DNA of 58,042 nucleotides. Source: an uncultured Alphaproteobacteria bacterium (GTDB lineage: Bacteria > Pseudomonadota > Alphaproteobacteria > UBA7985). The DNA lies in the NCBI GenBank assembly GCA_905479265.1, contig CAJQLX010000026.1, positions 1-58,042 on the forward strand, read 5' to 3'. The notes under the pieces were generated by a model that did not search any database, was not told the DNA's origin, and saw only the letters and a list, made by a program, of their open reading frames with translations. The position numbers and the translations under genes are program-made. Shown here in pieces: positions 1 to 58,042 of this stretch. Numbering within the stretch: position 1 is the first letter of the stretch; each line of letters opens with the position of its first letter.

Positions 1-1
1 T

Positions 2-136
2 GGTCTCGCCATCGGCTTCGATGAAGACCTCGAGCCGACCATCGGTGTGGATTACGACCTCGGCGGCCTGAACCTCTACGCCGGCTACGATGCTGACGAA
101 GAAGGTGGTTCCATCGGCGCGACACTGTCCTTCTAA
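2..136 (+). CDS. Porin, C-terminal fragment (cut by window start)
   Basis: The frame is open from the first bases of the window and encodes the last 44 residues of a protein. The residues alternate hydrophobic and polar positions with glycine and aromatic residues (GVDYDLGGLNLYAGYD) and the chain ends in phalanine-type fashion with a terminal phenylalanine (GATLSF). Alternating strands plus a terminal Phe are the signature of an outer-membrane beta-barrel recognised by the BAM complex. It fits a general diffusion porin of the alphaproteobacterial Porin_4 type. The substrate cannot be told from this piece. A good terminator follows about 95 nt downstream. Confidence 0.7.
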   Translation, partial: GLAIGFDEDLEPTIGVDYDLGGLNLYAGYDADEEGGSIGATLSF

Positions 137-230
137 GGACACACTGAATCCTGGGGGTTTGGGGCCATGCGTCACGGACCCCCACGATGCTAAAGCCCAC
201 TTTTGTGGTCTTTTCCAAAAAAGAAAACTT

Positions 231-263
231 AGCCTGCTCATGCACTTGAGCAGGCTTTTTTTA
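231..263 (+). terminator. Rho-independent terminator of the porin gene
   Basis: A perfect 10-bp stem, AGCCTGCTCA (231-240) with TGAGCAGGCT (247-256), closes a 6-nt loop and runs straight into a T tract. It ends the porin transcript. The rest of the gap from 137 to 455 shows no further gene; a promoter for the following operon must lie between about 265 and 455, but I could not pick out convincing boxes. Confidence 0.9.
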
Positions 264-455
264 TTCTGGGGCTTGGGCGCTCGCGGTGCCCACCTGTGAT
301 CGATTGCTTCACCGATTTGCGCTGTGCCACGGCGTTTCCTTGGGTCCATCGTCAAAGACCAACGCAGCCTGCGTCCCTGGCCAACGGTTGACCTGTCCCC
401 GTCTCGCCGTGCACCCTGCGTTCGCAAGATTTATACAGAATCGGAGGAGGCACGC

Positions 456-779
456 ATGAAGATCGATAAGGCTTATCACGACGTTGGCGGTGATGATTTT
501 GGCCCGGTTCCCATCGATGATGGATCGTATCAGCTGTGGGAACGGCGTGTTGATGCCATGATGCGGCTGCTGTCGTCTCCGGCGGTGGGTTTGATGCGCG
601 TCGATGAATTACGCCGCGGGATCGAAACACTCGGCGAAGCCACCTACAACGCCGAACCTTATTACGGAAAATGGGCGCGCTCGTTGGCCAAAATCATGAT
701 CGAAAAGGGCGTTTTGAGCCAAGCGGATCTGGATGCGAAGATCGCTGAATTGCGCGCTGAGCGCGGGCTGACCCCGTGA
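456..779 (+). CDS. Nitrile hydratase beta subunit, N-terminal half (ScnB-like)
   Basis: The 107-residue product matches the N-terminal domain of nitrile hydratase beta chains: an early MKIDKAYHDVGG segment, then FGPVPID and a helical region with NAEPYYGKWARSL, the family's 'Y-Y-x-x-W' patch. The start at 456 is set by a strong ribosome site (GGAGGAGG at 443-450). In ordinary nitrile hydratases this region is fused to the SH3-like half encoded by the next gene. Here the two are separate, as in thiocyanate hydrolase (ScnB/ScnA) and toyocamycin nitrile hydratase. It could alternatively be labelled a nitrile hydratase accessory protein, since those share this domain, but the missing N-half in the next gene makes a split beta subunit more likely. 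Confidence 0.8.
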   Translation: MKIDKAYHDVGGDDFGPVPIDDGSYQLWERRVDAMMRLLSSPAVGLMRVDELRRGIETLGEATYNAEPYYGKWARSLAKIMIEKGVLSQADLDAKIAELRAERGLTP

Positions 780-1075
780 TGCAGGCGATATTTGGCCCCG
801 GCGACCGAGTGCAGGTCATGGATTTAGAAGCCGAACAGGGCTTAACCGGGCACATGCGAGCGCCGGTCTATTGCCGGGGCAAAACCGGTGAGATTGAGCG
901 GTTTTGTGGGGCTTTTGGCAATCCCGAAACCTTAGCCTATGGCGGAGACGGCACGCCCGCCCAACCGCTATACCGCGTTCGATTCAAGCAAGCAGATGTC
1001 TGGCCCGGCTACGCCGGTGCGGCGAACGACTGCATCGAGATTGAAGTCTATCAACATTGGTTAAAGGCTGGCTAA
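776..1075 (+). CDS. Nitrile hydratase beta subunit, C-terminal SH3-like half (ScnA-like)
   Basis: The 99-residue product is the SH3-barrel half of a nitrile hydratase beta chain. It shows the family run GDRVQV, then GHMRAPVYCRGKTGEIER, then PQPLYRVRF-type residues (AQPLYRVRFKQADVW) and an acidic end. The gene starts with GTG at 776 or ATG at 779 and overlaps the previous stop by 1-4 nt, so translation of the two halves is coupled. Together with the flanking genes it forms the order N-half, C-half, alpha, which is the scnB-scnA-scnC order of thiocyanate hydrolase. The reaction is hydration of a nitrile to an amide, or hydrolysis of thiocyanate; sequence alone does not decide which. Confidence 0.82.
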   Translation: MMQAIFGPGDRVQVMDLEAEQGLTGHMRAPVYCRGKTGEIERFCGAFGNPETLAYGGDGTPAQPLYRVRFKQADVWPGYAGAANDCIEIEVYQHWLKAG

Positions 1076-1079
1076 ACCC

Positions 1080-1715
1080 ATGTCCCACGCGCATTCACAC
1101 GACCATCATCACGATCATGACCATGACCACGCGCCCATTGAGGCCGAGGATACGTCGTCCTCAGACACGGCTATTCTCGCCGATGCCTTGCGGATGGTGT
1201 TGATTGAGAAGGGGATTTTTACAGCCGCTGAGGTGCAAGACCAGCTGACATTGATGGAGGGGCGTTCAGACCGCAATGGCGCGGCCATGATCGCGCGCGC
1301 CTGGGTGGATGCCGACTATCGAGACGCGCTGCTCGCCGATGGCGCTGCGGCGGCTCAAGCGCTTGGGTACGATACCAAGGGCACGCCTCTGATTGTTCTG
1401 GAAAACACCGCCAAGGTTCACAACGTCGTGGTTTGTACGCTGTGTTCCTGCTACCCGGTCACGCTGCTTGGCCCGTCGCCGGAATGGTACAAGTCCAAGG
1501 CGTACCGTGGCCGTGTTGTGCGCGATCCGCGTTCGGTTCTGCGGGAGTTTGGGACAGAGATTGGCCCGGATCGCGAGGTGCGCGTCCATGATTCCACGGC
1601 CGACATGCGATACATGATTATGCCCAAGCGCCCGAAAGACAGCGCGGGGATGACAGAGGAAGCCTTGGCGGGGCTGATCACGCGCAACGGATTGATTGGC
1701 GTTGCTGAACTCTAG
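1080..1715 (+). CDS. Nitrile hydratase / thiocyanate hydrolase alpha-type catalytic subunit, cobalt form
   Basis: The 211-residue product carries the metal site V-C-T-L-C-S-C with cysteines at about residues 119, 122 and 124. Threonine after the first cysteine is the signature of cobalt rather than iron enzymes, and two of the cysteines are normally oxidised to sulfinate/sulfenate. Downstream residues (GPSPEWYKSKAYRGRVVRDP) are typical of the alpha chain. An unusual feature is the N-terminus: a stretch of about 20 residues very rich in histidine and aspartate (HSHDHHHDHDHDH), which could hold metal ions. No P14K/P47K-type activator gene lies next to it. It starts 4 nt after the previous gene and closes a three-gene operon. 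Confidence 0.9.
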   Translation: MSHAHSHDHHHDHDHDHAPIEAEDTSSSDTAILADALRMVLIEKGIFTAAEVQDQLTLMEGRSDRNGAAMIARAWVDADYRDALLADGAAAAQALGYDTKGTPLIVLENTAKVHNVVVCTLCSCYPVTLLGPSPEWYKSKAYRGRVVRDPRSVLREFGTEIGPDREVRVHDSTADMRYMIMPKRPKDSAGMTEEALAGLITRNGLIGVAEL

Positions 1716-1739
1716 ACCCGCAAGGGGCCGGAACAGGCG

Positions 1740-2399
1740 CTAATCCGGCAAGGCGTCCAAGGTTTGCAGCAGGCTGAGATTGACGTGTTGGCGCAAGGTA
1801 TCGGACGCCAACTGGGTATCGCGGGCCAGCGCGGCATCAAACAGGGTCCGGTGCTCGTCAAATGCTTCTTGGCCCCGGAACGTGACGACCAGCATCATGT
1901 ACCGCAGATATTTGTCGTAGAGCACGGCGTGGAGGGACAGCAGGTTCTTGTTATTACACGCTTGAATCAAGGCGAGATGAAACTCCCAGTCGTAGCGCTT
2001 CCACAATTCTTTGTCGGAATAGTCGCCCAAGACCATCCGGTCTTCCACCCGTCGCAGCTTATGGTGGGCGGCGACGAGATCCCCTTCCCAGTCGGCATCG
2101 CCAGACGTGATGGACTCTTCCAGCGCGAAGCATTCCAAGAGGATCCGCATGGTTGCGACTTCATTCAGGTCTTTCTTTGATATGGGCGTGACGAAGAAGC
2201 CGCGTTGCTCTTCAGCCGCAACAAATCCTTCAGAACTCAGGCGGTTAAGGGTCTCGCGCAAGGTGGAAAGGCTCGCCTCATACCCATCGCGCAGGGCATT
2301 GAGCTTGAGCTTTTTTCCAGGCTCCAGCACGCCGAAGATGATATCGTTCTTCAGTCGATGATACGTGGACGATCCGACCGTGTTGAGTTTACCAACCAT
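1740..2399 (-). CDS. GntR-family (FCD subfamily) transcriptional regulator
   Basis: A 219-residue regulator read toward the left. Residues 1-75 form the winged helix (SSTYHRLKNDIIFGVLEPG, then LSTLRETLNRLSSEGFV), and the remainder is the all-helical FCD ligand-binding domain (about 85-210), which usually binds an organic acid, sometimes with a metal held by Asp/His residues. I chose the start MVGKLNTVGSS at 2399, because it gives a normal FCD length and leaves an AT-rich palindrome upstream; the frame stays open to 2471. The gene is divergent from the TRAP transporter operon and most likely controls it in response to the imported compound or an intermediate. Confidence 0.85.
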   Translation of the reverse strand: MVGKLNTVGSSTYHRLKNDIIFGVLEPGKKLKLNALRDGYEASLSTLRETLNRLSSEGFVAAEEQRGFFVTPISKKDLNEVATMRILLECFALEESITSGDADWEGDLVAAHHKLRRVEDRMVLGDYSDKELWKRYDWEFHLALIQACNNKNLLSLHAVLYDKYLRYMMLVVTFRGQEAFDEHRTLFDAALARDTQLASDTLRQHVNLSLLQTLDALPD

Positions 2400-2439
2400 A
2401 GACCCTGTTTTCTTGCTCGGGCATAAAAACCTGTACTCT

Positions 2440-2459
2440 AAAATTTCATCAGATATTTT
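2440..2459. promoter_or_regulatory. Putative GntR operator between regulator and dctP
   Basis: An imperfect palindrome, AAAATTT (2440-2446) and ATATTTT (2453-2459), sits 40 nt before the regulator's start in the 193-nt divergent gap. A related palindrome occurs at 9534-9573 inside the enzyme block, so both may be sites for the same repressor. A possible promoter toward dctP is TTGCAT (2516-2521) with TAGTAA (2538-2543), spacing 16. These assignments rest on inspection only. Confidence 0.4.
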
Positions 2460-2592
2460 CGCAGCAAACACTATGCCTATAAATTCCCAAAATGTCAGAT
2501 GTTTTTAAAAAAATCTTGCATACTGCGAATTGAATGATAGTAATCACTTCGTCCGCGCATCCGCGTTTGGATAAATGTTTGGGAGGACAATT

Positions 2593-3600
2593 ATGTTTAA
2601 GATGACGCGTCGCGCTGCGATCGTTTCTCTGGCCGCGCTTAGCCTGACCGCTGGTGCCGCTACCCCGGCTTTCGCTCAAGATAAGCTGACTTTCACTCTG
2701 GCAACCTCTGGCTCCGACACGGACCAGCGTTCTGTTGCTATGGCGAACGTGTTTGCACCCATGGTTGCAGAGTTCGCTGACTACCGTCCGGGTTACAACG
2801 GTACGCTGTTCGCACAGGGCACCGAACTCGAAGCCATCAGCCGTGGTAACTTGACCATGTCGATCGCTTCCGCTCAGGAAATGGCTCAGTTCTTCCCTGA
2901 GTTCTCGATCTTCGCAACCGGCTACGTTCATCAGGACGCGGCGCACCAGGTTCGCGTCTTTAACGATCCGCTGATGGATGCGTTCAAGGCGACCGCTGAA
3001 GAAGAGCTCGGCGTTAAGCTGCTTTCCGTGATGTACCTTGGTCGTCGTCACGTAAACCTGCGCCAGACCCGTGATGAGTTGAACGTTCAGACACCAGCGG
3101 ACCTTGCTGGCGTGAACCTGCGTATGCCGGGCACCGATTCTTGGCAGTTCCTCGGTAAGGCTCTTGGCGCTGCGCCAACACCTATGGCCTTCACCGAAGT
3201 TTACACCGCGCTGTCTACTGGCGCTGTTGACGGCCAGGACAACCCACTGCCAACCGTTGTGGATGCTAAGTTCTACGAAGTGACCAACCAGATTGCTCTG
3301 ACCTCTCACCTTGTTGACCTGAACTACATCGCGTTCTCCAAGGAAACTTGGGACAGCCTGACATCAGACCAGCAGCTGACTGTTCAGCGTGCCGCTGATG
3401 CAGCGGCGGCTTACGGTCGTTTGAAGCAGCTGGACAAGGAAAACAGTCTTGCTGACTTCATCCGCAGCAATGGCGTTGAAATCTACACACCTGATCTCGA
3501 AGCGTTCCGTACGCACGTGCAGGCGCAGTACGTTGGTAGCGAAGTTGCTGCCACGTGGCCTGAGGGTGTACTGGAAAAGATCAACGCACTCGGCAACTAA
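2593..3600 (+). CDS. dctP: TRAP transporter periplasmic binding protein (DctP)
   Basis: The 335-residue protein begins with a Sec signal peptide (TRRAAIVSLAALSLTAG, cleavage near AFAQD) and has the DctP/SBP_bac_7 fold. The run NLRMPGTDSW at about residue 175 holds the conserved arginine that binds the carboxylate of the ligand in this family, and ALSTGAVDGQDNP is the second family hallmark. The start at 2593 is supported by GGGAGGA at 2580-2586. Codon use is more biased than in neighbouring genes (many GCT, GTT, CTG), as expected for an abundantly made binding protein. It delivers an organic acid to the DctQ/DctM permease encoded next. The ligand is unknown, though the linked enzymes suggest a hydroxy- or cyclic acid. 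Confidence 0.93.
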   Translation: MFKMTRRAAIVSLAALSLTAGAATPAFAQDKLTFTLATSGSDTDQRSVAMANVFAPMVAEFADYRPGYNGTLFAQGTELEAISRGNLTMSIASAQEMAQFFPEFSIFATGYVHQDAAHQVRVFNDPLMDAFKATAEEELGVKLLSVMYLGRRHVNLRQTRDELNVQTPADLAGVNLRMPGTDSWQFLGKALGAAPTPMAFTEVYTALSTGAVDGQDNPLPTVVDAKFYEVTNQIALTSHLVDLNYIAFSKETWDSLTSDQQLTVQRAADAAAAYGRLKQLDKENSLADFIRSNGVEIYTPDLEAFRTHVQAQYVGSEVAATWPEGVLEKINALGN

Positions 3601-3630
3601 GACGAGTCTGACAACCACGGGAGCGTTCTG

Positions 3631-4362
3631 ATGACAGATACTGTAAAAGCACTCGCCCGTGGTGCTGCAATGATCGCCGCCAGCTTGCTGGCGGCGGTTT
3701 TTCTTACCTATCTCATGCAGCAGTATTCGATCCGCATCCTCGATGAGCGGTTCAAGTGGTCGAACGAGATTGTTGGCATCATCTTCGTCTGTCTGCTGTT
3801 TTTCTGGGGGCCGTTGCTGATCCGCAAATGGCTGTCTCACGGCGCAGAGTTCATTGCCGCCGGCTTGCTGGCCGCTGTCTTTGTGGTCTTTCTGCTCCAG
3901 ATTTTTTCCCGCTATGTCCTGAAAATGCCGTTTGGCTGGACGCTGGAGCTTTGCCTGATTTTGTGGGTCTGGCTCGTGTTCTTTGGCTGCGCCTTTGTGG
4001 TGCGCCAGCGGGATCAAGTGACCTTTGATGTGCTTTACTTCGCTTTGCCAAAGCCTGTTCGCATGGTCTTTGGCATCCTGACCTGTGTTTGCATCGTTGC
4101 AGCCTTTGTCTGGGCGCTTGTGCCGACATGGGATTACGTGGACTGGATGAAAATGCGCAAGACCGCCACCGTGAGAAATCCGCTGGACGGCGCAAAGATT
4201 CCGCTGCGGACGATCTTCATGGTGTTCATGATCTTCATGATTGCCGTCATCGCGCGCTTCATTCAGCGCACGATCGAAATTGTTCGCGCCGGCCCGGATG
4301 TGGATCTGGTGGAACTTGAAACCGCCGAAATGATCGCAGAAGAAGAGGCGCGCCAGTCATGA
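3631..4362 (+). CDS. dctQ: TRAP transporter small permease (DctQ) with internal duplication
   Basis: This small membrane subunit links the binding protein to DctM. At 243 residues it is clearly longer than the usual 160-180. The extra length is an N-terminal repeat: residues 11-66 align without gaps to residues 71-126 at an offset of exactly 60, with about 23 identities in the first 50 positions (for example IAASLLAAVF against IAAGLLAAVF, and F-x-W-x-x-E in both). Each copy holds two membrane helices, so the protein has about six helices instead of four. The second copy is the one that continues into the normal DctQ domain. The gene overlaps dctM by 4 nt. Confidence 0.88.
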   Translation: MTDTVKALARGAAMIAASLLAAVFLTYLMQQYSIRILDERFKWSNEIVGIIFVCLLFFWGPLLIRKWLSHGAEFIAAGLLAAVFVVFLLQIFSRYVLKMPFGWTLELCLILWVWLVFFGCAFVVRQRDQVTFDVLYFALPKPVRMVFGILTCVCIVAAFVWALVPTWDYVDWMKMRKTATVRNPLDGAKIPLRTIFMVFMIFMIAVIARFIQRTIEIVRAGPDVDLVELETAEMIAEEEARQS

Positions 4363-5654
4363 GCCTCGAACTCATTCTCTTCCTGATCGCGCTTTTCGGT
4401 CTTGCAGCGATTGGCACCCCCATTGGCTACACCATTCTGATTGCGTCTCTGGTTTATCTCGGCACGGCTGGGTTGGACTTGGCGCTGGCGGGTGAAAAGA
4501 TCCTGCAGGGGTTGTTCAACAGCTTCATCCTGCTCAGCGTTCCGCTGTTCATCGTTGCGGCAAACATCATGAATGCGGGCAGTATATCGGACAGACTGCT
4601 CAATTTCTGTATTGCCATGGTTGGTCGCTTTCGGGGTGGCTTAGGGCATGTGAATGTCTTGGCCTCGCTGATCTTCTCCGGCATGTCCGGCTCAGCGGTC
4701 GCGGATGCGGCGGGTATCGGTAAAATCATCATTGGCATGATGACCAAAGAAGGGCGCTTCTCCCGAGGCTATGCGGCTGCGATTACCGCAGCGTCTGCAA
4801 CGATTGGTCCGATTATCCCGCCGTCCATCCCGATGGTGCTTTACGCGCTGGTGTCCAACACATCGATTGGTGCGCTGTTCCTGGCTGGGATTGTGCCTGG
4901 ATTGATCATGGGCGGGGTTCTGATGGTGATGAACGCCATCATCGCCACGCGCCGGGGTTTCACGATGGAAGATCCGGTGCCGCTGCGTAAGCTGCCAAAA
5001 ACCACGGCACAGGCGTTCCCGGCATTGTTGATGCCTGTGATTTTGCTCTACGGCATCTATGGCGGCGTGACCACACCGACCGAAGCGGCCGCGGTTGCCG
5101 CATTCTATGCGCTGGTGTTGGCGGGTGTCTTCTACCGCGCGCTGTCGCTGAAAAAACTTTACAGCGTGCTGGTTGAAAGCGCGCGATCCTCGGCCGCGGT
5201 GGGCGTGGTGATCGGCGGTGCGCTGATCCTCAACTATATCGTTCTGACCGAGAATATCCCTGCGATTATGTCGGGTTTCCTGACGGATTTGGACGTTCAT
5301 CCGCTGGTGTTCCTGTTCGGTATTAACGTGTTGGTTCTGTTGCTGGGTTGCGTGCTGGATGCAACCACAATCATTCTGGTGATTGTCCCCCTGTTCATCC
5401 CGGCTGCGCGGGCGTTGGGTATTGATTTGGTCCACTTTGGGGTTCTGGTGGTGGTCAATTCAATGATCGGACTGATCACGCCGCCTTACGGCATATTGCT
5501 GTTTGTTATCAACGCTGTCACCGGCATTCCCCTGCGGGAAATCATCGTGGAAATCTGGGGCTTTCTCGCTGTCCTCGTGCTCGCGCTGATCATTATGATT
5601 CTCAGCCCCGGCCTTGTGCTGTGGTTGCCCAGACTGTTTGGCTACGCCGGCTAG
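4359..5654 (+). CDS. dctM: TRAP transporter large permease (DctM)
   Basis: The 431-residue, very hydrophobic protein has the DctM layout of about 12 membrane helices. Recognisable family stretches are GTPIGYTIL near the N-terminus, FSGMSGSAVADAAGIG at about residue 110, the TIGPIIPPSIPMVLY segment and TPTEAAAVAAFYAL, and LITPPYG near the C-terminus. It is the ion-coupled transport channel (usually sodium) of the DctPQM system. The start overlaps the dctQ stop by 4 nt (ATGA), so the two are translated together. After its stop come 123 nt with two RNA hairpins before the first enzyme gene. Confidence 0.95.
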   Translation: MSLELILFLIALFGLAAIGTPIGYTILIASLVYLGTAGLDLALAGEKILQGLFNSFILLSVPLFIVAANIMNAGSISDRLLNFCIAMVGRFRGGLGHVNVLASLIFSGMSGSAVADAAGIGKIIIGMMTKEGRFSRGYAAAITAASATIGPIIPPSIPMVLYALVSNTSIGALFLAGIVPGLIMGGVLMVMNAIIATRRGFTMEDPVPLRKLPKTTAQAFPALLMPVILLYGIYGGVTTPTEAAAVAAFYALVLAGVFYRALSLKKLYSVLVESARSSAAVGVVIGGALILNYIVLTENIPAIMSGFLTDLDVHPLVFLFGINVLVLLLGCVLDATTIILVIVPLFIPAARALGIDLVHFGVLVVVNSMIGLITPPYGILLFVINAVTGIPLREIIVEIWGFLAVLVLALIIMILSPGLVLWLPRLFGYAG

Positions 5655-5710
5655 CCCGTGCGGTGGGAAGGCTGCTTCCCCATCTTTTCACGGCCCGGTT
5701 GGGTCAAAAC

Positions 5711-5762
5711 GAGCAGGTCTCATGTCTGAGAACCTGCGGAACACCCGACACGGACGTCGGGT
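5711..5762 (+). other. Two tandem RNA hairpins between dctM and the oxidoreductase gene
   Basis: The first hairpin pairs GCAGGT-CTCA (5713-5722) with TGAG-A-ACCTGC (5727-5737, one bulged A). The second pairs ACCCGAC (5743-5749) with GTCGGGT (5756-5762). Neither is followed by a T run, so they do not look like terminators. They could protect or process the mRNA and lower expression of the enzymes relative to the transporter. Confidence 0.45.
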
Positions 5763-5777
5763 CGGGAGTGACGGTTT

Positions 5778-6875
5778 ATGACGAAGACTTCGCGGCTGGG
5801 TCTTTTGGGTTTTGGCCTGGTCGGACGACGCCACGTTGAAGCGGCTCAAGGGCTGGATACGGTGACCTTTACCACGGTCGTGGAAACCGACCCCGCGGGG
5901 CGTGCTGCGGCGCAGGCCGCTGGCTTACAGTGCGTCGATACGCTGGAAGCGCTGCTCGAAGATCACCCCGTTGACGGCATCGTCATTGCCACGCCAACCC
6001 TGCTGCATATCGAGCAAGCCCGCGCTTGTGTCGAGGCGGGGTGCCCTGTGCTCGTGGAAAAGCCAATCGGCGTCACCTCCCGCGAGGCTGAGGCGACGGT
6101 GGCGCTGGCTGAGGCCAAGGGCGTTCCCGTGCTCGTCGGCCATCACCGGCGGCACAATTCGATCGTGCGCGAGGCCAAGGCGATTCTGGAACACGGCGGC
6201 GTCGGCGACATTCGCTCGATCTCGGCGCAATGCCTGTTTTACAAGCCCGATTCCTACTTCGACATTGCCCCGTGGCGTAAGAAATTTGGCGCTGGCCCGA
6301 TTTCGGTGAACCTGATTCACGATGTCGATTTGCTCCGGCATTTTTGTGGAGAAATCGAGTCCGTTCAGGCGATGTCGGTGCCCTCTCGTCGCGGCTATGA
6401 CAACGAAGAACTCGCCTCAGCACTGTTGCGCTTCACCTCCGGCGCGTTGGCGACGGTTACCGTCTCGGACAGCGTGGTGTCGCCGTGGAGCTGGGAGTTT
6501 ACGGCCGAAGAAAACCCCGTCTACCACCCAACCGGCCAGAGCTGTTACGCCATATCGGGCAGCGAAGGGGCTTTGTCTGTCCCTGATTTGCGCCTGTGGC
6601 GGCACCAAGGCCAGCCCGACTGGTGGAACCCGTTAACCGCAGAGCAACGCGCCCACGATGGATCCGATTCGCTGGTCAATCAGCTTGGGCACTTTCACCT
6701 CGTGCTGCAGGGCCAAGAAGCGCCGCTGGTCGGCGGACGCGAAGGGCTGCAGTCGTTGCGGGTGATTGAAGCCATCCAAGAAGCGGCAGACACCGGCGCG
6801 CGGATTGCCGTTGATATTGGTATCGACAGCAGCCGCAAAACGGCGGTCATCAGCAACAACAAAACGGCAGCCTAG
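5778..6875 (+). CDS. Gfo/Idh/MocA-family NAD(P)-dependent dehydrogenase
   Basis: The 365-residue protein opens with a Rossmann fold (LGLLGFGLVGRRHVEA, residues 7-22), followed by the family's V-E-K-P-I-G motif at about residue 94 and the catalytic-site histidine in NLIHDVDLLRHF near residue 180. Members oxidise or reduce a secondary alcohol on sugars, inositols or other polyhydroxylated rings. The ATG at 5778 follows a GGGAG ribosome site. It is the first enzyme gene after the TRAP operon and lies 21 nt before the fused TIM-barrel/HPPD-like gene. It most likely performs the first oxidation of the imported compound. The substrate cannot be read from the sequence. Confidence 0.9.
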   Translation: MTKTSRLGLLGFGLVGRRHVEAAQGLDTVTFTTVVETDPAGRAAAQAAGLQCVDTLEALLEDHPVDGIVIATPTLLHIEQARACVEAGCPVLVEKPIGVTSREAEATVALAEAKGVPVLVGHHRRHNSIVREAKAILEHGGVGDIRSISAQCLFYKPDSYFDIAPWRKKFGAGPISVNLIHDVDLLRHFCGEIESVQAMSVPSRRGYDNEELASALLRFTSGALATVTVSDSVVSPWSWEFTAEENPVYHPTGQSCYAISGSEGALSVPDLRLWRHQGQPDWWNPLTAEQRAHDGSDSLVNQLGHFHLVLQGQEAPLVGGREGLQSLRVIEAIQEAADTGARIAVDIGIDSSRKTAVISNNKTAA

Positions 6876-6896
6876 CGCCAACAGGGACACGAACTT

Positions 6897-8693
6897 ATGA
6901 GCATTGAAGACGCGCTTTTTGTCGATCTAAGGGGTGGCATACCGCTGGATGCAGAGCGCGCCAATGCCGTTGCGCAGGCTGGGTTTCGATCGCTGTTGCT
7001 GCATGAGCAGCAATTGCAGGGTGATCCGGCGGATGGGCGTCGAGCGCTCGCGCGGGCGGGGGTGTCCAAGGTCATCATCGCCATCGAACACGCTGATTCA
7101 GCCGCGCTGGAGAGGGCGGAGGCCTTTGGTGCCGCAGGGGTGGTCGTCACCCCCACGGACGCAGCGCGATCGAGCCTGCGAACGGCGTCTTTGATGGCCG
7201 CTGAACTGGGTTTGGCGTTCACCATCTGCCCTGCCGCAGGCTCGGCACTGGAGCAAAAGGTCATGGCGGGCGAGGATTTTGGCGAGATCCCGCTGTGCTT
7301 ACAGACCGACCGCATGCTGGCACAGGGGCGCAGGCCAGCAGATTTCCGCAAGCTCAGCGACGCGCAGTTGGGTTTGTTACAATTGACCGACCGCCACCTG
7401 CGCGGACTGCAAAGGGACGCCCAAGCCCTGCCCGGTTTGGGGCATTTAACGCTTGCACCGCTGGTCGCATTGTTGGCGCGCAAGGGTTTTGTGGGCCCGT
7501 GGGTGGTTTCAGCGGGCGCGGCGCGGGCGGAAGCGGGGGATCTTGAGACGCTGAGCAAGCAGGTGCGATTGGCGCGTCAGGCGTTGTTGAACGTGCTGGA
7601 CCAAGCGTCCTTCGCCGAACCATCGCTGCAAGCAGCGCGCGCGATTTTGCCGCCGCGTGTGCAGGCAAAGGGCTTTGAATTCATCGAGCTGGCCATCGAC
7701 GCCCGGACGCGAGCCGAGGTTGAAACCGTGCTATCCGCGCTGTCTTTCCGCCGTGAGCGGCAGCATCACAGCGCCCCGGTTGAGCTGTGGCGCCAAGGGG
7801 CGATCAACATCGTTCTGAATGAAGAAATTCAAGCCGAGGGCGCGCGCCCTTTTGTCTGTGACATGGGCCTGCGGGTCGATGATGCGCACCTTTCGGCGCA
7901 GCGGGCGGGAATGTTGGGTGCGCACCACCATGCGCCATCACGGCAACCCGGTCGCTTGCCGATTCCAGCGATGCGCGACAGCCTTGGGACGATCGTTCAC
8001 TTCATTGACCAAAAATCCGACACGCACCGCGTATGGGACATCGAATTCACGCCAACGCCGGTCCATCCTTCGCCCCAGCCGGCCGGCTTGCGCCGGGTGG
8101 ACCACATGGCGCAGATCATGCCAGAAGGCGAGATGGACGGCTTGATGCTGTATTACCTCTCTACCTTTGGCCTGCGGAAACGCACGCAAGTGGAGATGCA
8201 AGACCCTGCGGGTATGGTCGCCAGTCAAGCGTTGGAGACACCCGAGGGCGAGGTCCGGATTGCGCTGAACGGCGTTGATGCGGCGCACGTCACCCCCGCC
8301 AGCACCAGCGTTCAGCACGTCGCGCTGCAAACGGACGATATTTTTGAGACCGCAGCCGTGCTGGCCGCCAACGGTTTTGCCGCTCTGCCGGTGCCAAGCG
8401 CGTACTATCAGAACATCGCCCAACGCTTTGATCTTGATCCAGACCTCTTGGCCGCTTTGACGCGAGCCAACGCGCTCTATGACCGTAACAGTGCGGGGGG
8501 TGAGTTTTTTCAGGTGTACAGCTTGCCCTTGAGCAGCGGTCTTTTCTTTGAGATCGTGCAGCGCAAGGGCGGGTACAGCGGCTACGGCGCTGCAAATTCG
8601 CCCGTGCGTCGTGCGGCATTGGCCCAGTTGCCCGATCACCCTGCGGCGCTGCCAACCCAACGTTACTCGCAAAAGGCGGATACCCATGTCTGA
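6897..8693 (+). CDS. TIM-barrel / HPPD-like fusion protein (QuiC1-related), N-terminal site degenerate
   Basis: The 598-residue protein has the layout of bifunctional 3-dehydroshikimate dehydratases: an N-terminal AP-endonuclease-2-type TIM barrel (about 1-260) fused to a 4-hydroxyphenylpyruvate-dioxygenase-like half (about 280-590). The C-terminal half keeps all three metal ligands in context: His in RRVDHMAQIMP, His in VQHVALQTDDI and Glu in FFEIVQRKGGYSGYG. The barrel looks eroded. Where the family has Glu in an 'FEALAW'-type strand this protein reads FTICPAAG, and where it has a final 'SLEIFND' Glu it reads VVSAGAA. A Gln in LLQLTD survives. So dehydratase activity by the barrel is doubtful, and the HPPD-like half may be the working enzyme. 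It overlaps the next gene by 8 nt. Confidence 0.8.
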   Translation: MSIEDALFVDLRGGIPLDAERANAVAQAGFRSLLLHEQQLQGDPADGRRALARAGVSKVIIAIEHADSAALERAEAFGAAGVVVTPTDAARSSLRTASLMAAELGLAFTICPAAGSALEQKVMAGEDFGEIPLCLQTDRMLAQGRRPADFRKLSDAQLGLLQLTDRHLRGLQRDAQALPGLGHLTLAPLVALLARKGFVGPWVVSAGAARAEAGDLETLSKQVRLARQALLNVLDQASFAEPSLQAARAILPPRVQAKGFEFIELAIDARTRAEVETVLSALSFRRERQHHSAPVELWRQGAINIVLNEEIQAEGARPFVCDMGLRVDDAHLSAQRAGMLGAHHHAPSRQPGRLPIPAMRDSLGTIVHFIDQKSDTHRVWDIEFTPTPVHPSPQPAGLRRVDHMAQIMPEGEMDGLMLYYLSTFGLRKRTQVEMQDPAGMVASQALETPEGEVRIALNGVDAAHVTPASTSVQHVALQTDDIFETAAVLAANGFAALPVPSAYYQNIAQRFDLDPDLLAALTRANALYDRNSAGGEFFQVYSLPLSSGLFFEIVQRKGGYSGYGAANSPVRRAALAQLPDHPAALPTQRYSQKADTHV

Positions 8694-9492
8694 TACTGAA
8701 ACCCGCGCGTGGTGGACCACGTCCATCATCGACATGGAGCCCGGGCGGATTGCGTTTCGGGGGGAGAAGGTCGAAGACCTGATCGGGAACAGCAGCTTTG
8801 CTGAGATGATCTGGTTCATGGTCGTGGGCACCAAGCCTTCACCCGGTCAAACTGCGCTGCTGGATGCAGCTTTGGTCGCTGGTGTTGATCACGGTCCCCA
8901 AGCGCCCTCAATTGCCGCCGCGCGGATGGCGGCAACGTGCGGGGTTGGTTTGAACAACGCGATGGCGACGGGCGTGAACATGCTTGGCGACGTCCACGGC
9001 GGTGCGGGTGAGCAGTGTGCGGAGCTGTATTACGATATTGCAGCGCGCATGGACGCCGGGGCAGCGCTGGAGGATGCGACCGTTGCTGGTCTGGATGCTT
9101 GGCGGGCCCAGTATGGAAAGATCGTCAGCGGTTTCGGCCACCGGTTCCACAAGCCAATCGACCCGCGCGCCCCGCGCCTGATGGCTTTGGTGCGCGAGGG
9201 TGCGGCAAGCGGCGAGGTGTCCGGGCGCTTTGCCGATATCGGCGAAGCGGTTCAGGCGCGCTTGAGTCACGAGCGCGAGGGCCGGGCGTTGGCGATGAAT
9301 ATTGATGGGGCAACAGCGGTCATCTTCTGCGAACTTGGGTTGCCCGCGCCCTTGTCGCGAGGGCTGTTTTGCCTGTCTCGCTCCGTGGGCATTTTGGCCC
9401 ATGCTTGGGAGCAGATGGGTGAAGGTCGCCGGAACAAAGGCCCAATGCCGCCATCCCTTCTGCCCCTCTATCAGCCGCGTGAAGAAGGCTGA
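8686..9492 (+). CDS. Citrate-synthase-like enzyme (citryl-CoA lyase family)
   Basis: The 268-residue protein is a short member of the citrate synthase superfamily, lacking much of the N-terminal part of true citrate synthases. It retains the catalytic core: GDVHGGAGEQ (first histidine), GFGHRFHKP (second histidine) and NIDGATAVIFCELG with a candidate for the catalytic aspartate. Such short proteins are usually annotated as citryl-CoA lyase and would cleave or form a carbon-carbon bond between an acyl-CoA and an oxo acid. The gene begins inside the end of the preceding one. In this cluster it could act on the acyl-CoA made by the aldehyde dehydrogenase. The true substrate is unknown. Confidence 0.82.
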   Translation: MSDTETRAWWTTSIIDMEPGRIAFRGEKVEDLIGNSSFAEMIWFMVVGTKPSPGQTALLDAALVAGVDHGPQAPSIAAARMAATCGVGLNNAMATGVNMLGDVHGGAGEQCAELYYDIAARMDAGAALEDATVAGLDAWRAQYGKIVSGFGHRFHKPIDPRAPRLMALVREGAASGEVSGRFADIGEAVQARLSHEREGRALAMNIDGATAVIFCELGLPAPLSRGLFCLSRSVGILAHAWEQMGEGRRNKGPMPPSLLPLYQPREEG

Positions 9493-9533
9493 CCTGCGGG
9501 AACCACCGACAAAGACAAAAAATTCTGGTCAAT

Positions 9534-9573
9534 TAGAAAATATATGATATTTTGCGTGTCATCATATTTTCTA
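9534..9573. promoter_or_regulatory. AT-rich palindromic operator candidate inside the enzyme block
   Basis: In a GC-rich neighbourhood, 40 nt are strikingly AT-rich and symmetric. TAGAAAATAT (9534-9543) pairs with ATATTTTCTA (9564-9573), and inside the left arm AAAATAT-ATG-ATATTTT (9537-9553) is itself a perfect palindrome. It lies 38 nt upstream of the GTG start at 9611. It resembles the palindrome at 2440-2459 and is a likely binding site of the GntR regulator, marking a second promoter in the cluster. Confidence 0.5.
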
Positions 9574-9610
9574 GGGGTGCAATCCTGCGCCATCGGAACG
9601 GAGTACTGTC

Positions 9611-10516
9611 GTGTCGGCTCCTTTATACTCACTGGCTCATCTCACATTGATCGATTGCTCAGTCCCTGAGCTGATCTACATCGCCGCGCGTTCCGGCTTC
9701 GACGCTGTCAGCCCTCGGCTGATTCCCATGAACATCCCGGGCGAGTTTGCTTGCCCTCCCGAAGACCGGGCGGGCGTCAGGGCGATGAAAACGGCGCTTG
9801 ATGTGACGGGGATCAAGGTTCTGGACATTGAGCTTGCGCGCATCACCGAAGTTTGCGACCCGCCCAGCTTTGAACCGGCGATTGAGTTGGGCGCAGAAAT
9901 CGGGGCCAAGCACATGATCATGAGCGCGTGGACCCAAGACCGCCACGACCGGGCCTTTCTGATCGACTGCTACGCCGAAACCTGTGAAATCGCGCACAAC
10001 TATGGCCTGACCGTAGATTTGGAATTTCCCTCATTTTCCCGCTTGCGGACGCTGGATGAAGCGCTCGATATCGTGCGCGCCGCCGATCAGCCCAACGGCG
10101 GGATTCTCGTCGATACGCTCTATGTCCACTTGTCGCGCGTTGACTTGGGCGAGTTGCTGCATGTCCCCGCCGATCTGCTGCACTTCTTGCACGTTTCTGA
10201 CGCCTTGCCGGGTATCGCTGACACCCGCGAAGGCATGATTCAGCTGGCCCGTGATGCTCGGCTGTATCCGGGCGAAGGGTGCATCGACTTTGCCGGTGTC
10301 GTCGAGCGGATGCCGCCGGTTCATTACTCGATTGAACTGCCCAACCAGAGCCGCGTGCGCGAACTTGGGTACGAGGAACACGCTCGGCGCTGCTTGCAAC
10401 ACGCCCAAGCGGTGTTCGGCAAAGCCCAATCTCGACGCGCGCCCATTCCCACGCTGGACCCAACGACAACCCCGTCATCTTCGACGTCAGTAAACCAGGA
10501 ACCTCTCCATGCCTGA
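9611..10516 (+). CDS. Sugar phosphate isomerase/epimerase-type TIM-barrel enzyme
   Basis: The 301-residue protein is an AP-endonuclease-2 / xylose-isomerase-like TIM barrel. Unlike the barrel fused at 6897, this one keeps a full set of likely metal ligands: Glu in LTVDLEFPSF, Asp in GILVDTLYVH, His in FLHVSDA and Glu in HYSIELPNQ. Enzymes of this type isomerise, epimerise or dehydrate keto-sugars and cyclic polyols (IolE, IolI, AsbF relatives). It starts with GTG at 9611, with a GGAACGGAG ribosome site, downstream of the AT-rich palindrome. Its end overlaps the aldehyde dehydrogenase start by 8 nt. It is probably the barrel that does catalysis in this pathway. Confidence 0.85.
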   Translation: MSAPLYSLAHLTLIDCSVPELIYIAARSGFDAVSPRLIPMNIPGEFACPPEDRAGVRAMKTALDVTGIKVLDIELARITEVCDPPSFEPAIELGAEIGAKHMIMSAWTQDRHDRAFLIDCYAETCEIAHNYGLTVDLEFPSFSRLRTLDEALDIVRAADQPNGGILVDTLYVHLSRVDLGELLHVPADLLHFLHVSDALPGIADTREGMIQLARDARLYPGEGCIDFAGVVERMPPVHYSIELPNQSRVRELGYEEHARRCLQHAQAVFGKAQSRRAPIPTLDPTTTPSSSTSVNQEPLHA

Positions 10517-11918
10517 ACCGCTTAACCTTGATCAGACCGCACAGCTCGACGCCATGCTGGAGCGCGCCCGCGCTGCGATGGCTCAGATCGAAGACTTCAG
10601 CCAAGACCAACTGGACACACTCGCCCAAGCCATTGGCTGGTACGCCAGTAACGAGGCGACCTTTACCCGCCTTGCGCAAATGGGCGTGGATGAAAGCGGT
10701 ATTGGTGACCGCGAAGGGCGCCCGGGTAAGCGGTTCAAGATTCACGGCGTTCTGCGCGATGCGCTTCGGCAGAAAAGCACCGGTGTGGTCGAAGTGGACG
10801 AAGAGCGGGGTCTGGTAAAGTACGCTAAGCCCGCTGGTGTGATTGCCTCGCTGATCCCCATGACAAACCCGGCGCTTACCCCGCCGGTGACGGGTGTCTA
10901 TGCTGCCAAAGCGCGGAATGCCGTCATCTTTTCCCCGCACCCGCGCACCAAGACCACGACGGCGGCGATGGTGGATGTGATGCGCGCGGCCTGTGTTGAG
11001 GCGGGCGCGCCGGCTGATTTGTTCCAGTGTGTGACCGAACCGTCCATTCCGCTAACCCAAGCGCTGATGGCGCGCTGTGATCTGACCTTGGCGACCGGTG
11101 GGAAGCCGATGGTCAAAGCGGCCTATTCGTCGGGGCGTCCCGCCTATGGCGTGGGTGCGGGTAACTCGACGATGGTGATTGACGAGACAGCAGACATCGA
11201 CATTGCGGCGCGAAACACGCGCCTGTCCAAGACGTCAGACTTTGGGTCTGGTTGCTCGGCAGACGGTAATATCGTCATTCAGGCATCCATTTATGAGGCG
11301 ATGGTCACGGCGTTGCAGGCTGAGGGCGGCTACCTTTGTACGGACGCTGAAGCGGCGCTGGTCGAAGCGGCCATGTGGGATGAAAACGGCAATCGAACAT
11401 TGGCAACGGTGGCCTGTCCCCCGCAGAAAATCGCGGCTGAGGCCGGCTTTACGATCCCAGACGACGCCCGATTTATGATGGTTTCCAACCACGGCAAAAT
11501 CGGAAAGGACCACCGCTTTTCAGGCGAAAAGCTGACCACTCTCATGGCCTTGTACCGGTTTGACAGCTTTGATGAAGCCTTGGACATGGTGCGCGGGATC
11601 TATGCTGTGGCGGGTCGAGGACATTCCTGCGGCATTTACAGCCATCGTGATGATCACATCGATGCACTGGCGCAGGTTGCGCCTGTTTCTCGCATGATGG
11701 TCCGGCAGGCACAGTCCAAAGCCAACGCGGGTTCTTTCACCAACGGCATGCCCATGACCAGTTCACTGGGGTGCGGCATCTGGGGCGGGAACATCACCAA
11801 CGAGAATGTCACCCTCAAGCACATGATGAATTACACGTGGGTGAGCCGTCCCATCCCCGAAGATCGTCCGTCCGAGCAAGACCTCTTTGGCCGCTACTTT
11901 GGTCAGGAGGTCGCGTGA
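10509..11918 (+). CDS. CoA-acylating aldehyde dehydrogenase
   Basis: The 469-residue protein belongs to the aldehyde dehydrogenase superfamily branch that makes acyl-CoA (EutE, AdhE, sulfoacetaldehyde dehydrogenase SauS). The catalytic cysteine is C249 in SDFGSGCSADGN. Upstream motifs include ASLIPMTNPALTP and VIFSPHPRTKTT, typical of acylating rather than acid-forming members. Databases commonly name such proteins sulfoacetaldehyde dehydrogenase, but no sulfonate-specific neighbour (phosphotransacetylase or sulfonate exporter) is present. It is flanked by 4-8-nt overlaps with the isomerase and the ThDP enzyme, so the trio is translationally coupled. It would turn the aldehyde released by the ThDP enzyme into an acyl-CoA with NAD(P)+. 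Confidence 0.85.
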   Translation: MPEPLNLDQTAQLDAMLERARAAMAQIEDFSQDQLDTLAQAIGWYASNEATFTRLAQMGVDESGIGDREGRPGKRFKIHGVLRDALRQKSTGVVEVDEERGLVKYAKPAGVIASLIPMTNPALTPPVTGVYAAKARNAVIFSPHPRTKTTTAAMVDVMRAACVEAGAPADLFQCVTEPSIPLTQALMARCDLTLATGGKPMVKAAYSSGRPAYGVGAGNSTMVIDETADIDIAARNTRLSKTSDFGSGCSADGNIVIQASIYEAMVTALQAEGGYLCTDAEAALVEAAMWDENGNRTLATVACPPQKIAAEAGFTIPDDARFMMVSNHGKIGKDHRFSGEKLTTLMALYRFDSFDEALDMVRGIYAVAGRGHSCGIYSHRDDHIDALAQVAPVSRMMVRQAQSKANAGSFTNGMPMTSSLGCGIWGGNITNENVTLKHMMNYTWVSRPIPEDRPSEQDLFGRYFGQEVA

Positions 11919-13708
11919 TGCTGGCGCAAACAAAGGCTCAAGGTGTGACGAAAACGGTCGCTGAGCACCTCGTTGACTTCCTTGAACGCCGGGACGTGAG
12001 GCACGTTTTTGGCCTGTGTGGTCACACAAATATTGCGGTGCTCGCGGCAATGGCTGACAGCCCCATCGACTTTGTCACCGTCCGGCATGAACAAATCGCC
12101 AGCCACGCCGCCGATGGATATGCGCGGGTGACGGGCAAGGCTTCTGTGGTCCTCTCCCACCTCAGCCCGGGTCTGACAAACTGTGCGACCGGCGTGGCCA
12201 ATGCGGCGCTGGACTGTATCCCGATGGTGGTGATCGCCGGTGACGTTCCGACGCACTATTACGGCAAACACCCGCATCAGGAAGTAAACCTGCACGCCGA
12301 CGCGTCGCAGTACGAAATCTATCGCCCTTTCGTAAAGCGCGCTTGGCGTGTGGACCGGGCAGATTTGATGGCGGACATTTTGGAAAAGGCTTTCCATTTG
12401 GCCGAAAGCGGACAGCCCGGCCCCGTGCTGGTCAACGTGCCAATGGACATTTTCAGCGAAGTCATTGCGTCAGACAGCTTTGACCGGATCGCAAGCAACA
12501 CGCGGTCGCTGATCAAGCCATCGATCGATGATGAAACGGCCCAGCGCATTGTCGATGCGTTGGCGCAGTCTGACAGCCCGGTGCTTTACGTTGGTGGCGG
12601 CATTCTGCTCTCTGACGCCAGTGCAGAGCTCGAAGCCTTTGCCGACATCATGCAAATTCCGATTGCGCATTCGTTGATGGGCAAGGGCGCGGTTCGGGAT
12701 GATCATCCTCTGGTGCTTGGCATGACAGGCTTTTGGGGAACTGAGTTGGTCAATCAGGCTTGCTTGAGTGCCGAAACCATCTTGGCCATTGGGACACGCT
12801 TCAAGGAAGCTGACTGCTCGTCTTGGTATCCCGGTTACACGTTCAATGTTCCCGGCTCCAAGATCATTCATATTGACATTGAACCCTCGGAGATTGGTCG
12901 AAACTACCCAACGGAGATTGGCGCGGTAGCCGATGCCAAAGCCGCTTTGACGGTGCTCAATCGCGTCGCAGCCAAGACGTTTCCAAAGGGTCGCGCCGTG
13001 AACCCGATGGCGGTCAAAATTACCGAATTCCGCAAAACTTTTGCCGCGTCAAATGCCAAGGCCGCAACCAGTGACGCCTTCCCGATGATGCCGGAGCGCA
13101 TTCTCGCCGACGTGCGCCGGGCGCTGCCAGTGGACGGTATCCTGACGACAGATGTGGGCTGGAACAAAAACGGTGTGGGGCAACAGTTCGACATACTGAC
13201 CCCCGGCTCAATCTTGACCCCCGGCGGGTTCGCGACGATGGGCTTTGGCCCGCCTGCCGCGATTGGCGCAAAGCTCGCTGCGCCGGAAAGAACCGTGCTT
13301 TCGCTGGTCGGTGATGGCGGCTTCGGCCAGAACCCGGCCATGCTAGCAACCGCCGTAGAGCTGGAATTGGGCATTGTCTGGCTGGTGATGAACAACAACG
13401 CCTTTGGCACCATCGCCGGTTTGCAAAAGGCCCACTATGGCCTGACCTACGGCACCACCTTCCCCGGAGAGGCGGGCGCACCGGCCAACGGTCCAGATTA
13501 CGCTTTGATTGCCCAAGCCTATGGCGCGACGGGCATGCGGGTTGACTCTGCCAACGCGCTCTTGCCCGCGCTAGAGGCCGCCTTTGCCATGAACCGGCCC
13601 GTTGTTTTGGACGTGGCGATGATCAACAACCCAACCCCGACAACGGGTCACTGGAACATTTTGGACATTTACTCACCAGAAGGCGGGATTTCGCACGTCT
13701 CAACCTGA
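11918..13708 (+). CDS. ThDP-dependent enzyme, acetolactate synthase / decarboxylase-like
   Basis: The 596-residue protein has the three-domain layout of the pyruvate-oxidase/acetolactate-synthase superfamily. The catalytic glutamate is E58 in VRHEQIASHAADGYAR. The diphosphate/Mg-binding motif is GDGG at 465-468, ending with the paired asparagines in VMNNNAFGTIAG. The start ATG (11918) shares its A with the preceding TGA stop. Position next to an acylating aldehyde dehydrogenase suggests a 2-oxo acid decarboxylase or lyase delivering an aldehyde. It does not show enough resemblance to Xsc, IolD or benzoylformate decarboxylase for me to pick a substrate. It is the last gene of the island. Confidence 0.85.
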   Translation: MLAQTKAQGVTKTVAEHLVDFLERRDVRHVFGLCGHTNIAVLAAMADSPIDFVTVRHEQIASHAADGYARVTGKASVVLSHLSPGLTNCATGVANAALDCIPMVVIAGDVPTHYYGKHPHQEVNLHADASQYEIYRPFVKRAWRVDRADLMADILEKAFHLAESGQPGPVLVNVPMDIFSEVIASDSFDRIASNTRSLIKPSIDDETAQRIVDALAQSDSPVLYVGGGILLSDASAELEAFADIMQIPIAHSLMGKGAVRDDHPLVLGMTGFWGTELVNQACLSAETILAIGTRFKEADCSSWYPGYTFNVPGSKIIHIDIEPSEIGRNYPTEIGAVADAKAALTVLNRVAAKTFPKGRAVNPMAVKITEFRKTFAASNAKAATSDAFPMMPERILADVRRALPVDGILTTDVGWNKNGVGQQFDILTPGSILTPGGFATMGFGPPAAIGAKLAAPERTVLSLVGDGGFGQNPAMLATAVELELGIVWLVMNNNAFGTIAGLQKAHYGLTYGTTFPGEAGAPANGPDYALIAQAYGATGMRVDSANALLPALEAAFAMNRPVVLDVAMINNPTPTTGHWNILDIYSPEGGISHVST

Positions 13709-13826
13709 TTCGGGTCGCACAGCCCGAGCCGCTTTGCCCCACTGATCCGATCATCGGCGCAGATCCCCAAGGAAGCTTGCTGACGATGAAAGCGGGAAAG
13801 GGTCGGTGGGGCAATTCACACGATGT

Positions 13827-14999
13827 TTAAGCCGCGGGCGTTTTGGCGACAGCCAAGGCGGCGAGGATGTTGGCCCAGTCTTCGGTGTTCAGCGCCGGAT
13901 CCTGCACTTCTATGGCGCAAAGTGCGTCTGTGCTGGTGTCGAGCACGAACAGCAAATCAGCACCGATGCTTTCCAATACAGCCGCCGCGTCGCGATGGAT
14001 TGAGTCTTGTGAGATCGTTTGGCGGCGGTAAACCTGACCGGGCTGAATGGTGAAATCTGACGGCACCGGACCGGTACCAGCCCGCACCAACCTAGCATGC
14101 TCAAACGGTGAAAAGCGGGTTAAGCGGCTGACCACGGCCTCGGGCCGTCTCAGATCAAGGGCGCTGAGCACGCGCAGCAAGGCGCGTTCCTCGGACTGAT
14201 CGCGCAGGTTCAGCAGCTCCAGCGCTAGCGTGAGCACCAAGCCGACCGTCAGGATCAGCGCGGTCAGCTTGATATAGGCCGTCCACCCCCAAAGCTCCGT
14301 CAGCCAAATAAAGGCACCCGCTGCGATCAATGTTGTGAGGATCAGGTTAAAAGCACGCCACGAGAAAACGGGGTTTTGCTGCGGAAAACGTGCCGTGTGG
14401 ACAGTGGCGTAGGCGAACATCAAAATCGCTATGGCCCCCAGCCGGACGGGCAAGCCGCTCAGCAAATCGGTAAAGTCGGTGGCGATAAAGGGCAGGCCGA
14501 CCAGCGTGAGCGTGATCATCCCATCCACCCGGCGGTTTTCCCGGCGGCTGAGCTGAGTCCGGTCGCGAAGAAACGCCCAGCCAAAAGGCAGCAACAGCCC
14601 CAAAATCTGGAAACTCGCCAAGAATAGGGAGAAGAGCAGGGCATTGGGGGTGCCTTGAGCCTGTGTTGCGATCAAGCACAGCGCGCCACCGACCAGCGGA
14701 AACAATTTGAGCGGCAGGGGCGCGTGCCGGCGCAGAAAGCCCTCAACGGCCAACAAAATGCCAAGGGGCACAAAGGAAACGGCGATAAAACTGATGCCTA
14801 AGAAGGCGTCAAAACCGCTGAGCCAAAACAGCCCTCGCATCGCCAAAAACAACGACAGCAGCAGCGCTAATGCGCCAAACCGGATCTCCAGCAGGCTTGG
14901 CGCACGGTTCCGGCGCACAGGCAGCAGAACGTGAACCGCGAAGCCGCCCACGCCAAGCGCTGCGAGCACGTTGATCACACCATCCCAAGGTTCCATCAA
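13827..14999 (-). CDS. Multi-spanning membrane protein of unknown function
   Basis: The 390-residue protein is not recognised. About nine hydrophobic helices fill residues 8-262 (for example FGALALLLSLFLAMRGLFWL, FQILGLLLPFGWAFL and LTALILTVGLVLTLALELL). A soluble tail of about 125 residues follows with LLRVLSALDLRRPEAVV at its start, probably cytoplasmic. Its start overlaps the stop of the GNAT-like gene by 4 nt, so the two form an operon transcribed leftward. The pair is divergent from a PP2C phosphatase gene. The layout of membrane sensor plus cytosolic tail would suit a signal receptor, but that is inference. Confidence 0.6.
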   Translation of the reverse strand: MMEPWDGVINVLAALGVGGFAVHVLLPVRRNRAPSLLEIRFGALALLLSLFLAMRGLFWLSGFDAFLGISFIAVSFVPLGILLAVEGFLRRHAPLPLKLFPLVGGALCLIATQAQGTPNALLFSLFLASFQILGLLLPFGWAFLRDRTQLSRRENRRVDGMITLTLVGLPFIATDFTDLLSGLPVRLGAIAILMFAYATVHTARFPQQNPVFSWRAFNLILTTLIAAGAFIWLTELWGWTAYIKLTALILTVGLVLTLALELLNLRDQSEERALLRVLSALDLRRPEAVVSRLTRFSPFEHARLVRAGTGPVPSDFTIQPGQVYRRQTISQDSIHRDAAAVLESIGADLLFVLDTSTDALCAIEVQDPALNTEDWANILAALAVAKTPAA

Positions 15000-16006
15000 T
15001 CTGACGTCCCCGCATTCGACGCTCGATTCGACGCCCGCGCGCGGAGGTCGCCTTGTGACCGCGTTGGATTAAGCCACTGCGCAATCGGTGCCACCAAAGA
15101 TGAGAGAAACAGGCTGCCCAGTTGTAGGCTGAACCCAACCCCAGTCAGACCGTCGAGCCGTCGGCGCAGGATGCGGCGCGCCGCTTCGGCGTTGGCGCGG
15201 CCAATCTGCAGAAAATCGTCCCCGCGCGCGTAGTCCAATTCGCTGAAACAGAGCGTGTTATAGGCTTCCATGCGGTGCTGAGGGGCTTGATCCTCGGATT
15301 TCTTGAGATGATCGGAGCCGCCCCGATAGGCGTCTTCGATGATAAAGCGGTCGGCTCTGAACGGCGCATCTTCGCTGACGCCAAAGGCGCCGCGATGGTT
15401 CGCCATGACCTGTGTGGCCAGCCCCAAGTGCCGCGGCGGTGGCAGCGCTTCGCGGTCCAGACCGGGAAAGACATCCACAAAGGTTTCACCCACCAAACCG
15501 ACCGCAGCCGGAACTTGGCTCACGCTGCTGATCCAGAATGGCCGACACTGCCGCCGAAAATAGTAGAGCACGCAGGTGAGGATATAGAGCGAGGACGTCA
15601 GCGACTTTCCCCGCGCCGCTGGCGCAACCATGGTCAGCCCGAGATGGAGCACGTCTTCCGCGCGCCCCCCAAGCTGGACCGGCAGCAACCGCATGACGTT
15701 AAAGGCCAAAGCCTGACCGGTGGTGCGATCTTCGATGAGCGTGATGATGGCTTCCGACCAAAACGGGCCGCTGCCTTGGAAGACCCCATAGTCCAATTCT
15801 TTGCCGTCCAAACTGGCCTGAGCAATCTCTCGACAGGGCCGCGCCCAGTCTTCAAGATCGCTGTCGCGCATCCACAAACCGGGTCGTTCAGCGATCAAAA
15901 TGCGCAAGTTCCCCGGCAGCCGAAGCGAGCAGAACATGTGCTGCTGGAAAATTGACGAGGTACGAGGGCGTCGTCGAAGGTTGGTATTGAGGGTCATCGT
16001 CGTCAC
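14996..16006 (-). CDS. Protein with a GNAT-like acyltransferase core, unknown substrate
   Basis: The 336-residue protein has no family name I can give. Residues about 120-165 look like a GNAT acetyl-CoA-binding motif A: a strand (VLHLGLTMV), then A-P-A-A-R-G-K-S-L-T-S-S-L and a helix. The regions before and after would complete an acyltransferase fold, ending in a C-terminal tail with hydrophobic stretches (FSLQLGSLFLSSLVAPIAQWL) that may touch the membrane. It starts at 16006 (or at the Met three codons later) and is cotranscribed with the downstream membrane protein. The neighbouring divergent PP2C phosphatase suggests a shared signalling or envelope role. Confidence 0.5.
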   Translation of the reverse strand: MTTMTLNTNLRRRPRTSSIFQQHMFCSLRLPGNLRILIAERPGLWMRDSDLEDWARPCREIAQASLDGKELDYGVFQGSGPFWSEAIITLIEDRTTGQALAFNVMRLLPVQLGGRAEDVLHLGLTMVAPAARGKSLTSSLYILTCVLYYFRRQCRPFWISSVSQVPAAVGLVGETFVDVFPGLDREALPPPRHLGLATQVMANHRGAFGVSEDAPFRADRFIIEDAYRGGSDHLKKSEDQAPQHRMEAYNTLCFSELDYARGDDFLQIGRANAEAARRILRRRLDGLTGVGFSLQLGSLFLSSLVAPIAQWLNPTRSQGDLRARASNRASNAGTSD

Positions 16007-16100
16007 CGTGCGGCGAAAAGGGCTTTGCTTGCGCCCATGCTAGCGTTAAAATTCGATTTCTCGTTTGGTTTTCAACGGTCCTTATAGTCGAGGACGCCGA

Positions 16101-16123
16101 AATTATCATCTGGTGAGATAATT
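16101..16123. promoter_or_regulatory. Inverted repeat in the divergent gap between the GNAT-like and PP2C genes
   Basis: AATTATC (16101-16107) and GATAATT (16117-16123) form 7-bp arms around a 9-nt spacer, extendable to 9 bp with one bulged base. It sits about 30 nt before the phosphatase start, in a 146-nt divergent intergenic region. It may be an operator that controls both directions. Confidence 0.4.
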
Positions 16124-16152
16124 CAAGTCCACGACGCAGTAGGACGACGTTA

Positions 16153-18120
16153 ATGCAACTTCGATCACGCATAACTCTGGCGGCGGCCTTTTTCCTGCTC
16201 GCGCCCGTTGTGCTGTTCTTTTTGATCGATCTGATGCGTGATCGCTTTATTGCCAGTTCTTTTGTTGAGCGGCAGTTTGAAGACGATCAACCCTTTGTCG
16301 AAGGCTTTGTCCGCGAGGCGCAGTTGCGGCTTGAAGCGCCCGCCTCGGAAATTCAGGCGATCTTGCCCGGCGAACAAATTCCCCGTTCTTTCCTCGATCC
16401 CGATACGGGTTCATTGGTTTACGAACCGTGGACCACCATGCAGTTCCGGCTGGAGCAAATCGCCGAAAACCATGCGGGGCTATCCTTTGGGTTGTTCGAT
16501 CGCGATGGGCAGTTGCTTGTCAGCGTGGGTGAAGATGTGGACTTGCTGGCCCAAGGCTATGACGGCACCAATCGGTCCTATGCCAACGGCATCTCACCCA
16601 ATACCGATAGCTTCATGGTCCGCCGAACCATGCGGACCTTGCGCGGGTTGTACGTCTATGTCGGCGCTTTGCCTGTTGACGAGTTTATCGGCAACATCTC
16701 GGATTCCGTTGGCGAGCCGGTTGCCCTGATCCAGCGGGCCATCATTGAAAACCCTGCCGGTGTGCGGCCGCAAGATCAGGCGCGCTCGGGGGCCATTGAA
16801 CGTGCTGGCGTGGGATTGCCCAAAGCCACCACTGCCGCGCCGAACCGGTACGAGAACGCTGTTGTGTTCTGGGATGCGGTCAAGGATTCCGCACTGGCCA
16901 GTGAGCCACGGCGCTACTTTACCGTGTCCGTAGGCGAGCATCGGGGCATTGTTACGGAGATTCGCGTCGAAGTCCTCACGCCCATGCGGGATGAAGGGGT
17001 CTTCGTCCGCCTTGTCCGCAATCGCACTCTCGCAGCCATCCGCGAAGAAAAGCAAAACCGACTTGTTTACGGTGGCTTTGCCGTGCTGATTTTGGTGTCT
17101 GTTGTGCTGCTGCTTTGGTTCTTTAACCGCTCATTCAGACCCCTGACCGACTTGATCGAAGCCTTGCGCGCGCTGGCGCGGCACGATTTTGAATACCGCA
17201 TTCCGCACACCAACCGCCGGGATGAGCTGGGCGCCCTGGCGCGCGGGTTGACCGATTTCCGGTCTTCGCTGGTGGACAGAGAGCGACTGGTGTTGCTCAA
17301 GGAGCAAATGGAGTTCGCCGCGCAAATCCAACGCTCCATTCTGCCGCACAGTTTCAATGTCGCTGATTTCGCCTCGATCGACGCCATCACCAAACCTGCT
17401 GAAGATGTGGGCGGGGATTTCTTTGACGTGTTCACGCTGGCCAACGGCAACGCGGGAATTGTTGTGGCGGATGTCGCGGACAAGGGGATGGGGTCGGCGC
17501 TGTTTGGGGCTTTGGCCTCCTCCCTGACACGGGCTACCGCACGGCTTTATAACGACCCCGGCCGGGTATTGGGCGCGGTCAACAAGCAGCTGTGTGAACG
17601 GAATGAAGCGGATTTGTTTGTGACGCTGTTCTATGGCGTCATGGACCGGAATTCAGGCGAGCTTGTCTATTCAAACGCCGGTCACGAACCGCCCCTGCTG
17701 CTGCACCGTGATGAAGTCAGCGGAACCATGCAGGTTGAGCGCACGCCAACCACCCAAGGTCTCCCGCTGGGCTTGGTGCCCGATGCACAGTTCGAGAGCC
17801 GTTCGGTGACGATGCGACCAACCGACAATCTGGTTCTGTTTACCGATGGTATTACCGAAGCCGAAGACGCGGAAAACCGCCTGTTTTCTTCGGCGGCGCT
17901 GAATGCGCTGTTGCGCCGACAGTCAAGCAACGTGCCCAGTGATATAATCTCCAGCGTGCTGCAGAACGTTCGCGACTTTACCGGTGAACAGCCGCAGAGC
18001 GACGACATTACGTTGATGGTGGTGCGGTACGATGGCGTGCCGACGCAGCAATCTGCGGATCATAAAGATGACCAAGAAAGCCGCGAAAGCCCTAAACTTC
18101 GCGTCGTTGGCAACACCTAA
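16153..18120 (+). CDS. Membrane-bound PP2C/SpoIIE-type serine phosphatase with HAMP domain
   Basis: The 655-residue protein has an N-terminal helix (FFLLAPVVLFFLI), a periplasmic sensing region of about 270 residues, a second helix (GGFAVLILVSVVLLLWFF, about 304-321), a HAMP domain (about 320-380), a short coiled linker and a C-terminal PPM phosphatase domain. Metal-binding motifs of RsbU/SpoIIE are intact: EDVGGDFFDVF, VADVADKGMGSALF, NAGHEPPLLL and LVLFTDGITEA. Such proteins dephosphorylate STAS-domain anti-anti-sigma factors or other regulators. No RsbV/RsbW-like gene lies nearby, so the partner is encoded elsewhere, or the target is linked to the divergent GNAT/membrane pair. Confidence 0.9.
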   Translation: MQLRSRITLAAAFFLLAPVVLFFLIDLMRDRFIASSFVERQFEDDQPFVEGFVREAQLRLEAPASEIQAILPGEQIPRSFLDPDTGSLVYEPWTTMQFRLEQIAENHAGLSFGLFDRDGQLLVSVGEDVDLLAQGYDGTNRSYANGISPNTDSFMVRRTMRTLRGLYVYVGALPVDEFIGNISDSVGEPVALIQRAIIENPAGVRPQDQARSGAIERAGVGLPKATTAAPNRYENAVVFWDAVKDSALASEPRRYFTVSVGEHRGIVTEIRVEVLTPMRDEGVFVRLVRNRTLAAIREEKQNRLVYGGFAVLILVSVVLLLWFFNRSFRPLTDLIEALRALARHDFEYRIPHTNRRDELGALARGLTDFRSSLVDRERLVLLKEQMEFAAQIQRSILPHSFNVADFASIDAITKPAEDVGGDFFDVFTLANGNAGIVVADVADKGMGSALFGALASSLTRATARLYNDPGRVLGAVNKQLCERNEADLFVTLFYGVMDRNSGELVYSNAGHEPPLLLHRDEVSGTMQVERTPTTQGLPLGLVPDAQFESRSVTMRPTDNLVLFTDGITEAEDAENRLFSSAALNALLRRQSSNVPSDIISSVLQNVRDFTGEQPQSDDITLMVVRYDGVPTQQSADHKDDQESRESPKLRVVGNT

Positions 18121-18137
18121 CCGCTTAGGACTTTCTC

Positions 18138-19574
18138 ATGGGCAAAGCCCCTCTCTCCGCACCCTTTTTTGCGACCCGCACGACCAAAGAAACCATTGCC
18201 TTGGTTGCCATCCCGGAAAAGGCTGGCCGCGCGTGGCTCAAGACGCTGCCCAGCCGTCATGCAACATGGTTGCAGGCTCAGGCAAAAGATTTGAGCGCGC
18301 CGGGCTTGGTCTTGCCTGCGCCTGACGATCGGGGCGCGATCGAAGCGGTCTATTTCACCCCAACCCATCACGCCGGTGACAGCTGGCGGTTGGCGCACTT
18401 GCCGCCCGCCTTGCCCGAAGGCCGATACGCCCTGGACGATGGTAAACTGAACCGCGACAGCGCCACGCAAGCGGCCTTTGGCTGGGCCATGGCGCAATTG
18501 CCGGATCAACGCTTTAAATCCAAACCCCGAGACCTTGAGGTCTGCCAGCTGGTTTGGCCGTCGAACGCCGATCGGGACGAGGTACAGGCTTGGGTCGAAG
18601 GCGTCGTGCTCGCCCGTCGCTTGGTCAACACCCCCGCCGAAAATCTCGGTCCAGCCGCGCTGTCCCAAGCCGCGCAGGATCTGGCGGACGATTTCAAGGG
18701 CCGCATGCAAGAAGTGGTCGGCGATGATTTGCTGAGCGAAGGTTTTCCCGCAGCGCACGCGGTGGGCCGCGGCGCGCTGCCCCATCGTGCGCCCCGTGTT
18801 ATGGCGGTGCGCTTCAACGCGTCGAAATCAGCACCCACCGTGGCTTTGGTCGGAAAGGGCGTGGTTTTTGATACGGGCGGATTGGACATCAAGCCCCGCT
18901 CGTCCATGCGCAACATGAAAAAAGATATGGGCGGCGCAGCGGTTGCGCTGGGTGTGGCGCGGACGCTGTTGGAGCAAGGCGCTAACCTCAATATTCTGGT
19001 GATCATTGGGGCGGTCGAGAACGTGGTTTCTGCGGGTGCGTTCCGCCCGGGTGACGTGCTGGACACGCGCAAAGGCCTGACGGTCGAGGTCGGTGACACA
19101 GACGCCGAGGGCCGGCTGGTGCTGGCTGATTGCTTGACCTACGCGGGCGAGCAGGAGCCGGACTTGATTGTGGATTTTGCGACGCTGACGGGCGCCGCAA
19201 GGGTGGCGCTTGGCCCAGATTTGCCGCCAGTTATGGCCAGAGACGGCGCGCTGTCACAGGCAATCGCCGCCGCAGGACAGCGTGTGGGCGACCCCCTGTG
19301 GCCCATGCCGATGCACATGCCTTACGCCCAGCATTTGCGCAGTTCCATTGCGGATCTGTGTAACATCACCGAGGGCTTCCCCTTTGCCGGTTCCATCACC
19401 GCGGGCCTGTTCCTTGAGCGGTTTGTGCCCAAGGATATTGCTTGGGCGCATTTGGATATTTTCTGCTGGAACCCGTCGGCGAGAGCCGGGCGGCCAACGG
19501 GTGGTGAGGCCCATGCGGTTCGCGCGGTCGCGTCTTTTCTTAAATCATGGAAGCCCGCCAAGAAAACCCGCTAG
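18138..19574 (+). CDS. M17 leucyl aminopeptidase family protein
   Basis: The 478-residue protein is a two-metal cytosolic aminopeptidase. The C-terminal catalytic domain shows LVGKGVVFDTGGLDIKP (metal-binding Lys and Asp), MKKDMGGAA and DTDAEGRLVLADCL. The last motif is normally NTDAEGRL; here the first residue is Asp (residue 320) instead of Asn, while the metal-binding Asp and Glu and the active-site Arg are kept. The N-terminal domain is divergent, as usual. The gene follows the phosphatase by 17 nt and converges with the reductase gene, overlapping it by 4 nt. It would finish degradation of peptides, fitting the nearby peptide importer. Confidence 0.92.
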   Translation: MGKAPLSAPFFATRTTKETIALVAIPEKAGRAWLKTLPSRHATWLQAQAKDLSAPGLVLPAPDDRGAIEAVYFTPTHHAGDSWRLAHLPPALPEGRYALDDGKLNRDSATQAAFGWAMAQLPDQRFKSKPRDLEVCQLVWPSNADRDEVQAWVEGVVLARRLVNTPAENLGPAALSQAAQDLADDFKGRMQEVVGDDLLSEGFPAAHAVGRGALPHRAPRVMAVRFNASKSAPTVALVGKGVVFDTGGLDIKPRSSMRNMKKDMGGAAVALGVARTLLEQGANLNILVIIGAVENVVSAGAFRPGDVLDTRKGLTVEVGDTDAEGRLVLADCLTYAGEQEPDLIVDFATLTGAARVALGPDLPPVMARDGALSQAIAAAGQRVGDPLWPMPMHMPYAQHLRSSIADLCNITEGFPFAGSITAGLFLERFVPKDIAWAHLDIFCWNPSARAGRPTGGEAHAVRAVASFLKSWKPAKKTR

Positions 19575-20500
19575 TAGCCCAGTGTCGTATCCACCAAATT
19601 GGTCAGCGGCAGTCCCTTGCGCAGTTCATTGACAGCCTCGGCGACGCTGATAATGGCTGATTCGGGCGTGGTGACTGACGCGATGTGGGGGGTGAGGAAG
19701 ACCCGTGGATGGTCCCAAAGGGCGTGATCCACGGGAAGCGGTTCTTCATTGAAAACGTCCAAAACAGCGACTTCAACTTTGCCTTTGTCCAGTGCCATAA
19801 TCAGGTCGTCTTCGACCAAGTGACCGCCGCGCCCCACGTTAATCACAGCCGCACCCGCCGGCAGGCGGTTGAACGTGCCCCGGCCCAAAATGCCCTCAGT
19901 CTCCGCCGTCAGCGGCAGCAGACAAACCAGAATTTGGGTCCGAGGCAGGAACTTTTCCAAGCCGTCTAAGCCGTCAAAATTCTGCACGTCGTCGAACTCT
20001 TTGGGCGTGCGGGACCAGCCGATGACGTTGTATCCCATGCCACGCAGCGCACCCGCACAGGCCCGGCCCAGAACGCCCATGCCCATGATGCCAACGGTAA
20101 CATCCGGCGCGAGGGGCGTGGTTTCTGGCTCCCATACTTTGCGCGCTTGGGCGGAGAACGTGCGGTGCATTTTGCGCGAGCACAGCAACGCGGCCATGAC
20201 AACGTATTCGACCATGCCTTGGGTCAGACCCGGATCGACCATGCGCACCAAGGGCACGTCCTTGGGGTAGCTGGGGTCTTTGAGAATGTGATCAACGCCC
20301 GCGCCGGTTGAGATCACCAGCTTGAGATTGGGCATGGACGCCAGCAAGCCCAGCGGCGGCTCCCACGCCACCACAACTTCAATGTCGCTCGGGTCGCCGA
20401 CAAACGGGAAGGTAACGATTTCAAGCCCCGGAATGCGCTGATAGAGCGCATCTTTCCAGCGACCAAGCAAATAGCGATCTGTCTTCAGCAGTAACTTCAT
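19571..20500 (-). CDS. ghrA: D-2-hydroxyacid dehydrogenase, glyoxylate/hydroxypyruvate reductase A type
   Basis: The 309-residue protein has the D-isomer-specific hydroxyacid dehydrogenase fold. The NAD(P)-binding motif is VGIMGMGVLGRACAGALRG near residue 135. The catalytic Arg lies in INVGRGGHLVE, the Glu in DVFNEEPLP and the His in LTPHIASVT. The short form and the motif set match GhrA, which reduces glyoxylate and hydroxypyruvate in the cytosol. It is read leftward, 36 nt after the stop of the peptide-transporter ATPase gene, so it may ride on the same transcript. The exact 2-oxo acid is not certain. Confidence 0.85.
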   Translation of the reverse strand: MKLLLKTDRYLLGRWKDALYQRIPGLEIVTFPFVGDPSDIEVVVAWEPPLGLLASMPNLKLVISTGAGVDHILKDPSYPKDVPLVRMVDPGLTQGMVEYVVMAALLCSRKMHRTFSAQARKVWEPETTPLAPDVTVGIMGMGVLGRACAGALRGMGYNVIGWSRTPKEFDDVQNFDGLDGLEKFLPRTQILVCLLPLTAETEGILGRGTFNRLPAGAAVINVGRGGHLVEDDLIMALDKGKVEVAVLDVFNEEPLPVDHALWDHPRVFLTPHIASVTTPESAIISVAEAVNELRKGLPLTNLVDTTLGY

Positions 20501-20536
20501 GCCAGCTACATCCCAACGAAAATTGTGTCGGAGAGA

Positions 20537-22162
20537 CTATTGGCGGACCGCCGCCGACTCGTCTACTGCCAATTCGGTGGCCGCTTTCAACAAAGCGCGG
20601 GTGTAGGGCTCTTTGGGCTGATCAAACAGATTTTGCGCGTCCCCGGCTTCGACCACTTTTCCGCCCTGCATCACCAACACCTGATGCGACATGGACCGCA
20701 CCACCTTTAAATCGTGGGAGATGAACAGGTACGCGAGGCCAAGATCGGTTTGCAGCGTCCGCAGCAAATCCAGCAGCTGCGCTTGCACCGTCATATCCAG
20801 CGCCGAAGTTGGCTCGTCGAGGATCAGCAGTTTGGGCTTGAGGATCAGCGCACGCGCAACCGCGATTCGCTGACGCTGGCCGCCGCTGAATTCGTGCGGA
20901 AACCGGTGCCGGGCCGAAGGGTCTAGGCCGACAACCTGCAGGGCGTCGATCACCTGTTGTTCAGCGGCTTCGTCGCTCAAGTCCTCGGCGTGGATGCGCA
21001 GTCCTTCGCCGATGATTTCACTGACGCTCATGCGCGGAGAAAGGCTGCTGAACGGGTCTTGGAACACCACCTGCATTTCACGGCGCAACGGCACCATCTG
21101 CTTGGGTTCAAAGCCATCAATGTTCTGATCCAGATAGACAATCGGCCCTTCTGAGGCCACCAACCGCAGCAGCGCCATGCCCAACGTCGATTTGCCCGAA
21201 CCGGATTCGCCGACCACGCCAAGGGTTTCGCCTTCGCGGATGGACAAGGTTACGCCATCCACCGCTTTCACCGCGCCGACTTGCCGTTTCAGCACGCCGG
21301 CGAGGATGGGGAAGTGCACCTTGAGGTCGGTGGTCTCAACCACTGTCTTTGCGCCGTGGGGCAGAGGGTGCGGTTCGCCGCTGGGTTGGCTTGAGACCAG
21401 TTTTTGGGTGTAGGGGTGGCTGGGCGATACCAACACCGCGTCCCGGGCGCCTGTTTCCACAACATCGCCGCGCTCCATCACCACCACATCGTCGGCCATG
21501 GCCCGCACCACGTCCAAATCGTGCGTGATCAGCAGCATGGCCATATTCCGCTCGCGCTGCTTTTGCCGCAGCAGTTCCAGAATCTGCGCTTGGACCGTGA
21601 CGTCCAGCGCCGTTGTCGGCTCGTCCGCAATCAGCAAGTCCGGATCATTGGCCAGCGCCATGGCAATCATCACACGCTGACGCTGTCCGCCACTGAGCTG
21701 ATGGGGGTAGGAGCGCGCTTGGCGCTTGGGGTCGCGCAGGCCGACATCTTCGAGCAATTCCGGCACCAGCTGTCTTGCCTTGCGCATGTCCATGCGCTGG
21801 TGGGTCATCATGATTTCTGCGACTTGGCGGTCAATCTTTTGGACGGGGTTCAGGGAGATTTGCGGCTCCTGAAAGATCATCGAGATCTCGTTACCCCGAA
21901 TCCCCCGCAACGATCGCTGGTTGGCGTGCAGCAGGTTTGCGCCCTTCCATAGCACTTGGCTGCGATCGCTATGCGTGGCGACGGGGTAGGGCAGCAGCTG
22001 CAGGATCGACATGGCCGAAACCGTCTTGCCCGAGCCGGATTCGCCGACCAAGGCGGTTGTCCGTCCCGGTTCGATTTGAAATGAAATGTTCTGCGCGCCC
22101 ACGACCCGGCCTTCGGGCGTGTCAAAGAAAACGTCGAGGTTCCGTACATCCAGCAACGTCAT
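20537..22162 (-). CDS. yejF: Peptide ABC transporter, double ATPase subunit (YejF)
   Basis: The 541-residue protein contains two complete ABC ATPase domains in one chain. Each has a Walker A ([13 protein letters not shown] near residue 40; [14 protein letters not shown] near 320), a signature ([12 protein letters not shown] and [12 protein letters not shown]) and a Walker B ending in DEPT. This fused architecture is typical of YejF and contrasts with the separate OppD/OppF. It powers uptake of oligopeptides (microcin C in E. coli). Its start overlaps the yejE stop by 4 nt, in the order yejA-yejB-yejE-yejF. Confidence 0.93.
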
Positions 22163-23271
22163 GCCGCGTTCTCCTGCGTCTGGAGCGCGGCCGCGCGGTA
22201 GCGCTTTGGCAGTTTGATGCTGATCGCTTTCCGGGGGTCCATGGCGTTTCGGATGCCTTCACCGATGAAGACCATCAGCATGGTAATCGTGCCCAGTCCG
22301 GCAAAAATCGGGAACACCAGCCACCATTTGGTGATGTTGGCGAGCCCCTGTCGGGTCATCTCGCCCAAGGATGGGGAGCCCGGGGGCATGCCGAAGCCGA
22401 TGAAGTCTAGTCCGCTGAGAACGGTGATGGATCCAGCCAGCGCAAAGGGCAAAAAGGTGATCGTGCCAACCATGGCGTTGGGGAAAACGTGCCGCCACAT
22501 GACGGTATAATTACTGACACCCAAGGCGCGCGCAGCGGTGATGTACTGATAGTTGCGCGCTTTGAGGAATTCCGTGCGGATGGTGCCAACAAACCCGGTC
22601 CATCCAAACAGCGATAACAAGAACAGCAACAGCCAGAAATTCGGTTGCAGCACGCCCATGATGGCGATGATGATGAACAGCGTGGGCAGCGAGCCGTAAA
22701 TCTCCAGCACCCGTTGGAGCACCAAGTCCAGCCAGCCGCCGAAATACCCCGACATGGCCCCCACACTCAAGCCAATGGTGGCGGTGATGAAGACGTACAT
22801 AAAGCCGAACAGAAAGCTGATCCGAATGCCGTAGATCAGGCGGGCAACCACATCGCGGCCCTTGTCGTCGGTGCCCAGCCAATGCTTGCCATCGGGGGGC
22901 GAGGGAAACTCTGACCCCGCATCCTTGACCACGCGCCGGTAGTGATAGGGGACGATGGGCCAAAGCATGAAGCCGTTGTCGTTGATTTCTTCCGCGATAA
23001 ACGGGTCATAGTAGTTGGTTGGCCCCGCAAAGCCATTGAACTCGCTTTCGGGGTATTCAACCAAAAACGGGAAGTAGGCGTTACCCTTGTAGCTGACAAA
23101 ATAAGGCCGGTCGTTGGCGAGCAGATTGGCGAACAAGCTCGTTATGAAAATGATCGTAACCGCGATCAGGGACACCAGCGCACGCCGGTCGGCCAGAAAG
23201 CGCAGCCAGCGGCGGTAGCCCATTTCTGTTGCGGGGATGAGGCCGATGATCTTGTAGGGCTTGAGTCTCAT
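22159..23271 (-). CDS. yejE: Peptide ABC transporter permease (YejE)
   Basis: The 370-residue inner-membrane protein belongs to the OppC-type permease family. After a first helix (LVSLIAVTIIFITSLFANLL) comes a long periplasmic segment with GKHWLGTDDKGRDVVARLIYG, the OppC hallmark, and then five helices with the EAA-loop region AARALGVSNYTVMWRHVFPNA that contacts the ATPase. The large insert between helix 1 and the GTD motif is characteristic of YejE. It pairs with YejB and is read from a 4-nt overlapping operon. Confidence 0.93.
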   Translation of the reverse strand: MRLKPYKIIGLIPATEMGYRRWLRFLADRRALVSLIAVTIIFITSLFANLLANDRPYFVSYKGNAYFPFLVEYPESEFNGFAGPTNYYDPFIAEEINDNGFMLWPIVPYHYRRVVKDAGSEFPSPPDGKHWLGTDDKGRDVVARLIYGIRISFLFGFMYVFITATIGLSVGAMSGYFGGWLDLVLQRVLEIYGSLPTLFIIIAIMGVLQPNFWLLLFLLSLFGWTGFVGTIRTEFLKARNYQYITAARALGVSNYTVMWRHVFPNAMVGTITFLPFALAGSITVLSGLDFIGFGMPPGSPSLGEMTRQGLANITKWWLVFPIFAGLGTITMLMVFIGEGIRNAMDPRKAISIKLPKRYRAAALQTQENAA

Positions 23272-24383
23272 ACTGTGCGCCCGTCAAAATTAATCCGAGG
23301 GTCGATGAGCGTGTATGTGATGTCCGTGATCAGCACCAACGTCAGACCCATCAGGCCACCAACCCAGATGTTGGCGTAAAGGATGGGGTAGTCGCGATTG
23401 GACAGGGCATCCAGCCCCAGCATTCCCAGACCATTGAGGTTGAAAATGCGCTCGATAAACACCGAACCGGTGAACAGCAATCCAACCAGCAAGCCCGGTA
23501 CGCCCGACAGCACAAGGATCATGGCGTTGCGGAAAACGTGAAAGTACATGATGCGGCTTTCGGTCAGCCCTTTGGCCCGCGCCGTGGTCACGTATTGCTG
23601 GCCCAAATGGTCCATGAAGCTGTTTTTGGTGAGCATCATCAGCCCTGAATAGCCCCCAACAAGCACGACAATCGCGGGCAACGTCATATGCCAAAGATAA
23701 TCAACGATTTTGCCCCACCAACTGAGCTCTTCAAAGTTATCGCCAACCAATCCTTCCAGCGGGAACCATTGCAGATTCACGGCGAAAATCGCAATCAGGG
23801 CGATGGCGAGCACAAAGTTGGGAATGCTGTCCACGCCGACGACGCCGGTGGTGGTGAACCAGTCAAACCGGTTGCCGTCGCGCCGCGCTTTGGCGATGCC
23901 AAGAGGAATACAAATCAAGTACGTGAAAATCGTGCCGAGAATACCCAGTCCCATGGTGACGGGGATACGCTCAACAATCACATCCACAACCGGACGGCCA
24001 TAGCGGAGCGATTCTTTGAAATCGAACCGCAGAAAGCTGATGAAGTAGTCAAACATGCGCACGTACCAGGGACGGTCCAGCCCAAACATTTCCCGGTAGC
24101 GCTCAAAGGCTGCCGGATCGAGACCTTCTCGACCCGTATAGCCTTCAACGTCGTTCACCGTCTTGCCGAGCGAAACCTCTGAGCCATCGCTTGAGGCCTC
24201 GCCGACATCGCCATCAGAGCCGATCATCCTGTCGCCCAGATCCGTTGAGATCCCCTGCATCTCAGCGATCAGCGCTTCAAGCGGACCGCCGGGGGCAAAG
24301 TTGATGAGCAGGAAGCTCGTCAGGAAGATCCCCGTCAGCGTGACGGGAATCAGCAACAAGCGTCGGATGATATAGGCGAGCAT
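23268..24383 (-). CDS. yejB: Peptide ABC transporter permease (YejB)
   Basis: The 371-residue inner-membrane protein is the OppB-type permease of the Yej system. It opens with MLAYIIRRLLLIPVTLTGIF and SFLLINFAPGGPLE, both typical, has a long first periplasmic stretch (about 35-115), and later the coupling loop TTARAKGLTESRIMYFHVFRNA. About six helices are present. It starts 21 nt after the binding-protein gene and overlaps yejE by 4 nt. Confidence 0.93.
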   Translation of the reverse strand: MLAYIIRRLLLIPVTLTGIFLTSFLLINFAPGGPLEALIAEMQGISTDLGDRMIGSDGDVGEASSDGSEVSLGKTVNDVEGYTGREGLDPAAFERYREMFGLDRPWYVRMFDYFISFLRFDFKESLRYGRPVVDVIVERIPVTMGLGILGTIFTYLICIPLGIAKARRDGNRFDWFTTTGVVGVDSIPNFVLAIALIAIFAVNLQWFPLEGLVGDNFEELSWWGKIVDYLWHMTLPAIVVLVGGYSGLMMLTKNSFMDHLGQQYVTTARAKGLTESRIMYFHVFRNAMILVLSGVPGLLVGLLFTGSVFIERIFNLNGLGMLGLDALSNRDYPILYANIWVGGLMGLTLVLITDITYTLIDPRINFDGRTV

Positions 24384-24404
24384 AGACGGTGGTTCCTCCC
24401 GGCT

Positions 24405-26288
24405 CTAAAGCGCGTCGCGACGCGCGTCGAGCGTGATGTCGAGGGCCTCATCGATCCACCAACCCGTGGTTGGCCCGCCGAGGAAGTCTTCGTCATCGCT
24501 ATGGTCGATGGTGCCGAACTTGTCCCAATACAGCATGCGGCTCTTGTTGTAGTACCACTCAAGAACCACCAAATGCTCGCTGGTCAAAACCCGGTCGAGA
24601 GCCTTGGCCACTTGGTTCAGCTCCTCGCGATTGTCGGCCATTGTCAGGCGGGCAATCAGGTCATCCAGTACGTCGCTTTCGTACCCGTGAAAGGCGATGG
24701 AGCCCGGCGTTGCTGCCAGTTCAGACGACCAGTAGTACCGCATCTGTGTGCCCGGTGTGTAGGACGCGCGGTAAACGTAGTCGGTCATATCAAAATCACG
24801 GGAGCGGATTTTCTCGATCCACTGCGTTGGATCCAACAGGCGGAATTCCGCTGCAATGCCCAAGCGCTCCAAATTCTCGACCCACGGCAGAATGTAGCGT
24901 TCGGAATCAGGCGAGCTGTCGATGATTTCCAAAGCGAACTGTTCGCCATCGGCGTCGACCAGCTTGCCGTCTTCAAGGTTCCAACCGGCTTGCGAGAACA
25001 AATCCAGCGCGGCGCGCAGGTTATCGCGGTTGTTGCCTGTGCCGTCCGTCTCTGGATAGGCGTACTGCGCACCAAAGACAGTCTCTGGCAACTGGCCGGG
25101 GTATTTCGCATCCAGCTCTTGCAAGATTTCCAGCTCGCGCCCCGATGCGACGCCGGTTGCTTCGAGTTGGGAGTTTTCCAAGTGCGAGTTCTGGCGGATG
25201 TAGCGGCCATAGAACAATTGCTTGTTGGTAAATTCGAAGTCAAAGGCCAAACCAATGGCTTCGCGCACGCGGCGATCTTGGAACTTCTCACGCTGCAGGT
25301 TGAAGAACATGGCTTGCGTGTTTTGGATGTTGTTGTCGTCGAACTCTTTTTTGACCAGCACGCCCTCGGCAATCGCCGGGATGTCTTCAGCCTTGTAGTC
25401 GTTGACCCAAGCCTTCATCTGGTTCTCAGCCCGCATGTCAATTTCACCAACCTTGATGGCGTTCCGCAAGGTGGTGACGTCGTTGTAATAGCGATAGCGG
25501 ATGGTCTGGAAGTTTGCGGAACCCTTGGCCCACGGAAAATCGTTGCCCCAGTAGTCGGCGCGGCGCTCATAGACGATATAATCTTCGTCCTTGTGCTCCT
25601 TGATCCGGTATTCGCCAGACCCTTCGGGGTAGATGTCGAGGAAGATTTCTTGCGGGTCCAGATCTTCCCAGAAGTAGCGTGGGATGATGGTCTCGCCGCC
25701 AATGGTAAAGGGCACGTTGCGGTCGCTGTTGTCTTCCGTGAAGCTGAACTTGACGCGATTGCCGTCGAGCACCTCGATGCTTTCGATCATCGCATAAGCA
25801 TCTTTGAAGCCCGGCCAGCCCTTTTCGAATTGGAAGTCAAAGGTGAATTTGACATCCTCAGCCGTTACCGGCGTACCGTTTGCCCAGCGCGCTTCGTCGC
25901 GAATTTTGAAGGTGACCCAGGCGCGGTCCTTGGGCATCTGGATCGACTCAGCCAGCACGCCGTAAGACGTATCAAGCTCGTCGGCAGCACCGCCCAGCAA
26001 GCTGTCGGACAGCAAGCCCAAACCGGAGGCGTCGTCGCCGCGTCCGTTCAGTGAGTTGAAGTCGTTAAAGCCGCCGCGCACGCCAGAAACATATTCACCG
26101 TAAATCGGCGCTTCTGGGTTGAGGTACGGGTAGTTTTCCAGATCGGCGGGATATTTGGCCTCGCCGTCGAATTTGTTGATGAAGTACTGGATGGGTGCAT
26201 CGGCGTCATCTTGCGCACGTGCGGCGCTCGCGATGGTTAGCCCGAATGCGGCGACAGCGAGGGTGCTGCGTTGGAACAAAGAAGTCAC
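24405..26288 (-). CDS. yejA: Peptide ABC transporter binding protein (YejA)
   Basis: The 627-residue periplasmic protein has a Sec signal peptide (LAVAAFGLTIASAARAQ) and the SBP_bac_5 fold. Diagnostic stretches are RDEARWANGTPVTAEDVKFTF, the usual 'W-x-D-G-x-P' region, and RVREAIGLAFDFEFTNKQLFYG. Length and the FNSLNGRGD segment agree with YejA. It captures oligopeptides for YejBEF. It is the first gene of the leftward operon, with its promoter in the 154-nt gap before it. Confidence 0.92.
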   Translation of the reverse strand: MTSLFQRSTLAVAAFGLTIASAARAQDDADAPIQYFINKFDGEAKYPADLENYPYLNPEAPIYGEYVSGVRGGFNDFNSLNGRGDDASGLGLLSDSLLGGAADELDTSYGVLAESIQMPKDRAWVTFKIRDEARWANGTPVTAEDVKFTFDFQFEKGWPGFKDAYAMIESIEVLDGNRVKFSFTEDNSDRNVPFTIGGETIIPRYFWEDLDPQEIFLDIYPEGSGEYRIKEHKDEDYIVYERRADYWGNDFPWAKGSANFQTIRYRYYNDVTTLRNAIKVGEIDMRAENQMKAWVNDYKAEDIPAIAEGVLVKKEFDDNNIQNTQAMFFNLQREKFQDRRVREAIGLAFDFEFTNKQLFYGRYIRQNSHLENSQLEATGVASGRELEILQELDAKYPGQLPETVFGAQYAYPETDGTGNNRDNLRAALDLFSQAGWNLEDGKLVDADGEQFALEIIDSSPDSERYILPWVENLERLGIAAEFRLLDPTQWIEKIRSRDFDMTDYVYRASYTPGTQMRYYWSSELAATPGSIAFHGYESDVLDDLIARLTMADNREELNQVAKALDRVLTSEHLVVLEWYYNKSRMLYWDKFGTIDHSDDEDFLGGPTTGWWIDEALDITLDARRDAL

Positions 26289-26383
26289 GATCCTCTCCCC
26301 GTTTTTGCGATTTAGCTCTGTAGCTTGGGCGTACAGAGTGACTTGCAGTCATACAATCGTCAAAATGGGGCAAAACGGCGGAC

Positions 26384-26416
26384 AAAAAAGGCCACGCGGT
26401 CATATGACCTGTGGCC
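26384..26416 (-). terminator. Terminator of the cytochrome c gene
   Basis: On the minus strand GGCCAC-AGGTCATATGACC-GCGTGGCC forms a long nearly perfect stem (26390-26416) and is followed by a run of six T (complement of 26384-26389). It lies 26 nt beyond the cytochrome gene and separates it from the yejA promoter. Confidence 0.85.
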
Positions 26417-26442
26417 TCTCGCAATTCTGATCGAATGTTTTC

Positions 26443-27030
26443 TTAGTTTTCGCTGGAAGCCTGTTGCTCTGCAACCGCAGCGAGGTCTTCAGCCGATGGC
26501 TCAGGAAGCGCCATGGGTGCGTCCGCCTGTTGGAACATCCAAGCGATCAGGTTGGCGCGGTCTGCTTCGTCCTTGAGACCAGCGAAACCCATTTTGGTGC
26601 CCGGTGCCCACGCCTTTGGCTTGAGCAGGAAGCCGTCCAGAGCTTCAGCGGTCCAAGCGCCGTCGATGCCAGCCAGTGCGCCCGAGTAGGCGAAACCGTC
26701 CGCAGACGCGATGTCCTTGCCTACAACGCCCCAGAGCGCTGGGCCCAACTTGTTCGCGCCGCCCTGTTCAAAGGCGTGGCACGTGGTGCACTTGGATGCG
26801 TTCTTCGGGCCAAGGGCCGGGTTTGCATCGGCCAAACGAACGGCGATCGGTGTTACAAAAGCCTCTTCTGTGCCGGCTGTTACGAACTCTGGCACAGGGA
26901 AACCGTAAACCACTTTACCGTGGTGGTCGCCGTGGTGCTCAGGGTCGTAAACCTTGGTGATCTGAACGAAAGTCAGACCCAAGAAAGCCGCAAAAAGAAT
27001 AGAGGCGAAGATCAGAAAGGAATTGCTCAT
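26443..27030 (-). CDS. Membrane-anchored c-type cytochrome (cytochrome c2-like)
   Basis: The 195-residue protein has an uncleaved N-terminal helix (FLIFASILFAAFLGLTFV), a short His-rich linker (DPEHHGDHHGK) and one class I cytochrome c domain. Haem binding is shown by ASKCTTCHAFEQGG, and the axial methionine by APGTKMGFAGL. The layout is that of CycM/c552-type carriers that pass electrons from the bc1 complex to the terminal oxidase at the periplasmic face. An Ala/Glu-rich tail follows the haem domain. It is a single-gene transcript with its own terminator. Confidence 0.92.
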   Translation of the reverse strand: MSNSFLIFASILFAAFLGLTFVQITKVYDPEHHGDHHGKVVYGFPVPEFVTAGTEEAFVTPIAVRLADANPALGPKNASKCTTCHAFEQGGANKLGPALWGVVGKDIASADGFAYSGALAGIDGAWTAEALDGFLLKPKAWAPGTKMGFAGLKDEADRANLIAWMFQQADAPMALPEPSAEDLAAVAEQQASSEN

Positions 27031-27219
27031 CAGCTAGACCTGCAGTGGACTATTTCGCTCCCATCCCCCAAAGGAAGATGCGAGACTAGAATACGGTGTG
27101 TTGGATGGCCCAAGGGGGCAGAAAACGCAAGGGCTGCGACACATGTATCGGGGTCCGAGAACGCCGGTACAGGGTCACGATTTATGCAAGCGAGGCCTTA
27201 AATCATTGGGATGGAATAC

Positions 27220-28059
27220 ATGAAGATCGCATTTCAGGGCGAATTGGGTTCGAACTCACACACAGCTGTTTTGCAGTTCTATGGTGAAACATCGGTGGAA
27301 ACCGTGCCGTGTCGCACCTTCGAAGAAGCCTTTTCGGCCATTCCGAACGGATTGGCTGACGCTGCCGTGATTCCCATTGATAACTCATCCAATGGCCGCG
27401 TGGCCGACGTCCACCACCTGCTGCCCAAGAGCGGGTTGCACATCATTGGCGAACATTTTCTGCCCATTGAGTTTCAATTGATGGGCCTAAAGGGTGGCCG
27501 GGCTGAGGATGCGCGTCAGGTTTTGAGCCACGTACACGCGCACGGCCAGTGCCGCGGCGTTATTCGGAAGTATGGCTATGAGTCCGTTACCGTGCACGAT
27601 ACAGCCGGGGCCGCAAAAATCGTCGCCGAACGGGGCGATCCGTCGCAGGTGGCATTGGCGCCCAAACTGGCCGCAGAGCTCTATGGTCTGGATATTTTCG
27701 AGGCCAGCGTCAGCGATAGCGACGACAACACGACTCGGTTTGTGGTTTTGGCGCCTGATCCTTACGAGGTGACAGGCCGGGAGGCGCAGGTTGTGACGTC
27801 CTTGGTGTTCAAAACCCGCTCTGTCCCCGCAGCGCTGTACAAAGCACTCACGGGCTTTGCGACCAACGGCGTGAACATCACCAAGCTGGAAAGCTACATC
27901 GCCGACGCCAGCTTTGCTGTGGCGCAGTTCTATGCCGACATTGATGGCGCAGCGAGCGATCCTGACGTTGCTTTGGCCCTGCAGGATCTGAATTATTTCA
28001 GCGAAAACGTCCTGATCCTCGGCTCCTACCCCGCCAGCAGTTTCAGGAAGGGTGTTTAG
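27220..28059 (+). CDS. pheA: Prephenate dehydratase
   Basis: The 279-residue monofunctional enzyme converts prephenate to phenylpyruvate in phenylalanine synthesis. It begins MKIAFQGELGSNSH (family 'FQGxxGxYS' region). The catalytic domain includes AVIPIDNSSNGRV, and TTRFVVLAPDP carries the catalytic 'T-R-F' motif near residue 170. A C-terminal ACT domain (about 190-275, with GVNITKLESYIAD) is the phenylalanine feedback site. No chorismate mutase domain is present. I prefer the ATG at 27220 over that at 27211 because GGGATGG then serves as ribosome site. It converges with nudC with a 4-nt overlap. Confidence 0.95.
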   Translation: MKIAFQGELGSNSHTAVLQFYGETSVETVPCRTFEEAFSAIPNGLADAAVIPIDNSSNGRVADVHHLLPKSGLHIIGEHFLPIEFQLMGLKGGRAEDARQVLSHVHAHGQCRGVIRKYGYESVTVHDTAGAAKIVAERGDPSQVALAPKLAAELYGLDIFEASVSDSDDNTTRFVVLAPDPYEVTGREAQVVTSLVFKTRSVPAALYKALTGFATNGVNITKLESYIADASFAVAQFYADIDGAASDPDVALALQDLNYFSENVLILGSYPASSFRKGV

Positions 28060-29120
28060 AGCGTTTCGGGCGTGGAGGTCAGCCAGGTTTCAATCAGGAA
28101 CCGAGCAATCGAATCCTTGCGCGGCAAGCGGAAATCCTCAGAGCCGCGTAAATCATTGATTTGCTCGCGGGAGTACCAGTCCGCCTTTTCCAACTCATCA
28201 AGGTTGACGTTAAGCGTCGTGTCTTCGGCCCACGCGAAAAACCCGATCATCAGCGAGTTGCTGAACGCCCAAGGCTGTGACGCGGCGTAGCGGACTTTTG
28301 TCACCGACAGCCCAACTTCTTCTTCGACTTCACGCACCACCGTTTGTTCCAGCGTCTCCCCCGCATCGACGTACCCGGCGAGAACCGAGTGGATGGTGGG
28401 TGGGAAGTTGTGGTTGCGGGCCATGACACACTTTTCGCCGCTGGGGTCTTGTACCAGCATGATCGTCGCCGGATTGATGCGCGGGAACAGATAGTCACTG
28501 CACGGCTCGCTGGTGCAGCGGCGTTCGAGTCCGGCTTTGGACAGTTTGGTTTGGCTGCCGCAGCGACCGCAATATTGATGCGAACGATGCCACGCCAACA
28601 AATGCCGCCCATAAGCGCCAACACCGACGCGAAACGGATCAAGGTTCGGGCCTGTCATCCACGGATCGATAAACGACCCGCGCGCCGGCCCCGCAACGTC
28701 CGGCGCTTCACCGTCCGTGGTTTGCTGGCTGGATACATCAGCGGCAAAGTACGGCACGCCGTCCTTGGTGCCGAGGAAAACCACCGTGTCTTTGTCTGTC
28801 AGTTGCTCTTTTGGCCACTGCAGCAACGACTCGCCATCGTCGCTCATCAGCACGCGACGCCGCCAAACGGGCAAAATCTCAGCCCGTGGGTCATTCAGGG
28901 CAGCGGCGAGGGCACCATCATCGCGCCGGTCGATTCCATCCCGTTCAAGCCCTTCAAAGGTATAGGGCAAGCGGGAGCCTGAAAGCTCTCGGGACGCGTC
29001 CTGAAAGGCGCGCGGGGTTTGATCGCCGAGCTGCGCACGCCGAGGAACAGCACTGGGCGAAGGGTCGTCCCTTTCCAAATGTGCTGGGGAGATCTGTCTT
29101 TGTTCATCGTCTGAGTTCAT
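28056..29120 (-). CDS. nudC: NAD(H) pyrophosphatase, Nudix family (NudC)
   Basis: The 354-residue protein cleaves NADH/NAD+ to mononucleotides and can remove NAD caps from RNA. It has the NudC order: a variable N-terminal domain, a zinc ribbon (CGRCG, then C-T-S-E-P-C), a Nudix box (GYVDAGETLEQTVVREVEEE) and the family-specific SQPWAFSNSLM motif just after it. E. coli has SQPWPFPxS, so two positions differ. The N-terminal domain is longer than in E. coli and starts with a charged, probably disordered stretch of about 50 residues. Confidence 0.92.
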   Translation of the reverse strand: MNSDDEQRQISPAHLERDDPSPSAVPRRAQLGDQTPRAFQDASRELSGSRLPYTFEGLERDGIDRRDDGALAAALNDPRAEILPVWRRRVLMSDDGESLLQWPKEQLTDKDTVVFLGTKDGVPYFAADVSSQQTTDGEAPDVAGPARGSFIDPWMTGPNLDPFRVGVGAYGRHLLAWHRSHQYCGRCGSQTKLSKAGLERRCTSEPCSDYLFPRINPATIMLVQDPSGEKCVMARNHNFPPTIHSVLAGYVDAGETLEQTVVREVEEEVGLSVTKVRYAASQPWAFSNSLMIGFFAWAEDTTLNVNLDELEKADWYSREQINDLRGSEDFRLPRKDSIARFLIETWLTSTPETL

Positions 29121-29164
29121 GCGTTATCTTGCAAGCCGCCGTGCTGTGTTCCATATAGATAGAG

Positions 29165-29252
29165 AAGGTTGGGGCGGACGTGCCTCTCGCCAACCCGGTC
29201 AGGTCCGGAAGGAAGCAGCCGCAACGAGATCAGCGCGGGTCGTCCCAATCTT
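29165..29252 (+). ncRNA. ffs: Signal recognition particle RNA, small bacterial type (4.5S)
   Basis: The end sequences AAGGTTGGG (29165-29173) and CCCAATCTT (29244-29252) pair. The centre shows the universal SRP apical element GGTCAGGTCCGGAAGGAAGC (29198-29217) with its GGAA tetraloop, followed by the asymmetric internal loop sequence on the return strand (AGCAGCCGCA). Like other proteobacterial forms it lacks the Alu domain. With Ffh it targets nascent membrane proteins. It lies 90 nt before dnaX, a common alphaproteobacterial arrangement. Confidence 0.95.
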
Positions 29253-29342
29253 CCCTAGAATACTCTTTCTGCCGCCATGTGTAGCGCAATATGTTTTATA
29301 GAGCATCGCGTCGCCTCGGCGAGAACGTGGATAAAGTGGCGG

Positions 29343-31238
29343 ATGGACCTTCTACCTCCCGATACAAAAGCACAGGAAAGCGGCGAATATGTCGTTTTAG
29401 CGCGCAAGTACAGGCCGCGTGACTTCTCGACCATGATTGGTCAGGAAGCGCTGGTCCGTACCCTGCGCAATGCGTTTGAGACAGGCCGCCTTGCCCATGC
29501 TTTTTTGCTGGCCGGTGTTCGTGGGGTTGGCAAGACCACCACGGCGCGGATTGTCGCACGCGCGCTCAATTGCCAAGAGGATGGCCGCACAACGCCTGCG
29601 GCAGACCCGTGCGGGCATTGCGAATCGTGCCGGGCGATCAGTGAAGACCGCAGCGTTGACGTTCTGGAAATCGACGCGGCCAGCCATACAGGCGTGGACA
29701 ATATTCGCGAGCTGCTCGACGGCGTGCGCTATGCGCCGGTTTCCTCACGCTACAAAATTTACATTATTGATGAAGTTCACATGCTCTCTAAAGGCGCGTT
29801 CAACGCGCTGCTGAAGACGCTTGAAGAGCCGCCAGCGCATGTGAAGTTTCTCTTCGCGACCACAGAAGCGGACCGCGTCCCGATTACGGTGCGCAGCCGG
29901 TGCCAGCGTTTTGACTTGCGCCGTATCTCCGCCGATGACCTCGCCACGTTCTTTGCCACGCTGGTGGAAAAAGAAGGCGTTACGATCGAAGACGCGGCGC
30001 TGCAGTTGATCGCCCGCGCAGCCGATGGATCCGCGCGGGATGGTCTGTCTCTGCTGGATCAAGCCATTGCGTTGAGCCAAGGCAATGTCACCAGCGATGA
30101 CGTGCGGGCCATGTTGGGATTGTCGGATCAAAGCCGGATCCTCGACCTGTTCAAGGCCATTGCCAGCGGCGAGCCGGAAGAGGCGCTGGCGCTGTTTGAC
30201 GCGCTCTATGCCGATGGTGCCGATCCTGCGGGTGTGATTCGCTCGCTGTCTGAGTTTGTCCACGACTTAACCCGCTTGCACGTCACCCGCGGCAAGGCCG
30301 ATTTGGGCCCAGGCGAAGCGAACCGTGAGGCAATTATGGAGCTTGGGCGCGGGCTTTCCATGCCTCAGCTCAGCCGGTTCTGGCAGGCCGGGCTTGCTGG
30401 CTTGTCGGAGGTTCAATCGGCGTTCCAACCGTCCATGGCGGCAGAAATGGTGGTGATGCGGCTGTGCTATTTGGCGCAAATGCCGGACCCGTCGAGCTTG
30501 ATTGCCCAAATGCGCGACGCCGGTGCAAGTGGCGCGCCGCCGCCGGGGGATTCCGGCCCGCGAGTAACGCTGGCGCCTACTGGTGCCCCCGTGTCAGCGT
30601 CGGATTCAGCACCCAAGGCACCCATGCCCGCCAAAAGCCTCCCGATTGAGGCTCCTGCACCCCAGCAAACCGATGATACGTCAGCCATCGCGCCTAAGTC
30701 TGCTGCTGCCGCGCCTGCCCTTGTCTATGACGAGGAGCCGCCCATCCCCGAAGCGCCGGAGTGGGATGATTTACCGCCGATGGACGACATCCCCACGTCG
30801 ATGGATGAATTCGACGGCGAGGGCGAATTGCAGCCCGAGCCAGAGCCCGAAGTGCTGACCTTGCCCGGTGGTTTCGATGGGTTGGTTGATATGGTCAGCG
30901 AGCACGGATCGCCCCTTTTGGCCGCGCAAATGGCCGAGGACGTGCATTTCGTCAGCTTTGAGCCGCCCCGATTGGAGCTTCGCCTCACATCCCGCGCGCC
31001 GCGTGACTTGCCGAAGCAAGTTCAGGACACAATTCTAGATTTGACCGGAGAACGGCTGACGGTTGCTTTGTCGGATGCCGAAGGCGATGTGCCCTTGGCC
31101 GAGGCGCGCCGAAACGCGCGACAGGCGGAGCTGGAGCAAGCCGCCAAACACCCGACCGTGCAGGCTGCCTTGCAGGCTTTCCCGAGCGCAAAAGTGCAAG
31201 ATGTACGCTACAAACCCCACGCGACACCACAGGAGTAG
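29343..31238 (+). CDS. dnaX: DNA polymerase III gamma/tau subunit
   Basis: The 631-residue clamp-loader ATPase has [18 protein letters not shown], Walker A in [14 protein letters not shown], a zinc-binding cysteine cluster (NCQED, then PCGHCESC), the [11 protein letters not shown] Walker B and the SRC arginine finger in [14 protein letters not shown] Pro/Ala/Glu-rich linker (about 400-520) leads to the tau C-terminal domain that binds polymerase. I place the start at the ATG at 29343 ([12 protein letters not shown]), because upstream residues do not resemble the family. I saw no A-rich slippery site that would produce a separate gamma product. Confidence 0.95.
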
Positions 31239-31245
31239 GCACGCG

Positions 31246-31569
31246 ATGAAGAACCTAGGAAACATGATGAAGCAGGCTCAAGCCATGCAGGCCAAAATGG
31301 CCGAAGCACAGGCTAAGCTGGAGCAAATGACCGTGGAAGGCGCTTCGGGCGGCGGCATGGTCAAGGTTGTTCTCTCTGGTAAGGGGGAAATGAAGGGTCT
31401 GACGATTGATCCGAACCTGATCGATCCCGAAGACGCAGAAGTGCTCGAAGATCTGATTATTGCGGCGCACAACGACGCCAAGACCAAGTCTGAAGAGATG
31501 ATGGCCGAAGAAATGAAGGCCGTGACCGGCGGCTTGCAACTGCCTCCAGGCATGAAGATGCCGTTCTAA
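31246..31569 (+). CDS. YbaB/EbfC nucleoid-associated protein
   Basis: The 107-residue protein is a small DNA-binding dimer. It starts with a long helix rich in Met and Gln ([20 protein letters not shown]), then the family core with V[12 protein letters not shown] and [13 protein letters not shown], and finally a C-terminal helix plus [13 protein letters not shown]. The start at 31246 is 7 nt after dnaX. The dnaX-ybaB-recR order is widely conserved and links it to replication and recombinational repair. Confidence 0.95.
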
Positions 31570-31572
31570 ACG

Positions 31573-32178
31573 ATGGTACTGGGCGACCTTGAACCGCTGT
31601 TAAAGCTGCTGGGCCGACTGCCGGGTGTTGGCCCGCGTTCGGCGCGGCGGTTGGCGCTGGAGTTGATCCAGAACAAGGATTCGCTCATGCGGCCACTGGC
31701 CCATGCGCTGACCCAAACAGCCGACGCGGTGCGCGAGTGCGACACCTGCGGCAACCTCGATACCCAAAGCCCCTGCCGCGTGTGCCAGTCCCCCAATCGG
31801 GCGGATGAGAACGGCATGACGGTGCTTTGCGTGGTCGAAAATGTCAGTGATTTGTGGGCGTTGGAACGCTCTGGCAGCTTCAAAGGGCGCTACCACGTGC
31901 TCGGCGGAACCCTGTCGGCGCTGGATGGCCGGGGGCCAGACCAGCTGCGGGTGGGCTCATTGTTGGAGCGGGTTCGTCGCGGTGAAGCCAAGGAAGTCAT
32001 CCTGGCCCTGTCAGCGACGGTTGATGGGCAAACGACCTCGCATTACTTGGCCGAACGTCTGCGGGAAATGGGGGCAGACGTGAGCGCCGTTGCCCAAGGC
32101 GTGCCGGTCGGAGGATCGCTGGAATACCTCGATGACGGCACGCTGCTGGCAGCGATGAACGCGCGGCGCTCAGTCTAG
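31573..32178 (+). CDS. recR: Recombination protein RecR
   Basis: The 201-residue protein has the RecR order: a helix-hairpin-helix (LGRLPGVGPRSARRLALEL), a C4 zinc finger (CDTCGNLDT and CRVCQSPNR), a Toprim domain (LCVVENVSDLWALE, then GGTLSALDGRGPD) and the C-terminal GVPVGGSLEYLDDGTL Walker-like region. With RecO and RecF it loads RecA at single-stranded gaps. It starts 3 nt after ybaB and ends 4 nt before the convergent NfeD gene. Confidence 0.96.
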   Translation: MVLGDLEPLLKLLGRLPGVGPRSARRLALELIQNKDSLMRPLAHALTQTADAVRECDTCGNLDTQSPCRVCQSPNRADENGMTVLCVVENVSDLWALERSGSFKGRYHVLGGTLSALDGRGPDQLRVGSLLERVRRGEAKEVILALSATVDGQTTSHYLAERLREMGADVSAVAQGVPVGGSLEYLDDGTLLAAMNARRSV

Positions 32179-32182
32179 GTTT

Positions 32183-32638
32183 TTACTCAGTCTTGGCGAG
32201 AACGACCGTCGTGCTTTCGACGTCCACGATTTTCGCGAATGTTCCCACCTCAAAAGCCTCGTCGGACTTGGCACGCCATACCGTGTCACCGATGCGAACC
32301 GATCCGGACACCCCGGCTCGAACCGGCCGATGCACCTCGACAACCTGACCGATCATGGTGGCACCACGATCGTTCAAATCATGATCCTCGCTGGAACTCA
32401 GATAACGTTTCCAGAGGTTGCGCCCCAGAAGAAGGCCCACCAGCGATAGAACGCCAAAGCTCAGCAGATTCATCATGGGGAACTCACCCGGCGTGAGCCA
32501 AGCGACCCCGGCGGTCAAAATCGCACCGACCCCGAACCACAGAAGAATGGTCCCGGGCGCCATCAGCTCCAGCAGCAGCAGCATAAAACCCAGAGCCAGC
32601 CAGAACCAAGGGGCGGAGAGAAGTTCTACAAAACCCAT
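32183..32638 (-). CDS. NfeD-like membrane protein
   Basis: The 151-residue protein has two or three N-terminal helices (WLALGFMLLLLELMAPGTIL, TAGVAWL, LLSFGVLSLVGLLLG) and a C-terminal soluble OB-fold (about 85-150, GQVVEVHRPVRAGVSGSVRIGD). This is the short NfeD1b form. Such genes are nearly always paired with an SPFH/stomatin gene, as here, where the SPFH gene lies 13 nt upstream on the same strand. The pair is thought to act in membrane quality control; no protease domain is present. Confidence 0.9.
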   Translation of the reverse strand: MGFVELLSAPWFWLALGFMLLLLELMAPGTILLWFGVGAILTAGVAWLTPGEFPMMNLLSFGVLSLVGLLLGRNLWKRYLSSSEDHDLNDRGATMIGQVVEVHRPVRAGVSGSVRIGDTVWRAKSDEAFEVGTFAKIVDVESTTVVLAKTE

Positions 32639-32651
32639 AGGGGCGTCCTTC

Positions 32652-33596
32652 CTATTTCGGTGCTTTGTCTAGGGTTGCTTTGGCCAGTTCGGAAATACCG
32701 CCGATCGCGCCGATCACACTGGATGCTTCCAGTGGCATGAACACCAGTTTGCCGTTGTTCGATGAAGCAATTTCTTTCAGCGCCGTGATGTAGTTGTTGG
32801 CGACGAAGTAGTTCACGGCTTGCAAGTCACCCTCGGCGATGGCTTTGGAGACCATTTCGGTGGCGCGGGCTTCGGCTTCGGCTTCACGCTCACGGGCTTC
32901 TGCGTCACGGAATGCAGCTTCACGGCGGCCTTCAGCTTCGAGGATCAGCGACTGCTTTTCACCCTCGGACTTGAGAATTTCCGCAGCACGGAAGCCTTCA
33001 GCTTCGAGAATATTCGCGCGCTTCTCACGCTCAGCCTTCATCTGGCGCGCCATGGCGTCGACCAGATCACGCGGCGGGGTGATGTCTTTGATCTCAACAC
33101 GCGTGATTTTCACGCCCCAAGGGTCGGAGGCGTCATCGATGACCCGCATCAGGGATTCGTTGATCCGGTCGCGGTTGGACAGGATTTCATCCAGATCCAT
33201 CGAGCCGACCACCGTACGAATGTTGGTCATCGTCAAGTTCACGATGGCCCGTGTCAGGTTGCGGACTTGATAGGACGCGCGCGGTGTATCGACGACTTGA
33301 TAGAACACGACCCCATCAACCGTGACCATCGCGTTGTCTTTGGAGATGACTTCCTGGCTTGGAATATCGAGGACTTGCTCCATCACGTTCATGCGGATGC
33401 CGATGGCGTCAAAGAACGGCACGATGATGTGCAGACCCGGATCGAGCAGCCGTGTGAATTTACCGAAGCGCTCAACGGTCCACTCGTTCCCCTGTGGAAC
33501 CGCTTTGACAGCCCCCGTAACGAGGAAAACGATGACAAGGAAGATGGCAATAATGACGATCGAGCCAAAGCTCATGAAAATGCCAAAGAGTTCCAT
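32652..33596 (-). CDS. SPFH/stomatin-family membrane protein (QmcA-like)
   Basis: The 314-residue protein has one N-terminal helix ([18 protein letters not shown]), then the band-7/SPFH domain ([24 protein letters not shown], then [20 protein letters not shown] and [22 protein letters not shown]). A long charged coiled coil follows (about 190-260, with [19 protein letters not shown]). It oligomerises in the inner membrane, as QmcA does in E. coli, and probably works with the NfeD-like partner. The first gene of a two-gene leftward operon. Confidence 0.92.
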
Positions 33597-33780
33597 TTTC
33601 TTTTTCCCTTTTGAATTCTTATTACGGCTCTCAATAGCGGAGCCGATTGCATGACTGATATGTGGACGATAGCCCGGATTTACAAGGGTTTGGGCTTTGA
33701 AGTCTGCAATGGTTGTCAGACCTCGTCCTCGCCTATACCTAGAGACTTAAAGTGATCTCTTTGGAGGACGTAAGGCTGCT

Positions 33781-34320
33781 ATGGCTGTTCTGCCCATTCT
33801 CATCGCGCCGCACCCGACGCTCAAGGCTAAGGCTAAACCGGTTAAAGACGTGACGGACGAGCTGCGCGCTCTGCTCGATGACATGCTCGAAACCATGTAT
33901 GACGCCCCGGGCATTGGCTTGGCGGCCAACCAGATCGGCTCGCTGCATCGCGTGCTTGTCATGGACTGCGGCTCTCGCGATGACGAGGAAACGCCCCGAC
34001 CGATCAAAATCATCAATCCAGAAATCACCGGTGTCTCCGAGGAGCTTTCCAGCTACGAAGAGGGGTGTTTGAGCATTCCCGAACAATTCGCAGATGTGGA
34101 ACGCCCGGCGGTGGTACGGGTCAAGTACCTCGACGAAAACGGCCAGAAGCAAGAGCGTCTGTTTGACGGGTTGGAAGCCACCTGCGTGCAACACGAAATC
34201 GACCACCTCGACGGCGTTTTGTTCGTGGATCACCTGAGCAATCTTAAGCGCAACATGCTGATGAAGAAGCTCAAGAAATACCTCAAAGATCGCGAGGAAG
34301 ACGCTGCTGATGTCGGATGA
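33781..34320 (+). CDS. def: Peptide deformylase
   Basis: The 179-residue enzyme removes the formyl group from new proteins. All three active-site motifs are present: GIGLAANQIG, EEGCLSIPEQ (metal-binding Cys) and QHEIDHLDG (two metal-binding His and the catalytic Glu). It overlaps a small unknown gene by 11 nt and heads the operon def-orf-fmt-truA. The 184-nt gap before it contains the divergent promoter shared with the SPFH gene. Confidence 0.97.
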   Translation: MAVLPILIAPHPTLKAKAKPVKDVTDELRALLDDMLETMYDAPGIGLAANQIGSLHRVLVMDCGSRDDEETPRPIKIINPEITGVSEELSSYEEGCLSIPEQFADVERPAVVRVKYLDENGQKQERLFDGLEATCVQHEIDHLDGVLFVDHLSNLKRNMLMKKLKKYLKDREEDAADVG

Positions 34321-34777
34321 TGCAAGCGCCCCGGCGCGCTGGGCGATGGGCGCGCTGGATATCACCGACGCCTTTGGCCGCGTGGTGCCGATTTCGCTGC
34401 GGTACAATACAGGGTTCATGGACGCGACGGTTCGAGCCAGCGTGCAGGATTGCGTTACGTTCTTTTGGCGGTTTGAGGATGATCCGCTGATGGGCGCGGG
34501 TGGACCATCGCCAGAACTGGAGACGGGGCTAGCGGACATGGAAAGCGCGCTTATTGCCGCCATTCCGGGCGACGGCGGGTCGCTGGTCGCGGTGCGTTTG
34601 GGCAATGGTATGGTTGAGTACGCCTTGGCCTTCTTCTCCGAAGCCGCGCACGAACATTTTGCCGAGCATTTCGAGCCGCCGGAAGCGTTTTTCAACAAAT
34701 TCGCCGCGCAGCAATTTGCCCATGGTCACGAGTTTTGGCCGGAATATTTGCCCAAGGGCTTTGAAGCGGAGGGCTAA
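34310..34777 (+). CDS. Unknown protein encoded between def and fmt
   Basis: The 155-residue acidic, aromatic-rich protein is not one I recognise. It has no signal peptide or membrane helix. Features are FFWRFEDDPLMGAGG, ALDITDAFGRVVPI and an ending with FAHGHEFWPEYLPKG. Its start overlaps def by 11 nt and its stop lies 3 nt before fmt, so it is tightly coupled with the formylation/deformylation genes. The codon pattern resembles its neighbours and the frame is uninterrupted, so it is a real gene. A role in translation is suggested only by position. Confidence 0.75.
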   Translation: MSDDASAPARWAMGALDITDAFGRVVPISLRYNTGFMDATVRASVQDCVTFFWRFEDDPLMGAGGPSPELETGLADMESALIAAIPGDGGSLVAVRLGNGMVEYALAFFSEAAHEHFAEHFEPPEAFFNKFAAQQFAHGHEFWPEYLPKGFEAEG

Positions 34778-34780
34778 CAC

Positions 34781-35692
34781 ATGCGCGTGGTCTTTATGGG
34801 AACGCCAGAGTTCTCTGTGGTCGCCCTGCAGGCGCTGATCGACGCCGGGCACGACATTGCCTGTGTTTACTCCCAGCCGCCACGCCCGGCGAAGCGGGGC
34901 CAGAAAGAGCGGCCATCGCCGGTTCACGCCCATGCTGAGGCCACAGGAATTCCCGTCCGCACCCCGCTGAATTTCAAAGACAGCGCCGAGCGCGATGCTT
35001 TTGCCGCGCTATCGGCTGATGTGGCGGTGGTTGTCGCCTATGGCCTGATCCTGCCGCAAGCCATACTGGACGCGCCGACACACGGTTGCCTGAACATCCA
35101 CGCCAGCTTGCTCCCCCGCTGGCGCGGTGCCGCGCCGATTCACCGCGCAATCGAAGCCGGTGACAGCCAGACCGGGGTTGGCATCATGCAGATGGAGGCA
35201 GGCTTGGATACGGGTCCAGTGCTGCTCGAAGACCGTCTGAGCATTGGGGAGACTGAGACGACAGGCGCGCTGCATGATCGCTTGGCGCTGATGGGCGGCG
35301 GTCTGATTGTTCAAGCGCTGGAGCAGCTTGGCGACTTGGCGCCTGTGCCGCAGAACCCCGCTCTGGCGACCTATGCCCACAAGATCGACAAGGCCGAAAC
35401 CCGCATCCGCTGGTCGGAAAGCGCGGACACAGTGAAGCAAAAGATCAACGCCTTTTCCCCCTTTCCCGGCGCGTGGTTCGAGGTCTCGGGCGAACGGGTC
35501 AAAGTCCTGCGTGCGGGGCTCTCGCCAGAAACGGGCGCGTGTGCCGGTGAAGTGCTCCACGGCCTGACCATCGCTTGCGGTGACGGCGCGGCGGTACAGC
35601 TGCTGGACGTTCAGCGCGCGGGCAAGAAAGCGGGTTCCGCCGAAGACTTCCTGCGTGGCCATCCGATTGCTGCTGGAACGGTGCTCGACTGA
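34781..35692 (+). CDS. fmt: Methionyl-tRNA formyltransferase
   Basis: The 303-residue enzyme formylates initiator methionyl-tRNA. It shows [16 protein letters not shown] at the start, the formyl-folate site with N[14 protein letters not shown] (catalytic Asn, His), D-T-G-P in LDTGPVLLE and a C-terminal OB-like tRNA-binding domain ([12 protein letters not shown] onward). It follows the unknown gene by 3 nt and overlaps the truA start by 1 nt. Confidence 0.97.
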
Positions 35693-36462
35693 TGCCGCGC
35701 TTTGCCATCAAAATCGAATACGACGGCACGCCCTTTATGGGGTGGCAATATCAGGAACATGGACCATCGGCTCAAGCTGTTGTCATGCAAGCGTTCAAGG
35801 CTTTCACCGGTCAAGATCTGAAGATTTACGCCAGTGGCCGCACGGATGCCGGGGTGCACGCCTTGGGGCAAGTGATCCACGTCGATATCGACAGCGATCG
35901 CTTTGACGCCAATCGGGTGCGAGAAGCCCTCAATGGGTGCCTGCGACCCCACCCGGTTGCCGCCTTGGATGTGATCGAGGTGGACGAAGATTTTCACGCC
36001 CGGTTTTCTTGCACGGGCCGCGCCTATCGCTACGTCATCATCAACCGCCGCCCCGGGCTAACGCTGGACCGCGAGCGGGCGTGGCTGGTCAAATCGCGCT
36101 TAGACGCTGACGCCATGAACCAAGCCGCTCAAGCGCTGGTCGGACATCACGATTTCACGTCTTTCCGTGCAATTTTGTGTCAGGCGAAGTCACCCATCAA
36201 GACACTAGATTCCCTGCGCGTCTGGCGCACGGGCGAGCGCGTGATTGTCGAAACCGCGGCCCGGTCCTTCCTGCACAACCAAGTCCGCAACATGGTGGGT
36301 ACGTTGGTGGAAGTCGGCGCAGGCCGGCAGTCGGTGGGGTGGGTGAAGGACGTGCTGGAGGCGAAAAACCGACAAGTCAGCGGCCCCAAAGCCCCGGCGT
36401 GCGGTCTTTATTTCTTACGGGCCAATTATCCCGAAAAGTACCGCTGGAGCAGCGACGCATAG
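35692..36462 (+). CDS. truA: tRNA pseudouridine(38-40) synthase
   Basis: The 256-residue enzyme modifies the anticodon arm of tRNA. The catalytic aspartate lies in ASGRTDAGVHALGQV, preceded by the EYDGTPFMGWQ motif, and the second half shows ARFSCTGRAYRYVI and ARSFLHNQVRNMVGTLVEVG. It ends the def operon. Its last 37 nt overlap the end of dapE on the opposite strand, an unusually long convergent overlap that leaves no room for a separate terminator. Confidence 0.96.
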   Translation: MPRFAIKIEYDGTPFMGWQYQEHGPSAQAVVMQAFKAFTGQDLKIYASGRTDAGVHALGQVIHVDIDSDRFDANRVREALNGCLRPHPVAALDVIEVDEDFHARFSCTGRAYRYVIINRRPGLTLDRERAWLVKSRLDADAMNQAAQALVGHHDFTSFRAILCQAKSPIKTLDSLRVWRTGERVIVETAARSFLHNQVRNMVGTLVEVGAGRQSVGWVKDVLEAKNRQVSGPKAPACGLYFLRANYPEKYRWSSDA

Positions 36463-37568
36463 ATGGCGCTGAGCGCTTCGAGGTCGGCCACATCAACGCG
36501 TTCATCGACCTTGTGCATGGTCTGTCCCACCAGACCAAATTCCGCCACAGGGCAAATATCTTTGATAAAGCGCGCGTCCGACGTGCCACCAGCGGTCGAG
36601 TATTCTGGCCGGCGGCCTGTGTGTTCTTCAACCACGTCCGCGATCAACGCGCCAAAGGCTTCAGGGGGGTAGATGAAGCTCTCGCCTGAAATGCGATAGC
36701 GGTAGGAGACGTTCGCCCGGTGCGGCTCGACGGCGGCGTCGATCCAAGCTTTCAGGCTGTCGCTGCTGTGCTCGTCGTTAAAGCGGATGTTGACCGATGC
36801 GGTGGCTTTGGCCGGGATCAGGTTATCGGCGCTGTTACCCACGTCAAAGGTCACGACTTGCGCCGAAGACGCCTGAAAGTGCTCGGTCCCGTGATCCAAA
36901 GGCTCAGCGGTGAGCGCCGTCAATACAGCGAGCAGGGGATGCACGGGGTTATCTGCCAAATGCGGATAGGCCACATGGCCTTGTGTGCCGGTGCTTTCGA
37001 AGTACGCCGTGACGGACCCGCGACGGCCAATCTTGATGGAATCGCCGAGCGCATTGGGGTTGGTGGGTTCGCCAACGATGCAGACGTCGGGCCGCTCACC
37101 GGCTTGCGCCATCCAATCCAGCAAAGCGCGGGTGCCGTCTGTGGCTGGCCCTTCTTCATCGCCGGTGATGATCAGTGAAATGGCATCGCCCTCGGCGCGC
37201 TGAGACAGCATTGCCTCGACCGCGCCCATGAAGCACGCCACGCCGGATTTCATATCAACCGCGCCGCGTCCATACAGCACGCCATCGACGATTTCAGCGC
37301 CAAAGGGTGGATGCGTCCACGCCGCTTCATCGCCCACGGGGACCACGTCTGTGTGGCCAGCAAAGGCAAAATGTCGGCCATTGGTGGCGCCCCGGTTGCC
37401 GAACTTGATGAACAGGTTCGGCGTGCCGTGGCGGTCCACGCGCTCGGACCATCCGCCCAGCCGCTCAGCCCATGCCGCCATGTACTCCAGCGCGCCACCT
37501 TCAATGGGGGTGACGGACGGGCATTGGATCAGCGCGCGGGCGTGGGTCAGGGCGGGGCTATCGGTCAT
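36426..37568 (-). CDS. dapE: Succinyl-diaminopimelate desuccinylase
   Basis: The 380-residue M20 metallopeptidase-family enzyme hydrolyses N-succinyl-LL-diaminopimelate in lysine and peptidoglycan synthesis. Motifs: FAFAGHTDVVPVGDE (metal His and Asp), GRGAVDMKSGVACF, ITGDEEGPATDGT (catalytic Glu-Glu) and the dimerisation insert RRGSVTAYFESTGTQGHVAYP. It lies 8 nt downstream of dapD, and the two are cotranscribed. Confidence 0.96.
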   Translation of the reverse strand: MTDSPALTHARALIQCPSVTPIEGGALEYMAAWAERLGGWSERVDRHGTPNLFIKFGNRGATNGRHFAFAGHTDVVPVGDEAAWTHPPFGAEIVDGVLYGRGAVDMKSGVACFMGAVEAMLSQRAEGDAISLIITGDEEGPATDGTRALLDWMAQAGERPDVCIVGEPTNPNALGDSIKIGRRGSVTAYFESTGTQGHVAYPHLADNPVHPLLAVLTALTAEPLDHGTEHFQASSAQVVTFDVGNSADNLIPAKATASVNIRFNDEHSSDSLKAWIDAAVEPHRANVSYRYRISGESFIYPPEAFGALIADVVEEHTGRRPEYSTAGGTSDARFIKDICPVAEFGLVGQTMHKVDERVDVADLEALSAIYASLLQRYFSG

Positions 37569-37576
37569 GGCTTCAC

Positions 37577-38410
37577 TCAGTCTCGCAGCAGTTCGTTGAT
37601 GCCGGTCTTGGAGCGTGTTTGCGCGTCCACCCGCTTTACGATCACTGCGCAGTAAAGCGATGGACCATCGCCGGTTTTCGACGGCAGCGCGCCGGGAACG
37701 ACCACCGAGTAAGACGGCACGCGACCCATAAAGATTTCCCCGGTTGCCCGGTCTACGATTTTGGTCGAAGCGCCAATGTAAACGCCCATCGACAACACGG
37801 CGCCTTCTTCGACAACAACCCCTTCGGCAACTTCAGAGCGTGCGCCGATGAAGCAGTTGTCTTCGATGATCACGGGGCCAGCCTGCAACGGCTCCAAAAC
37901 GCCGCCAATGCCTGCGCCGCCCGAGATGTGGCAGTTCTTGCCGATTTGCGCACACGATCCAACAGTCGCCCACGTATCCACCATCGTCCCTTCATCGACA
38001 TAAGCGCCGAGATTGACGAAAGACGGCATCAGCACCACGCCTTTGGCGATGTGCGCCGAGCGGCGGACAACCGCGCCGGGAACCGCACGAAAGCCAGCCG
38101 CAGCAAACTGCTCCGGGCCCCAGTCGCCAAACTTGAGCGCGACCTTGTCCCAACCCGGTGCACCGCCACAGGCGTGGTCCATAACTTCCATGTCGTTGAG
38201 TCGGAAGCCCAGCAGGACGGCTTTCTTGGCCCACTGGTTCACGGTCCATTGGCCCACCGCCTGTTTCTCCGCAACCCGCAGAGCGCCGCTGTCCAGCGCG
38301 TCGAGGGTCGCGTTCACGGCGTCGCGCACATCACCTTGGGTGGATGAATTGATGGTGTCGCGGTCGTCGAAGGCAGCTTCGATCAGTGTTTCGAGGCGGG
38401 CGAGGTCCAT
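37577..38410 (-). CDS. dapD: Tetrahydrodipicolinate N-succinyltransferase
   Basis: The 277-residue enzyme starts the succinylase branch of the diaminopimelate pathway. After a helical N-terminal domain it has the left-handed beta helix of hexapeptide repeats (about 120-235), with [32 protein letters not shown] and [16 protein letters not shown], all diagnostic. It forms the central gene of a HAD phosphatase-dapD-dapE operon read leftward. Functionally it supplies the substrate of DapE after transamination. Confidence 0.97.
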
Positions 38411-38440
38411 GACGTACTCCTGTCGTCAGTGAGGGGTGGA

Positions 38441-39118
38441 TTAGGAGAAACTCTCAAGCACGGTGTCGTTCAGAAATGCGGTCAGGTCCAATACAGAATG
38501 GTCAATGAAGCCATCCCCATCCTCAAGACCCATGTTCCCCCACGCCGTATCAGTGACAAGGTGCGCGGTTTTCATGCCCAGTTCCTTTGCGGTGCGCAGG
38601 TTCTTTGGGCTGTCCTCGAAGAAAATGGAGGTCTTGGGGTCAACGCCGTGTTCGCTGAAAAAAGTCTCAAACGCGATGGGGCGTGGTTTCGGCTTGAAGG
38701 CGATGGTGCGAATGTCGGCGATGGCTTCGAAATCCGAATGCGCAAAGCCCAGTTGGTCCAAGCACGCTTCGGCGTGTTCCTTGAAGCCATTGGTGAAGAT
38801 CAGCACGCGACCGGGCAGCTTGCGAACGGCCTCAACCAATGCGGGGCTATGCGGGATGCGGCCATAGTCCACCTGCATCAGGAATTCGGCGTACTCGTCA
38901 ACATTGATCCCTCGCTCCGCCACAAGGCCCGAAAGCGTCGTGCCGTATTCAAGGAACAGGCGGCGCTGTTCCTTCTTTGCTTCGGCGAGGGGAATGTCGA
39001 AGCGGTCGGCAACGTACAAGCCCATCCGCTCGGCGATTTGTGGAAAGAAATTCGAGCTGGCGGGATACAGCGTATCGTCCAGGTCAAAAACCCAAGTATC
39101 GATGGTGGAAAATGGCAT
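38441..39118 (-). CDS. HAD-family phosphatase, pyrimidine 5'-nucleotidase type
   Basis: The 225-residue cytosolic phosphatase carries the four HAD motifs: VFDLDDTLYP (nucleophile Asp), IFTNGFKEH (Thr), a lysine in AFKPKPRPIAF and IFFEDSPKNL (acidic pair). The YP after the first motif and the overall pattern match the yeast Sdt1/Phm8-like group common in Alphaproteobacteria. The start at 39118 (MPFSTIDTW) fits the family; the frame is open for 34 more codons upstream, but these residues look non-coding. It precedes dapD by 30 nt. Confidence 0.88.
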   Translation of the reverse strand: MPFSTIDTWVFDLDDTLYPASSNFFPQIAERMGLYVADRFDIPLAEAKKEQRRLFLEYGTTLSGLVAERGINVDEYAEFLMQVDYGRIPHSPALVEAVRKLPGRVLIFTNGFKEHAEACLDQLGFAHSDFEAIADIRTIAFKPKPRPIAFETFFSEHGVDPKTSIFFEDSPKNLRTAKELGMKTAHLVTDTAWGNMGLEDGDGFIDHSVLDLTAFLNDTVLESFS

Positions 39119-39277
39119 GGGGACGGTCTCTTGTTCTGTGCAGACCTTGGATGGACGTTTCGCCTTAATTTGCCAAGCCCGAGGTTGAGGAAAAATAAAT
39201 TCTGAATCTGCGATTTTCATTCGCTCGAATCGGCTAAATGCTTTAAATTATGCGACTATTAGGCATAGGAGACGGTT

Positions 39278-42200
39278 TTGACGGACTCGCGATTGGACAG
39301 TTCGCTCGGTTTTTGGAGCGGGTGGCGGCGATATGCGCTGGCACTTGGGGCACTTATCTTCCTGTTTGCTCTGCTATTCTGGGCATTTGCAGAATTAAAC
39401 CGTCACAACAAAGACATCCAGACGGGTGGCAATAACTCTCCATTTTGGCGAATCGGTGAAGTTGAAACGGCGCTCTTGCGATACATCAACGCCATGGACC
39501 TCTATCGTTCGTTGGATCCGGAAAGTTCTCCGGTCGCGGTTGTCGATACTTACGAAGTTCTCCTTACCCGCGTTTCTTTGTTCCAAAATCCTGAAAACAT
39601 GCGGGCCGTCTCCGAAATCGACGGCGCTGCCACGTCGCTCAATGCGCTCTATGGTGAATTGATCAACCTGCAGCCGCAGATGGAGCTTTTGGCTGAAAAC
39701 GGATTGACCGGGGGGCAGGTCAAGGCTGTTCGAGAGTCCATGAACGGATTTGCGTGGGAGTTCAGCGGCTATCCGCGTGAGGCGATGCAGGTTCAGGAGC
39801 GCTTGATCAGTGATGTGCAGCGCAAGGTTCGCAACACGTACAATCTGCTTGCCCTGATCTTTCTGTTTATCGTCGCCACGGGCGGCATTATCGCCTTTTT
39901 CGTATTCCGCGAGCGAAGTCTCGCGATTGAGACCCAGAACTATCTCGCCACTGCGATCGAGACCATGCCGGATGCCTTCGCGCTCTATGACGGCGACGAC
40001 CGGTTGGTGTTGTCGAACCAGCGGTTTCGTCAGAACCACGGGATGACGCTGGATGAAGCGCAGAGCGGTCCGGCATTCGCCGCGCTGCTGAAACGCGACC
40101 TGAGCGCCCACCGGTTTCCGGCGGCAGAACGCGATGCGCAAGGATGGCTCAACAAGCGCGTCGCGCGCCACAACAACCCGTCCGCACCGTTCGAAGAGCC
40201 GTTCATGCAGGATCGCTGGTTGCAGATTGCCGAGCGGAGAACCCGTCGGGGTGAGGTGGTTTCGATTGCCACGGACATCACGCAACTCAAGCGCCGGGAA
40301 TTGGAGCTGGAGGAATCCTCGCTGCGCTTCCGGCAGCTGGCTGAAGCCTCCTTTGACGGGATCGTGGTTGTCGAAGATCGCCGCATCAGCCGCTTCAACG
40401 ACCATCTGAATGAAATCTTCGGCTGGGATCCCGCTGAGTTACAGGGCGAACCCATCGATATTCTGTTCGCGCCGGGGACGGAAGAGGCGTGGAACGAGGC
40501 CTTGGGCCGCGAAGCCCTGCGTGCGCGGGAAACGCTGGCGCAGCACAAAGATGGGCACGTTTTCAACGTCGAACTCTCCTCTCGTGCCATTGATCACGGC
40601 GAAGAACGCTCAGAAACGGTGTTCTCGATCCGGGATATTTCTGAGCGGAAGCAGGCTGAATCCGAAATGCGTGCAGCCAAGGATGCGGCCGAAGCGGGGT
40701 CACGGGCAAAGTCTGATTTCTTGGCGATGATGAGCCACGAGATCAGAACGCCAATGAACGCCATTATGGGCATGACCACCATGCTCATGAATTCGGATTT
40801 GGACCCCCAGCAAGCCGCCTACGCGAACACCGCCCAAGAGTCGGCGGAGGGTCTGCTGGTCATCCTGAATGATCTGCTCGACCTCTCCAAGCTCGAAGCG
40901 GGCAAGTTGAACTTCGAGGAGGCGAATTTCGATTTGCCGGAATTGGCCATGGGGGTCATGGAACTGCTTTCGCCCCATGCCGACGAAAAGGGTCTGTCGG
41001 TCCACGGCGACTGGCACGATCTCAGCCACCCCCGAGTCAAGGGCGATCCGACGCGGGTGCGTCAGCTGCTGCTCAACCTGCTTGGCAACGCGATCAAATT
41101 CACCGAGGAAGGGAACGTCACCCTTCGGATCACGCAGGAAAAGCCAACCACTGAAGACCGCATTGCGACCTTCGTTGAAGTGATCGATACCGGTATTGGT
41201 ATCACGCGCGACCAGCAATCGCGGCTGTTTGAACCGTTCAATCAGGCCGATGCAACGGTCAGTCGTCGCTTTGGCGGCACGGGCCTTGGTTTGGCGATCT
41301 GCCGTCGTTTGGTTGATGCCATGGGCGGTGAAATTGGGGTGGCTTCGGAGCAGGGGAAGGGCGCGACGTTCTGGTTCCGGCTCGAATTCGATGCGGCGAC
41401 GGGCGAGGCGATTACGCTGGTCGAAGATGGCGAGCACGATCATCTCAAGTCCTCAGCGCGGTCCACGACCCATGTCCGCCTAACCCAGAACAAGAAACCA
41501 GCGACCGCTGACGATGGCGATCTACGCCGGGTGCTGCTGGTCGAAGACAGCCCAACAAACCGCGCTGTTGTCGAAGCGTTTTTGGAAGGGTTGCCGATCG
41601 ATCTGGAAATGGCCGAAAATGGCAAGGAAGGGTTGGAAAAGGCGGCAGAGACGGTTTACGACCTTGTGCTCATGGATATGGCCATGCCGGTCATGGACGG
41701 CCTGACGGCGTCCCGAGAAATCCGGAAATTGCCGGGCCTGAACGGAAAGTCTCCGATTGTGGCGCTGACCGCTAATGCGATGGCGAGCGACCGACAGCGG
41801 TGCTTGTCGGCGGGGATGAACGATTATCTCGCCAAGCCGCTCAAGCTGGATTCCTTGGTGGGCATGGTCAGCACGTGGCTGGCGTTGGATGACACAGACC
41901 CGACGACGACAGCCCAAGGCGGCAGCCAAGACATCGTGCTCAAGCCTATTAAGCCAAAGAAAGCAGCAAAAAAACCCATCGCTGAATTCGGAGATTGGGA
42001 TGCGGTTGAAGCGACCGCAAGCCAAGCACTCGACGCGGGGGAAAGCGCCGGGGACAGCAACAGCCACACCAACAACGACGGTTCGGCGGATCAGGCGCAG
42101 GACGAAAGCAGCCCCATGGAGGCTGGAACCCCGTCGGAAGACGACGGCTATGATCTGGAAATCCGGGCGCGGGCCGAACGCGCCATCGCAGCAAGCGGTA

Positions 42201-42616
42201 CGCATGTCACGTCAGGCGACGGCACGGGCGCGCCGGAATCCGCTGCAGAAATGTTGCTGGATGATGCCGTGTTGGAGCAGATGCGAGAAGACACCGGCGA
42301 TGATATTGTTCGCATGCTGGTGACGGCCTTCCTTGAGGAACTCGATGGGCGTTTGCCCAAAGTCGTTGAGCTTTGCGAGACAGAAAACTGGACGGAGTTG
42401 CGTCACGAGGCTCATACGATCAAAGGCTCTGCGGCAACGTTTGGCGCAGCAGCGCTGTCTAGAGCCGCAAAAAGGATCGAGGTTGCTTGCGATGAAGGTG
42501 CGTCAAAAGCGGCAAAACAGGATGTCGACGATTTTCCTGCTTTGGCACAAAAAACGCGGGATTCGTTGATTAAGACCTTGAAATTACAGCTCCCAAGCAA
42601 GAAAGAAGCTGCCTGA
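39278..42616 (+). CDS. Hybrid sensor histidine kinase with PAS, receiver and HPt domains
   Basis: The 1112-residue inner-membrane protein has helix 1 (about 15-40), a periplasmic segment of about 150 residues, helix 2 ([19 protein letters not shown]), two PAS domains (about 220-460) and HisKA with phospho-acceptor H487 (MSHEIRTP). The ATPase domain follows with [13 protein letters not shown] and [11 protein letters not shown], then a receiver with phospho-acceptor D800 ([12 protein letters not shown]). A 120-residue acidic linker leads to an HPt domain with H1046 ([13 protein letters not shown]). This is the BarA/ArcB relay layout. Translation appears to start at TTG 39278 behind TAGGAGAC. 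No response-regulator gene is adjacent. Confidence 0.92.
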
Positions 42617-42638
42617 TTCAGGTGAAATGGCGGCTTTT

Positions 42639-42675
42639 GGCGTATGATTGACGAAAATCAACGCCTTTACTTCAT
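42639..42675 (+). terminator. Weak terminator-like hairpin after the kinase gene
   Basis: GGCG (42639-42642) plus TTGA (42648-42651) pair with TCAACGCC (42658-42665), with a 5-nt bulge, and a T-rich stretch follows. It is a plausible but imperfect terminator. The rest of the 149-nt gap to folE would hold the folE promoter. Confidence 0.4.
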
Positions 42676-42783
42676 TTTTCTCTATACCAATTCATGGGTG
42701 ATCCCGAGTGAGATCGCGGCAGCTTCTTGTCTGTTTCCTTAGCCGCCGTCAGACCTCCATAAACAATGCAAGGGCCGTTAACG

Positions 42784-43452
42784 ATGGCACCTCATGAAAG
42801 CGCAGCTTTTTACGACCATGACCGTGACTTGGCAGACGACGTGACCGACATCTCTGACAGCGCCAACGTTGTCTCTATCAACAAATCAGCACAGCCATCG
42901 CGCAGTGAAGCGGAAGAAGCGGTTAAGACGCTCATTTCCTACACGGGCGAAGACGCCGACCGCTCAGGCGTGCTTGAAACACCCAAGCGGGTCGTGAAGG
43001 CTTTTGACGAGTGGTTTGGTGGGTATCAGATCGACGTCGATGCTGTGCTGGCCAAGACCTTCGATGAAGTTGATGGCTATCAGGACATGGTCTTGCTCAA
43101 AGACATTCCGTTCCACAGCCACTGTGAGCATCACATGGCACCGATTATCGGCAAGGCGCATGTTGCCTACATGCCGCGCGGGCGTGTGGTTGGCATTTCC
43201 AAGCTGGCTCGCGTCGTTGACGCTTTCGCCCGTCGCTTCCAGATTCAAGAGCGGATGACCGAAGAAGTCGCCAAGGCGATCGAGCGCGTGCTTGAGCCGC
43301 TGGGTGTTGCGGTGGTGATTGAGGCCGAACACCATTGCATGACCACGCGTGGCATTAACACCCACGACACGGTGATGCACACCAAACACCTCTCGGGTGC
43401 CTTCAGAGAGGATTCAGATCTGCGTCGCGAGTTCTTTGACGCGCTGCGTTAA
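42784..43452 (+). CDS. folE: GTP cyclohydrolase I
   Basis: The 222-residue enzyme (if started at 42784; 228 if at 42766) makes dihydroneopterin triphosphate for folate. The zinc ligands are in [18 protein letters not shown] and [11 protein letters not shown], and the core signature [19 protein letters not shown] is complete. An N-terminal extension of about 40 residues (with [13 protein letters not shown]) precedes the catalytic domain. It stands alone, and a strong hairpin follows before trkH. Confidence 0.95.
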
Positions 43453-43483
43453 GGTTGCCCTCGCCTCAAAGCGACTTTAATGT

Positions 43484-43506
43484 CCGGCCCGTGTTAAACG
43501 GGCCGG
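43484..43506 (+). other. Strong hairpin just upstream of trkH, covering its ribosome site
   Basis: A perfect 9-bp, almost all-GC stem, CCGGCCCGT (43484-43492) with ACGGGCCGG (43498-43506), closes a 5-nt loop. No T run follows, so it is a poor intrinsic terminator for folE. Its 3' arm runs into GGGAGC, the only ribosome-site-like sequence before the TTG start of trkH at 43517, so it could limit translation of trkH. Confidence 0.6.
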
Positions 43507-43516
43507 GAGCGCCATC

Positions 43517-44962
43517 TTGGATCTAAGATCCGTCGCCAATATTGTCGGCTACCTGCTCGGCATTCTTGCGCTGGCCATGCTGGTCCCGGCGGCTTACGAG
43601 CTGCTGCTCCAAAGTCCAAACTGGACCTCGTTCGTTATTTCTGCGGCGATTACAGGCTTTGCGGGCATTACGCTGAGCCTGACCACGCGCACGAAAAAGC
43701 CCGTCTTCTCCGTTCGTCATGCCTTTGTTTTCACCACGGTCGCGTGGGCGTCTGTGTGCCTGTTTGGTGCGATGCCCTTTGTCTTTGGTGACTTGGGGCT
43801 GAGTTTGGGTGAGGCGGTGTTTGAAGCCACCTCTGGCATCACCACAACCGGTTCAACCGTGATGACCGGCCTTGATCTGCTCTCGCCGGGGTTTCTGCTG
43901 TGGCGGGCGCTGCTGCAATGGCTGGGCGGGGTTGGTATCGTTGTGACCGCCATGAGCCTGCTGCCTGCGCTGCAAATTGGTGGCATGCAGCTGTTCCGCA
44001 CGGAATCGTTTGAGCAAACCGAAAAGCTGCTGCCGCGGGCTGGCGAGCTGTCGTTGAAAATTATTCAGGTTTACGTCTCGCTGACCCTGCTGGCCGGCTT
44101 GGTTTACGCCCTGCTGGGCATGTCGCCGTTTGATGCTGTTGTCCATGCAATGACGTCAATCGCCACGGGCGGCTTCAGCAACCACGATAGCAGCTTCGCG
44201 CACTTCGAAAGTGCCGCGATTGAGGGTGCGGCCATTGTCTTCATGCTGGCGGGGTCGCTGCCGTTTTTGCTGTATATTCGGCTGTCGCGACGAGAAATGT
44301 CGGCCCTGCGCGGCGATAGTCAGATGTGGACGTTCTTGATGCTGGTCGGCGTGGGCATTGCCCTGCTGACACTGTGGCAGGTGATTTCATCCGTCGCGCC
44401 CTTTCCCGAAGCGCTGCGGCATGCCGCCTTCAACACCACGTCCATCATCACAGGCACAGGCTACGCGAGCGCTGATTACTCCGCTTGGGGCGCTTTCCCC
44501 AACGCCTTGCTGTTGGTTGCGATGTTCATTGGCGGGTGCGCAGGTTCAACGTCCTGCGGCATCAAAGTCTTCCGGTTTCAGGTGCTCTATATCACTTCAG
44601 TGGCGCAAGTCCGTCGCCTCGCGGAGCCGCGCCGGGTGCGTGTGACCTACTACAACCGCAAGCCGCTGACCGATGAAGTCGCAGAGTCGGTGCAGGTGTT
44701 CTTCTTCCTGTTCATTCTGACCTTTGGCGTCTTGGCGGCAGCATTGGGCTTCATGGGGCTGGATATGGTGACGGCGATTTCTTCAGCCGCCACAGCGGTC
44801 GCAAACGTAGGTCCGGGATTGGGTCCGGTGGTCGGGCCATCCTCGACCTTTGCCAGCTTGCCCGAGGCCGCCAAGTGGATGATGGCCGCCGGTATGCTTT
44901 TGGGCAGGTTGGAGCTGTTTTCGGTGCTGGTTCTGCTGGTCCCGAGTTTCTGGCGCGAGTAG
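43517..44962 (+). CDS. trkH: Trk-type potassium uptake channel subunit
   Basis: The 481-residue inner-membrane protein belongs to the TrkH/KtrB superfamily. It has about ten helices and four pore loops with selectivity glycines: ATSGITTTGSTVMTG, TSIATGGFSNHDSS, NTTSIITGTGYASADY and SAATAVANVGPG. The GGVGIVVTAMSLLPALQ and GGCAGSTSCGIKVFRFQ regions are typical. It imports K+ with the soluble regulator TrkA, which is not in this window. The apparent start is TTG at 43517 (MDLRSVANIVGY). Convergent with hslO. Confidence 0.93.
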   Translation: MDLRSVANIVGYLLGILALAMLVPAAYELLLQSPNWTSFVISAAITGFAGITLSLTTRTKKPVFSVRHAFVFTTVAWASVCLFGAMPFVFGDLGLSLGEAVFEATSGITTTGSTVMTGLDLLSPGFLLWRALLQWLGGVGIVVTAMSLLPALQIGGMQLFRTESFEQTEKLLPRAGELSLKIIQVYVSLTLLAGLVYALLGMSPFDAVVHAMTSIATGGFSNHDSSFAHFESAAIEGAAIVFMLAGSLPFLLYIRLSRREMSALRGDSQMWTFLMLVGVGIALLTLWQVISSVAPFPEALRHAAFNTTSIITGTGYASADYSAWGAFPNALLLVAMFIGGCAGSTSCGIKVFRFQVLYITSVAQVRRLAEPRRVRVTYYNRKPLTDEVAESVQVFFFLFILTFGVLAAALGFMGLDMVTAISSAATAVANVGPGLGPVVGPSSTFASLPEAAKWMMAAGMLLGRLELFSVLVLLVPSFWRE

Positions 44963-44978
44963 CGCGGCGCGCCAAAGG

Positions 44979-45908
44979 CTACTGCAGGGTAACGGCGAGG
45001 TCTTCGGGTTTGAACACGTAGGTGGTGTTGCAGAACTCGCAGGTGGAGCTGACAACGCCGTCGATGAAGCAATCCGCAAGCTCCTCCGCGCTGAGCGACA
45101 GCAATACGGTTTTCAAGCGATCTTCTGAACACTGACACGCATGGCGCAAAGCCTGACGATCGGAAACCCGCACGCCGTCTTCGTGGAACAGGCGATAAAG
45201 CAGCGTTTCGGTGGGCAAATCTGCGTCTGTCAGCTCATCAGGCTGCACGGAATTGATAAAGGCCAAAGCACGGTCCCAAGCATCCCGCGCCGCTGCGCCG
45301 TCGGAGACTTCACCCTCACCCCCAATTTCCGGCAACCGCTGCGCCAAAATAGCCCCCGCGCGCCATTTGCCGGCGCTGTCCCGGTCTGCGGCGACGCGCA
45401 CGGTCATATCGACCTGATCGGACTGATGGAAGTAGTGCTGAATGCACTCAGCAAGGTTTGCGCCGCTGAGATCAACAATGCCCTGATAGCGTTCGGTGTA
45501 CTGCCCCTGATCGACGGTAAAGGCGATGTAACCCTTTCCCACCAGAGAGCGAAAGTCATGCATGCTGAGCGCTGAGTAGTCGGCCTCGTTGAACTGGGCA
45601 TAGCCGCGCAAGGCGCCGTCCGTGGTCACGTCGGCGACCAGCATGCCAACCGGTCCATCGGACTGGGTCTGCAGGATCAGTTTCCCCTCGAACTTCAGCG
45701 AAGACGCCATCGCCGCTGCCAGCGCTGCCGCTTCGGACAGCAGCGCAGCAATGGGGGCGGGGTAGTCGTGGACCGTGACGATGTCATCGATCGCAGACCC
45801 CAACCGGACAAGCCGCCCCGAGATGTCCGTTCCATGCACCATGTAGGGCTGGGCGAGGTTGTCGTCGAGCGTGGAGGCTGTTTGGTCCAAGGTAATCGCG
45901 GTCGTCAT
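44979..45908 (-). CDS. hslO: Redox-regulated chaperone Hsp33
   Basis: The 309-residue cytosolic holdase carries the C-terminal zinc/redox switch CQC (in HACQCSEDRL) and CEFC (in STCEFCNTTYVF). The substrate-binding N-terminal domain contains LKFEGKLILQTQSDGPV and MLVADVTTDGALRGYAQ, both typical. Under oxidative stress the cysteines form disulfides and the protein unfolds into its active form. It is the last gene of the leftward run argD-argF-hslO. Confidence 0.95.
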   Translation of the reverse strand: MTTAITLDQTASTLDDNLAQPYMVHGTDISGRLVRLGSAIDDIVTVHDYPAPIAALLSEAAALAAAMASSLKFEGKLILQTQSDGPVGMLVADVTTDGALRGYAQFNEADYSALSMHDFRSLVGKGYIAFTVDQGQYTERYQGIVDLSGANLAECIQHYFHQSDQVDMTVRVAADRDSAGKWRAGAILAQRLPEIGGEGEVSDGAAARDAWDRALAFINSVQPDELTDADLPTETLLYRLFHEDGVRVSDRQALRHACQCSEDRLKTVLLSLSAEELADCFIDGVVSSTCEFCNTTYVFKPEDLAVTLQ

Positions 45909-45941
45909 GGTGATACAGTCCTGCTTGGCGGCGGTTGTGGC

Positions 45942-46847
45942 TTAGGAAAGCGCGCCCATGCACCAGGCAAGAACGGCTTTCTGAGCATGTAAGCGGTTTT
46001 CCGCCTCATCAAAGACCACCGATTGCGGACCATCCATGACGCTAGAGGTCACCTCTTCCTCTCGATGGGCGGGCAAGCAGTGCATGAAGACAGCATCCTT
46101 GTCCGCCTGAGCCATCAGCGCATCATTGACTTGGAACGGTGCGAGCATGTTGTGGCGGTTCTCAGCGTCCTTGTCGCCCATGCTGACCCATGTGTCGGCA
46201 AAGACGGCATCAGCGCCCGCGACAGCCACTTCTGCGCTGTTGGTCAGGGAGACGGCATCACCGGCATAGGCCACGGCGTCGGGGTCGGGCATGAGTTCAG
46301 GGGGCGTGCCAATGCGGGCGTGAAAGCCAAACTGCTTGGCCGCTTCCATCAGTGATACAGCGACGTTGTTGCCGTCACCGACCCACGCCACGGTCGCACC
46401 CGCGATATCGCCCTTGTGTTCCTCATAGGTCAGCACGTCCGCCATCAGCTGGCAGGGGTGTGAGCGATCGGTCAGGCCGTTGATTATCGGGATCGTTGCG
46501 TGCTCGGCCAAGCCCAGCAGCATTTCGTGCGAAAAACAGCGGATCATGATGCCGTCGACATAGCGAGACAGCACTTTGGCCGTGTCATGAATGCTTTCCC
46601 CACGGCCAATCTGCATGTCGGCTGCATTGAGCACGATGGCCTCGCCGCCCAATTGCTTGATGGCGCATTCAAAGGAAACGCGGGTCCGCGTGGATGGCTT
46701 TTCGAAGATCATAGCCAAGGTTTTGCCAGCCAGCGGTCGTTTCTCTGATCCGGCGCGGCGTGCTGCCTTGATGGTCTTGGCGCCGTCCAGAATGGTGCGC
46801 AGATCCGTGGCGGAAACGTCTTTGAGATCGAGAAAGTGACGGGTCAT
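45942..46847 (-). CDS. argF: Ornithine carbamoyltransferase
   Basis: The 301-residue enzyme forms citrulline in arginine synthesis. Motifs: [13 protein letters not shown] (carbamoyl phosphate site), [21 protein letters not shown] (ornithine loop, S-M-G) and [13 protein letters not shown]. The start MTRHFLDL at 46847 is the usual N-terminus; the open frame extends 19 codons upstream, but these do not match the family. It lies 64 nt downstream of argD in the same direction. Confidence 0.96.
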
Positions 46848-46911
46848 GCTGTGGTCCCTGTCTGCGGTGTGAGTCATAAAGTCGGAAGAGCGCCGAGCGC
46901 CCAAAGATCGC

Positions 46912-48120
46912 TTAGCCCTTTAGGGCTGCGGCAACAGCAGCAAAGGCTGCGACGGCCTGATCAATCTCGGCATCCGAGACAACCAAGGGCGGCAGCAAAC
47001 GAATGACGTTTTGGCCAGCGGGGACGGTCAACAGATGGTGCTCGTCACGCAGGCGGGCAACGATTTCCCCGCACGTGTGCGGTTCGGTGATCATCACGCC
47101 TTGCATCAGTCCTGCACCACGGCGCAGCTGGTAGACGTGGGGGTTAGCATCGACAACAGCGCCCATTTCATCCCACAGCCGGTTCGAGACTTGATAGACG
47201 CGATCGAGGAACCCCGGCTGCATCATCACATCCATCACCGCACATCCAATGCGCGAGGCCAGCGGGTTTCCGCCGTAGGTCGTGCCGTGCATCCCGGCGC
47301 TGATTCCGGCCATCGCCCGCGTGGTGCCCATAAAGCAGCCAAGCGGGAAACCGCCGCCAATGCCTTTGGCCACCGCCATCAAGTCGGGGTCGGCGGCGCC
47401 GTCGGCCCACTGGTGCGCAAACAACCGCCCTGTCCGGCCAACGCCGCATTGCACCTCGTCAAAAATCAGCAGAATGCCGAATTCGTCGCAGGTTTCACGC
47501 AGGGCAATCAAATAGCTCAGGTCTGCCGGTGCAATCCCGCCTTCGCCTTGGATCGGTTCGACGAGGACAGCGGCGGTTTCCTCGGTGATCGCTGCGCGCA
47601 GCTCATTGAGGTTGTTAAAGGCCACGTGATCAAAGCCATCGACCCGGGGGCCAAAGCCTTCCAGATGCTTGGCGTTGTTGCCCGCAGAAATGGTGGCCAT
47701 CGTGCGACCGTGAAAGGCGCTGTTCGCCCCAATAATCCGGTACTTCTGCGGATTGCCTTGCAGGTGATGATACCGCCGCGCAGCCTTGATACAGCCCTCC
47801 AACGCCTCTGCGCCGGAATTGGCAAAGAACACCAAATCCGCAAACGTGTTCGCGGTCAGTGCTTCAGCCAAGTCGCGCTGATGCGGTATTTCATAGAGGT
47901 TCGACGTATGCCAAAGCTTCGCTGCCTGATCCTGCAAGGCCGCGACCAACGCTGGATGCGAATGGCCTAAAGCGTTGACGGCGATGCCCGATCCAAAGTC
48001 CAAATATCGCTGACCTTCTGTGCTGAACAGAAAGCAGCCTTCGCCACGCTCAAAGGCAATCGGTGCGCGGGCATAAGTCGGGGCGATGTGGGGAGAGGGA
48101 GCAATAGAGCCGTCGGGCAT
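46912..48120 (-). CDS. argD: Acetylornithine aminotransferase
   Basis: The 402-residue class III PLP aminotransferase has an N-terminal [20 protein letters not shown], the PLP phosphate-binding NSGAEALEG segment, [19 protein letters not shown] (PLP-pyridine Asp) and [16 protein letters not shown] with the Schiff-base lysine. In many bacteria it also serves as succinyl-diaminopimelate aminotransferase, which would fill the step between the DapD and DapE enzymes encoded about 10 kb away. Its start lies only 5 nt from the divergent recX start. Confidence 0.95.
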
Positions 48121-48125
48121 AGGTC

Positions 48126-48902
48126 TTGGGCTTTCAGAACCTTGTGAAGGGCGGTAAAAAAGAAAAACCCGCTGCGCGAACAGCGGGAGAAACCAATCTT
48201 TTCAACGTTGTGACGAGCAGCCGCCCTTTGTCAAGCAGTGACCCCTTTGCAGATTCAGACCCCGACTATGCGTCGGAGTCGCGGGACGACACCCGCGCCG
48301 GTGGGGCTGCGTCGTCAAAGCGGCGGCAACCGCGCAAGCCGCGGAAGATCTCGCCGGAGTATCTGCGCCGCGTTGCGCTGCATTATCTGGATCGCTATTC
48401 GGCGACTGAAAACTCCCTGCGCGCTGTGCTCAAGCGCCGCATCCGGAAGTCTGCAACCATCCACGAACTCGATGACGATGTCCCGCTGTGGGTGGATGCC
48501 CTGATTGACGACATGAAGCGCTTAGGCTTCATCAACGATGCTGCGTTCGCGCAGACCCGCGCGGTTTCGCTGCACCGCTCTGGCAAGTCCTCTCGTGCGA
48601 TTGCCCAGACACTGATCGGCAAGGGGATCCGAGGTGACGTGCTTGATGATGCGATCAAGGCGGCGTCAGACGAGTTGGGGCATGGCGATGATCGTCGGGC
48701 GATGGACCGGGCAGCGGGCTTTGAATTTGCCAGACGCCGGCGTTTGGGCGTTTTTAATCCCGATCCGGTCAAACGCGAGGATCGGAAGGACAAGGACATG
48801 GCCACACTCGCACGCCGTGGTTTCGGCTATGAGATTTGTCGCGCCGTTGTTGAGGCGCAGGACGAAGAGGCGCTGCGGGATCGCCTGGAGCTTGACGACT
48901 GA
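48126..48902 (+). CDS. recX: RecX-family regulatory protein
   Basis: The 258-residue protein has the three-helix repeats of RecX (about 75-250): LRRVALHYLDRYSATENSLRA, DDMKRLGFINDAAFAQ and a final MATLARRGFGYEICRAVV. About 70 charged, low-complexity residues precede them. RecX modulates RecA filaments. The start is uncertain: TTG at 48126 has no clear ribosome site, and GTG at 48144 is an alternative. It is not adjacent to recA. The gene abuts divergent argD, so its promoter must lie inside argD. Confidence 0.82.
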   Translation: MGFQNLVKGGKKEKPAARTAGETNLFNVVTSSRPLSSSDPFADSDPDYASESRDDTRAGGAASSKRRQPRKPRKISPEYLRRVALHYLDRYSATENSLRAVLKRRIRKSATIHELDDDVPLWVDALIDDMKRLGFINDAAFAQTRAVSLHRSGKSSRAIAQTLIGKGIRGDVLDDAIKAASDELGHGDDRRAMDRAAGFEFARRRRLGVFNPDPVKREDRKDKDMATLARRGFGYEICRAVVEAQDEEALRDRLELDD

Positions 48903-48906
48903 TCGG

Positions 48907-49302
48907 CTAGTTGACCGAACTGTGCTCGTACTCGCTGTCTAGGGAAAACGCAGGAATGGCGACCATGAACTTGTCGTCCTCTGCGCCCTGCCGAAAGTTG
49001 TAGTGACCGCGCATGATCCCGCTGGGGGTGGAGAGCGGGCATCCGCTTTCGTAGCTGAAGGACTCACCGGGCGCGATGATCGGCTGATCGCCAACCACAC
49101 CGGGCCCGCGCACTTCTTCGACATTCCCGCGTGCGTCGGTGATGTGCCAGTATCGCGAAATCAGCTGAACCGGCTCATCCCCGTGATTTTCCAGCTCAAT
49201 GCGATAAGCCCAGAAGAAGTGGTGCTCTTCGGGTTGGGACTCGCTGTCGACAAAGAAGGGCTCGGCGACAACGCGGATGTTGCGGGTGGTGGCTTCATAC
49301 AT
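48907..49302 (-). CDS. apaG: ApaG protein
   Basis: The 131-residue protein is a stand-alone ApaG/DUF525 fibronectin-III-like fold. The signature region includes FFWAYRIELENHGDEPVQL, SRYWHITDARGNVEEVRGPG and VVGDQPIIAPGESFSY, ending in SGIMRGHYNF. The start MYEATTRNIRV is at 49302; the frame extends 33 codons upstream without similarity. It overlaps the end of the ABC ATPase gene by 8 nt. Its cellular role is not well defined. Confidence 0.94.
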   Translation of the reverse strand: MYEATTRNIRVVAEPFFVDSESQPEEHHFFWAYRIELENHGDEPVQLISRYWHITDARGNVEEVRGPGVVGDQPIIAPGESFSYESGCPLSTPSGIMRGHYNFRQGAEDDKFMVAIPAFSLDSEYEHSSVN

Positions 49303-49990
49303 TCGAGCCTTTTGCCCAGTTTGCTGGGGCAGGTAAAGAGCCTGTTTTTGCGGTTGCACCCCCGCAAAGATGCAAGACATCGGCACCAAGGGATTCAGCA
49401 TCCCTCGGATCGTGCGTCACCAGCAGCGTTGGCAGACCATAGCGCTCGATCTGAGCGGCGGTGAAGGCGCGCACGTCGTCCTTTGTCGCCTCATCCAAGG
49501 CCGAAAAGGGCTCATCCAACAGCAAGGCGCGTGGCTCGCTCAATAGGGTCCGAAGCAGGCTGGCGCGCGCACGCTGGCCACCGGACAAGGTTTGCGGGTC
49601 GCGGTCGAACACACCACCCAGCCCCGCCTGATCCAGGGCGTCGTCGACGCGGGCGCGACGGTCGGCGGCGGGGATGTTGCCCGGAACGCCAAACCCGAGA
49701 TTTTGCCCCACGCTCAGGTGGGGGAACAGCAAGGGGCTTTGGAAAACCAGTCCGAGGCGACGCTTGTGTGGAGGTTGGTGGCACAGGCGCTCACCGGCCA
49801 GCCACACTTCCCCGCCCCATCGCACCGGCGGGTCAGCAAAGCCCGCGATCAGGTTCAGCAACGTGGTCTTTCCTGATCCGCTTGGCCCCATCACGGCGAG
49901 CACGTCGGCGGGTCCAATGGTGGCATTGATACCGCTGAAAAGCGCTTGCGAGGGCGCTTGTGCGCTCAGGTTGATCAATTCAAGCGACAT
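49295..49990 (-). CDS. ynjD: ABC transporter ATPase (YnjD-like)
   Basis: The 231-residue ATPase has Walker A GPSGSGKTTLL, Q-loop in LGLVFQSPLLFPHLSV, signature LSGGQRARASLLRTL, Walker B LLLDEPFSALD and switch VTHDPRDA. It lacks a regulatory C-terminal domain, like YnjD and ThiQ. The start at 49990 (MSLELINLS) overlaps the permease stop by 11 nt. With the permease and binding protein it forms a complete importer whose substrate is not proven. Confidence 0.85.
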   Translation of the reverse strand: MSLELINLSAQAPSQALFSGINATIGPADVLAVMGPSGSGKTTLLNLIAGFADPPVRWGGEVWLAGERLCHQPPHKRRLGLVFQSPLLFPHLSVGQNLGFGVPGNIPAADRRARVDDALDQAGLGGVFDRDPQTLSGGQRARASLLRTLLSEPRALLLDEPFSALDEATKDDVRAFTAAQIERYGLPTLLVTHDPRDAESLGADVLHLCGGATAKTGSLPAPANWAKGSNV

Positions 49991-51623
49991 GGGCGGCGAG
50001 TCCTCGTCTGTTGCGATGGGCAAGGTCAGGAACGGCGAGCGCGGCAAAGAAGAACAGCAGCGCCCAGAACGCCTGCGACAAGGCAAACTGCGCCGCTGTG
50101 CGTCGGCTGCCCCCGGTGGCCGCTGCGACGGCTTCGACGGTGAAGGTTTCAAGGCGCCCTTGGCCCAGTGTCAGTGTTGGCAGATAGGCGGCAACACTGA
50201 CGGAAAGCGCGATCGCAACACTGGCCATCAACGGTCGCAGCAGCACGGGCAGCTCAACCAGCATCAAGGCTTGCCAAGGCGGTCGTCCCAAGGCCAGCGC
50301 TGCTTTGCCATAGCGCGGATCCAGCGACATCACGGCCCCGCGAAGGCTCAAATACGCATAGGCCGCGGTAAACATCACATGCCCCCACAGCGCCAGCGCC
50401 CACGGGGATAACCCCAGAACGGTTAGATCCAGCAGTAACAGCGCGGGGATCAAGGTCATTTGGGGGATCAGCAGCGGCAGAACAGCCGCGCCGGTCCAGC
50501 CGATCGACGCGCGCGCAGAGGGTCGGGCCTGACGCTCAGCGAGAACAAAGCTCAGGGCGAGCGCTAAACCCAGCACCGATGACGCGAACGCCAGCCAAAG
50601 CGTATTCAGGCTTTCCACGGACCAAAGCCCCCGCGCCCAAACCCAATCAAGCCCCGTCCACCGTTCGGGCAAAGCCGCCGGAAATCGCCAGCGCTGGGCA
50701 AAGGCCCAAAGCACCAGCCCGGCCAGCGCCAACGCTGAGGTCAGGACGGCAAAGCGGCCAAGAACCGCCAAAGGGCCAAGGATCCACCCAACCACGTTGC
50801 GCCGCTGTCCGTTACTCGCCCACGCGCGCAATCCGGGCCGAACGGCCAAGGCCAGACCGGTAAAGGCCAACAGCGTGAACAGCGTTATGACGGCCAAATG
50901 CAGGCTCAAGGCCAAACCCAACCGCCATCCCTGCGCACTGGGATCGCTTAATTTGGAGAGCGCGAGAACGGCAAAGGGTGGCGGCGTTGTCGGTCCCAGC
51001 ACACGGCCCATATCCACCGCTGAAAGCCCATAGATAAAGGCGATTGCTACCGGCAAAACCATCGCAGGTGCCAACTGAGGCGCAATGACTTTGATGAACG
51101 CCGTATAGCGTCCGTAGCCCAAGGAAAGGGCGGCGCGGAAGGATGGCTCTAGGTGGCCGCGCTGGGTCGCGCTGATGGCCAGCAGGATGATAAAGGGCAA
51201 CTCTTTGAGCGCCAAGCCGATGGCCAGCGACAGGCCCCACGGGTCTTGAGCCACGCTCCACAGCGGCGGACGCTCAAGCCCTGTTGCCCAGGGTGAAATC
51301 AGGCGCAAAAACCACCCCGAGGGCGCAACCAGAAACGCAAGACCCACCGCCATCGCTGCGTGCGGCGTGGCCAACAATGGCGGCATGGTCAACCGCAGCC
51401 AGCGGCTCGAACGCCCTGTGATGCTGGCCAGCAGTGCGAGGGAAAGGGCGGTGGCAAGGCCTGTCCCCAGGGTCGCGGAGATCAGCGTAACGGCGAGCGA
51501 TTTTGTGATACCGGGCAGGGTCAAGGCTTCGACAATGGCGCTGGGCCCAGACAGGATGAACAAGCACGGCACAGCCAAAGCCGAGGGCAGAGTCACCAAC
51601 ACCAGCAGCGGAACTGCTGGCAT
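49980..51623 (-). CDS. ynjC: ABC transporter fused double permease (YnjC-like)
   Basis: The 547-residue protein is a tandem fusion of two binding-protein-dependent permease domains, about twelve helices in total. The first half holds FRAALSLGYGRYTAFIKVIAPQL and the second MSLDPRYGKAALALGRPPWQA as ATPase-coupling loops. Fused permeases of this kind occur in ThiP, FbpB-type and YnjC transporters. The start MPAVPLLVLV at 51623 avoids a 49-nt overlap with the binding-protein gene; an upstream start at 51698 is also open. Confidence 0.85.
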   Translation of the reverse strand: MPAVPLLVLVTLPSALAVPCLFILSGPSAIVEALTLPGITKSLAVTLISATLGTGLATALSLALLASITGRSSRWLRLTMPPLLATPHAAMAVGLAFLVAPSGWFLRLISPWATGLERPPLWSVAQDPWGLSLAIGLALKELPFIILLAISATQRGHLEPSFRAALSLGYGRYTAFIKVIAPQLAPAMVLPVAIAFIYGLSAVDMGRVLGPTTPPPFAVLALSKLSDPSAQGWRLGLALSLHLAVITLFTLLAFTGLALAVRPGLRAWASNGQRRNVVGWILGPLAVLGRFAVLTSALALAGLVLWAFAQRWRFPAALPERWTGLDWVWARGLWSVESLNTLWLAFASSVLGLALALSFVLAERQARPSARASIGWTGAAVLPLLIPQMTLIPALLLLDLTVLGLSPWALALWGHVMFTAAYAYLSLRGAVMSLDPRYGKAALALGRPPWQALMLVELPVLLRPLMASVAIALSVSVAAYLPTLTLGQGRLETFTVEAVAAATGGSRRTAAQFALSQAFWALLFFFAALAVPDLAHRNRRGLAAHVA

Positions 51624-51649
51624 GAAAGAAAGGCGTGGTGGTTTAGCCG

Positions 51650-52855
51650 TCAGGAGCCATACCGCTGGAGCCAAGCCGCTTCCAGCGCGCTGGTCCACGA
51701 AGGATGGGGTTCCGGCAGGACGGAACCCACGGACACGGAAAGCCCATTTGTGGCTTCCAGCAAAGCGCTTTGTTCAGCGGCACTCAGGCGGCTTTCGTCC
51801 AAAACCGTGGCATCACCCCACGCGGCAAGGCTCTGTTTGCGGATTTGGGCTTCTGGCGTCATCAGGAAGTTCGCAAACACTTGCGCGCCCGCTGCAGCGC
51901 TTGAATTGAACGGAATGGCCACAAAGTGCGTATTTCCAATCGAACCGCCGTCAAAGCCTTGGACGACCGTTGCTTCCACAAACGTTTCAGCCGCCACCAG
52001 TGCCGGTCCTTCGAGGGGGAAGAACGACAAAGTCGCTGCGGTTTCGGCGTCGCTGAGCAACTGCTGTGCGGCTGGTCCTGAGACGGGGAAATTCTGCCCG
52101 CGCTGCCACAGGTTTGGGTGCAGCTGATCCAGAAACGCCCAAACCGGTGCTGTCACCGCAGCAAAATCTGCGACGTCCACGGGGGCGTAAAGCGCGTCGG
52201 GGTCGTTGGACAGTGCCAGCGTCGCTTGCTTGAGGAACGTGGTGCCAAGGAAATTGGGCGGCTGCGGATAGGTAAAGCGGCCCGGATTTTGAGCGGCCCA
52301 GTCCGTCAGATCGCTCAGGGCCGTTGGGAAGTCCGGCGCAAGCGCACCATCTACGATCACGTTAAACTGCGCCATGCCCCAGGGCGCTTCGAAGCCTTCT
52401 GTTGGTGTCTGAAAATCAAGGACAGTGGTTGGCTTTCCTTCGACATCTACGCCAGCAAAAGCCGGCAGGTGTTCTGCCCACGGGCCGAACAGCAAGCCCT
52501 CGCTTTTCATGGTCGCAAAGTTTTCACCGTTGATCCAAATCAGATCGATTGAGCCGCCGGTGATCTTTTTGGCCTGCTGCTCCAGTCGAACGCGGTTCAC
52601 AGCCTCTGCTGTATCAGCGAGTTTGACATGCTGGACGGTAACGCCGAAATCCTCGCGCACGCGATCTCCGGCCCAAGCGATATAGGCATTGATCCGCTCA
52701 TCACCGCCCCACGCGTTGAAAAACACGGTCTGACCCGCCGCTGCGGCCACCGTCTCTTCCCAGTCCTGCGCAAAGACAGCCCCGCTTACGCCCATCGTGA
52801 GCGCCAGCGCAGCGAAGGCGGATTTGGAAATCGACGCGGAAATACCGTGGAGCAT
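51650..52855 (-). CDS. ynjB: ABC transporter binding protein (YnjB-like)
   Basis: The 401-residue periplasmic protein has a Sec signal peptide (AFAALALTMGVSGAVFAQ). It contains SIDLIWINGENFATMKSEGL and GLLFGPWAEHLP followed by AEGF-type residues (PTEGFEAPWGMAQFNVI), the recognisable YnjB core. It is first in the operon binding protein, permease, ATPase. YnjBCD is often listed as a thiamine-related or uncharacterised importer. No TPP riboswitch precedes this operon, so a thiamine role is not supported by the DNA here. The 296-nt gap upstream (52856-53151) shows no convincing gene. Confidence 0.85.
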   Translation of the reverse strand: MLHGISASISKSAFAALALTMGVSGAVFAQDWEETVAAAAGQTVFFNAWGGDERINAYIAWAGDRVREDFGVTVQHVKLADTAEAVNRVRLEQQAKKITGGSIDLIWINGENFATMKSEGLLFGPWAEHLPAFAGVDVEGKPTTVLDFQTPTEGFEAPWGMAQFNVIVDGALAPDFPTALSDLTDWAAQNPGRFTYPQPPNFLGTTFLKQATLALSNDPDALYAPVDVADFAAVTAPVWAFLDQLHPNLWQRGQNFPVSGPAAQQLLSDAETAATLSFFPLEGPALVAAETFVEATVVQGFDGGSIGNTHFVAIPFNSSAAAGAQVFANFLMTPEAQIRKQSLAAWGDATVLDESRLSAAEQSALLEATNGLSVSVGSVLPEPHPSWTSALEAAWLQRYGS

Positions 52856-53151
52856 GATGAGGGAAGCCTGATTGTTACTGAGCAGCTGAATGTTCGGTGT
52901 TAGGCGAACGTATGCCGCGATTTAGGCCCATGTGCGGACAAAGCCAAGCGCAGAACGGCTTTGCACACTGGGCCGTGAAGATGATTGAGGGTCAAAGCGC
53001 ACACGGTGGCTGCGGGTTTGATCCGATGGCGGTGCGACGTCGCGCAAATAAGACCCTCCACCTGTCGCAAAACGGCAGACGTCGATCTCTGGTCATGCTA
53101 GGCGATTTTCAACAATTTCTCGCGGATTACGTGCTCTAGGGAGGAGCCATA

Positions 53152-54147
53152 ATGAAAGTTGGTTTTATTGGTTTGGGTAATGTTGGCGGCAAGCTCTCGG
53201 GCAGCCTCCTGCGCAACGGCTTTGACCTGACGGTTCGCGATCTGGATAAGTCCATCGCTCAGCCCTTTCTCGATGCCGGTGCGCATTGGGCGGAAAGCCC
53301 AAAGGCGATGGCAGAACAGGTTGATATGATCATCACCTGCCTGCCCTCACCCGCTGCCAGCGCTGCGGTGATGGAGGCCGAGGACGGCATCCTCGCGGGC
53401 CTTCGCCCCGGCACCATTTGGGCCGAGATGAGTACGACTGACGAAAGCGAAGTACGCCGCTTGGGTGACTTGGTGAAAGCCAAGGGCGGAGAGCCGATCG
53501 ATTGCCCCGTTTCGGGTGGTTGTCATCGCGCCGCAACCGGCAACATTTCCATCTTTGCCGGCTGCTCCCGGCAAACCTTTGAGCGCGCTTTTCCCGTGAT
53601 TCAGTCACTGGGTCGCCGGATCCTGCACACGGGCGAGCTCGGAAGCGCCAGCGTTCTCAAGGTCATGACCAACTATTTGGCGACCGCTAATCTGGTCACC
53701 CTTTGCGAAGCCCTGGCAACCAGCAAGCTTGCGGGCATGGATCTTAATACCACCTACGAGGCTATTCGGATTTCCAGCGGCAATTCTTTTGTCCACGAGA
53801 CAGAAAGCCAAGTCATTCTCAACGGTTCACGCGATATCAACTTCACCATGGATCTGGTCCGCAAGGACATCGGCCTGTTTCAATCCATCGCCGAGCGGGC
53901 GGGATTGGATCTGGAAGTATCGCCGCTGCTCAATGAGATCTTTGCCGACGGGGAAAACCGCTATGGGCCTCGCGAATGGTCGCCGAACATCATCAAGCGG
54001 ATGGAAGAAGCCGCTGGGATTGAGGTTCTGGCCGATGGCTTCCCTGCCGATATGGTTGACGACGAACCAGAGTTCCCCGGCTGGGAAGTTGTGCCCAAAG
54101 GCCTGTCCCGCAAGCCTTTGGTCGCGCCTCCAGAAGGCGTTGAGTAG
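53152..54147 (+). CDS. NAD(P)-dependent beta-hydroxyacid dehydrogenase (3-hydroxyisobutyrate dehydrogenase family)
   Basis: The 331-residue protein has the GxGxxG dinucleotide motif at the very start (KVGFIGLGNVGGKL), the substrate motif DCPVSGGCHRAATGN and the catalytic lysine in ASVLKVMTNYLATAN. It is about 35 residues longer than the typical 295 of the family, the extra part being an acidic, proline-rich C-terminal tail. GGGAGGAG provides a strong ribosome site. It shares one base with the following acetyltransferase gene, so the two form a unit. The substrate (hydroxyisobutyrate, tartronate semialdehyde or other) is unknown. Confidence 0.87.
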   Translation: MKVGFIGLGNVGGKLSGSLLRNGFDLTVRDLDKSIAQPFLDAGAHWAESPKAMAEQVDMIITCLPSPAASAAVMEAEDGILAGLRPGTIWAEMSTTDESEVRRLGDLVKAKGGEPIDCPVSGGCHRAATGNISIFAGCSRQTFERAFPVIQSLGRRILHTGELGSASVLKVMTNYLATANLVTLCEALATSKLAGMDLNTTYEAIRISSGNSFVHETESQVILNGSRDINFTMDLVRKDIGLFQSIAERAGLDLEVSPLLNEIFADGENRYGPREWSPNIIKRMEEAAGIEVLADGFPADMVDDEPEFPGWEVVPKGLSRKPLVAPPEGVE

Positions 54148-54635
54148 TGGCTGAAGACCATACGGGTTCACCGGGGGTCGCGTCCTTTCAGGTCGAAGAC
54201 CCCCAACAAGCCGACGTCCGCCTGCTGATCGAAGAGCTGGATGCCGAAATGGCGGCGCTCTCGGTCTGCGGCGATTGCGATCTCACCTCGGCGGAAGATT
54301 TATCGGCTGATTACGTCCAGTTCTTAGTCGCTCGCTACCACAGTCACCCCATTGCTTGCGGCGCGCTGGTGGTCAAAGACATTGACTGGGCTGAAGTCAA
54401 ACGCATGTACGTGCGCCCTGTGGTTCGCCGCAAAGGGCTTTCCCGAGCGATCTTGGATCACCTGCTCGACATGGCGAAGCGGCGTGGATTGCGAAAGGTC
54501 AGATTGGAAACCCACGCCGAGCAAACAGCTGCGGTCGCGCTCTATCGTAGCGCTGGCTTTGAACCCTGCGATCCCTACGAAGATCACCAGTCAACGGCGG
54601 GACCGAACGCTGTGTTTATGGAGCTACAGCTTTAG
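54147..54635 (+). CDS. GNAT-family N-acetyltransferase
   Basis: The 162-residue protein has the acetyl-CoA site VKRMYVRPVVRRKGLSRAI (R-x-x-G-x-S variant of the usual R-x-x-G-x-G/A) and a C-terminal VRLETHAEQTAAVALYRSAG strand-helix typical of the family. Translation starts at GTG 54147, reusing the last base of the dehydrogenase stop codon. The substrate is unknown; coupling to the dehydrogenase suggests it acts on a related amino or hydroxy compound. Confidence 0.85.
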   Translation: MAEDHTGSPGVASFQVEDPQQADVRLLIEELDAEMAALSVCGDCDLTSAEDLSADYVQFLVARYHSHPIACGALVVKDIDWAEVKRMYVRPVVRRKGLSRAILDHLLDMAKRRGLRKVRLETHAEQTAAVALYRSAGFEPCDPYEDHQSTAGPNAVFMELQL

Positions 54636-54668
54636 CGCCATTGGCCCGTTTTGCCCGCGCTGGCGGTG

Positions 54669-55322
54669 TTAATCGGGGTATTTGCGCTCGCTTCGTCGGA
54701 TGCGTGTTTGCAGCATCGCAATCACGCCCGCGTCCTCGTCGTCGCGGTACGCGCGTTCGATCGAAGAGCGGAAATCGGAAACGAGGTTCAGTCCGAAAAT
54801 CGATACGTCACCGATTTTGCTGACACCGCCATCATCCACGACAGTCCATTTGACGTTGTAATTTTTGCCGTGCGTAAACACGGTCGTTTCCATAATGGTT
54901 GCCGTATTGGAACGGTTGGGCCGCACACGATTAACCGTGAACGTGGTGTTGGGCTCATAGAGCGCAAAGATATCGAGCAAGAATTCAGCGACGACGTCTT
55001 CGATCAGGGTGTAATAGGTCCGACGCTTGGACGCGCTGAACCGGCGCAAGAATACACCGCCAGCTTTCTCACCCATGAAATCGGTTGCAAACCGGCTGCT
55101 GGTTACGTTTTTCGCCCACCGCCGCCGAGACGACCAATCATTGCTCGCGCCGTTGAGTTGGCCGAACAGCTTAAACGCATCGTTGGCAATATCAGTAATG
55201 ATTGCAGCAGGGTCTTCGCCGTTGGCTGCCAGAGCAAGCCGTGGAGAAAAACCAGCTGCGAGAAGACCGCCTACGCCCATCAGCAATGTCTGACGGCGGG
55301 TAAGGCCGCGTGGATCGTTCAT
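54669..55322 (-). CDS. MlaC/Ttg2D-family periplasmic phospholipid-binding protein
   Basis: The 217-residue protein has a twin-arginine-type signal (LTRRQTLLMGVGGLLAAG) followed by the MlaC domain (about 45-205): ITDIANDAFKLFGQLN, then RFATDFMGEKAGGVFLRRFS and YNVKWTVVDDGGVSKIGDV. MlaC shuttles phospholipids between outer and inner membrane complexes. No mlaA, mlaD, mlaE or mlaF gene lies next to it, so it is separated from its partners. The start is one of two adjacent Met codons (55325 or 55322). Confidence 0.82.
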   Translation of the reverse strand: MNDPRGLTRRQTLLMGVGGLLAAGFSPRLALAANGEDPAAIITDIANDAFKLFGQLNGASNDWSSRRRWAKNVTSSRFATDFMGEKAGGVFLRRFSASKRRTYYTLIEDVVAEFLLDIFALYEPNTTFTVNRVRPNRSNTATIMETTVFTHGKNYNVKWTVVDDGGVSKIGDVSIFGLNLVSDFRSSIERAYRDDEDAGVIAMLQTRIRRSERKYPD

Positions 55323-55442
55323 CATTTTTTCCCAGAAATCGTCGCGCGAGCGCGCACTGCTGCCCCTATACATGATCCCCTATGTAGACAAACACAGGGC
55401 TTTTGAAAAAGAATATTCTCGTGAATGCCCGTGATCGAGACT

Positions 55443-56153
55443 TCAGTCTTTGCCATACATTTTGGCAAATAACTGCTTTGTTGCCTGCGTGGGGTGAGAA
55501 TGCCTTGCTATGGCGCTAACCACGGCGATTCCTACTGCGTTAGTCACCCGTAGCATTTTGCAATTTTCTTGATTTATCCCGCCGATCGCGACCGCAGGTA
55601 GCGTGATACCCGCGAGAACAGCGTCTATTCCTGCTGGACCCAAGGCCTGACCAGCATCCGCTTTGGTGCCCGTGGGAAAGGCTGGCCCCACGCCGATGTA
55701 GTCCAGCACTGTGGGGTCGCTCTTCAGCAAGGCGCGAAGGCGTTCGCGTTCGCTGTCCGTCCCAACGGACCAGCCGATGATCGCTTTGTCCCCCAATTCT
55801 CGCCGCGCTTGATCGGGCGGCATATCATCCTGTCCCAGATGCACCCCATCCGCACCAAGAGCCTTGGCCAGCGCCACGTCATCGTTGATGAGAAACGGCA
55901 CGCCTAGCGCGCGGGCGCAGTCTTGGAGGGGTCGTACGTGGGCGACGCGCTGCTGAATGCCTGTATCTGTTTCTGTACCTGGGCTGGTGTCTGCGCGTGC
56001 GGTCTTGTCCCGCCATTGTAAGCAGGTCACGCCGCCCGCTGCGGCTTGTTCGATCAGACCAATGGCGGTTTGGCCCGTCGGCAGGTCTTGGGGGCCGAAA
56101 ACCAGATACAGTTGGAGCGCGGATTTACTGAGACGAGGCACTGTAGAACGCAT
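55443..56153 (-). CDS. thiE: Thiamine phosphate synthase
   Basis: The 236-residue TIM barrel joins HMP-pyrophosphate to thiazole phosphate. Motifs: CLQWRDK (family Q-x-R-x-K), FLINDDVALAKALGADGVHLGQDD and IGVGPAFPTGTK. A Gly/Thr-rich insert of about 15 residues (ADTSPGTETDTG) follows the RDK motif and lengthens the usual loop. The start at 56153 (or GTG at 56141) lies inside the end of thiM, so the genes overlap by 17-29 nt. A riboswitch upstream controls the unit. Confidence 0.93.
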   Translation of the reverse strand: MRSTVPRLSKSALQLYLVFGPQDLPTGQTAIGLIEQAAAGGVTCLQWRDKTARADTSPGTETDTGIQQRVAHVRPLQDCARALGVPFLINDDVALAKALGADGVHLGQDDMPPDQARRELGDKAIIGWSVGTDSERERLRALLKSDPTVLDYIGVGPAFPTGTKADAGQALGPAGIDAVLAGITLPAVAIGGINQENCKMLRVTNAVGIAVVSAIARHSHPTQATKQLFAKMYGKD

Positions 56154-56865
56154 CGAGTAAGGCAACCTTGAAACTGCCCGGCCCCTTGGCTGATTTGGCC
56201 GCGTGGTCCGCGGCACCGCTCATCAAGTGCAAGGCCGCGACTGCTGCATCAAAGGGATCATCGGACACAGCCAGAAAAGCCGTGCAAAGCGCGCCCGCGA
56301 CGCAGCCTGTCCCCGTGATTGACGCCATCAGCCCATCTCCGCCGGTCAGACGGACAATGCGGTCCGGTGATACGACATAATCGGTCGCGCCGGTCATCGC
56401 GACGACGGTGCGGTATTTCTCCGCCAGCAGCTTGGCCACGCCTGCGGCCTCTTCGGGGGTTGCGAGGCTATCGACGCCTTCGACCACGCCGGCCTGACCG
56501 CCGAGCGCCAGAATTTCCCCGGCGTTGCCCCGAATGATTCCGGGCCGTAGGGGGAGGAGTTGCTGGGCAACGTCGATCCGCAGCTTGGTTCCGCCCGCAC
56601 CTACGGGGTCAAAAACCCACTTTTGCGCTGCTTTTGCCGCCTGAACATAAATTTGAGCGGACTGTGGCACGCCCATATTGACCAAAACAGCCGATGCTGC
56701 GCCAGCGATGGTGTCGATTTCGGCGGGGCTGTTGGCCATGATGGGCCTTGCCGATACCGCATTCAGCGCGTCAGCGACGAAGTTCATGGTCACAGGATTG
56801 GTGACGCAGTGGACCAACGGGCGCTGGGCCTGCAGTCGCGGTAACAGGGTTCCGATGCTGGACAT
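56125..56865 (-). CDS. thiM: Hydroxyethylthiazole kinase
   Basis: The 246-residue kinase salvages the thiazole moiety of thiamine. It has PLVHCVTNPVTMNFVADALNA, ILVNMG-type residues (AVLVNMGVPQS), the VFDPVGAGGTKLR phosphate loop and the catalytic cysteine/GTG motif ITGTGCVAGA. Its ATG overlaps the TAA of the preceding binding-protein gene by one base (TAATG), so translation is coupled. The presence of ThiM without ThiC, ThiG or ThiD nearby points to salvage. Confidence 0.95.
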   Translation of the reverse strand: MSSIGTLLPRLQAQRPLVHCVTNPVTMNFVADALNAVSARPIMANSPAEIDTIAGAASAVLVNMGVPQSAQIYVQAAKAAQKWVFDPVGAGGTKLRIDVAQQLLPLRPGIIRGNAGEILALGGQAGVVEGVDSLATPEEAAGVAKLLAEKYRTVVAMTGATDYVVSPDRIVRLTGGDGLMASITGTGCVAGALCTAFLAVSDDPFDAAVAALHLMSGAADHAAKSAKGPGSFKVALLDAFYSASSQ

Positions 56866-57953
56866 TAGCTTTGCACCCCGTCCCATGCCGAAAGCGAGGC
56901 CACAGCCTGTGCATAGGATTGTTGGACCTTGCGGGTCATCGCGTTGGTGTCTGCGAAGTCTGCAAGCACGCCTCGGGCCGCTTCCTGCGCTGTTGCTATG
57001 ATGTCAGCAGGCAAGGCTTGAATATTGGTGCCTTCCGCTTGCAACGCCTTGAGCGCTTGCGCATTGAACCATGTCGCTTCAGCAAGCCCCGCATCGTTTT
57101 CGGCGTCGCACGCATTCTGAACGGCTGCTCGAACGTCGGTGTCGAGGCTGCTCCACAGGTTGGCATTGATCAGCGCTTCGGCGGTGCCGTTGGGTTTGTT
57201 GAAGCCCGGGTAGTAGTAGTTGTCAGCCACTTGGTTGAAGCCTAAAGCGCGGTCGGAAAACGGACCGAGGAACTCCACGGCATCGATCGCGCCGGATTGC
57301 AGGGCTCCGAAGATTTCTGACGGCGGCAATGTAACGGTTGCCGCGCCCAACTGACGATAGATCTCGCCACCCAAGCCCGCGGTGCGGATTCTGACGCCTT
57401 TGAGGTCATCCAGACGGCGCAAGGGTTGCTTAAACCAACCCGCCATGTTCGCCCCGGAATTCCCGGCGAGCAGGGGTTTGACGTCCAGCGGCGTGTAAGC
57501 CTCGTCCCAAAGCGCCTGACCGCCGCCAAAACGGATCCACGCGTTGTGCGCGCTTGGGGTCAGGCCGAAAGGAATGGTGGTGAAGTAGGCCGCGGCCGCA
57601 ACGCGCCCGGCCCAGAAAAAAGACGCTGTGTGTGCCATTTCTGCTGTGCCATCGGCTACGGCATCCAACACGCCAAAGGCTGAGGTCAGCGCGCCTGCGC
57701 CCAAAACCTCGACTTCGATTCGGCCATTCGTGGCGGTTGAGATCCGCTGACCTAAGCGATCCGCTGTGGTGCCCGGCCCGGCGCTGCCCTTGGCCCACGA
57801 CGTCACCATGCGCCAGCGTTGCCGGCTCTGGCTGATCGCAGGGCTGGACAGGACGGTGTTCAGTCCCACACTGCCTGCCGAAGCGGCGACGCCCAAGGCG
57901 CTGGCGTGTTTTAAGAAATGACGGCGTGATGGTGTGTTGCGATTGACGCTCAT
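56865..57953 (-). CDS. TRAP-type periplasmic binding protein under TPP riboswitch control
   Basis: The 362-residue protein starts with a twin-arginine signal (SRRHFLKHASALGVAASAG) and has the DctP/TakP-like fold: MVTSWAKGSAGPGTTADRLG, GTAEMAHTASFFWAG, the ligand-arginine region GVRIRTAGLGGEIYRQLG and AIDAVEFLGPFSD. The carboxylate arginine is in place. It is the first gene after the riboswitch and is coupled to thiM by a TAATG overlap, so it belongs to the thiamine regulon. No DctQ or DctM gene is downstream, so its permease is elsewhere. Likely ligands are thiamine or a thiazole carboxylate, by context only. Confidence 0.88.
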   Translation of the reverse strand: MSVNRNTPSRRHFLKHASALGVAASAGSVGLNTVLSSPAISQSRQRWRMVTSWAKGSAGPGTTADRLGQRISTATNGRIEVEVLGAGALTSAFGVLDAVADGTAEMAHTASFFWAGRVAAAAYFTTIPFGLTPSAHNAWIRFGGGQALWDEAYTPLDVKPLLAGNSGANMAGWFKQPLRRLDDLKGVRIRTAGLGGEIYRQLGAATVTLPPSEIFGALQSGAIDAVEFLGPFSDRALGFNQVADNYYYPGFNKPNGTAEALINANLWSSLDTDVRAAVQNACDAENDAGLAEATWFNAQALKALQAEGTNIQALPADIIATAQEAARGVLADFADTNAMTRKVQQSYAQAVASLSAWDGVQS

Positions 57954-57960
57954 GTGCTCA

Positions 57961-58040
57961 GGTCTCCCTCCGCTGGCATGATCCAGATCCGGTTCTATGG
58001 GTATAATCTCAGCCGTGCGTTCCGTCTCATGGTTGAGACT
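57961..58040 (-). promoter_or_regulatory. TPP riboswitch (THI element)
   Basis: Read on the minus strand, the conserved parts appear in order: GGCTGAGATT (58015-58006), ATACCC, GAACC, GGATCTGGATC and ATGCCAGCGGAGGGA (57979-57965). This is the TPP aptamer. P1 pairs GTCTC (58039-58035) with GAGAC (57966-57962). The aptamer ends 7 nt before the ATG at 57953, and its GGAGGGA is the only ribosome site, so ligand binding should block translation directly. The outermost 5' part may extend past the window end. Confidence 0.9.
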
Positions 58041-58042
58041 GA

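Follow-up and report, generated by a model that had tools for sequence, protein, structure and literature searches.

The window analysed here, a 58,042-nucleotide stretch of contig CAJQLX010000026.1 from an uncultured alphaproteobacterium of the lineage UBA7985, contains a ten-gene cluster at positions 1740-13708 which we read, with a probability of roughly 0.5, as an island for the uptake and breakdown of a hydroaromatic carboxylic acid of the quinate/shikimate type, with ring opening proceeding without aromatisation or an oxygenase. The cluster encodes a GntR regulator, a TRAP importer (DctPQM) and six enzymes whose genes are closely packed, each located where a previous sequence-only reading had placed it in describing a catabolic island with its own importer and regulator. 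The gene content, conservation, co-localisation and active-site residues reported below, together with the dead TIM half of a fusion protein, are computed results.

Gene content and organisation of the cluster

The regulator gene (1740-2471, minus strand) belongs to the GntR/FCD family, with PF00392 and PF07729 both above cut-off, and is conserved as a divergent neighbour in relatives (55-91%); its best NCBIfam model is CsiR, at 123 bits below the cut-off of 218. Between it and dctP lies a candidate operator/promoter region (2472-2574), which includes an imperfect inverted repeat (2482-2531) and a CAAAATGTCAGATGTTTTyAAAAAAATCTTGCATA-like stretch retained in two related genomes (L021 and L022) compared by eye. 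A further inverted repeat, TAGAAAATAT-N20-ATATTTTCTA (9534-9573), is present in the 118-base gap upstream of the TIM gene and is a possible second control site. No operator word common to the three intergenic gaps was found. Three gene ends overlap by 1-8 bases, suggestive of an operon. The start of the citryl-CoA-lyase-like (CCL) gene was set at ATG 8686 and that of the ThDP gene at ATG 11918, the mechanical open reading frame starts (8548 and 11771, respectively) being too long. All genes other than the regulator are on the plus strand.

The importer comprises the solute-binding protein DctP (2575-3600; PF03480, 176 bits), the small membrane subunit DctQ (3631-4362; PF04290) and the large membrane subunit DctM (4359-5654; PF06808, 359 bits; TIGR00786, 391 bits, above the cut-off of 268), which occur together and each exceed their Pfam cut-off, identifying a TRAP transporter. 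An AlphaFold model of DctP built with a 24-sequence alignment had a mean pLDDT of 71.7, compared with 34 for a single sequence. The nearest solved structure is 4pf6, Roseobacter denitrificans RD1_0742 (E 1.9e-155), which matched the model with 76% identity (Foldseek) and a Z of 24.7, and the nearest relatives are 4pf6 and the SiaP sialic-acid binders.

The first enzyme gene encodes a Gfo/Idh/MocA dehydrogenase (5778-6875; PF01408, PF22725), in which K95 is retained in 33 of 37 aligned homologues and H181 and D182 in all 37. It is followed by a QuiC-like TIM/HPPD-like fusion (6897-8693), which scored 243 bits against NF042435, below the cut-off of 1200. The gene is present as the sequence-only reading had it and its HPPD-like (VOC) half has a 2-His-1-Glu site (H403, H474, E552), but the metal ligands of the TIM half (E136, D167, E241) are kept as a set in none of 74 homologues, so that this half is best not regarded as a functional dehydratase. 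The protein could perhaps act as a tautomerase or isomerase.

The CCL (8686-9492) scored 414.8 bits against the citryl-CoA lyase model NF004864 (cut-off 261), and its nearest solved structure is the citryl-CoA lyase 6hxp. Six residues (H104, H152, R153, R161, D207 and R232) are invariant in 81 of 81 aligned sequences; these include the expected catalytic His/His/Asp (H104, H152, D207) and substrate arginines (R161, R232) of the citrate-synthase fold. Known citryl-CoA lyase differs from the window protein in context, which is the reductive TCA cycle as opposed to ring degradation, and in substrate, which here would be homocitryl-CoA. A second TIM-barrel enzyme (9611-10516; PF01261) has an intact metal site, with E138, D168, H194 and E242 conserved (His at position 194 in 80 of 84), and is nearest to the QuiC-type structure 5hmq and then to IolI (1i60). 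The CoA-acylating aldehyde dehydrogenase (ALDH; 10509-11918) has the acylating sulfoacetaldehyde dehydrogenase SauS (NF047625) as its best NCBIfam model, at 447 bits. It is of the same acylating type, and its nearest solved structures are all acylating (AdhE, acetylating acetaldehyde dehydrogenase and succinate-semialdehyde dehydrogenase), with C249 invariant in 87 of 87. A sulfonate route was nevertheless rejected, as this score is below the SauS cut-off of 600 and the cluster contains no sulfonate genes, the latter as previously noted.

The last gene encodes a ThDP-dependent enzyme (11918-13708) with three TPP domains, in which E58, D466, N493 and H36-T37-N38 are invariant in 91 of 91 sequences. 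It shares a GHxN motif with IolD (GHTN in the window enzyme and GHGN in IolD), but is only 27% identical to that enzyme. The motif does not occur in the other enzymes compared (acetolactate synthase, AlsS, pyruvate oxidase and a guanidino-oxopentanoate decarboxylase), where the corresponding residues are GGAV, GAKI, GDSI and GVHT. Cyclohexane-1,2-dione hydrolase (CDH) of Azoarcus is an established ThDP enzyme that carries a GHT motif and hydrolyses a cyclic 1,2-dione, yielding an oxo acid. A comparable hydrolysis is proposed here for the window enzyme, although CDH (2pgn) matches it only distantly, at 152 bits, and is outscored by acetolactate synthase and glyoxylate carboligase.

Conservation across genomes

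Of 80 further genome loci, most have the same gene set, with ThDP enzymes 75-90% identical, indicating that the association is more than chance. Loci were collected using the ThDP gene as anchor in place of CCL, since many CCL genes occur in CoA-transferase and CCL pairs without a ThDP gene. Among the 74 alphaproteobacterial loci that extend far enough upstream, ALDH and ThDP were found in all 74, the TIM barrel in 73, CCL in 71 and the HPPD-like protein in 69, bearing out the expectation that these genes travel together. In some relatives the acylating ALDH is replaced by a CoA-transferase, or by a plain ALDH plus a CoA-transferase; each arrangement would convert an aldehyde or acid to a CoA ester for CCL. 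The smallest clusters (L167, L204-L206) comprise TIM, AroE, CoA-transferase, CCL and ThDP genes with a Liv-type uptake system. CCL is missing from four of 18 betaproteobacterial loci, and in two of these four genomes none was detected genome-wide at E <= 1e-20. The TIM gene was not found in L118 and L119, and one genome (G009) has DctPQM and CCL with the remaining cluster genes not nearby. An apparent mutual exclusion of the core Gfo and the Gfo2 plus Gfo3 pair proved to be an artefact of locus ends, both being present in L146.

The class of substrate is suggested by genes that accompany the cluster in relatives. In 17 of the 18 betaproteobacterial loci an AroE-type (shikimate/quinate) dehydrogenase gene is located no more than about 10 kb from the ThDP gene, and both actinomycetes carry one inside their ~30-kb loci; the Ruegeria AroE is above the PRK12549 subfamily cut-off. 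Five betaproteobacterial genomes that were checked have 2-5 AroE homologues per 3.7-4.8 Mb, so that a chance occurrence would be expected in no more than a few per cent of 20-kb loci. The 3-dehydroquinate dehydratase AroD is present in six of the 18 betaproteobacterial loci, and in the two of these genomes in which a genome-wide search detected type I AroD, it is a single copy on the contig of the cluster. The hydroxylated organic acid proposed by the sequence-only reading is thereby given a class, within which quinate or shikimate would be the specific substrate. The window's own cluster has neither an AroE-family gene nor AroD, and the single AroE homologue of the genome is on another contig; step 1 would therefore depend on Gfo/Idh, and the exact substrate may differ.

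Proposed pathway

From this gene content we infer a substrate identity, a step order, a regiochemistry and a homocitryl-CoA intermediate, as follows. The C3 hydroxyl of quinate would be oxidised to 3-dehydroquinate by Gfo/Idh in the window or by an AroE-type quinate dehydrogenase in relatives, with the AroD of some relatives providing an entry point for 3-dehydroshikimate. The metal-dependent TIM barrel would then dehydrate 3-dehydroquinate at the C5 hydroxyl, as IolE does inosose, to give 1-hydroxy-3,4-dioxocyclohexane-1-carboxylate, and the ThDP enzyme, acting like IolD, would hydrolyse the C3-C4 bond of this cyclic 3,4-dione to an aldehyde and an acid. The aldehyde end would be converted by the acylating ALDH to its CoA ester, homocitryl-CoA, which CCL would cleave to acetyl-CoA and 2-oxoglutarate. 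Clusters with a CoA-transferase and without ALDH would need another aldehyde oxidation or the opposite regiochemistry. The predicted net reaction, quinate + CoA + 2 NAD(P)+ -> acetyl-CoA + 2-oxoglutarate + 2 NAD(P)H, is balanced in atoms. An ending in acyl-CoA and a 2-oxo acid had been anticipated, and CCL with its CoA-forming partners is consistent with it, each step being a prediction. The HPPD-like domain, widely retained as it is, has no step in the proposed route.

By analogy, the route may be likened to inositol catabolism ending with a citryl-CoA lyase. Myo-inositol catabolism (IolG-IolE-IolD) has the same order of chemistry, namely a dehydrogenase, a metal TIM dehydratase and a ThDP ring-opening hydrolase. 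It differs in that the IolB isomerase and IolC kinase are absent among the ten cluster proteins, as the sequence-only reading had observed, with a CoA ester and CCL in their place, and in that Gfo/Idh scored 118 bits against the IolG equivalog model (cut-off 355); a plain inositol route was rejected on these grounds.

Alternative explanations

The same chemistry might serve a different substrate in the window lineage, such as a quinate stereoisomer or another carboxylated cyclitol, with quinate and shikimate used only by AroE-bearing relatives. This is possible but rather unlikely. The window genus has Gfo/Idh and no AroE in its cluster, AroE occurs in only 26 of 74 alphaproteobacterial loci, and the DctP proteins of the window and of the betaproteobacterial clusters share only 41-45% identity; however, in the AroE-bearing alphaproteobacterial clusters L142 and L145 the ThDP, TIM, ALDH, CCL and DctP proteins are 67-82% identical to those of the window, so that there is no need to assume another core substrate. 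It is improbable that the ThDP enzyme instead cuts C3-C4 of 3-dehydroquinate directly by acyloin (ketol) cleavage, after which ALDH would acylate one aldehyde and CCL would release acetyl-CoA and a C5 hydroxy-dioxo acid, rearranged by the TIM barrel or HPPD-like protein. Such a scheme gives both of these proteins a role and suits the best-scoring ThDP relatives, which are synthases/lyases, whereas the active site has the GHxN motif of IolD and the TIM barrel is akin to the ring dehydratase/isomerase domains of IolI and QuiC.

The classical conversion of 3-dehydroshikimate to protocatechuate by QuiC, with ring cleavage encoded elsewhere in the genome, is very unlikely. The likeness of the cluster to quinate/shikimate degradation via protocatechuate (QuiC/QsuB, QsuD, AroD) lies in the QuiC-like fusion and the AroE/AroD-type genes of relatives; additionally, a QuiC-type gene is close to the Nonomuraea cluster, and the window's own genome has one LigB-type dioxygenase outside the cluster. 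Nonetheless, the missing dehydratase metal site in 74 of 74 fusions makes QuiC-type protocatechuate formation unlikely, no intradiol dioxygenase (PF00775) was found in the window's own genome, the cluster has no protocatechuate dioxygenase, in agreement with the sequence-only reading, and the ThDP, ALDH and CCL ending would have no role. We consider catabolism of KDO (3-deoxy-octulosonate) or a sialic-acid-like sugar acid to be equally remote: it would fit the nearest relatives of DctP, and the ligand of 4pf6 is probably KDO and not quinate, but the window cluster has no aldolase or kinase and the association with AroE/AroD does not fit. As the pyranose form of KDO is similar to quinate in the region of the hydroxy-carboxylate, a crystal with bound KDO would still be compatible with quinate as a ligand.

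Significance

Quinate and shikimate are common compounds of plants and algae, and their textbook bacterial degradation proceeds via protocatechuate and requires O2. No description of such a cluster was found in a search of open-access literature on quinate with citryl-CoA lyase, ring opening, TRAP transporters, fermentation of hydroaromatics and mycosporine catabolism, in line with the earlier view that the gene set matches no known pathway; subscription journals may hold an equivalent. At somewhat less than even odds, we tentatively propose that the cluster represents an undescribed O2-independent, non-aromatic pathway for quinate and shikimate in which homocitryl-CoA is finally split into acetyl-CoA and 2-oxoglutarate, and that this pathway is widespread among marine Rhodobacteraceae and also occurs in Betaproteobacteria and actinomycetes. 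If so, many marine bacteria would use a different, O2-free route that delivers its products directly to the TCA cycle, and a function would be gained for genes that commonly carry the annotations 'citryl-CoA lyase', '4-hydroxyphenylpyruvate dioxygenase' and 'acetolactate synthase'. According to work attributed to Brune and Schink, fermenting bacteria reportedly degrade hydroaromatics such as quinate without aromatic intermediates, and the proposed pathway would offer an enzymology for this fermentation.

Organisation and conservation of the cluster

Renewed gene and domain calls confirmed the gene positions at 1740–13708 given by the sequence-only reading, with starts at 8686 for the citryl-CoA-lyase-like protein (CCL) and 11918 for the ThDP enzyme, the mechanical ORF start being overlong in both cases. 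The overlaps between the QuiC-like fusion (6897–8693) and CCL (8 bases), the TIM barrel and the acylating aldehyde dehydrogenase (ALDH; 8 bases), and ALDH and the ThDP enzyme (1 base) match the expectation for a single transcription unit. The longest enzyme-gene gap, 118 bases between CCL and TIM, holds an AT-rich inverted repeat, TAGAAAATAT-N20-ATATTTTCTA (9534–9573). Nitrile hydratase beta-N and alpha subunits (324–1715, forward strand) lie directly upstream of the regulator, and a second TRAP DctP gene (56865–58042, reverse strand) closes the window; the genome encodes ten DctP proteins. The window is contig C26 within a 2.9 Mb genome, for which the nearest named relatives found were marine Geminicoccus/Rhodospirillaceae MAGs.

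A ThDP-enzyme scan of the species-level genome collection returned 378 candidate places at any similarity, and the best 80 of these were examined. These 80 relatives share 75–90% identity and belong nearly all to marine Rhodobacteraceae and other Alphaproteobacteria, with one SAR324 and one gammaproteobacterial MAG outside the class. Orthologous neighbourhoods, the comparison proposed by the sequence-only reading, show the enzyme genes recurring together: among the 74 alphaproteobacterial loci that extend 9.5 kb or more upstream, ALDH was kept near the ThDP gene in 74, TIM in 73, CCL in 71, DctM in 70 and the HPPD-like domain in 69, with lower counts for DctP, Gfo and GntR mainly because loci stop at 10 kb. 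Across an even phylum sample of 398 genomes (E ≤ 1e-150 for ThDP, ≤ 1e-50 for CCL), the ThDP enzyme occurred in four genomes besides its own and CCL in 21, all four ThDP genomes having both (hypergeometric about 6e-6, calculated by hand, the four being one family and non-independent). One of them (G186) carries the two genes on separate contigs, so the association goes beyond mere neighbourhood.

Many Rhodobacteraceae (L040, L098, L146) have two extra Gfo/Idh genes and a 218–224 aa protein between CCL and TIM. The L098 copy of this protein had zero Pfam matches; a 67-residue stretch is 40% like a hypothetical protein beside an Ensifer ThDP gene. Three genomes of the window's genus (G002, G005 and G004; loci L024, L025 and L026) retain intact CCL and GntR with partial or broken HPPD-like and Gfo genes, where the cluster seems, judging by these genes, to be eroding while CCL persists, and another genome (G009) has DctPQM and CCL alone. 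Parts of the cluster may thus have other uses.

Active sites and partner genes

Six examined CCL active-site residues are invariant in 81 sequences, and the protein scores above the citryl-CoA lyase cut-off; this family cleaves a beta-hydroxyacyl-CoA to acetyl-CoA and a 2-oxo acid. The nearest solved structures to ALDH are of the acylating type, and Cys249 is invariant. The ThDP active site is GHxN, shared with the one IolD compared and absent from the four other ThDP enzymes compared (acetolactate synthase, AlsS, pyruvate oxidase and a guanidino-oxopentanoate decarboxylase), and the TIM barrel (9611–10516) retains IolI/QuiC-type metal ligands. Plasmid pUSP3 of Aminobacter sp. MSH1 (L213, 2526–11654) has a related cluster encoding two ThDP enzymes (34–36% identical, GHGN motif), Gfo/Idh, a TIM isomerase, ALDH and a cupin, possibly another ring-opening route.

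An AroE homologue occurs in 26 of the 74 alphaproteobacterial loci, between the fusion and CCL where placed. The Ruegeria copy (L040), the sole one so tested, exceeds the PRK12549 subfamily cut-off in NCBIfam, and most of those read contain SxTP, of which SxT presumably marks quinate dehydrogenases. In the record of the plasmid from Azoarcus sp. KH32C, the annotated gene order is HPPD-like protein, TIM, CoA-transferase, citryl-CoA lyase, ThDP enzyme, shikimate dehydrogenase and type I 3-dehydroquinate dehydratase (AroD). Betaproteobacterial searches and their 20-kb loci gave 18 clusters including Azoarcus, with an AroE homologue and TIM each in 17, CCL in 14, acylating ALDH in 12, HPPD-like in 11, TRAP DctM in 10, AroD in six and CoA-transferase in five. 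CCL is missing from four of the 18 loci, and from G607 and G616 genome-wide at E ≤ 1e-20. Some AroE matches, at 29–32% identity, are weak and perhaps not all catabolic; the matches at 46–53% form a divergent clade. One locus (L198, genome G900) is complete, with AroE, HPPD-like, DSD-type TIM, ALDH, CCL, ThDP, TIM, DctPQM and AroD, and in G770 and G846 the genome's sole type I AroD shares a contig with the cluster, at a distance of about 9 and 25 kb, respectively, from the ThDP gene. Streptomyces and Nonomuraea loci have CCL and CoA-transferase opposite ALDH, ThDP and a Liv-type ABC transporter, together with an AroE homologue. A PHB-depolymerase-type esterase adjoining the cluster at L171 could be a chlorogenate-type esterase. 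Other Proteobacteria commonly have gene pairs of CoA-transferase and CCL with neither ThDP nor ring enzymes (L027–L030, L148–L157); these pairs probably serve another hydroxy acid.

Proposed route and alternatives

Quinate carries a tertiary hydroxyl and a carboxylate on C1, with a CH2 group on either side. In the route that we propose, at a probability earlier put near 0.5, C3 would be oxidised and the C5 hydroxyl then removed, and hydrolysis of the C3–C4 dione would yield OHC-CH2-C(OH)(COOH)-CH2-CH2-COOH. The CoA ester of this product would be homocitryl-CoA, which CCL-type cleavage would convert to acetyl-CoA and 2-oxoglutarate, for a balance of C7H12O6 + CoASH → acetyl-CoA + C5H6O5 + 4 [H]. 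The ring chemistry would resemble inositol catabolism and the final step citryl-CoA lyase; the HPPD-like domain would have no step. Such a route would explain a citrate-synthase-fold lyase alongside a ring-opening ThDP enzyme, and acylating ALDH would be interchangeable with CoA-transferase, with or without ALDH, because each would supply the CoA ester.

In a protocatechuate route, the fusion would act in the manner of QuiC. The presumed dehydratase ligands E136, D167 and E241, located with the help of the 5hmq sequence, have given way to other residues in nearly all 74 fusion homologues (E136 in all 74), whereas every one of the 74 retains the H, H, E of the HPPD type. This makes a QuiC-style protocatechuate reaction by the fusion unlikely and places the retained function in the VOC half. 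Azoarcus shows the reverse on inspection, its separate TIM keeping most ligands and its HPPD-like protein lacking the middle His. Import of a sugar acid would suit the ligand of the solved DctP homologue 4pf6, which we take to be KDO, although KDO and quinate share a hydroxy-carboxylate ring face. We prefer quinate ring opening to these two readings and to ketol cleavage by the ThDP enzyme, since its predicted steps would account for both the lyase/ThDP pairing and the exchange of CoA-forming enzymes.

The view that the cluster matches no known pathway held for the inositol and protocatechuate pathways, to neither of which it belongs by the membership tests. No description of orthologous clusters, which would have told against novelty, was found in the open-access literature. 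The cluster is real, conserved and, as far as that literature shows, undescribed. The window's own copy has neither AroE nor AroD, so its exact substrate could be a cyclitol acid related to quinate.
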